Source: Azadirachta indica
Taxonomy: Eukaryota > Streptophyta > Magnoliopsida > Sapindales > Meliaceae
Assembly (NCBI GenBank): GCA_022749755.1
Contig: CM040443.1
Coordinates: 15,391,744 to 15,455,743 of the forward strand
DNA: 64,000 nucleotides
Reading direction: 5' to 3'
Shown here: positions 1 through 64,000 of the stretch, piece by piece
Numbering within the stretch: the stretch's first letter is position 1
Layout: each line of letters starts with the position of its first letter
Program-made: the position numbers and the translations under genes
The notes under the pieces: generated by a model
Seen by the model: only the letters and a program-made list of their open reading frames with translations
What the model was told of the DNA's origin: nothing
Database searches by the model: none

Positions 1-1459
1 TTATGTCAACTATTGTCCATCCTAAGGCATGTTTATGCAATCTTAGAATTTTGAGCAACTTACATTCTTGAAAAGCACTGAGTTTAGAAGAAATTATCAC
101 TGGAAAAGTTTCATTAGCACCCAAGAAAGCATACTTGAGGTCAGATGGTAATGGTTTCAATTCAAGTTTTGGTGGTTGAACACTCGATGGCATCGGTTTA
201 TCAGCACGTTGAGGTAGGTCTTCAAATTTTTGTCTGCATCCCTTAACTTCCAAAACCTGAGAAGATTTTAAAAGAGAATAAATATGAGACACTTCAGAAT
301 TTTCATCAGAATTGAAATCATTGCAACCATTTAAATGAGCATTCAAGAGATCAGAAAAATATGAAACATTAAAGTAGTCATGAACGAGTTCCTCAATATA
401 ACTAACTTCATGCATGTCATCATTTTCATTAGGTTGCTTGCAAATATTGAACACATTCATTTCCAATGTCATGTTTCCAAAGGATAATTTTAGAACTCCA
501 TTTCTGCATTTGATTATTGCATTAGATGTAGTAAGAAATAGACGTCCTAGTATGACAGGAATTTGAGTGCTTGAGCTAAGAACAGGTTGTGTGTCTAAGA
601 CAATAAAATCTACAGGAAAGTAAAATTTATCTACTTGGACTAACACATCTTCAAGTATTCTTCGTTGTATTTTCGCAGAACGATCAGCAAGTTGAAGTGT
701 TATAGAAGTACGTTTAAGCTCACCTAAACCTAATTGCTCATACACTGAATATGGCAACAAATTAACATTTGCACCAAGATCAAGTAAAGCATGGTTTGTC
801 CTAAAGTTTTCAATTACACAAGAAATTATGGGACAACCAGGATCTTTATATTTTGGTGGAGTGTTATATTGGATAATTGAACTAACATTTTCAGTTAAAA
901 ATGCTTTCTTTTAAACATTAAGCTTTCTTTTAACAGTGCATAAATCTTTCAAAAATTTGGCATAAGAAGGAACTTGCTTAATTGCATCTAACAAAAGAAT
1001 GTTAATTTTGACTTGCTTAAAAAGTTCAAAAATTTCAGAATTTTTGTTCAACTTTTGAATTGGTTGCAATCTTTGAGGAAAAAGAGTAGGGATAGGGCAT
1101 TTTTTAACATCACACATCTTAGGTTCAACATTATTTTCCTCACTCACTAATTTTGATGGGTTTTTAGGTTCAATCTCTTTCAAAGAAATGGTTTTATCAA
1201 TGACCTTACCACTTCGGAGAGTAGTGATGGAGTTGGCATTCTCATGCTGTGTGCCATTTAGGTTAGAATCACTTACATGAAATTGACCTGCTGGATTTGG
1301 TTGTGGTTGAGTAGGAAATTTACCTTTCTCTTGACTACGCAAAGCTGAGGTCAATGTTAAAAGTGTATTCTTGATATCATTAATGGCTTGTGATGTTTGA
1401 TTGTTTATGCTTGTTTGCCCTTGCATGAATGTTTGCAACATTTCCTCAAGAGTTTTCAA
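1..1459 (-). pseudogene. gag C-terminus/linker and retropepsin of family A element
   Basis: From 1459 leftward the frame reads a Gln-rich linker with the Athila hallmark TTLRSGKVIDKT, then a conserved VPSYAKFLKDLC segment. There is one stop at 911-913; the same frame then continues through an aspartic protease to position 1. The active-site motif is DLGANVNLLPYSVYEQLG (DLGA codons at about 770-781); DLGA in place of DSGA is normal in Athila retropepsins. The flap region and the ILGRLFL motif typical of retropepsins follow. The protease would mature Gag-Pol. The region between protease and RT is cut by the window edge. Confidence 0.85.
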
Positions 1460-1586
1460 ATGTGGTGAATGATATGATGAAAAATTTGAAGGTCTTTAAG
1501 GTGGTGGATGGGTATTATTATCATTTTTCCAACTAAAATTTGGGTGATTTCTCCATTCAGAATTGTATGTTTTAGAATATGGAGAA

Positions 1587-2642
1587 TTAGAGGAAAAAAG
1601 GCATTTTAAAAGAATTCATAGAATTTGCTTGGTCATGCAACACTTCTTTAAAAATTGGAATATTTCGACAATCTTGAATGGAATGTCCCATGACTTCACA
1701 AATTTCACAAATTTCATCACTATGCATAGATTTGACCTCTTTAACTTTCCTTAATTCCATGGCTTCAATCTTTCTCGTTAAATTTGTAATTCTAGCACTT
1801 AAATCATTTTCATGACTCAAATTATATTTACCCCTACTAGAACTAGCCATATTAGATCTAATTAAATTTTCAGAGGAACTAGTGGTTTGCCAAGATTGAG
1901 AGTTCTCAGCTAAATGATCTAAATACTCTAAAACTTCTTTTGGGTCTTTGTCTAAAAATTCACCATTACACATTATTTTAACAAATTGTTTTGTCTCTGC
2001 CGTTAACCCTTCATAAAAGAAACTGATTGTATGCCATTTTTCAAAACCATGGTGTGGGCATGAATTCAACAAGTTTTTAAATCTTTTCAAACATTGAAAA
2101 TAGGTTTCATTTCCTTTTTGACAAAAATTTTGGATTTGTCTCTTGAAAGCATTCGTTTTATGTATTGGAAAAAATTGCTTTAAAACTTGGTTTGCATTTC
2201 TTGCCATATGCCTATAGATCTAGGTTTTTGCTTTATCTTTTAAAGAAAAAGGAAACAATTTTAGTTTAATTATCTCTTCACTGCATATTTGATCCATAAA
2301 TGTGGCACATACTTCCTCAAATTCTTTTAAGTGCAAATAAGGACTCTCAGACTTTAAGCGATGGAAATTATGAAGTAAGGGAATCATACCGGGCTTAAAT
2401 CTGAAGTTATTTGCATTAAGCAGAAAAATAAAGCATGAAGGAGATGAATTTCGAGGAGGTTGCAAATATTCACGCATAGTTCGAATATGATGATTTTCAT
2501 TTTCTCCATGTATACTTTCATTTTCAGCCATAGTGTTAGTTGTGTGTGAGTTTGAAGATGAATCAAACAAATTTCCAAAGGAGGTTTCAAAATTGCCTTT
2601 CACCGATCGATGAGAATGAGGATCACGATACCATCCAAGCAT
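1587..2642 (-). pseudogene. gag (capsid and zinc knuckle) of family A element
   Basis: The likely start is the Met of MLGWYRDPHSHR at 2642; the open frame extends further upstream but that stretch is low-complexity Phe/Tyr. The protein shows the Athila-like gag region (PYLHLKEFEEVC), then a region with SFFYEGL, then a zinc knuckle CEICEVMGHSIQDC near its end. One in-frame stop at 2220-2222 (KT followed by a stop, where family members normally have Trp) splits the frame. A frameshift follows between 1587 and 1459, before the next open segment. Gag would form the virus-like particle. The decay shows that this copy cannot encode intact Gag. Confidence 0.85.
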
Positions 2643-2940
2643 GAAAAAATAATAATAATAATAATAAAACACAATAAAATAAAAGACAATAAAATAAAAT
2701 GTTAGCACAATAAAACAAATAAAAAAGAAAAGAGGTGGTATAACTTCCTCTTAATAAAATTATTGTAAATGAAAATAACAACACAATATTTAATAGAAAA
2801 AATTAAGAAAGGTGGCAAAATCTACCATGAACAAAATAAACAAAAATTAGGTGGTATATGTAGAACCAACCATAATGTAAATATAAATGGGCGGCTGAAC
2901 CTCCCAATAAAAATAAATAACAACAAGTAAATAAAAAAAA

Positions 2941-2975
2941 TGTTAAAGTTAGAGTTAGAGTTAGAGATTAAAGTT
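2941..2975 (-). repeat. Short hexamer repeat in the 5' leader
   Basis: About five imperfect copies of an AGTTAG-type hexamer lie between the primer site and gag. The mirrored copy is at about 39531-39563 in the plus-strand family member, so it belongs to the element's leader and is not a telomeric insertion. Confidence 0.7.
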
Positions 2976-3023
2976 AGTAAAAGAAAATTAAACAGGAACT
3001 AGTAAACTTTATACAAACTGTAC

Positions 3024-3041
3024 TCCCCGGCAACGGCACCA
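3024..3041 (-). other. Primer-binding site, tRNA-Asp type
   Basis: The minus strand reads TGGTGCCGTTGCCGGGGA, six bases inside the LTR. It is complementary to the 3' end of plant tRNA-Asp with one mismatch; the family A copy at 39464 has the perfect TGGCGCCGTTGCCGGGGA. It primes minus-strand cDNA synthesis. Confidence 0.88.
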
Positions 3042-3047
3042 AAAATT

Positions 3048-4461
3048 TGCTACAACTTAAAAGTTGTAACTCTTAAGTATAGGTTGTCTCAAGTAATAAA
3101 GTTCGGAAGTCCGAGTGTCGGTCCACAGGGAATGCGTTATATTAAGTCCATAAGTTTAAAGGTCTAAATATTACAAGTCCAAATATTCAAATATTATAAG
3201 AAATGGAATGAATTTGCATATTGTCAAATTTAAATTCAATATTATTATATATTAGGGCAATAGGGATCCATTTTAATGATTTGTATAGAATTTATTCTTG
3301 ATCCTTTTTTTCTTTTTAAAGAGAAATACAATTAAGAATCAAAAGAAGTGATCTTAATTGGATGATGAAAAAAAAACATTTAAGCACATAGAAATCAAAA
3401 AACTTACCTTTTAGTTGATGGTGAAAAACTATAAGTTGCCTTACTCTTGATATGTAGAAAACATCCAAGCATTCAATGTACCATTTGTTAACAATGAATC
3501 AAGATTTCTAACAATTCAAAATCACTTGCAAAATATAGTACTCAATCAATAAAAAGATTGACAATGAAGAACAAAACAAAGGATCAAAGAACAAAACTAT
3601 AAAATCATCAAAAGTTCACCCTTAGCCCTAATTACGAAATTAGAAATACAACACTTAATTGAAATTTAAATTACAAAAAGAAAACAGAAATGGTAAAACA
3701 ATTCTCCTTCTCCTCACTTCCACATCTTCCTTTATATAGGTAAAACAAAATACATTTCACATGTGTGAACATAATTTTGTCAATTTCTAATTAATCACGC
3801 TCTATCAACTTCCAACATATTTTTGACCATGAAAACCATCAAATTTCATAAAATGGCCTTTTTCAAAGTTGTAAGTGGACGACTCATCTTTCTAATGGTC
3901 TATATCTCACCCTTATTTCTATTTTAAACCGTGAGTTGTGTTAAAAGTAGATAAAGATGTTCAAGTTGCATTTCTCCACCGTCCTTCTAGAATGATCACT
4001 CTTTTTGGTAGCCGACAGTTGAAATTTGAGAAAGTACAAAACATAAAATATTTAGATCCTTTTCTCAGCTTTTTAGATCATCCAACCATATAATTTTTTG
4101 TTACATATTTAGGGAGATACAGCCCAAATACAGAAGCATGTTGGGCTGGTTCAAAGATGCGCTTGAGTTCTGTTAAAGCCAATTTCGTCCCATTAATTAC
4201 TCGAACTAGTCCAACCTTTGGCTTACAAAGTTGTGCAATGATGAGTTTATGCTTGTCTAGCCTAAAAATCGTATCAATTGATGATTTGAATTGAAAGATA
4301 CGCTCATTATACGAAACATGTGCAAAACCGACTATTTAGTCCAATCTATGTTTTACAATTCAATATAAAGGAATATGCTTCATTATTGGGAATAGAAGGA
4401 CATTATTAAGTGTAATTCATAATATTTCTCTTGATAAACCTACACTTTTAAACATTTATCA
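3048..4461 (-). repeat. 5' LTR of family A element (reverse orientation)
   Basis: The stretch is closely similar, reverse-complemented, to the LTRs at 38047-39457 and 44722-46130 and to the solo LTR at 56551-57953. In element orientation it starts TGATAAATGTTTAAAAGTG and ends TTAAGTTGTAGCA, giving the expected TG...CA ends and a length of about 1.41 kb. It should contain the element's promoter and polyadenylation signals; I could not place a TATA box with confidence. Confidence 0.92.
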
Positions 4462-5365
4462 TTTAGCTCACTCCAAACATTCACATGATCACTCAACCAG
4501 GTAAAAGATCCACTTCTTTCACTTTCTTATGACAAAATTGAATGAGAATAATAAAAGAAAACTAGCAAGATTGATCTCAACAAGTGTGAATGATGAAACT
4601 GAATGCACTTGGAGATGTTAATGAGTGTAGCACAAATTGAAGCTGAACAAAGTGTTTCAATATTTTGTGAACTTTACATTTTTCAAAAATAGGCTTAGAA
4701 TGTAAATAGAAAGAAATGAAAAGTCCCTTTTTATATTTTCATAAAAAATAGTCGTTATGAGTAAGAAAATTCTAATTTTTATGTTGTATGGTAGACCAGA
4801 AGTTATAATTGGTCGACTAGATCCTCAAACCAAAAACCCTTAAAATCGAAAACCCAAAACTCAATTGATTGAATGGCATAATTAGTCAACTAGGTTGCAA
4901 AATTCAATCAATAGAACTAGTAGCAAATTATGCAACCGCTATGACTTCTTGGTTTGTCAATCAAATTTGCCTTTTAGTCAATTGGGTGTTTTTGAAGTCT
5001 TGGTCTGGATTTTTTTGTGATCTGGTTGAACTAAAATGTGTTGAATCAGTTTTGCAGAATCAGTTTTTTAAAAACTACGAAAACTTTGCAATTTGGTCCT
5101 AAAAGTTTAGGTTTTCAAAACTGTGCATTTATGTCTATTTTTCATAAAACATATGATAAACATAAAACATTTTAAGCTTTTTATCAATGGATAACACACT
5201 TACAAAAACACAAGCTTATACATGTAAAATGTATATAAAATACCATCTTTTATACTTGTGTCTTGACTTCATGAATTGAGCTTGAATCATCCCTTTTCAT
5301 TTTTTTGATTGGATGATATGTTTTGTAATAATCAAAATTAGAGTTGTGTAACAATAAGGTTAACA
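4462..5365 (-). repeat. 3' LTR of Sirevirus-like element, truncated
   Basis: Collinear with 12830-13715. In element orientation it starts TGTTAACCTTATTG at 5365; the 5' LTR starts TGCTGACTTTAG. It is cut at 4462 by the family A insertion, so the LTR's last roughly 300 bases are displaced to the far side of that insertion, outside the window. Confidence 0.85.
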
Positions 5366-5380
5366 ATCTTTTTTTTTCTA
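5366..5380 (-). other. Polypurine tract of Sirevirus-like element
   Basis: On the minus strand a run of A and G (TAGAAAAAAAAAGAT) lies directly before the 3' LTR start. This is the expected plus-strand primer position. Confidence 0.6.
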
Positions 5381-5521
5381 TTTTTTATGATAACAAAATC
5401 ATTGAGTCCTATAGAGGTTTTTTTGATGATGATAAAATTCACTCTCCTTATAAATTTGAGCAACGCCTCCTCTACAAAAGATACTCCAAGCACAAGTACA
5501 AAAATAGGCACATCTATATAT

Positions 5522-5650
5522 GCCTAACTTCACTCAATAACTACTCCAATCAAGGTTCATCTCAACTTTACATAAACAAGCTATATATGCTTAACTTAAC
5601 TACCCAACTACTCCAATGAAGGTTCATCTCAACTTCACTAAAGAAGCTCA
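5522..5650 (+). repeat. Two-copy tandem repeat, about 65 bp
   Basis: Copies at about 5522-5588 and 5589-5650 share GGTTCATCTCAACTT and CTACTCCAAT blocks. They lie in the non-coding 3' part of the copia element. The open frame over them (5344-5619) looks like chance. Confidence 0.7.
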
Positions 5651-6109
5651 AAAACACTTATTTTTCTTCTTCTTTGGCATCATTAAAAATGGAGATAGAA
5701 ATATTGAATATTGATGATGACGGTAAGTGTGTGATCATCAAAATATAAGAGAAAATGACCATAATATGATAAAAACAAGTCCAAAGATAATAGAGTCCAA
5801 ACAATGCTCATCCATAAGTTCAACCAATGCACATCATAGCTTATAAATAAGTCCAAGTAACATAAAGTGAAAATAAACATAAAACATAATGCATGATAAT
5901 GAGATGTCTCTAGAATCATATGTTGGATGGATTGGGTACAGAATGTGGATGGTGAATAAGCTTAAGGATTTGGGCAATGTTACCTTGCTTTTCACTTATA
6001 GAAGTTTCAAAGTTGCCAAGGTGAGGATTCACTTGAGATTCAAATCCATGCAAGTTGGCACTAATGACATCTAACTAATCCTAAAGAGAGGTTAGAGAGA
6101 TATTCTGTG

Positions 6110-6990
6110 AGTTCGTCGCCTTACCTTCTTCATCTTTTTTACTTTGCTCTCTACCTAATCTAGCCTTCCTAACCTATCTCTCATATAGAGTCTTTTCATA
6201 TCTTATCCTTGCAAATGATATAAACTCAAAATGGTCATCTCAAGGAATCTCTATAGTTTCCTCATCCTCTAATAGGACATAAAAATGTTTGAAAATCAAT
6301 GTAAGTAACTGTCCATAGTAGAGTGTAAAGGTTTTATGGTGGGTTATCTTAGCCATGTTTTGTATTACCAAGTAACTTAAATTAACAACTCACCCTTTAA
6401 GTTGGTAGAAAATCAAATACCTCTCCATGCAACCTAAGTTTGCCAAATGACCTACTGGGTAAAAACACAATGGATATCACGGGCTATAATAGTTTACCCT
6501 CTAATGAGAGCTTGAGTGATTGATGAGTATAACCTTTATCATGCCTAAGCTCTTTTCACTAATGGTTTCAAACACATCCTCAAATGTCACTCGCTTATAA
6601 TAAAAAATAATCAACATTTGCAAAAATTTAGCTATCAGAATTAGGAGTTCCTAGAATGGTCCTTAGGGCTTCACAATCTAAATGCATTTAAATACCCTTA
6701 ACTTTGGTGAAAACATAAGGGTGAGGCTCTTTATACTAAAATTTGAGAATGTAATAGAACAACCTTATTAGCCTTAGATAAATAGGTTAACCGCCTAGCA
6801 AGTGAGTCTACTCTTGAGAGGCAAATAATGTCATCAAATCAAATGTTTTAAGAACCTCAAGATTAATTATCCTACCAAGATTAACAACCCTATTTGAAAA
6901 TCTAACATTGAACTTCTTAGCCAATTGATAAAGTCAAAAGTAGTTTATCAAACCTTGTTTTGACTCATCTCTCAATTGCCTCGACATTTT
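6110..6990 (-). pseudogene. Third ORF (env-like) remnant of Sirevirus-like element
   Basis: The minus strand reads from MSRQLRDESKQGL (near 6990) to a Lys/Glu-rich tail near 6110. Protein-like stretches are separated by stops and frame changes: KKFNVRFSNRVVNLGRIINL, KGIxMHLDCEALRTILGTP, then VIQNMAKITHHKTFTLYYGQ ahead of LTLIFKHFYVLLEDEE. These resemble the domain often annotated as 'putative plant transposon protein', which recurs downstream of pol in Sirevirus and Athila elements. The position between RNase H and the polypurine tract fits the Sirevirus env-like ORF. No signal peptide or membrane helix is visible in this decayed copy. The role of these ORFs is unproven even in intact elements. 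Confidence 0.6.
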
Positions 6991-7764
6991 GACTGATTCT
7001 TCTTCTTTTCTTTATGAGCTAGCTATGAATAATTGAAGAATAAAGCCCACATTTTACAGAAGTCAAAAATCTAGGATTAGGGGTTTTGAATTGAGAATTT
7101 TGGATTTTTAAGCCAAAACTTGGAACTAATGGAGGGGAAATGTGTTTAGGAAGTAGAAAAGCAATAATCTTGAAGAAATTTGGTAAAAATGATGAAATTT
7201 ATGTGATTTAAAGAGAGATAAAGGTAGGATTGAGTTTTATAGAGAGAGAGTGTTTTGGCCGTTCATTCAATCAATAAAAACCCAGATTCAATTAATCGAA
7301 TTGGTTGAATCATGCAAACCCAAAAAAATGCAAGAATCGATGCAAACCTGATTGATCAAATTTGCCACATGGTCGACTGATTCTCCCATTAGGTCGATTG
7401 AATTAGGTCTTTTTAGAATTTTAGGTTCCTTGGTTTTAAAGCATTTTCAGCCATCCAAACTCAATTCTAGATGTTTGTATTTGGCTTATGTGAATTGAAA
7501 CAATAATTATAATGGAATTGTTTTTTGTTTCAAGCCAATGGTATGCAATATGATGTGCTTAGATAAATTATACAATGCAAAACCAATCATTCATTTACAA
7601 AGCATCATTACAACAACCTCAATATCCAAAACTTCATTTTGAACAAATTTGGACAAGATAAGTGTGCATATAACAAGAGGTACATCATAGAAAATTACAC
7701 GCATAAGATTGGAAATTAAAAGAGCATGAAAATCACATATACAAGCAAGGCTACAAACATCACC
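6991..7764. other. Non-coding stretch between env-like ORF and pol
   Basis: No gene seen. 7260-7400 holds imperfect repeats around GGTCGACTGATT and CAATTAATCGAATTG; similar motifs occur in the LTRs (13140-13330), so this is probably element non-coding sequence. Confidence 0.5.
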
Positions 7765-10700
7765 CAATAAGTGTATAGCTTAATGCATGATTCTCAATAT
7801 CCAAAGCTTGTGCTTGATGGTGGTAAATTTGTCTTCCTTAAGGGGTTTAATGAATATGTTTACGCCTTGGTTCTCTGTAGGAACTTATTCCATAAAGATG
7901 TTCTTCTTTTGAACATTGTCTTTAAGGAAATATTGTCTAATTTCAATGTGCTTAGCCCTAGAGTGATAAATAGGGTTCTTGGATAGATTTATGGCCCTTG
8001 TGTTATCTCATATGATGGGAGACTAAGCAAGAGTGATACCATAGTCTTTAAGTGTGTGTTGCATCCAAAGTATTTGTGCACAATAACTATATACAGCAAT
8101 GTACTTTGCCTCGGCAATGGAAATGTCAACTAAAATTTGTTTCGTGCTAAACTATGATACTAATGAGTTTCATAGAAAATGACATGTGCCACTAGTGTTT
8201 TTCCTATCAACTTTGCTTTTGGCAAAGTTTGAATTAGAGTAGATAATCAATTTAAACTCCATACCTCTAGCATGCCATAGGCCTAAATCTATTGTGCCAT
8301 GCAAGTATTTGAAAATGTGCTTAACGGCAGTCAAATGAGATTCCTTGGGACAAGATTGAAAACGTGCACATAATCATACACTAAACATGATATCAGGCCT
8401 ACTTGCAGTTAAATATAGTAAGGATCTGACCATACCTCTATATTTTTTTATGTTTACAATGGTTCTTTTTCGTCCTTATCAAGCTTCAGTGTCAAACTTA
8501 TCGAAATTGATGCACTCTTCGAAAACTTCAATCCAAATAAAATTAAGTCCTCGATGTACTTGGATTGGTTGATGAAGATTTTATCCATCAGTTGCTTGAT
8601 TTGAAGACTAAGGAAGAACTTTAATTCAATTCTTTCTCATGTAATTTGAAAATTCTTCACACAAGAAATTGTTAGCAGCACTAAATATAATATCGTCAGC
8701 ATAAATTTGAATTATAAGTAAATAATGGCCTTTATGCTTAAAAAACGATGAGGTGTCTACCTTGCCCATACTAAAACCATTTCCAAAAGAAATTTGCTAA
8801 GCCTTTCAAAGTAAACTTGAGGAGCTTGTTTTAGACCATATAAGGCTTTATTTAATTTATACACATGGTTTGGATAAATCTCATTTTCAAAACCGGGATG
8901 TTGTTTAACATAAACCTCCTTCATGATGTACCCATTCAAAAATGCACTTGTAACATCCATTTGATATAAAATGAATTCTTTGTAACATGTAAAAGCCAAC
9001 AATATCCTAATGGACTCTAGTCTAGCTATGGGTGCAAATGTCTCATGAAAATCAATCCCTTCTTCTTAGTTTTACCTTTTGGCCATTAATCTAGCCTTGC
9101 TGTTAATAACCGTACCAGATTCATCCATCTTATTTCTAAATACTCATTTAGTTCCAATAACGGATTGATGTTTTAGTCTAGGGACTAATTCCCACACTTT
9201 TGTCTCTCTTAAATTGGTTTAACTTTTCTTGCATGGTCATTATCCAATTTTCATCTTTTTTAGGTTTAATTAAAGTCTTAAGTTTAGTTTGAGATATAAA
9301 TACAAAATTGTTATAGATGTTTCTAATGGATGCCTTAGTTTTAATGCCATGAGATGGATCACTAATAATTAAATCATGTGGGTGAGATTTGCCAAACCTC
9401 CACTCTTTAGGGAGTGTTTGATCATCATCTTCTTCGATCCTTGGTGCTTACTCTTCATTCGATGTAACTTTTTCTCCATGTTGTGTGGAGTCTTTGGATT
9501 TGTCTTTGTTTGACTCCTAGAGTTGCATGTTTTCCATTTCCTTGTTAAGATCATCATCAACAACTTCTTTTTCTAGAGAAAAAGGGTAGATTCATCAAAG
9601 GTAACATACATGGATTCCTCAACAACTAATGTGCTTTTGTTAAATACTCTATAAGCTTTGCAAGTCGAATAATAAACAAGGAAAGTCGCAATATCAGATT
9701 TTGAATCAAATTTACCCAAGTTATCCTTGGTATTTAAGATAAAGTATTTTGAACCAAAAACTTTTAAGCAACCAATATTGGGTTTTCTATTATTTCAAAG
9801 CTCATAAAGGGTTTTGTTGAGAGTAGGTCTGATTAATGCTTAGTTTAAAACATAGTTGCGATGTTAATAGCTTCGACCCAAAAGTATTAGGGTAATGAAT
9901 TTTCATGCAACATGGTTCTACATTTCTTGAATTGACTTATTATTTCTCTCAACGATACCATTTTGTTGAAGAATCCTAGTAGATGAGAATTGATGTACAA
10001 TGCCATACTCATCACAAAACTTTTCAAAAATAAGGTTTTTTAACTCACTATCATGATCACCATATACATATAATTGTGGTGTTCTTTTCATTTTGGACCT
10101 TTTTAGCAGACTTGGCAAAACGCATGAATGGCCTCGTCTTTCATTATTTAAAAAAAAAAACCCATGTGAACCTTAAAAAATCATCCACAGTAACATAAGC
10201 ATAATGCTTACCACAAAGACTTTTTGTCTTGATGGTCCAAATAAGTTCATATAGAGAAGTTCTAAAGGTTATAATGCTTACCATCAAGACTTGTTGTTCT
10301 TGATGGTCCAAATAAGTTTGTATGGAGAAGTTCTAAAGGTTATAATACTTACCACCAAGACTTGTTGTTCGTGATAGTCCAAATAAGTTCATATGGAGAA
10401 GTTCTAAAGGTTTTAAGGTTGAAATATGCATTTTTTATTTAAAAAAGTTTTGACTTGTTTTTCAAGTTGGCATGCATCACAAATTTTGTCCTTTACAAAA
10501 TCAATTTTTGGAAGGCCATTCATAAGGTTCTTTTTGACGATTTTTGAAATCAAATTTATGCTCACATGAAATCAAATCTATGCCAAAACCAACTACTTTC
10601 ATGCAATGCCAAAAAATAATTATTACTTTTTAAAGCACACTCAATATTAGTGATGTATACATTATCCCATCTAACACGCATAAACATAGTGTTATCATCA

Positions 10701-11050
10701 CACATTTCTATTATACAAGATGTGGGTTCAAAGACAACTTTGTACTCTTTGTCACACAATTGACTCAAACTAAGAAGATTATGTTTTAAATTACTAATTG
10801 GTAAAATATTTTCAATCAAGATGGTACCTTTACTACCTATATCGCCGGAGCCCATGATTTTTCCTTTAGCATTGTCCTTAAATATGACATGCCTTTCATC
10901 TTTCTTCTTGGTAAAGCTTGAAAGAAGAAAGATGTCACCCATCATATGTCTTGAACGAACATTATTGAGAAACCACTTCTTGTTCCTTGGTCCCTACAAA
11001 GGAGAATCATGTTGAGGTCTTAGGTACCTAAATTTTCTCGAGTCTTTGGG
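7765..11050 (-). pseudogene. pol (protease, integrase, RT, RNase H) of Sirevirus-like element
   Basis: Order on the minus strand, right to left: protease and GAG-pre-integrase (10945-10562; NLKHNLLSLSQLCD); integrase (about 10480-9650; FEKFCDEYGIVHQFS and QQNGIVERNN); linker; RT (9260-8700; QMDVTSAFLNGYIMKEVYVK and LYGLKQAP); RNase H (about 8230-7765; SIAEAKYIAVYSYCAQILWM, then DNTRAINLSKNP). The protease active site is destroyed: where copia proteins have DSGC before SRHMTGD, this reads NNVR before SRHMMGD (10956-10967). A 70-bp segment of the integrase region is triplicated. Stops occur throughout. Confidence 0.85.
10201..10412 (-). repeat. Tandem triplication (70-71 bp) inside integrase region
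   Basis: Three head-to-tail copies: 10201-10270, 10271-10341 and 10342-10412. Each contains ACCA.CAAGACTT, ATGGTCCAAATAAGTT and GGAGAAGTTCTAAAGGTT, with a few differences between copies. The ancestral pol coding has one copy here, so the expansion breaks the integrase frame. Confidence 0.9.
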
Positions 11051-11059
11051 CGTTAGCAC

Positions 11060-12479
11060 AGGTTCTTTTTGGAACCTAATTCATGTTGTAACCAAAGGCA
11101 TTCACCTTAATTGGACATCTACGACTTAAATGCCTATAAATGTTGCAATTTGTGTATGTAGCATTTGTTTCAATTTTAGGAAAAGGTTTTACAAAATAGT
11201 TTTTGTAAAACTTTTGCTTAGAGGGTAGCTTGTAGTTAATGCCACTCTTGTCAAACACACATCTTGGGAACCAAGAAGCAGTTTCAAATCCTTTTGACCT
11301 TTAGTAAATTTATAAAGAATTTCATTTAGGTCAAAAAATTTTTTCTTGAGTTTTTCTATCTCATTTAGATGTATTTCCTTCTCTTCTTTAAAAGTACGGT
11401 ATTATTCTTTTTAGGAACTATTTTCACAAGATAATACATAACGTGATTCTTTAAGAGAAACATATTTATTAGTCAATGCATCAATTTTCTTTTTAAGAAC
11501 ATGGTTCTTTAAGATCATTTTCTCAAAATTACTAAGTAATTCCTTATATGCATCTATTAACTCATTATATATATATATATATAAGAGCTTGGAATCACTT
11601 ACCTTATTATTGCTAAATGCCATAAAGCATATGTTGGCAACCTCATTAATGCAGTTGTCATTGGATTAGCTTTTCTTTTCGTCATCACATGTTGCACCTT
11701 TGCTTTCCTCTTTCCTTTCTTGTATTTGAGAAAGGGGTATTCAACTTTCACATTTTCGAGCTTGTTATACTTGTAGCAAGTGAGTTGGTTTGGCTTACTC
11801 TTTAGTTTTAAGGTTCTTACCCAACTTCACTTGATTGTCCAAAATTTTGTTTTCGTAGTCCATAAATAATCCGATAAGGTCATTAATGGAAAGTGTGTTG
11901 AGGTTCTTAGTTTCCTCTATTGTTGTCATCTCTGCTCTCTACTCTTTAGGCAAAGATCTTAGGATTTTCTTAACTTACTGGCTGTTAAAGTAGGTTTTAT
12001 CGAGAGTCTTGAGTAAGTTTACGATATTCATAAATGCCGTGTACATGGCATAGATGGATGGCTCTATTGTGAATAGCTCATATTGCATAGTGAGTCTACT
12101 ACTTTTTTATTTTTTTTCTTGGTTGGTACCCTCATGTCTTACCTCTAAGGCATGCCAAATTTCATAAGCCATTTCACATTTAGAAATTCTATGAAACTCT
12201 TTCTTATCTACCCCTATAATATAATGTGTTTATGGCCTTGGCATTCACAGTAAAATTTTCCTTGTTGGTTTCACCCCTTCCCGACTAAGTTTAGGAATCT
12301 CTTCTCCTTATTCATTCCTCTTCAAGGGATCCTAGGTCCCTCACTAACCACTTGCCTCAATTCGTAGTCATATGCTTACAAATAAATTCTTATTCTAGCT
12401 TTCTAATAAGAATTTTCATTTCCATTAAAAATGGAGGCCTAGATGTGAATTGACCTTGTACATGTCTTAGAGTTGCCAT
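11060..12479 (-). pseudogene. gag of Sirevirus-like element
   Basis: Start ATG at 12479-12477 gives MATLRHVQGQFTSRPPF, a typical copia gag beginning; a frameshift follows about 20 residues on. The middle (11623-11411) is a Lys/Leu/Glu-rich coiled-coil-like region (LLSNFEKMILKNHVLKKKID). The nucleocapsid region (11258-11076) has a knuckle-like CNIYRHLSRRCP in which the second Cys and the His spacing are lost. A (TA)n run at 11565-11582 lies inside the reading frame and codes Tyr-Ile repeats, probably a replication-slippage expansion. Gag cannot be made intact. Confidence 0.75.
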
Positions 12480-12532
12480 TAGATCTTCTCCAAGATTGTT
12501 AATCTTAAAATAGAGAACCAAGCTCAAATATT

Positions 12533-13715
12533 TGGAGAAATACTAATAAGCAACTAAAGAAGGGGGATAAATTAGGTTTTTAACAACTAATTATTACAAT
12601 TTTCAATTTTCAAACGCAAATTATCACAATTTCAACACAAGTACAAATATAAGAGTGCAAGGAATAGAGAGAGATACACAAGGGTTTATAATGGTTCAAT
12701 AACAACCTAGAACACATCCATTCCTTGAAGACCCCATTTGAAGTATTAACTAGCAACAAGTCTTAAATCCATAAGATTTTACAATTACAACCAAGGGTTT
12801 TGGTAATCTACAACTTTTATAATGTTTGGCTTATCCTAAACAGTCACACAATCACTCAACCAAGTGAAAGAACCACGTCTTTCACTTTCTTACAACAAAA
12901 TCAACTAAGAATAATATAGAACCACTTAAAAGATACTCCACAAGTGTGAATGATGAAATTGAATGTACTTAGAGATTCTAATCTATTTAGCACAAATTAA
13001 AGCTCAAGAATGTGTGTTCAATGTTTTGTGAACTCTACGATTTTCAAAAATAAGCTTAGAAACATAAATAGAATGAAAAAAAAGTCTCTTTTTATATTTT
13101 CCTCAAAAACTAGCCGAGTCTAAAAGTTCCAGTTTTTCTCTAATTCGGTCAACCAGATGGCATAATCAGTCAATCGGATCCACAAACCAAAACTAGAATT
13201 TAGAACTTAGTTGACCGAATGGCATAATTGGTCAACCAGGTTGCAAAACTCAGCCAACTAGACCAACGGTCGAATTATGCAACTATTATAACTTCATGGT
13301 TTGTCGACTAAATTCGCCATTCAATTGACCAAGTATTTTTGAAGTTTTGGTCTTTCTTTTTTATTTTTGTGATCTGATTTAGCTAAAATATATTGAACCA
13401 GTTTTGTAGAATTGGTTTTTAAAAATATGAAAACTTTGTAATTTAGTCCTAAAAGTTGAAGTTTTCAAAATTTTGCTTTTAAGTCTAGTTTTTCACAAAA
13501 CATATAATAAACATAAAACATCTTGAGCTTTCTATTAATGCATAACACACTTAAAAAACACAAGCCTATTCATGTAAAATAGATAAAGAATACCTTCTTT
13601 TGTGCTTATGTCTTGACTTCATGTATTGAGCTTGGTCCTTATTTATTTATTTATTTGATTGGACGATGTATTTTGTGATAATCAAAATTAGAATTATATG
13701 AAACTAAAGTCAGCA
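12533..13715 (-). repeat. 5' LTR of Sirevirus-like element
   Basis: The full-length partner of 4462-5365. The outer end at 13715 (element start TGCTGACTTTAGTTTC) is well supported. The inner end near 12533 is inferred: a degraded primer site (AATATTTGAGC, compared with the tRNA-iMet match TGGTATCAGAGC) lies next to it, and the gag ATG is 50 bases further in. Confidence 0.78.
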
Positions 13716-14480
13716 CAAAGTAGATTTTAGGGTGTACATGGTCCCACCCTTTCAAGAAGTGTAAAATTTTATGTATGACTATATATCAAGCACTGTTTTT
13801 TAACAAACTTTAATCAGACTCCACAAATTATTGTGTTTAACATTGTACAATAGCTTAGATAGAGTCCTTTTTATTGCAATAATTTTAGTTTGGCTTATAT
13901 GATTTTCATCGTATGAAATGTGTATGTGTATGATTTTAGTTTTTTAACAAACTTTACTCATATGTAATTTCATTTTAGCTATTGAAAACATTAATCTTTG
14001 ATTCCCTCTTTGTGTCATGGCATGACAATTGCACTATTGAGAGAGATAGACATCTATTTTTGCTTACTGTTTTAGTTATAATTTTAGATTAACTTAAGTA
14101 ACATATTGACATGATCTTATTTTAATATTTCTTCTTTTGCATAGAACCTTTCTGAGGTAATACAATACTTGTGAAAAGTACTTTTTCCTAAAAGGAACTC
14201 AAAATCATCAATCTATTATTAGTGCCTCATTCTTTAGAGGAGTAAGAGGTAAAATGAAAAACGATGAAAAACGATGATGTTAGAAAAACGATGAAACTTT
14301 CTAATCAAAGTTGGCGATTATAATGGATCTTTGGAAGTCGTGGCAATTGAGATAAGAACTTTTTATATGAAGATTGTATTTTATAGTGAGTATCCATAAG
14401 AATAAGATGGAACACTGTACAAATTTCTGTCCTAAGAATGGTTAGCAGTGACACTAAGGCCTTTATAACAATATGATTGA
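13716..14480. other. Flanking AT-rich sequence, no gene
   Basis: No coding region, LTR or clear terminal repeat seen. It precedes the first recognisable unit of the degenerate tandem array. Confidence 0.5.
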
Positions 14481-16454
14481 AATAAAGGAATAAAACTAAA
14501 AATAGTTATTTTTAATTTTACAAGCCTTTTCTTACCATCAGGGATTGCCATAATTGTAGTGCCTCACTATTGATTTATGTTACCTATCAAGATGTGTTCT
14601 TTATATTACTTGTCAGCAAGCAATACTTGTGTTCTCTTTTTATTTTTTTAATACTCTAAAGGCGATTAGGAAGTGTTATAACTAAGTTTCTATTTTAAAT
14701 AATTTTTTCCTGTACAATTATCTTTTAGAATTGACAAATTTATTTTTTTTTATTGTTACAATTTTTTTAAAAAAATAGCAATAAAACATATAAATAAGTG
14801 TTTCAGGCACAAAATTTTCTTTTATCTTTTATTTGAAAGAATTTTTTATTAAAACAAATTGTAGTTAAATAGCATGAAATATAATATAATTCGTAATAAG
14901 GTTCTTTATGTCACTAGTAGCTATATATGGTTGAAGTGAAAGAAATGCAATAACTTGTACAATAAATTTTAAAACACTTGTTTACAATATGTTCTTTCAA
15001 TGGACGTACAGAATGCAGTGGATGTGGCTGCATAAGAATGACTTCACCATTGGAAGACCCCTTTTACCATTAGGGATTTTACAATTATAGTGCTTCACGT
15101 TTGATTTATATAACCTATCAAGATGTGGAATTTGTATTCATTTCTAAGAGGCTATTGAGAAATGTTATCATAAGTTTTTAACTTCAATAAATTTTTTTAT
15201 GCAATTATTTTTAGAACTTACAAGTTTATTTTGTGATTATTACAATTTCAGAAGGGGTTGGTAGTGACACCACATATACCATTTTAGGTACATATTGTCT
15301 TTTTAACTTTTTTTTTAATATTTGCTTTATCTAAAAAATTTGATTAAAACTAATTAGATATAAAATGCATGAATGCAATATAATCAATTAGAAGGTTTTT
15401 TTTTTTATCACTCTTAGCAATATGGTTTAAATGAAGGTAATATAATAACTTCTACAGTAAAATTTGAAACATTCATACAATTATTTTATGAGTTTTTTAT
15501 TTTGTAGTGCCTTTCTGTAGAATGTGGTGAACATGTGGAATACAGTAGACGTGGACATGTGAAACAAAGTGGTAAAAGCTATGTAAGGATGACTTTCACT
15601 ATCAAAAGCCTCTCATTAACATAGTTACGTAGAGATGACTTTCACTATCAAAAGCCTCTCATCATCAAGGACTATCGTAATTACAATGTCTCACTATTGA
15701 TTTATGTGACCTATTAGGATTAGGGGCTTATGTTGTTTTTATTTGTAAGAGGTGACGGAGAAGTGTTATTAATAAGTTTAAAAGTGTAATTTAAAATTTT
15801 TAATACAACTGATAATGTAGTGTATACCAACATTTCAACACTATATATATTTATGGCAGCTAGAGTTTTTATTGGTTATGAGTATTTCTTTCTTTTGTTT
15901 TTTTATTGAAAAGTTGAGAATACTTCAAGCTATTTGTTTGTCTATCATCTAGTTCTAGTCCTCTACCATGTAATTACATACATTAATGGCTTCATTTATA
16001 ATATTTTTTTGTTGACAAAGAATTTATAATGAATAGAAAAATTTTTTGACATAAAATAATCGCAAAGTATTAGGAAAGTGATAGAGAAAAAGAAATTTCT
16101 ATAGTTTGTGTTAGAGGAAGGTGATAATATGAGTAATTGCAAGTAGTATTTTTCCATTATTACTATTTCATAAGGGGTTGGCAATGACACTAGAAATACC
16201 ACTCTTTGGCACAAATTCTCTTTTTAAATTTTCTTTTATACTATCTTTATCAAAAAGAGTTTTTGATTGAAATTAATTGTAAATAAAATGCATGAATGCA
16301 ATGTAATCAATAATGAGGCTTTTTTTTTAATCATTCTCAGCAATATGGTTAAAATGAAGGTAATAAATAACTTATATATCAAACTTAAAAAACTGATATT
16401 AATATTTTTTTTTCCTTTTGTAGTGCCGCATTATGCAATGGATGTGTGGAATAT

Positions 16455-16813
16455 AGGGGCAAGCAGAAAAATCAGACCAAACATAAAAACTTGGAATTTT
16501 TTGTTTGGTATTGGGTTTGATTCAGAAAACCTAAACCAGACCAAATTTATTATTTGTTAATATTTTCAGTTGAAAATGACATTGTTTTATTTTAGTTGGT
16601 AGTAAATGATGTCCTTTTGTTACCCTAAAAATTAAAAAAATAATTTAACTAAAAGTCGAACCGATCTGAAAATCAAAATGATTAGTCTGATTTTAATTTA
16701 CTTTATTGTTAATGGAGCCGGTCCGATCTAGTTCGTCTAGTTTCAAAATTTAAAAACCCGAAATTTTTCGTTTACAGTTCAGGTTTTCAAAAACCCAGAC
16801 TGTGCCCACCCTT
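16455..16813. mobile_element. Small non-autonomous hAT-like element
   Basis: About 360 bp present in one array unit and absent from the others. The ends resemble each other inverted (TAGGGGCAAGCA left; AAAGGGTGGGCA reading inward from the right), as in plant hAT termini. The 8-bp flanks are GTGGAATA and ATGGAATA (7 of 8), the hAT duplication length. The sister unit at about 15532 has GTGGAATACAGTAGACG uninterrupted and serves as the empty site. It encodes nothing recognisable; the open frame across its left end (16267-16560) is chance. Confidence 0.65.
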
Positions 16814-17182
16814 TATGGAATACAATGGATGTGGATATGTGAAACATAATGAACATGGCTACATAAGGATGACGTTCATCAAGGACTCTCATCATCAAGG
16901 ATTGTCATAATTGTGGCATCTTACTGTTAATTTATTTATCTATCAAGATTAGGGGCTTTTTTTCTTTTAATTTGTAAGAGGTGATTGGGAAGTGTTATGA
17001 ATAAGATTTCAGAGGTTTAATTTAAATATTTATCACAACTAATAATGTAGTATATACCAACATTAAGCACTATTTTTATTTATGGTAGCTAGAGTTTCTA
17101 TTGGTTATAGCTATACTTAACTTTGTTTTCTTATTGAAAGTTGAGAATAATTCAAGCTATTTGCTTGTCTATCTTGTACTTC

Positions 17183-17515
17183 AGGAGACAAGGTAGTGAT
17201 AGTGGGAAAAAAATGAGTGAGTGAGATTTGGAGGAATTCATGGCCATAAAGTTTGAAAAGTATAGGAAAATAAAAGAACTCGACCGCTTGCACAAGCAAA
17301 TTGACAAAATTTAAGAATTAGAAAATCCTCTTAAATCTTATTCCGCTAAAGTTCAGTATGTTTCTAATTTTATCGATAGATTATCTAATAGATTAAGAGC
17401 ATAGATTGCCACTTAGCAAGCAGTAAGGGAAAGAAGTAACAACAAGCAAATAGGTGCTCGAAGTGCATAGACAATTAATTTAAGGGAAAAGGACATCAAA
17501 ATCTCTAAGGTTTGG
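17183..17515 (+). pseudogene. Unrecognised coding remnant, charged/coiled-coil
   Basis: One frame reads protein-like for about 110 codons despite five stops: FRRQGSDSGKKMSE, DLEEFMAIKFEKYRKIKELD, RLHKQIDKI, then AKVQYVSNFIDRLSNRLRA. Lys, Glu, Leu and Ile spacing suggests a coiled coil. I do not recognise the family. It lies in the long form of the array unit, so the array may be built from duplicated pieces of a broken gene. Chance is not excluded. Confidence 0.35.
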
Positions 17516-17613
17516 GTTATTGGACTGATTAATTCTAATAATTTCAAAAATACTTATAAAATTTTTAAAATAACGATTATACCCCTATTAATAACAATTA
17601 TTCAACAAAAATA

Positions 17614-18100
17614 ATTATTTAATTTTTAAAATTTGACAAAATTATAATATATTTATCAAAAATATATTAATAAATAGTACATTAATAATATAATATTTGT
17701 TAACATATTATAAATTTATATTTTTATAAAAAATATATTTTTATTTTTGTTACATTTTATATATTTTAACTATGCATAAATATAAATTATAATATAATCA
17801 TAAGTTTTGTACTGTAGCATACTTTATTTATAGATACAACATTAAATTATTATTTATTTTATTTATTTTCTAATACCTAATTAATATTTGATTGTTGATA
17901 TATTGTAAAGTAGATATTTATATTTTAATTAATATTGATAAATTTATATTTTAATTAGAGTATATTAAAAAATATTATTTATATTTTATATTAATAGATA
18001 TTATTTTATTAATGTACTAGAAAACAATATTATAATTTATTTTATTAATTTATTTTTGACAAATATATTATGTTTTGTCATATTTTAAAGATTTAATAAT
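17614..18100. mobile_element. MITE-like element with long inverted repeats
   Basis: About 487 bp, extremely AT-rich. The left end (ATTATTTAATTTTTAAAATT at 17614) matches the reverse complement of the right end (ATTATTAAATCTTTAAAATA) and the match continues about 60 bases inward. It interrupts an array unit and has no coding capacity. The superfamily is not assignable by eye; no clear target duplication was seen. Confidence 0.6.
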
Positions 18101-18290
18101 GAAGGTTTTTTTTTTTAATCATTCTCACCCAATATGGTTAAAATAAAGATAATACAATAATTTATTAAAAAAGTTAGAAAAACTTATACAATTTTGCAAT
18201 TTCTTTTCCCTTTTGTAGTGCCTTAGTTTGGAATGCAGTGGATGTGTGGAATAGAGTAGACGTGGAAGTGTGAAGCATTGTTTTCTTAAT

Positions 18291-20600
18291 GGCTATTTGG
18301 CATATAATCAAATAGCCATAGCTCTAGAGAATCAAGAAAAGACCACCTTCACTTGCCCCTAGGTACGTTTGCTTTTCGCTAAATGCCTTTTGGTCTGTGC
18401 AATGCACTTGCTACTTTTCAACAATGCATGATGGCTATATTTTTTAACATGGTTAAGGAAATTATAGAGGTTTTCATGGATGATTTTTCTGTAGTTGGTA
18501 CTTCTTTTGATCACTATCTACATAATCTGTTTGTTGTATTGGCTCGATGTAAGGAAAAGAGTTTGGTACTTAATTGAGAGAATTTTATAGTGAGAGAAGG
18601 AATAGCCTTAGGACATTGTGTGTCATCTAAGGGACTTGAGGTTGATCAAACCAGGATAGCAACAATTGAGAAGCTTCCCCCTTAAGCTAACGTGAAAGGC
18701 CGAAGTTTTCTGGGCCATGCTGAGATTTATTAAAGATTTTTTGAAGATTATAAAGCTGTTATGCAATTTGCTTGAGAAGGATGCTTTATTTGTGTTTGAT
18801 GAGTCTTGTGTTGATGCATTTAATGTGATTTAGAAGAAATTGATTTCAACTCTGATTATGGTGGTCACTAATTAGAGTGAGTTGTTTGAGATAATGTGTA
18901 ATGTTAGTGATTATACAGTTGGGGCTATTTTGGAACAAAGAAAAGCTAAGATTTTCTAGGCCATCTACTATTTAAGCCAAACTCTTAAAGATGCATAGTT
19001 GAATTACATCGCCATAGAGAAAGAAATGTTGGTGGTGTTTGCTTGTGATAAATTTTGGTCATACATTGTAGGGTCTGAAGTGATCGTGTATAGAGATCAT
19101 TAAGCTATCAAATATCTATTTGCTAAGAAGGATGCCAAGTCCCAGTTGATCAAATGGGTTTTCTTACTCAAAGAATTTGATAAGGAGATCTAAGATAAGA
19201 AGAAGAGTAAGAATGCGGTGGCAGACCACTTATCAAGGTTTAAATTAAAGGACAAGGTCAACAACCCTTTTATTCAAGAAATTTTTTTGGATAAGCACAT
19301 TCTTAGCTTGGAAGGTAAAGTTCTGTGGTATGCTAACTTGGTGAATTTCCTTAATTGCAATGTGTTGCCTCTGGATTTGTCTAGCCATCAAAAAAAGAAA
19401 TTTCTCCATGATGTAAAGAATTATTTTTGGGATGAGCCCATGTTGTTCAAGAAGTGTGCTAATCAAGTCATTAAGAGGTATGTTCCCATAGAAGAAATCC
19501 AAGATATCCTCCATCATTGTCATGCATTACCTTATGGAGGGCACTTTGGATCAAATTGTACTACTGTGAAGGTCTTACAATTTGGTTTCCTTTGGCCTAC
19601 CCTTTTCTAGGATAGCTATGAATTTGTCAAGACTTTTGATTGTTATCAATAGGTGGAAAACATCTCTAGGTGTCTTGAGTTGCCCTTAACCAATATGTTT
19701 GGGTCATTGACTTTATAGGGCCATTCCTTTTGTCATAGGGCCAAGAATACATCCTTTTAGCAGTTGATTATGTTTCTAAGTGGGTGGAAGCTATTGCTGC
19801 TCTAACAAATGATGCCAAGGTTGTCTTGAAGTTCTTGCATTGAAACATCTTAACTCAGTTTGGCGCTTTTCGAGCTATAATCAGTGATGAAGGGACCCAT
19901 TTTTGCAAGCAGATATTCAATACTCTACCAGCCAAGTATAATGTGAGGCACAAAGTGGCTCTTGCATATCACTCTCAAACTAATGGTTAATTGGAAATCT
20001 CAAATTGAGAAGTAAAGCAAATATTGGAGAAGACAGTGCAGACTAACTGCAAGGATTGAGCTATAAAATTCGATGATGCACTATGGCATATAGGACAACT
20101 TTTAAGACATTATTTGGCATGCCCCTATACCAATTAGTGTTTGGGAAGGCTTGCCACTTACCATTTGAGTTAAAACACTGAGCATTTTGGGTTGTCAAAA
20201 AGTTAAACTTTGACTTCAAAGTTTCCAGTAAGCAAAGGCTTCCACAACTTAATGAGTTGGAGGAATTATGTGAAAAGCTTATAAGAATGTTCAGATCTAC
20301 AAGGAAAGAACTAAGAAATGACATGACAATTAGATTCTTCAGCATGATTTCAAGCCTTGGTCAACTATCAATTAGAATTCTTTGTAGGAAAGTTGAAATC
20401 AAGGTGTTCGAGGCTATTCAATATCAATCAGGTGTTTCCATTTGGCACTATTGAACGATAAGGTAATTAATGGGAGATTAGTTTGTGTCAATAGACAAAC
20501 CCTTAAGCACTACTTCGGTGGTGAAAAACAGAATATTTTGAATGTTCAGCTTAAGAAACCATTTGATCGAGTTACTAGCCAAGTCTAGTTAGACACATTA
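18291..20600 (+). pseudogene. pol remnant (RT, RNase H, integrase), Athila type
   Basis: RT: QIAIALENQEKTTFTC, then MPFGLCNALATFQQCMMAIF and the polymerase active site EVFMDDFSV (18383-18577), which keeps the Asp pair. RNase H: SDYTVGAILEQRKAK, LNYIAIEKEMLVVFA and VADHLSRFKLKDK. Integrase: zinc-binding HHCC region around CHALPYGGHFGSNCTTVKVL (19218-19610), then a broken core (FGSLTL, SVMKGP). The C-terminal tail (GTIE, then GRLVCVNRQTLKHYF near 20450-20520) matches the end of Athila integrases. More than twenty stops or frame changes: non-functional. Confidence 0.85.
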
Positions 20601-21914
20601 AATCAAGTGCTTCTTGGGAGACAATCCAAACTCTTTATACCATTGATTTTTATTGTTTTTGAATTTTCTCATTTGATTTTTTTTTAAATATATTTTTAAG
20701 AACTTTTAATTTTCCTTCTGCTTTTTGTGTTTTGAAGGTGTTAAGATGATTTGAAAAATGAAGACACAAGTTTGGTAAGAAATTTGGTCAAGAAAGGAGA
20801 AGGAATGACAAAAAAGGATCAATTTCATAAGTGGACAGTATCATAAGCGCCTTAGTGTAACAACAAGCACGCCCATGTGCCAAGTCCTAAACTAGCTCAA
20901 CCTCGACTGCAAGATAGAAGGCTAGGTGTAGCCACGCAAGCTACCCTGTATGCCTAAGCCATTGCCTTTGTCTCTCGCATGCCTTTTCTCGCACCTATAC
21001 TTAAAGACTCCTCTTGCGTGCCTCAGCACAGAACTTCAGGTGCCTTCACGTAAGTAACCTTGTGTGCTCGCACAACTTTGGCTGAGCTCTTTGCCTTTGT
21101 AAGTCAAAATGTAAGGTGCACCAACACCTGGCACCTTAAACGCTTGTGCGTTCTAAGTATGATTAGCCCACATGAAGCAAAGAGCTAGGTGCATCTGTGG
21201 AGCTCATTCAAACCCCTTCTCCAAACTTTCGCTACATATACACCCTTTTAAACACTCTTTCCTGTTTAATTCAAACATTCAAACATACCCTTTACAACAC
21301 ACACTCTCAAACAAACTTAACCAAATTTCCTACTATTCAATTTCAACATTCCTCACTAATTTCTCTTTCAAAACACAATCCAACCTCTAATTATACACAA
21401 TTTATCCATTATTCAAAACAACTCCTACAAAATCCATCAATTGAAATCATTTGAAGAACAACTTGAAGGGAGCATTTTTAAGGACTTGAAGAAACCTATT
21501 GTGGTGATTTTACAAATAAGGATCTACCTCTAAATTGTCACTTAAAATTTAAATTGTTGGAGGTTGTGTTGAATAATTGGTGAAATTAGGTAATTTTGGA
21601 AATATTGGAAGTTGTTCATTGAGGTTGGTGTTTGTTGGTTTGTATAAGAAATTGAAGTGCTATGATAAATTAGGTTGAATTGTGAGAAAATTTGAGCCTA
21701 GCAAAGAATTAATTAAGTAGTGTTGGGTTTATTTTGGTAGATTGCTTGCCAAGTATTCGATGAATTGCTTGATAAATTTTTATTGTACAAATCATAATTG
21801 GAATGTGGAGTAGATTAGTTTGAAAAAGTATCGGTTTAAATGTTGATTGGTGAAGTTCTTTAAGTGCACCCAAAGTATTCAATAATTTGCCCAAGCGAGA
21901 TTTCAGTGATAGAT
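20601..21914 (+). other. Non-coding spacer of Athila element
   Basis: Contains a relatively GC-rich stretch (about 20850-21170) rich in GTGCC, GCACG and AAGC words, then a C-rich pyrimidine stretch (21190-21450). Two overlapping open frames there (21172-21390 and 21197-21454) have low-complexity composition and no domain, and are not called as genes. Confidence 0.5.
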
Positions 21915-23220
21915 ATGGCATTAAAGAAGCAAAAGGGGAGTAGTTCCTGACTAACACAACCGTTCAATAACTTACACTTTATGTGTCTAGAGGCTGAGAA
22001 GAAGTATAACAAATTTGTTGAAAATCAGAAAGCAATAAGTAGAGAACCGGGTTCACAGCTAGTGTAAAGGATGGTTGGATTGCGAATTTCACAAATACAA
22101 GGAATTGACAAGCATTAATTAATATTCAGGATTTGGTGAGTTTAATGCTAATGCATCAAATGTAAGGGACAACAACAAAGTCTTTGTTCGAGGGAAAGTC
22201 ATTTCATTTGCTCCTAAAGACATTAATGCACATTATAACCTAGCTCCTATTGATGATGATGATGATGATGAGTATGAAGAGTATCTTTGAGAGGGGTTAG
22301 ATAGTAGCGTCATCATTTAAGAGATGTGCATTTCGAGAATTGAATGGACTTCAAGCTAAAATGAGCAAAGCATCACCCTCACCTCTCGAAAACATTTTAA
22401 ATGGGTATGCAAAGGTATGGCACAAGTTTATTTGCGCAAACCTCATGCCCACTTCACATCAACATGAGGTTACAACAGTACAAGCTGTCTTAACATTAGG
22501 AAGGTGATTAGAGATAATTTGGTTAAATCCATCAAAGCAAAGACAACAGGTGGCTACACCCACCCATGCCTCATCATTATTTTATGTTAGTAGGCGGGTG
22601 GAAGAATCGACGAGATAGAGCCTATACAAGAACCCAATGCAGTGATTAAGCATAACTTAATTTTTTAGTACATTTGTTAGGCTAATGGTAGCTTTATATC
22701 TTTGAGCTTAGGTCTTTAAGTTTATCAACACATGTAAGTACCACCACTGCAACTACTACAAAGTCATATACAAATAGTGGCATAAAACCTCGATACACTA
22801 AAGCACTCGCTTAAAGAACCAGTCCTTCAATAACAACACAAAGAGACTTCAATCATTGGTCTTTCGTCGAATTATTAAGCAAGGCAAAAGCTTCGATACT
22901 TATGAATGTATCCTCTATGACTTCCAAGCAAAGGTGGTTGATATGCAACAGTGGCAATTCACAATGCACCATTTTCAAGTCAACTACTACAACACGCTTG
23001 GACTTTGTTTCAATTAAACACCAACTCTAATGAGGATCTCCCACCATTTCTACAATGCCTGGAGAGCCTTCTCAGACCATATAATCCGCATCCTCCACCA
23101 CAAGGAGATGATGAGGACAACAATTATTAAGAGGCACGAATCGACATCTTGCCTCCTGGGTACAATTTCTCTTCTCTTGCTTTTTATTGTGTTAAAAAAT
23201 TGGGGACAATGATATAAGTT
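21915..23220 (+). pseudogene. Env-like third ORF remnant of Athila element
   Basis: Possible start ATG at 21915 (MALKKQKGSSS). Fragments in shifting frames: GKVISFAPKDINAHYNLAPI followed by an acidic Asp run (GAT repeats, 22251-22268); an LMPTSHQHEVTTVQAVLT-like block near 22450; VIRDNLVKSIKAKTTGGYTH near 22500; a Pro-rich block with EARIDILPPGYNF near 23140. The middle blocks match the plant retrotransposon-associated domain seen in the third ORF of Athila elements. Such ORFs are called env-like by position; no signal peptide or membrane segment is visible here. A TTGGGGACAATG motif at 23200 marks its end and recurs at 43749 in family A. Confidence 0.6.
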
Positions 23221-24663
23221 TAGGGAAGGGAATTCATTCTTACATAATGGTTTGGTTGTGCTTGTGTTGGACTAATTTGGATATTGGACATTTCATTTCT
23301 TTTGATACACGTCTTTGTTTCAATTTTATACATAGTTATATGTTTTTACTCTACATTTTTGTATTTATTTCTTTTGTGTATACATTTTTGTTGTATGTGT
23401 TTTTGTTTCTAAATAGTTATGCTTTCTGTTTGTTTTATCAATATGAACGTTTAAAGGCCAATGATATGAATTTGATTGCGAATATAAAGTTTTTGGAAAA
23501 TGATAAATGTGACTCAGTAGGTGTGCTTGACGTGTTGAATTTGCTTTGCTTTAAATTTCTTACACATTTTGAACACGTAGTCATGATTAATTAACTATTT
23601 GAAAACCTAGAGAAAGTTTATATGAGTTAAGTGAGTTTTTTGAGGTCTTATTAAATTCTAGAACTTGTTTAATTACCACTTGAGGCAAAATTCTAGGTGA
23701 TACATCATTAAGGACATAAGTTAAGCCATCTTTAGATAGTTTGAGCATTTCGAGCCTGCCTAAATTAATTGGATCCCTGGTTCAAGCTTTTGAGCCTAAG
23801 TTTACCTTTTTCTTGTCACCCACACTTTTAACTTAGCCTTTCAATAAATGTTTCAATCTTTCTGTTGCACCCATAGGTAGTTGATCATTCTAAAATAAAT
23901 ATGGGAGCTATACCAGAGTATGGGAAGATATAAGTGGAGTTTGAGAAAATATGTTCTAAAAAAAATAAAAATGAAATGAATAAATGAGTGTTACACCTTT
24001 GACCATTAATGTAAAGAAATTAGTTTGGGCATGCAGCAACTTAATGTATGTAAGGAAAAAGGGGTTGTTAATAAAAGGGTGATTTAAGGAAGCATGTTAT
24101 AAGATTTGGGTAATGCTTGGGAAAGAATAAAAGCTCAACTATCAAAGACTAGAATGGTAGATATGGTTAATGTGCCTAAACCTCACTATCATATCCATTA
24201 TCCTATCTTAACCTTAGCCCAAAATTATAAGCTTAATTAAATCTTAATGATCTTTGATAATGTGTTTACCTACATTACTGGAGAGTGGTATGAAAAGCAA
24301 GATTATGGAATTCATAAAATATCATGATCTAGAAATCCAAGAGAGCTTACTTGTTTGCACAAATCACTTTGAGTTGAAGGATAGTTGATTAAGATTGTCT
24401 AGTTACACACTTACATGGGGAATCTTAAGTAGAGCAACATTTGATATACAAGTCAAAATTCTTGATAAAATGTCAACGTTTTAAAGTTTTCCTTAAACTA
24501 CCATAATTCTTAATTTTTAAGGCTAGAAGTTAGATTGATTTTTATGCTCAAATTGTGTTTCTCATCTTGGAATTCATGTTGTACACTCTCTCCTCATTGC
24601 TTTGTTTTTACCTTTTTGTTTTGTTTGCTTAAGGACAAGCAAATCTTTAAGTTTAAGGGTATT
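23221..24663 (+). other. 3' non-coding region and polypurine tract of Athila element
   Basis: No supported gene. The open frame 23247-23594 is a Phe/Leu/Tyr-rich low-complexity reading with no domain. The last bases before the LTR (AAGTTTAAGGGTATT, to 24663) are purine-rich in the usual polypurine-tract position. Confidence 0.55.
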
Positions 24664-24879
24664 TGATAAATGTGTATTTTACTCACGAATCAATTGCTCA
24701 CAAACTCAAATATTTATGATATCCTTAAGCATAGGAGTTATTTAACGAACTTTTGTATTCACGTATAGAAAGGCAAGAAAAGACTATAATTAAGGCGAAT
24801 TTGGGAAAGGAAGAAGAAGAAAAAAATAGAGAAAAGGCCATGAAACAGCAACCATCATACAGTTGCGCCAAGCTAGGCG

Positions 24880-26541
24880 TGTTAGAACTTGGAGGAAAAT
24901 CTTGATCAAATTCACTAGCGGATGTGTCTCCAGGACTTGGACCTTGCAGGTATACTTTTAAAAAATTAATGGATCATTATACTTTCTCACTAACTCGGAT
25001 TCTCAAGTGTGTCTACTTTTTTGTGCAAGAACTTGATGCATAATCATTAATTGCAAACCTGAATGAAACAAAAGTGAAGATTAAATAGTTATGAAGAACA
25101 TAGGAAGCCAAACATCACACAAGGTGAGCCTAGGAGGTTTGATGCAAAGAGCTCATGAAGAAGGAGAGCTCTGTGACAATCCTAGGGTTAATGCCTTGTT
25201 TTGCGTATGACTAATGTGTTCTTTTAATCTTAGTACACACTTTAGCTTCCTTTTTATAGTGTTCTATCAAACCCAAACCCTAACCCTAATACGAATTGGA
25301 CTTGGGCTTTCAAACTTGAATTAATATAATTTAACTTAAGTCCATTTATTTAATTAATCTTATTAATTAAATAACAAGCCTATTAATTATTCTTATTAAT
25401 TAAATGGTTGGCCCAATTCAATAGGTCCAAATATAAATTATTCTTTATTAATTTATTATTTGGCCTAATATATTTAATTTAATATCTAAGATTAATTCTC
25501 CAATTAACCCAATTAAATTAAATATTCCTTCTCATTGATTTTACTTGTTCTAGTTTACAGAATTGCAGCTATTCAGGAGACCTTGATGGATATATTCAAT
25601 TAACAAGCTCTAACAGATTTTTTCCATTAACCTATTACGTCATAATTATAGTGGCCTTTGTTTATTAACTTTTCCCATTCCACTTAGGGCCCAAAGTTGC
25701 ACTCTTGATTTAATACCAAGCAACAGGTTACCATAACTACCCTTTATGCAATACCAATAATTAAAACTAGGTATAATTTATTATTTTACCCTTCTAATTA
25801 CATCTTGATTCCTTGATCCTAGTCTTACACCATTTAATTGGGTTAAGATTTATTAGAATAAATCTTAGTTTAATGAACTTCTTTGCCAAACACTTGGCCG
25901 AGATTTTCCTAACTAAAACCTTGTAAAACCATCAAGGTGGTATTCTGCATTCCTTTCGGAATCATAATTTCATATCTAAGAAATAGTGTCTACTAGTATA
26001 TAGATCTTACAATCCCAATTACCCAAGGTATTGAATGTTAATTTCATGGTTAGACTTTCTATTATAGTGAAAGACCATAGCCTACATATCAGAGGTACAC
26101 TACCTACTCAAGATTCAGGTAAAGATGTTATAGTGCTCAAGTATAGAGGTTTACCTTTGGTTATAATATTTCCACCAAATGATTTAGATCTCTACGTAAT
26201 CATGTTTAGTGTATTCTCATAATACACTAGTGTTTTTATCTTGCAGTCACTACCTCAAATGGTTAGAGGTCACCATTTCCTCATTGAAGACAACACTACA
26301 ACCTTGTCCAAACAAAGTGCCTAGCTTTTATTTATAGGTTGTGAGCCAATTTTGATCTATGATTAAGTTCCATGCCTCAGATATATCTCATACATATATA
26401 TAGAAATTTATTAAAGTATAAGCTTAGGAGCCTTTTAGTTATTGATATAATCACATTTGGGTTTAAATAAATAACAACTTTATATATTATTAATGTCTAA
26501 ATTATAGAAATTTATTCAACTCTTAGGGCACTATTCTAACA
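24880..26541 (-). mobile_element. Copia-type solo LTR inserted in the Athila LTR
   Basis: Ends are mutually inverted TGTTAGAA...TTCTAACA. On the minus strand it begins TGTTAGAATAGTGCCC, a start I recognise from plant copia LTRs. No coding region or primer site lies between the ends, so it reads as a solo LTR of about 1.66 kb, long for the type. The 5-bp flanks (AGGCG and AAGCA) match only 3 of 5, so the insertion is old or the borders are slightly off. Short open frames inside (26031-26222) have no domain. Confidence 0.5.
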
Positions 26542-26573
26542 AAGCATGCGATTGCACCCAAGCCACAAAATGT

Positions 26574-26650
26574 GGCCTTGAGGTAGTAAGCATGGCATAG
26601 GGCACACCATAGCAACTACATGCCTATGCCATGCCACCTACCTCAAGGCC
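26574..26650. repeat. Long imperfect hairpin in Athila LTR
   Basis: Left arm GGCCTTGAGGTAG then CATGGCATAGG; right arm CCTATGCCATG then CTACCTCAAGGCC. The arms pair over about 24 bases with small bulges around a loop of roughly 20 bases. It would fold as a strong stem in RNA or single-stranded DNA. Confidence 0.8.
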
Positions 26651-27887
26651 TCTTGGCTCAAGAGTATGGTGTGATGCGCTATGCTAGGTGCATGGCTATG
26701 CTACACTAAACACCCTCTCTGCGTGCCCATGCCCTTGAGTTGTATCCCTGTGCTCCTCTGCAAAGTATGTTGTGTCCCAGGGTCATGTTCAGCCCTTACA
26801 TCAACTTTGGATGGTCGGATTTGGACAGAAAGAGGGTTTTATATTTTTGGAAGCATTAGCCACCATTAACATTATAGAAGGGAGGATTTTTAGAGTAAGG
26901 AATTGAAGAAAAGAGAGAGATTTCCAAAAAGAGAAAGGTGGAAAGTCGGCAAGTTTTTGAATAATTCAGAGGATTTCTCAAAGATTTGCGAATTTAAAGC
27001 GTCGACCACTCTAGTGTTATCTCTTTCCCTCTCCTTATTTTGTTTTGAAAGTTATATTGTATTATTGTTAAACTTATGAATTTTTTAACGAATTAAATTA
27101 CATATTTTGTTATGTTAGGTTAAATTTTATGCTTTGGGGACTTGATGTAGCTTATTTGAATCGTGTTATGATTAATTGGTATTTTGTTAATGTTAGTACA
27201 TTTTCATTCACTTATGATCCTCCATGCTTAATGCCTCTAATTTGTTGTTTGATAAATTAATTGATTATTGATGAAAGATAAAATTGTTTATCGGGTTAGA
27301 GAAACACAATTTAGGTCATTGCGAGTTTAGGAGGAGATCAATACCTAAATAATCAAATTAATATTTAAGATATTGAGAAGCCAGGAGGTAATCGAGTCCT
27401 TAGTACTTAATAATGAATAGAGTATAACAAATGTATAATTAATCAAGTTAGATATGGATATCGGCTTAATTAGTTATACATAGGACCTCCTTTGAAACTC
27501 GAGAGAGGTAAAAGTTAGTTTTCAACCTGTGATCAATGAACTAAATCAGAACACATTAGCAATTGCCAAATAAGAGACGCATAGGGATAAATAAGTGAAA
27601 TCAAGGTTCTAGAACCTTTATCATAGCATTTTCCACTCACTCTTTGATTAGTCTTAACTTCTGTATTAATATTTCTACTAATACATTAACATTTAATTTC
27701 AGCATTTTTTTTATTATTTTTGCCTCTTAAAATTTTTATTGCTTAGATAAAATTAAGTTACCATAGCTAAGTACATAATTTCTAAATTAAAAATGCAAAC
27801 CTCATGGGATGATACTATCACGTTTTACTATATTACCTTTCACGATCCATGCACTTGTGATCAAACGCATACGCTAGCATACTCACA

Positions 27888-28250
27888 AATAGTTATCTAA
27901 ATGAAATAAATTTTTTCTATGTAATAGTTTTTAGAACTTACAAGTTTTTTTTTCATTTTTTTTTTAACAAAATTTTTTGAGAAAACAAGATAGGAATGCA
28001 CGATTGAAACAAAATTCTAAAAAGAACAAATATAGCATTATTTGTCTTTATTCCTTTATAGTGTCAACCATTGTCTAAAAATGGTGAATTCAAGTTTATA
28101 CATATTAAAGTCAAACATAAATGCACAATAATGAAGAAGTCCACATAGCTCTTCAAGCAATTAACAATTTCAAACTCCTCACAAGATTCATTAACCTACT
28201 CATTAATAGTCTAATCACTATTATAATTACATAATTCACCAACCTTTGAG
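27888..28250. other. Array fragment and spacer, no gene
   Basis: 27895-27960 matches the middle of the array unit (TTTTTAGAACTTACAAGTTT). The rest has no recognisable feature. Confidence 0.5.
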
Positions 28251-28500
28251 TACTATGACAAAACTGGTCATAGATGACAGATAATATCTATCAAGAATAG
28301 CACTTCATGATAGATTTTCTCTATCAACTAAAGTTTATTCATGCATACTTGACTTTTTTTTTGCATCATCGTTTCATGACAAAAGTAGTTTCTGTCTCAA
28401 AGCTGTGATATAAATATATCACGATTTTGTGATAGAGATATTCCGCCATCACAAAGTTATCAAGATATTTTGATATCTTTTTATCAAGAATTTTCCAAAC
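28251..28500. repeat. CACTA subterminal repeat region
   Basis: Clustered copies of TATCAAGA/GATA words in both orientations (CTATCAAGAATAG, GATAGATTTTCTCTATC, ATATATCACGATTTTGTGATA). In CACTA elements such arrays bind the TNPA-type protein. Motif binding is inferred. Confidence 0.6.
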
Positions 28501-29167
28501 TAGTTTCCATTTTTTCCCCTTTTTTGTTTAATTGAATTTTTTGATCTATTTTGTTAACCAATTTTTATTGTGGCTGATTTTTTTGTCTGATTTTGATGTT
28601 TGTTCCCTCAATTTTTTCAACACTTTTTGTAGCCTTTTTTTATTTTGAAATTTATTTTAGGTTTTAATTTTTTTGGGTTTTCAATACAATGTTTTCAAGT
28701 GATTATCAATATAAGTATTCAACTAAAAAAATCAAATAATAAAATAATAACAATAAATATTATTTAACTGGGGGTAGGAAAAAAAAGAGAATGAAATAAT
28801 AGCCAACATAATATATATTTCATCAAATCCCAAATATCTTTTACAAATATACAAACATACTTATCATCATTTATTTGCATTCAAATATCATCATCCCTAG
28901 AAACATAATTGCCAATATAATTCATTGTCCAATCAAAATAAAATAAAGTTAACAGACATAATTTTCAAACCCAAGTTAAATATAGTTCTCAAGCTGCTAA
29001 CCTACAACACAAATCTTCATATGTTGATTGTTTTCCAACATTAAAATTGCAACTGAATATGCTGAAAATTTTCTGACATTAAATCTTTATAAACCTACAA
29101 TGCAAATACAAAATAAAATAATCGAAATTTAATTTTAACTCAATATCTAAGTTTTCTATTGAATCAC

Positions 29168-30110
29168 CTACTTACATGACAATTGAATTTTCTTAGAAAT
29201 GGAATTGGCCCATTCCATAGTTATTTCATCCAACTCTTCTTCAGTATAACTCTCTTTTTCCAAGAATTATTAGAATGAACATTGGCAATAGAAATTAGTA
29301 GTTTAAATATCAAATGAGTTAATTTTTCAATTAATTTTTAAGTAAAGAACTTACATCCTCTGTCAGCACTGTTATATCATTAATTATGTCTCTCATGTAG
29401 GCCATCATATAGTAGCCACATTCCATGCTTCCTAGTTGAATTGGTGTTTGCATAAGTAAGAAGAAAGTGACAAGCACCACATATTAAATCAGTTATTTTG
29501 AGTTGTTAATATTGTATTCACAAAACAACATATACATCTATGCATATATACAATTGTACATTAACTGTTTTCCAGTTAATATTTTGCCTCTTGGTTGAAC
29601 TTATATCTTGAGCATTATATATCATAATACCACTACAGATTTCAAATTGTTAGTGAAACTCCCAAAGCAAAAACAAGGTACTTGTAAGGAAATTAGAACC
29701 CCTTACTTGTTTAAGTTTTCCTTCAAATCCTCCCCCATTCTACACCTTAATGGATCCATGAAGTACACATCCCTAATAGTTACATTTATGGCAACCAACA
29801 CCGAATGGAAACTATTTTCACATGCATTTAACTATAAGTTAGTAAAGGGATGTAAATCCAATCACATAATTACATATGAATATGAATGCTTTACCTTAAT
29901 TGTATGGCATAAGAATCACTTGATCACATGTCATTTTTTAAAATCAATTTGCAATCACATGGGTTCTATCTTCATGCATCACTTTCCCATTTGTCCCACT
30001 AACCAAAGACACTGCACTTGGATTAATAAATCCAAACTACTTTGTGGATCGACTCTCTTTCAAATTGTTATATAATGACCTGTCCAAAGAAGAAAACAAA
30101 TTAAACATTC
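29168..30110 (-). pseudogene. Ulp1-type cysteine protease of CACTA element
   Basis: Blocks in order: GFINPSAVSLVSGTNGK, then FHSVLVAINVTI with the catalytic His (the usual Trp after it is Ser), YFMDPLRCRMGEDL with the catalytic Asp, and QLGSMECGYYMMAYMRD with the catalytic Cys at 29418-29420. A short intron with GT...AG ends (about 29258-29353) separates a last exon, YTEEELDEITMEWANSISKK, ending at a stop at 29168-29170. Triad residues survive, but frame breaks occur upstream (about 29650-29930). Ulp1 proteases cleave SUMO-like tags; the role in transposons is unproven. The 155-residue open frame on the other strand (29608-30075) is a shadow of this gene. Confidence 0.75.
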
Positions 30111-30339
30111 AAAATATAAATTAAGGAAAACTAACCTCATAGTTGACGTACAATTGAAAATGACTAAATAAAGTATAATGGTCATTTTTTACATTATGAA
30201 CAACATGATGCAGTTGACAGTGAGCTCTTTCATGGAAATGACAACTTGACAATCCTCTAACCAAATGTATGTAGTCATGTCTATCCCAAAGATTTCACTT
30301 TCAAGCTACACTTAAATGCATCTCTGCTTGTCAAGACTT

Positions 30340-30660
30340 CTTTCTACAAAAGAGGCATACATTTCCATTTGAGGATTTCTCTTCATATGCTGAATGTGTC
30401 TTGTATTCTTTCTCAAGACATTGATGGGCTTGGAGTCTCTTTTTTCTTGGGTGACAAATCATTTTTCTTTTCTAAAGTGACATCTCGTCTCTCCCACTTA
30501 GCAAGTCCAACTTATCAGAGGTCATGTCCAGCTTCTTCTTAGGTGTTTTTTTCTTATATCTTGTCAGAGTCCTACGAGTTTTTTTCCCATACTTTTTTGG
30601 GCTGTCATCATCATCATCATGATCTTCATCTCCTTGGACACAAAATTATATTTAGACAAT
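30340..30660 (-). pseudogene. Acidic/basic linker of CACTA protein
   Basis: Frame reads GDEDHDDDDDSPKKYGKKTR, then TLTRYKKKTPKKKLDM, one stop, then a Lys-rich stretch. An Asp run followed by Lys clusters looks like a nuclear-localisation or DNA-contact linker between the transposase-like and protease parts. Assigned by position and composition only. Confidence 0.5.
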
Positions 30661-31245
30661 TAAAATAATTAATTCCTCGCAATTAATGTACTATTTTCAA
30701 CTACTAAAAGTTGAAAAAGGAAATTAATGTACTATTTTCAATATAAAATATGCATATAATGTATTAAAAAATTTATTTTGACAAATGATATCAAACACAC
30801 TCTACCAGGTTATAACAAACATTCTTTATAGGTTGCTAACTACTCTGTATACACTATCTAGGACTAAAATCCAAAAAAAAAGCATAAGTGATTTAACATG
30901 CTGCAAATGTTATTACCTTCATTCAAGGCATGTTACTGCTTACTACCTCAAAGGTTTTGGTTTGTCTATTCACCTTTATTGCAAGCTTTTCGATCATAGC
31001 CAACATCTATGCAATGCTCTCATCGTACATCAACCTCTCTCTTTCCAACATTTGGCAGGTGGTAGGTTGAAATACATGCTGATGGACATAAACTAACTTA
31101 CACTTTGTAGATGGCTAGCCTTTGGCTCCTTGCCTAATGACTGTGCAAGGATGTCATTTGTTCCTTTAATATTCACTAATTTCTTTCTGACCTCACTTTC
31201 TAGTTCATCCTACATATATAGACACAATTGTACATGCAAGCATCA

Positions 31246-31521
31246 TGTGGAAATTTGTGGAAATTTAGAGATTTAAGGGATTTATTCATTCTTTCCTATT
31301 TTGTTGTTTTTTCTTTTTTCTTTTTTTTTTTTTTAGTTTAAGAGATTTTGTTGACCTATTGCCAATATCTCAAGTCTTATTTTTCCTTATAAATCCCTGA
31401 TTCTCAGAGATTGTCTAGTCTGCTATAAGAGTTTACACCTCTATATATTCTAGTGTTATGATTTAGTAAATATAAATATATAAAAAAAAAAGGAGAGGGA
31501 TTTTTCTTCTCTGAATCTTCA
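31246..31521 (+). repeat. 5' LTR of copia element
   Basis: Matches 36057-36326. The first ten bases are doubled (TGTGGAAATT, then TGTGGAAATTTAGAG), so the canonical start is 31256. It ends CTTCTCTGAATCTTCA. A tandem T-rich run lies at 31313-31335. Confidence 0.9.
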
Positions 31522-31533
31522 TGGTATCAAAGC
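31522..31533 (+). other. Primer-binding site, tRNA-iMet
   Basis: TGGTATCAAAGC immediately follows the LTR; one mismatch from the standard initiator-Met primer site TGGTATCAGAGC. Confidence 0.9.
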
Positions 31534-31554
31534 CAAAAATCTGAACCAGTCCTT

Positions 31555-32575
31555 TATGGTGAAACACAATATGATCTCAGACAAAGAAGTTCTGATGTAA
31601 CCTCTAGAAGTGAGTTTGCAAATCCATCTCTCCCAAACAGTTCTGAAGGTTTTGTCTTGCCAATCATTGGTCATAAACTTAATGGCCAAAATTATCTTCA
31701 ATGATCTTAGTCCGTGATGATGTTCATATATGGCAAGGGCAAAGATGACTACATCACAAATATTGTTATAGCACCACCTATGAAAGATCCGAAATACAAA
31801 GTCTAGAAGTTAGAAAACAGTATGTTTATGTCATGGCTAGTTAATTCCATGACTAATGCTATTGGGGAAGATTTTATGTACTACGTACAGCTAAGGAGAT
31901 TTGGGATGCTGCCAGAGCCTCTTACTTTGGCAAGGAAAACATTTTGGAGCTATTTGAAATTAAAGGTTCAATTCGTGACCTTTAACAAGGTGAACTTACT
32001 GTTACTCAATACTTTAATATCCTTAATAGATATTGGAAACAACTTGATTTATTTGAATATTCTAAGGTGGGATGCCCAAAGTGTAATGCTAAATATAAAA
32101 AGTTTATAGAGAAGGAAAAAATCTTTAAGTTTCTATTAGGGTAAACAAAAATCTAGATGAGTTGAGAGGAAGAATTATGGCAATTAAACGTTTGCCACCT
32201 ATTCAAGCTGTGTTTTCAGAGGTATAAAGGGAAGAAAGTAGGAAGAAAGTTATGCTTAGATCACAAAATCCATCACTACTAAGCTTGAGTGAGAGTTCTG
32301 CCCTTGTTGCCCGTAATACCAATATGGCAAACATTGATAACCATACTCGAAGAGGAGGATGACCTTGGTGTGAGTATTGCAAAAAACATGGTCACACCAA
32401 ACAGAACTATTGGAACCTTCATGGAAAGCCACTCGATTGGAAACCAAGAGAAAATCGTGGTTATACAGCTGCTGGACAAGGACAGTCAGCCAAAAAAATT
32501 AGCCCATTTACCCAACAACAGCTTGAGGCTATTCAGAAGATACTCAATTAGACCATTAATTCCTCAAAACTAGTT
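31555..32575 (+). pseudogene. gag of copia element
   Basis: Shows the copia gag start region (NSSEGFVLPIIGHKLNGQNY), VMMFIYGKGKDDYITN and MFMSWLVNSMTNAIGEDF, then a nucleocapsid CEYCKKHGHTKQNYW in which the last zinc-binding Cys is Tyr. Frames switch at least three times and stops fall at several places. Gag would form the particle and bind RNA. Confidence 0.8.
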
Positions 32576-35500
32576 GTATCACAACCAAACTCCACTGAGA
32601 ACACTATAGGTATTGGTTTAGTAGCACAACAAAGTAATTTCTCTACTGCCCTTAGAACCCGTTCAGAAAAAAATAACACCTGGATAGTTGATTCTGGAGC
32701 ATCAGACTATATGACGGGTAACCTATCTTTTTTCCATGATTTCAATGCATGTTCTGAAAATTTTATGGTGAAGATTGCTGATAATTCCTTAATTAAGGTG
32801 GCTGGAATAGGCTTAGTGGTGTTATCCAAACATATGATTTTAAAATCAATTCTTTTGGTTCCAAATTTGGCTTTAAAATTTATTATCTGTAAGCAAACTT
32901 ACAAAAGATTTGAGTTGTGTTACTAATTTTTTCCCTACATACTATGATTTTCAAGACTTGAAATCGAGGAGAATGATTGGCGATGCTAAAAAATGTGTGA
33001 GACTTTATCTTTTAGAGGATTCACAACATCTTGATAAACAAACTCACAATGCAAGGGGTATGTATTTCCTGTTTTTTCTTCTTCTAGTAAAGAAAGTTCT
33101 ATTATGTTATGGCACTATAGATTAGGTCACCTGAATTTTTTGTATTTGAAAAAGTTGTTTCCACATTTATTCAATAATATCAATCCCAAATTTTTGCAAT
33201 GTGAGATTTCTCAATTATCCAAGCATGTAAGATCCAATTACCCTATTCAAGGTTATAAACCATCTTAACCTTTTTCTATCATTTATAGTGATATTTGAAG
33301 ACCATCTAGAGTCAATAATATCTCAGAAACTAGATGGTTTGTGTTATTCATTGATGATCATACTAGAGAAACATGGATTTATCTTATGAAAGAAAAGTCT
33401 GAAGCCAAATTCATCTTCAAAACTTTCATACAATAGTACAAACACAATTCCAAACCAAAATTCAGGTGTTTCGATTTGACAATGCTAGAGAATATTTTAA
33501 CACTGTACTGGGTGATTATTTTCAAAATAATGGTATAATTCGATAAAGTTCATGTTTTGATACTCCTCAACAAAATGGGATTGCAGAGAAGAAAAAATAG
33601 GTATTTACTTGAGGTTGCTAATCTCTTATGTTTTCAATGAATGTTCCTAAGCACTTCTGGGGGGAAGCTGTACTAACCGTAGCCTATTTGATAAATAGAA
33701 TGCCTTCTCGTGTTCTTAAGTTCCAAACACCATGCCAAACTTTACTCTTATGCTATCCTAACACTAGAATCATCAACACTTTACCTCCAAAAATTTTTTG
33801 TTGTATTGTGTTTGTACATGATCACTCTCAACATCGAAGCAAATTAGATCCTAAGGCTATTAAATATATGTTTCTTGGTTACTCTCCTAGTAAAAAAGGT
33901 TATAAGTGTTATTCTCACATTACTCAAAAAAATTTACACCACCATGGATGTAACCTTCTTTGAAACATAACCTTATTTTCCAAAAATTTACATTTAAGGG
34001 GAGAAACCAACAATTCAAGCAATTCAAGAATGTGATTTTTGGCAAGACCCAAATGTCTCAATACTTCCTCAACCCAACCTAACCTCACACGAACTCACCA
34101 GGATACCCTAAAGCGATGAACTTGAAACAACCAGTAATGAATCTGAACCTAAACAGTCAGTAATGAACCTGGAAAAGCTTCAAAAACTTCAGCTCATGGC
34201 CTAAGCCACACACTACCTATAACGACTTCCAAGTTACGTGTTTATTCAAGAAAGGAAAAACCTCAACTGGAGATAGAGCCTCATACATTGTTTGAGCAGA
34301 ACCAAGAATCCAACTTAGCTCCAAAAAGTCCAGGTAATATAACAACTAAGTCTCCTCTTTTATCTACTTCTAATGATGATCTAAATATTCTCATTGCTCT
34401 AAGAAAGCGTGTAAAGTCATGCACACAACATCCTATCACCAACTTTATCTCATATGATGGTCTCTCACTAAGCTTTCGTGATTTCACTACAAATATGACT
34501 ATTGTTGATAATACTAAAGATATCCTTGAGGCTCTTAGAAGACCAGAATGGAAGGCAGTAATTAAAGAGGAAATTAATGTATTGAAGGAAAATGGAACAC
34601 GGGAAATTTCTGACCTACCTCAAGGAAAATTACAGTAGGGTGTAAATGGATCTTCAATGTCACATACAAGCTAGAGGGAACAGTTGATCGGTAAAGGTAA
34701 GGTTGGTGACCAAAGGTTTTACACAGACTTATGGCCTCGACTATCAGGAGACATTTGCCCTAGTAGCAAAACTTAATACTGTCAGAGTATTACTTTCATT
34801 GGCAGCAATTTGTGATTGGCCTTTTTACCAATTGGATGTAAAAAATGCATTTCTTAATGGTGGCTTAAAAGATAAGGTTTATAAGGAGATTTCCCTCCGG
34901 TTTTGAGATGCCCAGCAATTCCAATAAAGTTTATAGGTTGAGAAAATCTTTTTATGGCCTTAAACAGTCTCTAAGGGGGTGGTTTGAAAGGTTTACAAGG
35001 GTAGTCAAAGAACATGGTTACATTTAAGGGCCGGCTGATCATACTTTATTCACTAGATACTCACAAGAAAGGAAAATTACCATTCTTATAGTGTATGTAG
35101 ATGATATTATACTAATTGGAAACTACTTAGAAGAGATGAACATAATGAAAAGAGTACTTGTAAAAGAGTTTGAAGTCAAAGACCTAGGAAATTTGAAATA
35201 TTTCTTAGGGATGGAGGTGGCTCGATTCAAGAAAGGTATCTTTATTTCTTAGTGCAAGTATATCTTAGATCTACTTAAGGAAACTGAAATGTTAGGTTGC
35301 AAGCCTGTTGATACTCCTATAGAGTCCAACTACAAAGTTAGATTAAAGAATAATTGTGCTCCAGTTCATAAGGGTAGGTATCAGCGTTTGGTAGATAAAA
35401 TCATTTATTTATCTAATACCAGACCTAATAGTTGATTCTCAGTGAGTGTTGTTAGTCAGTTTATGAAAAACCCTAATGAGGAATGACTTGAAGCAATTTA

Positions 35501-36000
35501 TAGAATTCTCAAGTACTTGAAAATGACCCCCGGGAAAGGCTTGTTTTTTAAGAAAAGAAACAATAGAGAGATTGAAGTGCACTCTGATGCTGACTGGGCA
35601 GGGTCAGTTATTGGTAGGAGATTCACTACAAGGTACTGTACTTATGTTTGGGGGAACTCGGTGACTTGGAGGAGTAAGAAACAACCGGTGGTCGCTAGAA
35701 GTAGTGCAAAAGCTGAATGTCGTGCTCTAGCCTTGAGTATATATAAACGAATGTGGTAGAAAAGATTGCTGAAGGAACTTGGAATTTTGATTACTAATTC
35801 TATAAAGGTGTAGTATGACAATTTAACAACAATCAGTATCGTGAAAAATCCAGTGCATCATGATCACACCAAGCATGTTGAACTTGATCGACATTTCATT
35901 AAAGAGAAGATAGAAGAAGGAATATTTGAACTCGTTTACACCTCCACTAATTCTTAAGTTGCTAATGTACTAACAAATTCTTTTCCAAGAGTAAAGTTTG
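32576..36000 (+). pseudogene. pol of copia element (protease, integrase, RT, RNase H)
   Basis: Protease: TWIVDSGASDYMTGN, active site intact (32690-32701). Integrase: zinc-binding start LWHYRLGHLNF (about 33110), core WFVLFIDDHTRETWIYLM, then FWGEAVLTVAYLINRMPSRV (33628-33963). RT: GFTQTYGLDYQETFALVAKL, YQLDVKNAFLNG and the active-site YVDDIIL at 35094-35105. RNase H: HSDADWAGSVIGRR, ARSSAKAECRALAL and [20 protein letters not shown]. About fifteen stops or frame changes; catalytic motifs outlast frame integrity, which suggests moderate age. Confidence 0.9.
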
Positions 36001-36045
36001 AAAACTTAGTTTCCAAATTAGGAATGATTAACATCTATTCCTAAC

Positions 36046-36056
36046 TTGAGGGGGAG
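36046..36056 (+). other. Polypurine tract of copia element
   Basis: TTGAGGGGGAG directly precedes the 3' LTR, the usual copia plus-strand primer. Confidence 0.88.
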
Positions 36057-36326
36057 TGTGGAAATTTAGAGATTTGAGGGATTTATTCATTCTTTCCTAT
36101 TTTGTTGTTTTTTCTTTTTTCTATTTTTTTTCTTTTTAGTTTAAGAGATTTCGTTGACCTATAGCCATTATCTCAAGTCTTTTTTTTTTCCTTATAAATC
36201 CCTGATTCTCAGAGATTGTCTAGTCTACTGTAAGAGGTTTACACCTCTATATATTCTAGTGCTTTGGTTTAGTAAATATAAATATATAAAAAAAAAGGAG
36301 AGGGATTTTTCTTCTCTGAATCTTCA
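36057..36326 (+). repeat. 3' LTR of copia element
   Basis: Begins TGTGGAAATTTAGAGATTTG and ends CTTCTCTGAATCTTCA. Differs from the 5' LTR by scattered substitutions and poly-T length changes. Confidence 0.92.
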
Positions 36327-36381
36327 TATCAGTCATACTTAACATTAGATTTGAATTTTTTACTGAAGAAAAATAAATATC

Positions 36382-36660
36382 TTACAATCTATTCAACCTC
36401 AATGAAACTTCTGGGTCATATCCTTCTCTCTTTTTTTGTCGAGCGTGTTTTAACAACAAACTAATATCAATTTCTAACTTTGACGGACCCATTTCAGCTA
36501 TTTTTGACACATGGAAAAGATACGCTTGTTTAGAAAAATTACCAAAATATAATAGCCAACTAGTTGCAACACAATAAGTAATGGAAATCAACTTACAATC
36601 TGCTCCAACAAGCCCACATATCCTCTTTGACTAAGCTTTTGGTTACAGTTATTCAACTTT
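36382..36660 (-). pseudogene. Plant transposase (Ptta/TNPA-like) fragment of CACTA element
   Basis: Upstream piece LNNCNQKLSQRGYVGLLEQI (about 36655-36596) matches the sRGGYxGLE-type motif of CACTA second-ORF proteins. After an intron-like break the 69-codon frame 36591-36382 reads SKIAEMGPSKLEIDISLLLK followed by HARQKKREGYDPE, the C-terminal block of the same domain. These proteins bind subterminal repeats. The rest lies left of the copia insertion. Confidence 0.5.
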
Positions 36661-38046
36661 TTTTTTTCCCTTTTCCCTCACTTTTAGCAAATAGCACATT
36701 GAACAAACATATTAGAAGACCATCTTAGTGCTTTAATAAGTTGAACACTATCACTATAAATTATTCACTCTGAATTCTTCCGACAGCTTTTGTTTGATGA
36801 ATGTGTACTATAATGTGGTTTCTTCAATGGTTGTGGATCATCTTTGCTAGGAGTAATGCAATCCACAATAAAGTGATACCTAAATTGTCGAAAAGCCACT
36901 TCCAATATGTGCATTTGCTTCTTGCTGCAACCATTTAGTTCAAAGTGTTTCTACATGTACCAAAAGAAAATAAACATGTTAAAGCCCAATTCTAAAAGCA
37001 ATTCTAACGATCTAGATGTTCAATGGACAAAAATTACAAGTGACAAAATGTTATTGTATGTTTTAATTACATATAATTTATCACATTATAATATGGTAAA
37101 AATAATAAGTTAATTACTAAAACTGTTTCATTATTAAAACTAAACAATAAGTTAATAAATTTTTTAATATTCATTCCCTATAAATGTAATACAAAAACTA
37201 TACACGGTCAATGTCCATTTACTGAGAACAAAAACAAAATGAATATATCATTGTTCTTAAATTGATTTAATTGTCTATGTTTTCACCCAAGTTAATAGTC
37301 CCTAATATTATTGTTACCGAAAGATAATGATTAGAAATAGGTCCTAATCTTTAATTTCTTATTGGCTTGTTAGCATTTACATAGAAATAGGCCTAATCTT
37401 TTTTCCTCCATCCCTAAAACTTTCTCTCCATATTTCAACACTGAATAAAAAATCTCCATATTTTCACACATCGTAATTGATTTTACACATTATTGCAAAT
37501 AATATTCACTCAAATACAAGATTCATTACAAAGGTGAGAGTTTTTGGTTGAGTTTTTAATTTAACAAAAAAAACCAGTTAGATTGTGAGAAATGTGTTAT
37601 TATATGTATAACTTGACAATATAATACTTGAAGTTGGTAAATATGTTGTGTTTTTTATGTTAGAGCATAGTTGGTACAAGGAAAATGTTGATTTACAAAG
37701 GTTGAAGACAATATGACTTCAATTTTTGTCAAACTCAAATCTAGGGTTTGATATTGGAGCAATTTTCCCTTTACTTGAAACTAGGTTTCGAGCACGAAAA
37801 TTTTTACCCTACTCGAAATTGGCTTTCCAATAGAGAGAAATTTTCTCAACAAATTTTCCTGCTACTCGAAACTAGGTTTCAAGCAAGCAAAATTTTCAAA
37901 ACTTACTTTTGAGTTTGGTGAAAGTTTTGCATGCTCGAAACCTAGTTTCAAGTTTGCAGAAGCTAAAGCTAAATAAGGTCGAAGTTTATGTTTAGGACTG
38001 CTAAGTAATAGTTTTTTTACACTCTGATACAGTTATGGGTGGGAAG
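36661..38046. other. AT-rich region between CACTA pieces and family A LTR
   Basis: No gene supported. Up to about 37320 it may still be CACTA flank. From about 37700 it holds repeated palindromic motifs (separate entry) that recur at 48988-49098, suggesting the left flank of the MULE into which the family A element inserted. The open frame 36907-37113 has no domain. Confidence 0.45.
37774..37952. repeat. Cluster of palindromic CTYGAAA..TTTCRAG motifs
   Basis: Four copies: 37774-37794 (CTTGAAACTAGGTTTCGAGC), about 37812-37828 (diverged), 37865-37885 and 37934-37952. Each is a short self-complementary unit of about 19-21 bases. Two more lie at 48988-49098. Confidence 0.75.
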
Positions 38047-39457
38047 TGATGAATGTTTAAAAGTGTAGATTTATCAAGAGAAATATTATGATTTACACTT
38101 AATAATATTCTTTTATTCCCCAATAATGAAGCATATTCCTTTATATTGAATTGTAAAACATGAATTGGAGGAAATAGTCGGTTTTGCGCAGGTTTCGTAT
38201 AATAAGTGTATCTTTCAATCCAAATCATCAATTGATATGATTCTTGGGCTGAACAAACATAAATTCATCATTTCACAACTTTGTAAGCCAAAGGTTGGAC
38301 CAGTTCGAGCAATTAATGGGACAAAATTTGGATTCAACAGAACTCAAACACATCTTTGAACCAGCCCAACATGCTTTTGTATTTGGGCCGTATCCCCCTC
38401 AATACGTAACCAAAAATTATATGATTAGGTGATTTAAAAAGCTGAGAAAGGAATCTAAATCTTTTATGTTTTGTACTTTCTCAAATTTCAACTGGTCAGC
38501 TACCAAAAAGAGCGATAATTCTAGAAGGGCGGTGGAGAAATGCGACTTAAACATCTCTGCTATTTTCAACACAACTCACGGTTTAAAATAGCAATAAGGG
38601 TGAGATATGGACCATTAGAAAGACGAGTCATCCACCTACAACTTTGAAGAAGGCTGTTTTATGAAATTTGATGGTTTTCATGGTCAAAAATATGTTGAAG
38701 TTGGTAGAGCGTGATTAATTGGAAATTGACAAAATTATGTTCACACATGTGAAATGTCTTTTGTTTTATCTATATAAAGGAAGATGTGGAAGTGAGGAGG
38801 AAGAGAATTTTTACCATTTCTGCTTTCTTTTTGTAGTTTGAACTTCAATTAAATGATATATTTCTAATTTCGTAATTAGAGATAAGAGTGAACTTTTGAT
38901 GATTTTATAGTTTTGTTCTTTGATCCTTTTTTTTTCTTCATTGTCAATCTTTTTATTGATTGAGTACTATATTTTGTAAGTGATTTTGAATTGTTAGAAA
39001 CCTTAATTCATTGTTAACAAATGGTACATTGAATGTTTGGATGTTTTCTACTTATCAAGAGTAAGGCAACTTATAGTTTTTCACCATCAACTAAAAAGTA
39101 AGTCTTTTGATTTCGTTGTACTTAAATGTTTTTTTCATCATCCAATTAAGATCATTTTTTTTTTGATTCTTAATTGTATTTCTCTTTAAAAAGAAAAAAA
39201 GGATCAAGAATAAATTCTATACAAATCATTAAAATGGATCCCCATTGCCCTAATATATAATAATATTGAATTTAAATTTGACAATAAGCAAATTCATTCC
39301 ATTTCTTATAATATTTGAATATTTGGACTTGTAATATTTAAACCTTTGAACTTATGGACTTAATATAACGTATTCCCTGTGAACCGACACTCGGACTTCC
39401 GAACTTTATTACTTGAAACAACCTATACTTAAGAGTTACAATCTTTAAGTTGTAGCA
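38047..39457 (+). repeat. 5' LTR of family A element
   Basis: Starts TGATGAATGTTTAAAAGTG and ends TTTAAGTTGTAGCA; 1411 bp. Matches 44722-46130 and the other family copies. Confidence 0.95.
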
Positions 39458-39463
39458 AGTTTT

Positions 39464-39481
39464 TGGCGCCGTTGCCGGGGA
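39464..39481 (+). other. Primer-binding site, tRNA-Asp
   Basis: TGGCGCCGTTGCCGGGGA, a perfect complement to the 3' 18 bases of plant tRNA-Asp, six bases after the LTR. Confidence 0.93.
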
Positions 39482-39867
39482 GTACGATTTGTATAAAGTT
39501 TACTAATTCTTGTTTAATTTTTTTTTTACTAACTTTAACCTCTAACTCTAACTCTAACTTTAACTTTTTTTTTTATTTACTTGTTGTTATTTATTTTTAT
39601 TGGGAGGCTCAGCCGCCTATTTATATTTACATTATGATTGGTTCTACATATACTACCTAATTTTTGTTTATTTTGTTCATAGTAGGATTTGCCACCTTTT
39701 TAATTTTTTCTATTAATTATTGTGTTATTATTTTCATTTACAATAATTTTATTAAGAGGAAGGTTATACCACCTCTTTTCTTTTTTATTTGTTTTATTGT
39801 GCTAACATTTTATTTTATTGTCATTTATTTTATTTTGTTTTTTTATTATTATTATTTTTTTTTTTTT

Positions 39868-40084
39868 ATGTTTGGATGGTATCGTGATCCTCATTCTCAT
39901 CGATTGGTGAAAAGTTTTGGAAGTTAAGGGATGCAAACGAAAATTTGAAGACTTACCTCAACGTGCTAATAAACCGATGCCATCGAGTGTTTAACCACCA
40001 AAACTTGAATTGAAACCATTACCATATGATCTCAAGTATGCTTTTCTTGGGTGCTAATGAAATTTTTCGGGTGATAATTTCTTC
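39868..40084 (+). pseudogene. gag start fused to post-protease segment by deletion
   Basis: Opens MFGWYRDPHSHRLVKSFGS, the same gag start as at 2642. After about 39915 it jumps to sequence matching the far end of the protease region of the 1-4461 copy (its positions about 255-60, minus strand). Roughly 2.35 kb of gag and protease is therefore missing. Several stops follow. The Phe/Tyr-rich upstream extension (39664-39867) is low-complexity leader. Confidence 0.8.
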
Positions 40085-41928
40085 TAAACTTAGTGCTCTT
40101 TAAGAATATGTGAAGAAAAGAATCTTGTGTTTAATTGGGAAAAATGTCATTTCATGGTTACAAATGCCTCCAAATTGGACTTTGCCTTTTGAAATCTTGT
40201 ATGATGCTAGCGATTATCCTGTTGGAATTGTTTTAAGACAACGAAAGGACAAAAACCCTATGTGATTTACTATGCTAGTAAAACCTTAAATAGTGCTCAA
40301 ATGAATTATTTTACCACTGAAAAGGAATTATTTGCAGTAGTATTTGCATTGAATAAATTTCGATCTTATCTTGTTGGCTCACCCATTGTGATTTTTAGTG
40401 ATCATGTAGCATTAAAATATCTTCTCTCAAAAAAGGGATGCTAAACTTAGATTGATTAGGTGGATCCTACTACTTCAAGAATTTGATCTCACAATTTCAA
40501 GACAAAAAAAGAGTACAAAATGTGGTTGCTGATCACTTATCAAGACTTATATTTGAAGAACCGATTGAGACAACACCAATTAATGACAATTTTCCTAATG
40601 AGCAACTTTTCAATGTTTTTATTTTAACTTGATATTGTTTGCTGATATTGTCAATTTTCTTGTTACAGGTCAAATGCCAAATCATTGGAATGCTCAAGAC
40701 AATAAGAAATTTTTAAAGGAGGTACGCAATTTCTTTTGGGATGATCCATATCTTGTCAAATATTGCCCTGACCAAATTATAAAGAGATGTGTATCTATCA
40801 ATGAAATTCAAAATATCATTTCTTTTTGTCATTCCGAAGTATGTGGTGGTCATTTTTCTTCAAAGAAAACTGCTGCAAAAATCTTACAATGTGGATTTTA
40901 TTGGCCCACCTTATTTAAAGACATTCATACATTTTGTAAAACATGTGACCATTATCAAAAATTAGGTGGAATAACTCGTAGAAACATGATGCCATTAAAT
41001 CATGTTTTAGTCATTGAAATATTTGATTGTTGGGGTATTGATTTTATGGATCCTTTTCCATCTTCTTTTGGGTATCAATACATTTTAGTTGGAGTTGACT
41101 ATGTTTCAAAATGGGTAGAGGCAATTTCTTGCAAAAATAATGATCATAAATTATTTTGAAATTTTTGAAAGAAAACATTTTTTCAAAATTTGGAATGCCT
41201 CGAGCCATAATAAGTGATGGAGATTTACACTTTTGTAATAAGCCTTTTGAGAATTTAATGAAAAAATATGGAATTACACATAAAGTATCTACCCCTTATC
41301 ACCTATAAACAAGTGGACAAGTTGAACTTGCCAATAGAGAAATAAAACACATTTTGGAAAAAACGGTAAACCCGAATCGTAAGAATTGGTTTTTAAGACT
41401 AACCGATGCACTTTGGACTTATCGAACTACTTTTAAATCATCACTTGGCATATCTCCTTATAAACTTAATTTTGGAAAGGCTTGTCACCTACCTGTGGAA
41501 TTAGAACATAAAGCTTTTTGGGCCATTAAAATGCTTAATTTTGACTTAGATAAAGTAGGATCATTGAAAAAACTCCAAATAGATGAACTCGAAGAAATTA
41601 GGAATGAAGCTTACGAGAATTCTAGAATTTACAAAAAGAAAATGAAGGTGTTTCATGATAAACATATCATTAGAAAATCATTTGAACCTTCACAAAATTT
41701 CTTTTGTATGATTCAAGATTGCATCTATTTCGTGGCAAACTTCGTTCAAAATGGACAGGTCCTTTCATTGTTAAGAAGGTTTACCCACATGACACTATTG
41801 AGATTGAGAACCCTAAAAATGGTAATGTTTTCAAAGTTAATGGACACTGTTTAAAGCCATGCTTTGAGAATTTTTCAAGCGAGTTAGAGTCTATCACTTT
41901 GATTAAACTTGTTTACAACACTCGATGA
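40085..41928 (+). pseudogene. pol remnant: RNase H and integrase of family A element
   Basis: A short RT scrap (NLVFNWEKCHFMV, about 40110) is joined directly to RNase H (LYDASDYPVGIVLRQRK, MNYFTTEKELFAVVFALNKF, to about 40600); the RT palm is deleted. Integrase follows nearly whole: zinc finger CHSEVCGGHFSSKKTA with CKTCDHY (about 40826-40950), catalytic-core Asp in GIDFMDPF (about 41034), second Asp in SDGDLHF (about 41216), Glu in [12 protein letters not shown] (about 41315), then [17 protein letters not shown] and the C-terminal [20 protein letters not shown] (41704-41928). Only a few stops or frameshifts (41157, about 41309, about 41700), so integrase is the best-preserved part. Confidence 0.88.
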
Positions 41929-42189
41929 TTTTTTTTTTATTGTATATACATTACTTGTTTTCTTGTGTTATTAATTTTATTGATTCCATTGTTTATTTTT
42001 AGTTACTTTCCTGATCAACTGGCGGATAACGGTACTCCGTGACTCTTCAAGTCGGTTCTTTCAGTTGCCCAAAATTATTGATACCAAATTTTCTCTCACT
42101 TTTTTTTTTGTTCTTTTCTTTTTTTTCATTATGGACGTTATTTTTTCTAAATTGCAAACATATTTTCCTTCTTTTCCTAAAGATGTTCT

Positions 42190-42492
42190 ATGAAAAACAA
42201 ACCTAGATGTGCAAGATTAAGAATGCTTATGCAAAAAGGTATTCCTGAAGATGTGCGGTGGATAATTGAAGTAAAAGTACATTTAGCAGGTGAGTTTTCT
42301 GATTCATTTGTTTCACGCATGCCTTGTTTGGGTAAGAGCTCTTTTGCAAAGAAACGAAGAGCGAAAAGGTTACAAGTGTGTCACAAATGTGCACATTCAA
42401 CCTATAACAAGCGATGTCATTCTCTAGGGATGGTGTCTACTAATAAAGAAGATAAAATTAAATTCATCAAGGATGAACTGAGTAGTCTTTAG
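42190..42492 (+). CDS. Small Cys/His-containing ORF downstream of integrase
   Basis: 100 codons, open without interruption. The first stretch is basic (MKNKPRCARLRMLMQK). Near residues 73-86 it has CHKCAHSTYNKRCH, a possible zinc-binding knot (C-x2-C-x8-C-H). It ends in a charged NKEDKIKFIKDEL. I have an impression of similar short proteins after pol in related gypsy elements but cannot name a family. It sits where Athila elements have their third ORF. It is intact in an otherwise decayed element, which may be chance for 300 bases. Start chosen as the first ATG after an A/T-rich leader. Confidence 0.45.
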   Translation: MKNKPRCARLRMLMQKGIPEDVRWIIEVKVHLAGEFSDSFVSRMPCLGKSSFAKKRRAKRLQVCHKCAHSTYNKRCHSLGMVSTNKEDKIKFIKDELSSL

Positions 42493-42967
42493 ATAATATC
42501 TTATTGACTCTTAAGACACATTCTAGTGGATATGTGCAACGTGAAATTTTCATTTTGTATACATTATTTCAAAAAGAACGTGATCGCTATAATCTTGGGA
42601 ATCTGACTTTAAAAGACCCTGTTTACCAATTTGTAAGAAAATTGGATGGGAAGTCAATCCTCAACCCATAAAAGGCGTTTAATCCGTTACTGGACGTAAA
42701 ATCAGAGGAAGATGTGAGCCACAATCACAACTATCTGTAAGTATTTACTTTTAGTTGTCGTTGTTAAAATTTTTATGTTTTAGATTCCTATATTAGCTGT
42801 TATCTTTGACATTTTTTCATTTTTAAATTTTAACTTTTATGACAACAGCTGGCTTACCTCTATTGGTTTCATAAATTCATTCTCTTTAAGTTGTATAAAT
42901 GCAGGACCTCATTTCTTTATTTTCATATAAAATGTGAATCACTGACGAGGGTAAAAGACTGCAAAAA
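42493..42967 (+). other. Spacer upstream of LOG copy
   Basis: No gene seen. Some of it may be 5' untranslated sequence brought with LOG: the bases just before the ATG (about 42900-42967) are less AT-rich and include TGCAGGACCTC. The capture junction cannot be placed without the donor gene. Confidence 0.4.
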
Positions 42968-43616
42968 ATGGAAGGAGATTCTAATCATCAATTTAAAACT
43001 ATTTGTGTTTTTTGTGGGTCAACCTCTGGGAAAGGTGAAAAGTTTATAAAAGCAGCGGACAACCTGAGTTGATTTTAGTTGAGCGAAAACTTAGTCTAGT
43101 ATATGAAGGAGGTAGCCTTGGGTTAATAGGGTGTGTGTCAACTGCCGCACATGTAGAAGGAAGTGAAGTCATAGGTATCATACCAAAGGCTTTATCTGCA
43201 AGTAACATAACTAGCAAAACAGTTGGAGAAGAACTAATGGTCTCAACAATGCATGAAAGAATTGCTAAAATGCTTGATTTTGCAGATGCTTTTATTGCCT
43301 TATCAGGTGGTTTTGGGACCTTAAAGGAAATTTTTCAAGTTGCATTTGGGCACAACTCACCATTCACCAAAAACCCATAGAATTGTTAAATGTTAATGGT
43401 TTCTTTAACAAGTTATTGTCTTTTCTTGATCATGCTGTAGAACAGAATTTTATTTCAAAGATGGCTCGTAAACTCTTCATTTCTGCTCTAACTGCTAATG
43501 ACTTGATCAATCAGTTGCAGAACTTTGTCCATGAATCAGATCCAACAATGGCACAATTAGACTGGTCAAGTGAAAGCAGTAAAAAGCGAAAGCTGGATTT
43601 GTCGCTTCATTTGTAA
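42968..43616 (+). pseudogene. LOG-like: LOG-like cytokinin phosphoribohydrolase retrocopy, captured
   Basis: LOG enzymes release active cytokinin bases from their riboside 5'-monophosphates in the cytosol. The copy starts MEGDSNHQFKTICVFCGSTS, the conserved LOG N-terminus, then KLSLVYEGGSLGLIGCVS (usual YGGGSxGLMG), VIGIIPKAL, STMHERIAKMLDFADAFIAL, and the signature PGGxGTxxE as SGGFGTLKE (43303 on; Pro to Ser). It ends KRKLDLSLHL at 43616. It is collinear for about 216 codons with no introns, although plant LOG genes have several. Two apparent one-base deletions (about 43069-43072 and 43344-43347) shift the frame. It lies between integrase and the polypurine tract, so it was probably captured as RNA during reverse transcription. 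Confidence 0.9.
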
Positions 43617-44710
43617 CTTTTCTTATCTCTTTTTTCTACTCATTGCATTTTGTTATTTTTGCTTAAATTTGTTTCAGGTTTTACTTGTGTTTCAATAACT
43701 ATTATCTCAGGTAATGTTCTCTATACTGTACCTCTTTACATTCAAACATTGGGGACAATGTTGCAATCTGGTTGGGGAGAGTGTAGTTGACATAAGTAAC
43801 CATTTTTTTTTATATATATACAACTAAAAAAAAAATTTTTAGATTCATAATTTGTAAGGATGGTAGAGTAAGGAGTAATCTTACTCCTGAGACACATCTT
43901 AGTAGATATGCATTATCATTTGTTTTGATTTTTGAATTTCATAACAAAGGATTTATCATTCACTTTCTTTTGAATTGATCAAATCTACAGACTCTCACAT
44001 CATCATCATATAACAAATTCTGCTTAGATACTCAATCAATAAAATATTTATAACCCATCTTTCACACACACACTTTGGTACATGATGGTGGATGACACAT
44101 TAGAATTTTACAATATTTGAGCTCTTTTGTTTTGTCAAAGGTAGCAACTAAGGGTTAAAAAAAAAATTCCAAAAAAAAAAGTAAAAAAAAAGAAGTAAAA
44201 ATTCTAACCAAAGCTTTTACTTAGTAATCAGGCTTCTTGCCTAATCAGTAGTGAATGTTCACTCAAAACGGTAAAATTTTGGTACGTTAAGTTCGTAACC
44301 TTAATTCGAGTAATTAAGCTTGTAGAGGTGTTTTAACACCCAATACCTTAAGGCCAACTGGTTTGGAAGTTATTGGCCAAAGCTCGCTACATGGGTTAGG
44401 TTATGCACAAAAAAAAAATGGAGATAGAAATAATTTTTGCCGAAAGAAGATAACCTTGACAAAATTTAGAACCAATGTTGTTTGATTCCAATTAAGTCCC
44501 ATAACATGTATTAGTTACAAAAGCACAAAAAGAAGGTTTATTAATAATTTGACTGATGAGTATTTGACACATATATAGTAAATTTTTAAGTGAGAGTTTA
44601 TTTATTTTGAGAAGATGAAAAGGAAAAGAATGATTTTTACTTTGAATGTAAATTCTATAAATCAACTCTAAATGGTATTGCTTAGATTACTAGGAACTAG
44701 TAACAAGCTG
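43617..44710 (+). other. 3' non-coding region of family A element
   Basis: Contains TTGGGGACAATG (43749-43760), also found at 23200 in the Athila element. Poly-A-rich tracts (44155-44200) and AT-rich sequence follow. No ORF with a domain. Confidence 0.55.
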
Positions 44711-44721
44711 GCCGGGGGGTG
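44711..44721 (+). other. Polypurine tract of family A element
   Basis: GCCGGGGGGTG directly before the 3' LTR start at 44722; a G-rich plus-strand primer. Confidence 0.75.
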
Positions 44722-46130
44722 TGATGAATGTTTAAAACCGTAGGTTTATCAAGAGAAATATTATGATTTACACTTAATAATGTCCTTCTATTCCCCAATA
44801 ATGAAGCATATTCCTTTATATTGAATTGTAAAACATGAATTGGACTAAATAGTCGGTTTTGCGCAGGTTTCGTATAATGAGTGTATCTTTCAATTCAAAT
44901 CATCAATTGATACGACTTTTGGACTGAACAAATATAAACTCATCATTTCACAATTTGTAAGCCAAAGGTTGGACCAGTTCGAGCAATTAATGGGACAAAA
45001 TTGGGTTTTAACAGAACTCAAGCGCATCTTTGAACCAGCCCAACATGCTTCTGCATTTGGGCCGTATCCCTCTAAATACTAACAAAAAATTATATGATTA
45101 ATGATATAGAAAGATGAGAAAGGGATCTAAATCTTTTATGTTTTGTACTTTCTCAAATTTCAATTGGTCGGCTACCAAAAAGAGTAATCATTCTAGAAGG
45201 GCAGTAGAGAAATGCGACTTGAACATCTCTGCTTATTTTCAACACAACTCACGGTTTAAAAAAGCAATAAGGGTGAAATATGGACCATTAGAAAGATGAG
45301 TCATCCACCTATAACTTTGAAGCAGCTGTTTTATGAAATTCGATAGTTTTCATGGTCAAAAATATGTTGGAAGTTGGTAGAGCGTGATTAATTGGAAATT
45401 GACAAAATTATGTTCACACATATGTGAAATGTCTTTTGTTTTATTTATATAAAGGAAGATGTGGAAGTGAGGAGGAAGAGAATTTTTACCATTTCTGCTT
45501 TCTTTTTATAGTTTGAACTTCAATTAAATGATGTATTTCTAATTTCGTAATTAGGGTTAAAGGTGAACTTTTGATGATTTTATAGTTTTGTTCTTTAATC
45601 CTTTGTTTTGTTCTTCATTGTCAATCTTTTTATTGATTGAGTACTATATTTTGCAAGTGATTTTGAATTGTTAGAAACCTTGATTCATTGTTAACAAATG
45701 GTACATTGAATGCTTGGATGTTTTCTACATATCAAGAGTAAGACAACTTATAGTTTTTCACCATCAACTAAAAGGTAAGTCTTTTGATTTCTTTGTGCTT
45801 AAATGTTTTTTTTAATCATCCAATTAAGATCACTTCTTTTGATTCTTAATTGTATTTCTCTTTAAAAAGAAAAAAAGGATCAAGAATAAATTTTATACAA
45901 ATCATTAAAATGGATCCCTATTGCCTTAATATATAATAATATTGAATTTAAATTTGACAATAAGCAAATTCATTCCATTTCTTATAATATTTGAATATTT
46001 GGACTTGTAATATTTAGACCTTTAACTTGTGGACTTAATATAACGTATTCCGTGGACCGACACTTGGACTTCTAAACTTTATTACTTGAAATAACGTATA
46101 CTTGGGAGTTATAACCTTTAAGTTGTAGCA
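44722..46130 (+). repeat. 3' LTR of family A element
   Basis: Starts TGATGAATGTTTAAAACCG and ends TTTAAGTTGTAGCA. Its 5-bp right flank GCAAG resembles the left flank GGAAG. Confidence 0.95.
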
Positions 46131-46397
46131 GCAAGTTAATGATAATTACTTGTTTTGAAGGATTATAGGAATAGACTCAGCATGATGATGATGTATATAT
46201 CAATAGAGAGAGCATGCCATTATGTGTGGATTGAGACATATTATACAAACAATTTATTCATATTTTTTATGTATCACATAAGATAAATCCTGTTGAGTTC
46301 ATGATTAAGGTTAGGCGATCTTTGTTAATAGTGTATAGGTGTTAGTAGTGCTCTCGTTGCCACGAATATTAATATAGAATCCACCTTTTGAGCATTT

Positions 46398-48620
46398 ATG
46401 AGTGTCGACGATGTATCTTATGTATCGAGCATAAAGGGCTACTATACACTATATCTAAGCATGGAACGTGTAAGTGAAGTAGAAGATACAAGGCCACACG
46501 GTAATGAGCATTTTACTACCAGTAAAGATATTGTACCATTATTTAGGTCTTCTAGGGGAAGCAATCACATAAGCGATGCAGTTCTTGCAATCCCAACACA
46601 ATTCCAAAACATTAGCCAACTCCAGTACACTAGTCCAAGGGCTTCAGACCATTTCTCTCCACCAGTACAAAATGTAGAACAACCACCAGTACAGAATATA
46701 GACCCACTTATTGCTGAGCATGATGGTCCTGGCCAAAAAGATGATGCTACCACCCATCGACAAAGGTTTTTCTCCACCTTGCTACAAGGATGTACAACCG
46801 CCCGAGTATTATGCTAGTCAGTCAAACTTCAGCAGCACTAATTTTCCCCCTTAACATGAATGTAGAAATGTCGTTGATGATGAAGAAATTGAGACAACAA
46901 AAGATGTTCGCCCAAGTGGTAATTTCAGAAATAGCTTAAAGACAGCTCTATCATCATCAAATCGATACATCTGGTATTTACCTCCTATTCTACTATCCAT
47001 AACAATGCCAAGTGATGTGCCGTCGACTATTCATGATCAAAGTATTATATACGTGGAACATATTTTCAGTATAAAGCAAGAATTGTAAGACAAAATAGGC
47101 ATAATGACATTGAAAAACCACTTTCAGTTCAGGGTTGTCAAGTCCACCAAGTACTGATTTGAGGCAAAGTGTATTGTCAAAGGCTGTAAATGATGAAATC
47201 TGGTTAACTATATATAACAATGATACCTATACGAGTTACTCCTATGGACATAAGTCATACATATCAAGATGAGCATTTGTAGGATAGGCACCAACAAGTA
47301 ACCACTTGTTTAATTGACTAAATTATCAAAGACAATTTCAAAAGTACCAGTCAGATTTACACCTCAAGGAATATCTAGGACGATATTTATAGTGATTACG
47401 GTTTTCATCTTTCGTGCTCAAAGACTTAGTAGAGCACGGAAACAGCCTTAAGGCTTCTATATAAAGATCTAACAGAATCGTTCAAGGGCCTCCCACTATA
47501 CTGTCATGTGTTAAAAGACAAAAATCTAGATATAGACTCTATGATAGAAATAGACAACGAAGATTAGTTCTTATATTCTTCATACCATTGGGTTCATATA
47601 TTTCAAGGGTTCGCAACACCATCTGACCTGTTATCACCATTGACAATACCTTAGTAAATGTCGAGGGACATTATTTGTGGTAATTGCAATCAATGAAAAT
47701 AATCAAATATATCCTATTGCCTTTAATGTTGCCAATTTAAAGAAAAATGCCTCGTAGGAGTTGTTCTTTTTTAAGCTTCAGGATGCAGTTGGTTCGATGA
47801 AGGATCTGGTATTCATCTTAAATCAACACAAAAGCATCGACAAAGGAATCAACGTAGTGTTTCTAGATGTAATTCATAGGTTTAATGCTTACTATATCTC
47901 CGGGAATGTTAAGGAAAACTATAAAATGCAACGATAGAAGATGACTTCATGTATAGTATGAAGATGATGCATTAGATGGCTGAAAACTACCTAGAAAATG
48001 AAGTAAGCCTTCATAGACGAGCAAGATCACATTTTTCATTTTGGCGGTACGATATATTGACCGCGAACATTGCAGAGAGTATGAATTCCTTGCTTAGACT
48101 TGCTCGGTCTCTCTCTATCATAATACTAGTTGACTCTATAAATCTGTGGTGTAAAGATGGTTCTATGAGCATAGAGAGTTGGCTTCTGTGTGAGATGGAT
48201 TCTTGATTTTATGGGCATAGATAAAAGCTAACAAGTAAATGAAGTTGTCATGTACCATAACTGTGGATCCCATTACGCAGTTTAAATTTGAGGTGAAAGA
48301 CTAGGGGAAGGTTGATGTTGTCAAACTATGAGAGAAAAAGTGCACTTACAGACTGTTTAACCTTTTACACCTCCCATGCACTCATGCTTTTGCTACATGT
48401 AGACTTGTATGACTAGCAATTAACTTCATTTACTTGTCCTTTTGCACCATTATGCACCCGTGCATGCGTACGCTGAGCCTATCTACCTCAATTGGTAATG
48501 ACGCTACTTAGGTGATTCCATCCGAGTTGCGAGAAAGGAACACCAAACCCCTAAGACAATGCATCTCAACTAGTTGACCGAGGAAATAATGGATTTCGTT
48601 AGTCAGAGAATATGTGTTTA
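46398..48620 (+). pseudogene. MURA-type transposase remnant
   Basis: An N-terminal Pro/Gln-rich region (46398-46817) precedes the DNA-binding domain: VEHIFSIKQEL, DKIGIMTLKNHFQFRVVKST, FEAKCIVKGCK (47050-47200). The catalytic core is broken: VIAINENNQIYPIAFNVANL (about 47690), LQDAVGSMKDLVFILNQHKS (about 47780), VFLDVIHRFNAYYISGN (about 47870). Then RRARSHFSFWRYDILTANIA and ESMNSLLRLARSL (47976-48206), and a SWIM zinc finger CTYRLFNLLHLPCTHAFATC near 48340-48400. The catalytic DGTH-type motif reads DNT. Many stops: inactive. Confidence 0.82.
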
Positions 48621-48987
48621 CAAGGAGATGTTTCTAGTGTTAGGGCGTTGGCCATAACTGCATGACATACAAAAATCCAATTTCACTCTATTTGAGTTAG
48701 TGGTAATTGTTTAGTAGTCTGCTTCATAACATTAGTCATTTTTACCTGCTAACTGTAAAAAATAATTAAATTCAATTCAATATGTAATGACATTGGTTTG
48801 TTGACGTGATATTGATTATTTTTTAGGTTAATTTTATTAGTATGTGTTTAATAGCAGCTTAAACTAGTTAATTTTGACTATACAAGTGAATTAAACTAGT
48901 ATGTTGTATTGTGCATAACTGTGAAAGGATAAAAGTTTGCAAATGGCAACTTAAATTTCACTAGTTTTTGGCAAACATATTGCAAAA

Positions 48988-49098
48988 CTCGAAATTGTTT
49001 CGAGCAAGCCAAATCATATGCTTAGCTTAAAACTACATTTTCAAGCATATGTGGCAATTTGCCTTACTTGAAACAATTATTTCAAGCAAGGCAGTGTT
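48988..49098. repeat. Palindromic CTYGAAA..TTTCRAG motifs, right flank
   Basis: 48988-49006 (CTCGAAATTGTTTCGAGCA) and 49077-49098 (CTTGAAACAATTATTTCAAG plus CA). Same design as the cluster at 37774-37952. Confidence 0.75.
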
Positions 49099-49249
49099 GT
49101 TGTAGTTTGCACGATGATCAATTTCAAACAAGTTAATTGTTGAATTCTAATTCAAATGAATTCAATAATTTCAACTTATCTTAATTTAATTAGATAAAAG
49201 CAATTTCATTTCTATTCACTTAATTCAATTTTGTCAATTTTCAATTAGC

Positions 49250-49880
49250 ATATTTGCTCACCCTAAACAATTGTGTAATGATTATCTTAACTAATTCAAT
49301 TAGTAAAACAATTACGTCATTTTTAATCCTCTCTAGAGTCAGTGTAATAGTCTTACACTCAATGGATGCCCCCGATGTATCTAGCTACTATAGCAAACAG
49401 GCATACAAGCCAACTAAGGCAGGTGTGCATGGTTGCATCTTATATCCTACCCCATACCATAGCCTCGGCCTCTCATTAACCCACTTTCACAATTTAAAAT
49501 GGATTAGTGTATGGGCTTCATAATGCCTAGCCCCTTTTATATATTCGATCAAATTAGCTTACTGATCCAGGGGTGGTATAAAAAGGATGCGCATACTTAC
49601 TCCTCGACATCCTTGTCTTGAAATGTTAAAAAAGGGGAACAAGTTAATTGTGAAATCTAGAGAAAATTGGGCAAACTTTCACCTATAATATAGGCATTCT
49701 AAAAGATTTACAACCTGCATATAAATACAATGCACTTCATATATACCTTAAATGGGGCCTTCGACACCCTCTAAATAATCCAAACCACCACAACATAATA
49801 AGTTAATAAAAAAGTTACATGCCTCAAGCACCCTTCACAATAGTAATGAAGCAAATTAAATTAAATTTAATGCAAAATGG
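49250..49880 (-). pseudogene. Fragment of MULE second gene region (no protease motif)
   Basis: Collinear by eye with 59200-59760, which lies between the Ulp1 and DUF1985 blocks of MULE copy 2. No protein motif can be read here; the plus-strand open frame 49254-49523 is not a recognised protein. Confidence 0.45.
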
Positions 49881-49899
49881 ATGCTATAATCAAGATGCA

Positions 49900-52074
49900 A
49901 TCATACTTGACTCGTAGGTTGATGCCGTGAGTAGATTAGTCCATAAACTTCGTCTATGAAGCTCGTTAAGGCATCTCACAAAATCCATAGTCAGATGTTC
50001 CCATTTCCATTCAGCCACTAGAAGAGGTTGGAGTAACTCTGCTAGTTTCTAATGTTTTGCTTTCACTTGTTGGCATGTCAAACACTTAGCCATAAATTCC
50101 CACACATCTCTCTTCATCCCATTCCACCAAAAATATCCACGTAGGTTTTAGTACATCTTTGTACTACCAAGATGTATGGTAAATTTAGACTTATAAGCCT
50201 TGCTAAGTACATCTTTTCTAAGTAACTCCTATGATAGTATAAAAAGTCTACTAGTAAACTTTAAACCACCGCACAAATCTATAGGCTACCCCTCTATGGC
50301 CTCATCATTCTCTAACTTGGCTCGTACTGACTTAACTTTAGAATCACTTTGTTGACCAGTAATCACCTTTTGAAGAATGGTAGGTTGGACTACCAGGTTG
50401 AATAAGAAAAGTTGGCTTTCTGATTCATTAATCTTTAAATCAAAATCCTCTAAATCATTACACATTTTCTACCTACGACAAGAAAATATTGCCAACATGC
50501 CCTGAGATTTCCTACTCAAAGCATCTGCTACCACATTAGCCTTATTGGGATGATAATGCAAGGTGAAATCATAATTTTCTAGGTACTCCATCCACCTTAT
50601 CAACCTTAAGTTAAGATCTTTCGGGGTAAAAAGATATCGAAGACTTTTATGTTCTGAAAATATTTCAAATTTCTCACGTACAAATAATGTCTCTATATCT
50701 TTAATGCAGTAAGTTCTAAGTCATGCGTAGGATAGTTATGCTTACGGGCCTTCAATTGGCGTGAACTATATTCCATCACTCTCCCCGACTACATCAAAAC
50801 ACAAATAAGACCCACATGTGAAGCATCACAATAAACTGTGTATCCTACATCTCGCTCAGAAATAACAAAAACTGGGGCTAAAGTCAAATAATTTTTCAAC
50901 TCTATAAAGGCTTGCTCACATTTATCGTTCTACTTAAATTTCATCTTTTTCTAGTTAATTGTGTCAAAGGTGCTGCTATTCGAGAAAAACCTTTCACAAA
51001 CTATAGTAATATTCTGCTAAGCTTAAGAAACTTCTAATCTATAACACATTTTTTGGCATATTCCAGCTAAGCATTGCCTCTACCTTAGCAGAATCTATAG
51101 AAATACCTTTATTTGACACCACATGTCCAAGAAATTTAACCTCAGTCATCCATAACTCACATTTACTCCATTTTGCATATAAATGGTGCTCCCTCAACAC
51201 TTCTAAAGTAATGCGCAAGTGTTGCTCATGCTCCTCCTCAGACTTAGAATATATTAAAATATCGTAAACAAACACTACACAAACTGATCAAGGTAGGGAT
51301 GAAAAATTCTATGCATCATATTCATAAATGCTGCTAGAGCAATGGTTAAACCAAATGGCATCATTACGAACTCAAAATGTCCATACCTAGTATGGAAAGC
51401 CATTTTTGGGATATCTTCATCTCTAACTCTTAACTGGTGGTAAGCAGATCGAAAATAGATCTTCTAGAAGTATCTAAAACCACGCAGCTAATCAAACAAG
51501 CCATTAATTTTAAGTAAAAGATATTTGTTCTTCACTGTCACCCTAGTTTAATTGTCTGTAGTCCACACATAACCTCAAACTCCCGTCATTCTTTTTAACA
51601 AATAAAATCGGTGCTCCCGAAGGAGAAGTATTGATCAAATGAACCCTTTATCTAGTAACTTCTACAACTAAATCTTTAACTCTTATAGTTCAGCTAGTGC
51701 CTTCTATTAGGGGTTACTGAAATTGGTGAGGTACCAGAATATATCTCAATCGTAAAATGTATTTCTCTCTTAGCGGATAATTCGGGTAAATCATTAGGAA
51801 ATACATTTTGAAACTCGTCAATTACTGTAACAGTTAGAGTTACAAAATCATCAGCATCATAACTCATGACACTCGCCACCCGTCCTAAATAATTTTTTTG
51901 TTCATTATACCTAAAATAGGTGCAATGATGATTGGTCCCTCTACTTCCAACAATATGAAATCTTTCACCATTAGGAAAATTAATAGTTACCCTTTTTCTT
52001 TGAAAATCTATAATGGCATGGAAAGATGACAACCAATCCATATCTAGTATCACATCATAATACACCATTTTCAT
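49900..52074 (-). pseudogene. pol of chromovirus-type element (RT, RNase H, partial integrase)
   Basis: The protease C-terminal half (DVILDMDWLSSFHAIIDFQR, 52074-51694) runs into RT (51640-51000). The RT metal-binding motif, normally FVDD/FIDD, reads FVYDILIYSK (51275-51240), losing one catalytic Asp. Then YAKWSKCELWMTEVKFLGHV, RNase H scraps, and the integrase zinc-binding region (about 50200-49940: TIHLGSTKMY, CLTCQQVKAKH) and core start KWEHLTMDFVRCL. Truncated at about 49900. Confidence 0.85.
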
Positions 52075-52106
52075 AACAATTAATCCAAATGTGACTTTAC
52101 AACCAC

Positions 52107-53494
52107 CTACACAATTTCACAATCATGACACATCCAATCCAGATTTATTCCACCTCCAACAAGTGTCTGAACTGATAGCTTATGTTCTAAAGGTTCAGTC
52201 TCTATACCCAAAGAAGATATAAGTTCTGTTGAAATAAAGGAATGCGTAGCACCAGAATCAAATAATATTCTAGACCAAGTATTGCATAAAAGAAAAATAC
52301 CTTCTACTATAGCATGATCTAGTCGATCCACATTCTGAGTGATAGCATAAGCCCTATCCTGAACTTTACGTCTTCCTCGCCCTTGTGACACTTGGGATCT
52401 TTGAGGCAATTGCTTATGACTTCTTTGTTGTGGCTGCCTATCATGCTAATTTTGTTGTGCTACTGACTGAGTATTCCCCTAATGTGAGCTAGTTATTTGA
52501 CTCGGTGGCTGCATCAAATATGGACACTAGTTTCAATAATGGCTACATTCTCCATATTCAAAAACACACACTAAAGGTATACGGGACCTCTGGTCATCTT
52601 GGGTGCTTCCCTGAACAGATCTGATTGTTTGGCCTTATGTCTGCCTTAAACGCGAACATATATTTCAGTGGTGACCTTGTTACCCATACTCAAAACACAC
52701 ACCTAGTATCTTACGGGGGCCTCATTTATTATGGATTGGAGACTCACTTTTCATTTGTCTCTTCTCTCCCCACCTAGGAAGCTTCTAGTTAGAACTTCTA
52801 TTTTTTTATTCCACTATTTGCTTGATCTCTTCCTTATCTTGTTTTATCATTAAACTTCATTCAACCACTTCTGAATAATTCCGAAGGTTCAACACTATAA
52901 GTTTGTGTCAAAGCGACAGCCTTAAACCTTTCACAAACTTCTTAGTCTTGTCTTTCTCCTTCGAAATCATTGAAGTTACAAATTGGCCTAGTGTTTCAAA
53001 CCTTACCTCGTATTGTGCCACTGACATATTTTCCTAAGTTAGATGAATAAATTCATCTAACATGGCATCACGAAATACCTCAGGAAAATATTTACCTATA
53101 AAGATTTCTTTGAAAGCATCCCACGTCCATTCTTTCTTCTGCTTTGTAATCTTAACAGTATTCTACCAATGATTTGCTTGCTCAGTCAATTGAAATGCTG
53201 TAAGTTTAATTCCAAATCTTTTTGGTTGCTTGCATAGCTCCATAATTCGATTAATTTGTTCCGCTCATTCCTCAGCAATTAATGGACTAGACTTTTCGTT
53301 AAAGTTAGAGGATTGAGTTTCTTAAATTCACTCAACGTTGACATATTCTAACCTCCATTACCATTACTCTGGTTTTGTGAATTATTGGTGATCCCGTAAA
53401 GAGCAATAACAAATTCTCTCATCATTTGGCGAAATTCATCAAATGCATCCTCTCTTTATGAAGAGGATACCTTTGTTTCTTTATTATTAGACAT
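52107..53494 (-). pseudogene. gag and protease N-terminus of chromovirus-type element
   Basis: Gag starts at 53494 (MSNNKETKVSSS), then EDAFDEFRQMMREFVIALYG and LSEFKKLNPLTLT, with the capsid region broken by many stops (53300-52850). The open segment 52409-52107 carries a basic QGRGRRKVQDRAYAIT linker and the aspartic-protease active site ILFDSGATHSFISTELISSL, which is intact. Confidence 0.8.
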
Positions 53495-54337
53495 ATTGAA
53501 ACAATAAATTTCATGTCACAACAGTCAAAGTAAAGCAGCACAAAATGAATAAGTCTCTATAACACAAGTAAAACAAAAGTCATTTGTACATTGATTATAT
53601 AAGATTATAATTATTTACAACAAAACCAATAAAGGGTACTCAAAGGATAACAAAACTTAAGTTACCCTATATAAGTATATACAAAAACACTATATACGCA
53701 CAAAAGGTTAGTTATTATCTAGTTTGTCCTTCCTATGCCAACTCACCACCACTTTGCATAAGTGTCTTCAATAATAACAAGTTCAAAAGGTTTATCCATC
53801 CTAACAAGAAAAGGATCTAATATTACTGATATCTTTTCACTAGTCTCACTCGTACTTTTCTCACCCTTGAGACTTGCCTCACTAGCTAAACTTTCTTTTA
53901 ACTTCTTCATCCAATGCCTTTCAATCCTACAAATATTTAGAAATCTTTAGTATAGTACAAACGTCGTGTTATGAGTTTATTCTAATTCACTCCTTTACCG
54001 TAAACCTTTAAACCCATTAATGCCTCATTCATTACATCTTCAAGTGTACACGGACCTGGATTAGTATCTGAATAACGTATAATAGCCCCCGCAATTTCTC
54101 TCTCATCCTATTCACATACATCTTTTACAAGTCCTTCACGAGAACACCGCCTAGAGCACACTGTTCATTTTTATTCACACAGGTCTATCTCTCGTACTTG
54201 GTCCTCTACATACTATAAGATCAAATATATTAAAATTAAAAATTCATATAGAATAATAAAGTACAGGTAACAATAGGTTAAGATATCTCTAAACTTGCCC
54301 TCTATCATAAGAGATGTTTATAGAATCCTAACTTTAA
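53495..54337. other. Leader of chromovirus-type element, no gene
   Basis: Between primer site and gag. No coding domain; the open frame 53762-53950 is unsupported. Confidence 0.5.
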
Positions 54338-54349
54338 ACTCTAATACCA
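54338..54349 (-). other. Primer-binding site, tRNA-iMet-like
   Basis: Minus strand reads TGGTATTAGAGT, close to the initiator-Met primer site (TGGTATCAGAGC). It marks the inner end of the 5' LTR. Confidence 0.65.
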
Positions 54350-54353
54350 ACTT

Positions 54354-55430
54354 TGTAATATTCGTAATTCTAAGAAATTTTGATAAAATTTTTGCTATAA
54401 TATAGTGTACGTCAAATATGTAATCCTATAAGTTTTAAAATTTTACTCTAAACACTTCCAATAAAATTAAACACCAACTGCTTCATTTCATTAATTAACA
54501 AAATATAATCAGTTCCATGATTTTTAACATCCAAATACAAGCATAGAAATTACATCAAAACTATACATTGCAAAATCCTGCTTCTATAATTACACATAGT
54601 TTCAAAAGCAGCAAAATCTTAATTCTGAAGTATCTTTTGTCTTCTAGTTACAAATTTCTAGCATTGCTTAAACTTGAAAAGTAGAGATAAACTAATGTGC
54701 AATAGATATTTATATACAAAGGTAGTTTTAAAATTTATAATAAATAAATTTGAACATAAAAATACTTCTTAATTTCTAACAAAGAGTATGGAAGAATATT
54801 AAATCAAAATTTCAATTTTAATATTCATATAAATAACGTAAAATACTTAATTTCATAAAAAAAAAATTTCATAAATTTTGTGCTTGCATACTTTACAGGC
54901 ATTGTTCCGAAAGACTTCCGTTCGAAAAATTGGCCATACGTACTTTAGGGGCATTATTTTCAGAGATCGTCATCCCATCAAAAACAATTTTTAAGGGCAT
55001 TATTTTCAGGAACTGTCACCCCAACAGAAATGACCTTTAAGGACATTATTCACAAGGAGCATTGCCCCAAACATCGATGCCATCACATTCTCAATTATCA
55101 ATTCATTTCACAAGATTTTCATACAAACCATGTACTTATAAAAATACAACACGTATTGATACAATTTTCTCACTATCTTTGTAAATTTAACATTCCTATG
55201 AAAATTACTATTTAAAACCGATTTGAAAAATAATTAATTGGATCAACATGTGCTGATTTAAAAATTTCATGCATATTTATCAAAACATTAATTGTAATTA
55301 AATATCTTACTTTTCAGTTTTAAAAAAAAAATCCACCAAATGCATATAAATAATTATCTAACATACGCGTAATAATTTTTTTGCCTCTGTTGGTTTGTCC
55401 TTCTCCTCCCAATGACCTCCTAATACCAAT
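54354..55430 (-). repeat. Probable 5' LTR region of chromovirus-type element
   Basis: Placed by its position just outside the primer site; no second LTR copy exists here for comparison. The right border is uncertain. A second TTGGTATTAGGAGG motif at about 55424-55437 (minus strand) complicates the border. Confidence 0.4.
54891..55080. repeat. Tandem units of about 47-52 bp in the LTR
   Basis: Four imperfect units containing GGGGCATTATTTTCAG or GGCATTGTTCCGAAA blocks, starting near 54891, 54944, 54991 and 55038. Tandem repeats of this kind are common in gypsy LTRs. Confidence 0.7.
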
Positions 55431-56090
55431 TTAACAAATAATAATGAATGATGATCCAAAAATTCAAATTTAGTTACCTAAAATGTATATAGATATATGT
55501 ATACATATATATATATTTAAACATATTTCTATATATTAACTGTTTAATTTTTTACAATTAAATGAAATAATATACTAATCTTTAAAATTAAAATTAATCA
55601 TCTAAAATATATAATTCAAACCAAATCTCCTTCCTTTTTCTTTTATCTCCTTCCTGATTTTGTTTCCTGCCCTTAGTGTCCAATTGCAAAAGCAAAGGTT
55701 ATATATATATATATATATATAAAAGTTTACACCGCCATAAAACATTCCTTTATATATATATATATATATATATTACAACACCTACTATGTACACATGCTG
55801 CCCAATGGTAATATCTCTAAATCAGTTAAAATGAAATGACACCTAACCTTCTAAATTTCAATCAAATCCTTCAACTTCTCTTTTTATACCTTTCACCCAT
55901 AACAAAACTTATGTTATCCAATAATTTATTCTTTTGAAATCATAACATATTCATCCTAATAAAATCTCTTGAAAAATAAAAATAAAAAAAAATATATCTA
56001 CCTTATAAATTCTAAACTTTTATATTCTTATATGATATAAAATCAATATAACCAACATATGTATTCTGTTTAAAATAAGAATCCGAAACA
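55431..56090. other. AT-rich spacer with two (TA)n microsatellites
   Basis: TA runs at about 55699-55721 and 55750-55772. No gene seen. Confidence 0.7.
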
Positions 56091-56100
56091 TTACAAAAGT

Positions 56101-56550
56101 AACCCAATGACAGCTCCATCATCATCAAATCGATATATTCGATTTTTGCTTCCAGTTCCATCGCCCACATCATTTGTCGATTGTGCTTCATCAAGTAACC
56201 ATGAAGCGCACATATGTATGGGCCATATTTTCAAAATAAAACAAGAATTGTGAGACAAACTAGGTTTGATGGCATCGAAGAACCGCTTTCAATTTAAAGT
56301 CTACACATTATCCACCTAGCGATTTGAAGCGAAATGCATTGTGGAGGGTTATAAAAGGTGAATTCAAGCAATTAAAAATGAAACGATGCCTATTTTCAAG
56401 TTACCCTCATGGATACAGGACACAGTTGACAAAATGACAAGTTAAAAGATGGATACTGACAAGCCACTGCTCAATTAATCGAGCAAATTATCAACGACAA
56501 GTTCAAAGATGCTAGTCAAGTTTACACATTGAGGAATATCCAGTATCGAG
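56101..56550 (+). pseudogene. MURA transposase fragment, interrupted by solo LTR
   Basis: Matches 46930-47390 of copy 1: SSSNRYIRFLLPVP, GHIFKIKQEL, DKLGLMASKNRFQFKV, FEAKCIVEGYKR, then IEQIINDKFKDASQVYTLRN ending at the solo LTR. The catalytic core and SWIM finger are missing beyond the LTR, so the gene was already deleted or was cut later. Confidence 0.75.
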
Positions 56551-57953
56551 TGATGAATATTTAAAAGTGTAGGTTTATCAAGAGAAATATTATGATTTAC
56601 ACTTAATAATGTCTTTCTATTCCCCAATAATGAAGCATATTCTTTTATATTGAATTGTAAAACATTAATTAGACTAAATAGTCAGTTTTGCACAGGTTTC
56701 GTATAATGAGCATATCTTTCAATCCAAAACATCAATTGATACGATTCTTGGGCTGGACAAACATAAACTCATCATTTCACAACTTTGTAAGTCAAAGGTT
56801 GGACTAGTTCGAGCAATTAATAGGGCAAAATTGGGCTTCAATAAACTCATGCGCATCTTTGAACTAGCCCAACATGCTTCTGTATTTGGGCCGTATCCCC
56901 CTAAATACGTAACAAAAAATTATATAGTTAGGGGATCTAGAAAGCTGAGAAACGAATTTAAATCATTTATATTTTGCACATTCTCAAATTTTAACAATTC
57001 GGCTACCAAAAAGAGCTATCATTCTAAAAGGGCGGTGGAGAAATGTGACTTGAACATTTCTGCCTATGTTTAACACAACTCACGTTCTAAAACAGTAATA
57101 AGGGTGAGATATAGACCATTAGAAAGATGAGTCATCCATCTACAACTTTGAAGAAGGATGTTTTATGAAATTCTGTGGTTTTTATGGTCAAAAATATGTT
57201 ACAAGTTGGTAGAACGTGATTAATTAGAAATTGACAAATTATGTTCACACATGTGAAATGTCTTTTATTTTACCTATATAAAGGAAGATGTGGAAGTGAG
57301 GAGGGAGATAATTTTTTCAACATTTTTGTTTTCTTTTTTTATAATTTGAACTTCAATTAAATAATGTCTTTCTAAATTAGAAATTAGGGCTAAAAGTGTA
57401 GTTTTGCTGATTTTATAGCATTGTTCTTTTATCATTCTAAGTTGTGCTCAATGCAAAATCTTTTCAATTGAGTGAATTATATTTCTTAAAAGTGTTTTGG
57501 TTTGTTAAGAGGCTTGATTCATTGTTAACAAAAAGTACACTGAATACTTGCATATTTTCTACAAACCAAGAATAAGGTATGTTATATTTTTCACAAATAA
57601 ATTGAATGATTAATATTTTATTTTATTACCTTTTCTTAAAAGAGGTATTGTCATGTATTTTAATATATTTATCTTCCGATTAAGATTATCTATTAAGTAA
57701 TTCTTAATTGAGTTTAAAAAGATGAGTAAAGAATGATTTTTATAATTATTAACAAAATGAATCCTTAATGCCTAATAATTAATCATATTAAATTTACATT
57801 CAACAAGTAACAAATTCATTTTATTTCATCATATTTGGACATTGGATCTGTGGACCTTATATAACATATTTCCTATGGACCGACACTCGGACTTCTGAAC
57901 TTTATTACTTAAGACAACCTATATTTGGGAGTTACAACATTTAAGTTGTAGCA
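56551..57953 (+). mobile_element. Family A solo LTR with perfect target duplication
   Basis: One LTR (start TGATGAATATTTAAAAGTG, end CATTTAAGTTGTAGCA) flanked by TCGAG on both sides (56546-56550 and 57954-57958). No primer site or internal sequence. This is the product expected from LTR-LTR recombination of a full element. Confidence 0.95.
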
Positions 57954-58389
57954 TCGAGCAAGCTAGTATTTTATATATATATATATGGTTTTTTATTATT
58001 ATTTACATCTATATTGTCATATATTTATGATACTTTTCAAAAACTTATGGTTGCCATATTTTTTTTCCCCTTTTCCTTAAAAGGATTCGAATTCAATGAC
58101 ATTATGTAATCTAAAGCGATCTATATGTTACCATAATCGACTAAGTATTTGTTAAACTTGTACAATGTATACTTAAGTGATTAAAATTATGAAAGTGTGT
58201 GCATTAGTTAATGTTGTTATATAAGCTAGTTATATGTATACTTCAATTTGTTGATTGCATATACTAGGCACTCGTTTTACGAATCGAAATCAATTCAACG
58301 ATCATGGTTGGAAATTACAGACATGCGCAAGTACTGACTAATTACATAATGCTTGTTTATAATAATAAAAATGTATTATACATGTAACA
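57954..58389. other. MULE interior, no gene seen
   Basis: AT-rich. It lies between the broken MURA and the end of the Ulp1-like gene. A short TA run at about 57971-57986. Confidence 0.45.
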
Positions 58390-61300
58390 TCCTATGATAA
58401 TTGACCTTTCCATAAGTCTATTGCCACTCGAAGCCTTATCCAGGGTCCATCCCTAGGGCCAATATAAACAATACGACCTAATAATAAGTAATGTATAAAC
58501 ATATGCATGAAAATCCCACAGTTGCCTGAATCGAGATCCTAATAAGGGTCGCCATTTACCAGACAGATATACATAAATGTTAAAAGTTATAGGGCAACAT
58601 CTGTGCAATACTTGTAAAAGCTAGTTTGTTGAAGCAAGTATGGGAGTAGGACATACAACGACTCCTAGATATCGGCCATCTCGTAATCCTTATGAGCTCG
58701 TGGGAGTAAGTCGTACTTTATCAATAGCACAAGCCACCTAATCATTATCGAACACATTAACAGAAATGTACATGGTGTCGACAAACCTCTAGTCCCTCTA
58801 CAACCAGCCTCTCCTCTCCAACACATTCCACTCTAAGTCAGTCCTAGGGGTAGAACTCGTCAAAAGCAAGCCCTTTCTTTTTGTAACTACCCTACGCCAC
58901 CCATAGCAACGACTACAAAAAGGTTTGAAATCTACATGAGTGCTTAAATGACAAACAAATGAACCCAGGAGCGTCGTTATACTTACATTTAGATGTGTAG
59001 ACACAATGGTCCAGTTCTGGCCTATAGGTCTCTAAGAACCATCTAGCGATAGGTTAATAGGTCCATGTACTCACGAACATGTTGCATAAACATAATTTAT
59101 CAACTGACATTGTTAATACTTAAGTAATTATGAAATACAAAGTGATTGCAGACAATAAACTTTAAATTTTAGACAAAAGAAGCCTCACTAAGTCCTCCAG
59201 CCAACGCCTCAGTGTAATAATGCCCTTAACCTAAGCAAAGGTTAGTGTAATGGCCTCAATTTCAATCTAAGCCCTGAGTGTATCTAACACTAAAGGAAAC
59301 TGGTGTACAACTCATCAAGGATAGCTGTAAGAGGATGCATCTTATATCCTGCCCCGTATTATCGCCTCGGCCTTACTATACCCAGTGTTAGTGTCCTAAA
59401 AGGATTCACGTATAGGCTACGTAACGTCTGCCTCTTCTTGTAAGCTCATCCAAATCGATTTTGCAGATCTCGTTGGTAGGATGGAATGGACATGGACACT
59501 TGCCCTTAACCCATGTCGTTGACCCTATTATCTTGCAATCATAAAGGAAACCAAAAAATAAGAAGTTAGTACTCAAATCTAGAAAAAATTTGGCAGCGTT
59601 TCACGTTAAATATTGACATATCTAACAAAATATTAAACTTGACTATACTAACAATGCACATAAAGCACGTCAAAATATACATAAACAGGGCCCAAGCACC
59701 CTCTGACATGCTTAACACAACAAAACTACAGAAACATATACTGGTACCTGACCCCATAAGCTAATGATCTGAGTGAAACAATCCATGAAATTCCTCCATG
59801 AAACTCGATAAGGTTTCCGATTCATGGCGTAAAACTACCTTATGGCTCTGAGCAATCACTTTCTACCTATCTTTGGATGCCTCGTACTCGTTGCACAAAG
59901 CTCAAATATCCCATGAAATGTTGCTGAGGTGGGATGGTGGTATTAAACTATGATTAGTAAGAACCTTCTTAGTTGGTAGACTGTACTCGTGGTGCTCAGC
60001 CTTCTGATTGGCCTTGCGAGGCCACTTCCCCTATGAAATGCCACATGAAAAGCTTAGATTTAAGATTTCATATGGATTATGTGGTAAACAACTCGTATAG
60101 GTAAATAAAGAAGAATTTGAAAAAACACAAACATTGTTATACCTTCTTCGATCTCTTTGGTATCGGTGGTATGCCCTTCGGAGTTGATGATGTAAGAGGG
60201 CTCTGACATGCATCATATGTGTTAGGATATCCACGGCCACATAACCTCCATACTCGCCCTTTAAAGGGCTAATAATATCCAATAGCTGCAATACATGTGG
60301 TTGCAGTAACTCTTCCTTTATAGGCTCCAAAAATGATATAGTTATTGGTGGCTACATCACACAAAACTTAGTTATTTTATGAGAAATAAAGTGTAATAGA
60401 CTTACGAAATAACATATTATTACATAGAATTGCTATATCAAACAGTGCTTACGATATTGGATTTTAAAATCTTCTTATCCAAATGCTTAGACCTAACGTT
60501 CTTTGCCTTAAACTGCTAATGCAGTAAATGGGGCAAACAATCATTGCTGCAAAGCCCAAACACGAACCTTGCTGTCAAGATAACCTTATAAATCCAAAAT
60601 TATTTAAAATTAATATACATTTAGCAAAGATAAAATTAGAAACCAAATTTGTTTATTTTAAGTGTTGACCTATACTTAAAATGTTATGGTTAAGCCTTCA
60701 GCATTGCACTTGTGCACATGTTTTTTCCCCTTTTCCTTAGCCCTTTTCGATTTAACCTTATAATGTGTAGCCTATCCTTCTAACACTCGATGTAATGAGT
60801 GAAATGTGTACTGCCAAGCAACAGAATTCCACTGGTATCAATTGAACTTATCAAGATCATCAATAATTCCTAGCATCCACGTGTCTGACTGGCATCTGGA
60901 TCCCTTGCTGATAAGGACACGCTTCAACAGAAATTATAGTTACAACTTAATAACGTCCATATCATTGATCATCTTCAAATTAAGACTGGTGTAGACATTG
61001 AAAACGGTGTCTAAATCATAGGTATCCTCTCTACCAAAATATAAGTCTCTAAGCCGATCACTCTTCACCTCAATATTTGAAAATGGCCCAAAATTTATAC
61101 CCGTGATCAACCCAAACTCCATGCAAGAGAACTTGGTGTGCATGCCTTTGACTTGGAATCACATCTCCTACTTAGCATCATCGATTTCAATCTCATACAG
61201 TAGCATATTATGCATTAGGTTCCCAAAAAACTTTAAATGAACATTTATGTCCAAAAAATGGCCCAAATATGTCTACCTGCATAGTGATTGCTACTTAATT

Positions 61301-61820
61301 GTTAACTTATCACATATAATCTATAAGTCATTTAAATGTAACAATGACGTCACCTTGGCAAGAAAATGGTCCTCCGCCTTAGTCTTTAGTGTTGTCTCAA
61401 CTCAAACTATCTCTACTTGTACATCAAACTAATGTAGGTCCTCGCATAACTTTAAGATTAACATGGCTTTTTTTTTAAAAATTTATATTGTAAATTTTCC
61501 ACATTATGCTCAAAAGTATGGCTTCCTATAATCTCCAACAAGGCATAACGTGGAACATGGTCAAGCCATACTTTCGAGCGGTAATGCTCGAGCCTTGCCT
61601 TCTTCTTGAAAACCAAAGTCACAACACCAAATTGGTTTGTTTAATCTCCCTTCAACTTCTCTTCTTCTTAAACATGTTCAATTAAAATCAAAGCAATATA
61701 AAGGATTTCACCCTAATCAGTTGATGCCAATTCCATGCATTAAAATTATAACAATTGAAAAATTAAAAACCGGTGGAGAACTTTGAAAAAATTGACCTGT
61801 CCGCTATCAATCGACGCCAT
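58390..61820 (-). pseudogene. Ulp1-like protease gene with DUF1985 region, from MULE copy 2
   Basis: Start ATG at 61820 (MASIDSGQ). Blocks leftward: ARLEHYRSKVWLDHVPRYAL (about 61580-61510); DUF1985 hallmark FGLITGINFGPFSNIEVKSD (about 61143-60940), then MLGIIDDLDKFNXYQWNSVA (about 60880-60820); a Pro/Leu-rich region (60330-60031); and the C-terminal protease: VDTMYISVNVFDN, VACAID, then DSGNCGIFMHMFIHYLLLGR with the nucleophile Cys at 58518-58520. The catalytic His-Trp pair before VACAID is replaced by Asp and a stop (58738-58743). Many other stops. An Ulp1-like protease in origin; now inactive. Confidence 0.72.
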
Positions 61821-62110
61821 CCGACTGGGTTGAAAAAGAAGAGAATGGAGAAGCTGGAAACTGTAGAGAGAATAAGAAGCTCGAAATTGTGGAGGATGAA
61901 GAAACTAAAACAAGTGTGTAAGGGGGTTGAGAGTGCTTTAAAGGAGAGTTGAAGAAGAGAATTTGGGTTTTTTGTTTATTAAATAGTTAGGGCTAGTTTT
62001 GTTCATAAAATATAAGTGTGGTCACTTTTGAATGACAATGTTTTATGTAATCAAACGTGGTCATTTACTGTTAAATCTCTTTTTTAATTTTCTTTATTAT
62101 TATAAATATT

Positions 62111-63240
62111 TTCGTAAATTTCCCTTTAAAAAAAGGGCCCATTTAATATAGTATTTAGATATGATTTTGTGATTTTAAATATAAAAAATATAATGAATCC
62201 TTGAAATATGCGTTTGATTAAAATTAGTTTAATTTAATTCAAAAACAGATTTTAGATAGGATTATAAAATTTAGTGTAAAATTAGAAAATGATAAAAGTC
62301 TTTTTTTTTCATTTTTCTTTTATTGTATCCGAATCAAATCCTAATAAAGCTTTAAAATTAGTTTAATTTAATTAAAAAATAGTTTTTAAAATTAAAAAAC
62401 AATAAAAAGTCTTTTTTTTTTCATTTTTCTTTTACTGTATCCGAACCATATTCGAATATAGTTTTTCTTTTTTTTTGTCTTAATTATATTTTTTATATTT
62501 AAAACTCTTTTACTTATATTTTTTATAGGATCTAATCTTAAAATTTGACTATTTTATTTATAAGTTCTTTATATTACATCTAAAAAATTAACTCCATCTT
62601 AAATTATTTTATTTATAAGTTCTTTATCTTTGTCATATCCCAACACAATAGATAATTGTACTTATTTATATGATCAATTAGGATTCATTTAATTTAGTGA
62701 AAACTTTAAAAATTATAATTGTACACATAAATTAAGATTCATTTATTTCAGTTAAAACTTTTAAAAATTGTAATTGTACGTACAAATTAGGATCTTAATT
62801 ATTAAAATTTGCATTAAAATCACTCAAATTTATATAAAAATATTTAAAATATTTTTAAGTTTAATTAAGTAATATTTATGCTTTATTATGTTTAAGTTAA
62901 ATAAATTTTAAGTCTTTGTCAATCATTTACTATTTTTAAATTCATGTTTTAAGAAAATAATTGACTTTTATTATTTGTATTCATATATTTTAATATAATT
63001 TTAAAATAATCAATATTAATAAAAGATTTGTACTTAATTATTAAAAAAATTTTAATAAAAAGTTATTAAAAAATAGTTTCCAAACACATATTTTTTTTTT
63101 TTTCTTTTTAAAAAAATTATATTAAATATATTTTATAATTTTAAAATATTATATCGATATATTTTTTTAAAAAAATATAATTCATATTTTTAAATTATAT
63201 CAAAAAATTTCAAAAACAGTTTTTAAATAGCAAATTAAAA
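62111..63240. other. AT-rich spacer upstream of XRCC2
   Basis: No gene. Contains several small tandem duplications (separate entry) and long A/T runs at 63090-63120. Confidence 0.6.
62220..62800. repeat. Short tandem duplications in AT-rich spacer
   Basis: 62225-62345 and about 62350-62450 share TTTAATTTAATT, GTCTTTTTTTTTC and CTGTATCCGAA-type blocks, the second copy being about 28 bp shorter. 62565-62585 and 62607-62627 repeat TTTATTTATAAGTTCTTTAT. 62688-62800 holds two copies of an AGGATTCATTTA...AATTGTAC unit of about 66 bp. Confidence 0.7.
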
Positions 63241-63419
63241 GATCCAAAATAATTAGTACAGTATCACAGGTACGGAGTCGGACCTGAATGTGGTAAGCCG
63301 TACGGACTAGGCCGATAAAATTGCCACATTGACATGGTAATCGTGCGTGAATGAATGCCGATTTATCCATCTTCGAACTAACAAACCAGCAGCGCAGCAA
63401 ATTCTAAACATACATTAGG
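63241..63419 (+). promoter_or_regulatory. Probable XRCC2 promoter/5' UTR
   Basis: GC content rises sharply at about 63260, in contrast with the AT-rich upstream DNA. No clear TATA box; the transcription start is not determinable by eye. Confidence 0.45.
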
Positions 63420-63834
63420 ATGACGGCGAAAGGGTGGATCGACGGGGACGAGACCGCTGGAGATATGCTTTCTCGACTTCTCACAGAACAGCTTCCGTTC
63501 TTGCTTCTTCCTCCACTTCACAGACTTCCTCTTCGCGTCGGCAATGTCGTTGAGGTCGTTGGACCTTCCGCTTCTGCCAAAACCCAAATCCTTATGCAGG
63601 TACTGATCTTAATCGGACGAAACTCGTCGGCTTCCGTTATTTATGAATTTCCCTTACTTATTTTGTAAATTAAATATTATGTATAGGCTGCAATTAGCTG
63701 CATTCTTCCTAAAGAGTGGAACGGTGTGCACTATGGAGGATTGGGGCGTTTGGTTATGTTCATTGATTTGGATTGTCGTTTTGATGTTTTGCGTCTTTCG
63801 CAAATGCTGAAGCATCGAATCATGGAAGCTAATG
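63420..63834 (+). CDS. XRCC2: DNA repair protein XRCC2 homologue, exons 1-2 (3' part off window)
   Basis: RAD51 paralogue acting in homologous recombination and meiotic or somatic double-strand-break repair in the nucleus. Exon 1 is 63420-63599 (MTAKGWIDGDETAGDMLSRL, then the Walker A region VEVVGPSASAKTQILMQ); exon 2 is 63687-63834 (AAISCILPKEWNGVHYGGLG, then LDCRFDVLRLSQMLKHRIME). Splice signals: GT at 63600, AG at 63685-63686, GT at 63835; reading stays in phase (60 codons, then 49 plus one base). The second intron runs past the window end. The Walker A reads GPSASAKT, with Ala where many ATPases have Gly; as I recall, plant XRCC2 has the same. The ATG is the first in frame and matches the family N-terminus. 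No defects in the visible part. Confidence 0.92.
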
Positions 63835-64000
63835 GTAATTGCAAACCTACATTGATTAATTATGATGCAGTCTATTTCTTTTTAAATTTTCATTTACTTT
63901 TCTATTTAGGTTTAAAACGGCTAGTGTTACCCTTGAAACAGTTCAAATACTATTTTAATTAGTATGGATATTATGTGCTAATATAAAAATTATCCATAGT

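Follow-up and report, generated by a model that had tools for sequence, protein, structure and literature searches.

Steinbauerova et al. in 2011 reportedly described two Athila-like elements in which an extra open reading frame (ORF) 3' of pol is similar to LOGL4; we know of no partner gene or tail in those elements. LOG proteins are known to contain a YgdH domain, which PMC9289625, in the part available, lists for LTR elements from Citrus sinensis, C. clementina, and Populus trichocarpa, with reference to Steinbauerova 2011. Thus, LOG as a cargo of retrotransposons, which a first-pass annotation of the DNA studied here had presented as unusual, was already known. Among the matches listed in literature searches on LOG in retrotransposons, PMC9289625 was joined by one genome paper that contains the words lonely guy, gypsy, and retrotransposon (PMC8087826), and the available main text of two papers on extra ORFs (PMC7264820 and PMC6317226) does not contain the term "log". 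Gypsy elements of Phalaenopsis that carry an AlkB m6A demethylase are a similar case, in which an additional enzyme has become fixed in a Gypsy lineage of plants, but the enzyme and the lineage are different, and activity in vitro was shown for AlkB (PMC9289625, available part). The elements described below share with those of Citrus and Populus a LOG domain within LTR elements, Sapindales included, whereas the earlier account, in the part available, is a domain listing without copy state, partner gene, or phylogeny (PMC9289625). New here are the pairing of LOG with a carlavirus-type nucleic-acid-binding (NABP) gene, the breadth of plants involved, and a LOG tail with a basic stretch and LxLxL.

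An Athila-type element with a LOG gene

The window, i.e., the whole 64,000-nucleotide stretch of neem (Azadirachta indica) DNA that was analyzed, contains an LTR retrotransposon with the following features.

38042..38046, no strand: target-site duplication, left copy GGAAG, 4/5 bases as in the right copy
38047..39457, + strand: 5' LTR, 1411 bp, from pairwise comparison with the 3' LTR
39464..39481, + strand: primer binding site TGGCGCCGTTGCCGGGGA, 6 bp past the LTR, read from the letters
39868..40560, + strand: probable gag start, then truncated pol and RNase H remnant, from by-eye reading against sister frames
40602..41922, + strand: broken integrase, zinc-binding domain and core/C-terminal region (PF17921, E 1.9e-11)
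42131..42658, + strand: remnant of the carlavirus-type nucleic-acid-binding (NABP/CRP) gene, 92.4% to a sister gene that matches PF05515/PF01623
42968..43616, + strand: intronless LOG gene, broken in the window copy, from DNA match to sister copies
44710..44721, + strand: polypurine tract GGCCGGGGGGTG, read from the letters
44722..46130, + strand: 3' LTR, 1409 bp, from pairwise comparison with the 5' LTR
45775..45780, + strand: splice-donor-like AAAAG/GTAAGT inside the 3' LTR, motif at the matching site in 15/20 sister loci
46131..46135, no strand: target-site duplication, right copy GCAAG, from flank comparison with the left copy

The letters of the primer binding site are presumably those of the tRNA-Asp type. 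Diaspora and Calypso, members of the Athila group, have a tRNA-Asp primer binding site ~5 bp past the LTR, and the window site agrees with them in spacing and presumably in type (PMC1142308, available part). Pfam profiles identified gag, reverse transcriptase (RT), the integrase core, and the integrase zinc domain in sister L018, and RT, the integrase core, and RNase H in sister L016; the protease scores of both were under the Pfam cut-off, and no chromodomain match was found among the element frames scanned with Pfam. Both sisters have the Gypsy order of gag, protease, RT, RNase H, and integrase, with extra ORFs 3' of pol. Judged on the primer binding site, the gene order, and the 3' extra ORFs, the window element is an Athila-type Ty3/Gypsy element. 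LOG and NABP occupy the slot that is held by env-like frames in other Athila elements.

The window element is dead, with an age of a few million years. By-eye reading indicates that it lacks the greater part of gag, protease, and RT, and positions 41034 to 41922 match sister integrase at 93.7%. The two LTRs are 94.3% identical outside gaps (93.2% counting gaps) and differ by 63 transitions and 17 transversions (K2P 0.060). With rates assumed to lie between 1.3e-8 and 7e-9, this divergence gives an age of ~2.3 to 4.3 million years.

LOG is an integral part of the element family

Twenty loci of ~10 kb, picked because LOG was present, were compared; a further 19 were covered at 1.7 kb. NABP was found upstream of LOG, at the same position and spacing, in all 20 of the ten-kb loci; integrase was upstream of LOG in 18 (the exceptions were L015 and L026, and it was partial in L027), and an LTR was downstream in 19 (the exception was L026, and it was incomplete in L017 and L022). 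Because its place is constant in 20/20 loci, LOG is no separate insertion, and the proposal in the first-pass annotation that LOG lies between integrase and the 3' LTR as an integral part of the element was borne out. The pairing was also evident from the NABP side: among the best 90 of the 150 NABP places listed in the neem genome, 77 were followed on the same strand by LOG at a distance of 271 to 540 bp (median, 301), compared to a mean of 0.08 with shifted places, and 13 had no listed LOG.

Locus L015 lacks integrase and has an open LOG. A separate subfamily was considered for it and ruled out; the locus has an integrase deletion, with 96.5% and 92.2% on its two sides.

State of the LOG copies

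When the window LOG DNA was searched against its own genome, at least 40 places, the window included, matched near full-length, with 40 of 208 candidates scored, the other places having 92 to 94% DNA identity to the window copy. An open sister LOG used as a protein query gave at least 152 matches in the same genome (150 of 392 candidates scored; element surroundings checked for some), and 21 of the 150 listed were stop-free from residue 1 to 217, some of them with internal deletions.

Compared to a sister frame, the window LOG has two one-base gaps, one in-frame premature stop, and Ser for Pro in PGGxGT. The two one-base deletions and the Pro-to-Ser change had been recognized before, as the only damage; the additional premature stop means that the window LOG is more broken than had been stated. 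This stop and the carlavirus-type NABP gene beside LOG had both been overlooked. The suggestion that sister copies might retain an intact frame proved correct, as the full 216 residues are encoded without a stop in 10 of the 40 copies (window included) and 215 residues in one more. L008, a sister copy with an open frame at the place also designated L015, matched PF03641 with an E value of 2.1e-42. Of 21 stop-free sister copies (11 of the 40 plus 10 of 20 further places, with partial L058 and L066 excluded), 15 retained PGGxGTxxE and the catalytic Arg context; the window copy did not. LTR comparison placed two elements with open LOG frames at ~0.7 to 1.35 million years (L018; K2P 0.019 over 1402 sites) and ~1.5 to 2.75 million years (L015; K2P 0.039 over 510 sites). 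L032 and L033, two of the ten open copies, have the same translation. They and L055/L056 are identically translated LOG copies at distant places, which reflects either recent duplication or redundant assembly.

Matches of AtLOG3 to the host LOG genes L071, L072, and L073 were split into separate blocks, whereas the element LOG was unsplit. The lack of introns points to a probable origin from processed RNA, in agreement with the first reading of this gene. Three other LOG3-type copies, L068 (C7:771100), L069 (C5:1908000), and L070 (C14:17440800), have lost all or most host introns; they are apparently processed and differ from the element LOG. Equal scores were obtained for the LOG3-type places C7:771369 and C7:5951068 and likewise for three C5 places.

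A carlavirus-type gene beside LOG

In sister L008/L015, NABP sits between integrase and LOG, and its product matched PF05515 (Viral_NABP) with an E value of 9.1e-8 (32.8 bits; cut-off, 23). The L008 protein also matched PF01623 (Carla_C4) with a score of 24.7 (cut-off, 20.9), and the L002 protein scored 22.1 against PF05515, just below the cut-off of 23. The protein P0139 was above the cut-offs of both families, and P0121 was above that of PF05515 (34.1) but below that of PF01623 (20.4 versus 20.9). NABP belongs to a conserved family in plants: 473 candidates yielded 407 relatives at E ≤ 0.001, one cluster having 566 members, and named matches among the best 120 listed came from Populus, Xanthoceras, Acer, and Rhamnella. 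In Rhamnella P0208, 111 residues of the element integrase type (66% identity) are fused to NABP.

Like the cysteine-rich proteins (CRPs) of carlaviruses and allexiviruses, NABP matches PF05515/PF01623 and has a basic stretch ahead of a Cys cluster, but the element protein, known here from sequence, has ~182 residues and conserved flanks (PMC12172455, available part). Its predicted model was poor (pLDDT 54.8). Viral CRPs are silencing suppressors, and one of them, CVB p12, is a transcription factor that causes hyperplasia (PMC12172455, available part). Searches of open-licence PMC papers for NABP in Athila led to a paper on plant viral proteases and to one that, by its title, has another subject, and no report of NABP in Athila was found in them. 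Equally long contigs (P0134/P0016, 8723; P0126/P0088, 4511) were considered as a sign that NABP and LOG share a contig, but this is weak as evidence because lengths of 905, 734, and 1018, too short for both genes, coincide as well.

Origin and spread of the element LOG

The closest LOG proteins among the matches listed were P0004 of Melia azedarach and P0001 (83 to 86% identity). More distant matches, among the best 120 of 7802, came from Diplodiscus, Reevesia, Pterospermum, Xanthoceras, and Populus, and a Paulownia LOG query led to Rehmannia and Orobanche. A 40-row tree separated 33 element-type LOGs (support, 95/89) from 6 host-type LOGs (97/98) and one bacterial row, a split present in 200/200 bootstrap trees. 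Xanthoceras P0105 was basal in the element clade, neem and Melia formed one group, and another held Paulownia, Rehmannia, and Orobanche. Several deep forks of the clade were weak (81/71 to 89/88), and Reevesia grouped beside Lamiales while the remaining Malvaceae were elsewhere. Judged from its position in this tree, the element LOG is no fresh host capture, as none of the 6 host-type LOGs in the sample falls with it; a capture from a present host LOG gene was not supported. With 6 host-type LOGs sampled, there may also be a host LOG subfamily inside the element clade.

Melia P0004 is a LOG fused to the gag start of the neem element family, and Xanthoceras P0002, which was outside the tree, carries a gag-protease piece. 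Outside the neem genome, these Melia and Xanthoceras LOGs are the ones for which sequence shows residence in an element; the remaining plant LOGs of the clade are probably element genes, as their copy number and similarity suggest. Orobanche P0274 and P0276 represent element-type LOG clusters of 244 and 328 members in parasitic plants and have a changed tail.

Features of the LOG protein

In 22 proteins from several plant families, PGG and E121 were invariant and R98 was nearly so. Among 167 listed LOG proteins, picked by similarity to the queries, PGGxGTxxE was present in 141 and missing in 26, some of which are incomplete. A predicted structure of P0001, the nearest database protein (pLDDT 80.9), matched the Arabidopsis LOG-like structure 2a33 with TM scores of 0.94 (target) and 0.76 (query) at 52% identity, and other LOGs matched too. 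The element LOG resembles Arabidopsis At2g37210 (2a33) and At5g11950 (1ydh) in its modeled fold, PGGxGTxxE, and ~50% identity but differs from both in the lack of introns and in a C-terminal tail with basic residues and LxLxL. In 129 of the 167 proteins, LxLxL occurred among the 12 C-terminal residues, and 123 of these proteins have a basic pair ahead of it; the 38 without it include incomplete rows, rows from Xanthoceras, and every one of the 16 rows from Orobanche, in which the tail is altered. The LxLxL tail was absent from the neem host LOGs L071, L072, and L073. The basic stretch and LxLxL may be a nuclear signal plus an EAR motif. LxLxL motifs can recruit TOPLESS. LOGs with the same conserved residues can differ in activity (PMC11593424, available part).

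Potential role of LOG in the element

The most probable explanation, in our view, is that LOG is an old processed capture that is carried by the element and expressed with NABP from the LTR to the element's benefit. LOG would have been acquired as processed RNA long ago and then inherited with the element as a clade of its own. The LTR promoter would drive both genes, and splicing may generate short 3' messages. Splice donors within LTRs have been predicted for Diaspora (PMC1142308, available part); with the donor motif in 15/20 neem loci, this makes a spliced 3' message plausible as a prediction. LOG would free active cytokinin from its nucleotide and thereby raise active cytokinin levels at sites of element expression. 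This would favor dividing, meristem-like cells, from which new copies may reach the germ line. NABP, as viral cysteine-rich proteins do, may blunt silencing or alter host transcription. We can suggest tentatively, as a possibility that is less likely than the general explanation, that NABP and LOG together stand in for env as a two-gene module in endogenous retrovirus-like elements of plants: a virus-type silencing suppressor or transcription factor would act alongside a cytokinin activator targeted to the nucleus, and the two would have kept host cells dividing and permissive since before the rosid-asterid split.

It seems unlikely that LOG travels as a passive passenger that was captured a single time, is unused, and is open just because the copies are young. 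The open copies with compared LTRs are indeed young (K2P 0.019 in L018 and 0.039 in L015), and LOG variation within the neem genome looks neutral: among 40 copies, shared variants were distributed 75/63/52 by codon position with a synonymous-to-nonsynonymous ratio of 49:141, that of singletons was 30:113, and the pooled dN/dS in 16 open copies was 0.80. However, control values for shared variants of RT (0.95, 19 copies), integrase (0.95, 18 copies), and NABP (1.01, 21 copies) matched that of LOG (0.99, 21 copies), so these differences arose after insertion and are silent on the need for LOG; the within-genome test was therefore dropped as powerless. A long-unused frame should decay, as the window copy and most sister copies did within a few million years, whereas open frames of mostly 215 to 218 residues with invariant catalytic residues are found across Sapindales, Malvales, Populus, and Lamiales. 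Long-term use of LOG is argued from these open proteins in other families, which have 48 to 68% identity to the first row.

Had LOG been captured more than once, or had the element moved horizontally from one plant lineage to another, in place of a single old capture passed on by inheritance, this could account for the placement of Malvaceae in two parts of the tree, with Reevesia beside Lamiales; both scenarios are compatible with the weak deep forks and the thin sampling of host LOGs. We nevertheless regard them as doubtful, since the element LOGs form a single group relative to the host rows in every bootstrap tree, neem falls with Melia and the three Lamiales genera fall together, and one NABP family is present in Populus, Xanthoceras, Acer, and Rhamnella. 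That LOG is no longer chiefly a hormone enzyme and instead has a nuclear function that depends on its tail would fit the frequent LxLxL and basic pair and their absence from three host LOGs; this appears quite improbable given that the catalytic residues are retained, that the complete motif is missing from each of the 16 Orobanche rows and from some other rows, and that TOPLESS recruitment by this LxLxL is putative. There is next to no likelihood that positions 42968 to 43616 represent a host LOG locus or were inserted into the element separately, the outcome that would have overturned the original interpretation: no supporting point was found, the position and spacing of NABP and LOG are constant in 20/20 loci, and the host genes L071 to L073 match in separate blocks and end in different tails.

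If the element LOG is active, as the favored explanation of a long-inherited gene expressed to the element's benefit would have it, a selfish element spreads a hormone enzyme and could directly steer host development. Some plant pathogens likewise steer host development. The pairing with NABP offers a testable case of counter-silencing tools common to RNA viruses and retroelements. For annotation, copy number and similarity suggest that many LOG "genes" of Malvaceae and Orobanche (clusters of 327, 244, and 328) are probably element genes.

Other elements in the window

A partial sibling element with gag frames is located at positions 64 to 4464 on the minus strand, with an LTR at 3048 to 4461 (92.2%). 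The segment from 56551 to 57953 is LTR-like, with 80% identity to the element family, and is perhaps an old solo LTR. By-eye reading indicated Copia- or other Gypsy-like frames at 10562 to 10993 (-), 19194 to 19610 (+), 32552 to 32926 (+), and 51694 to 52116 (-).
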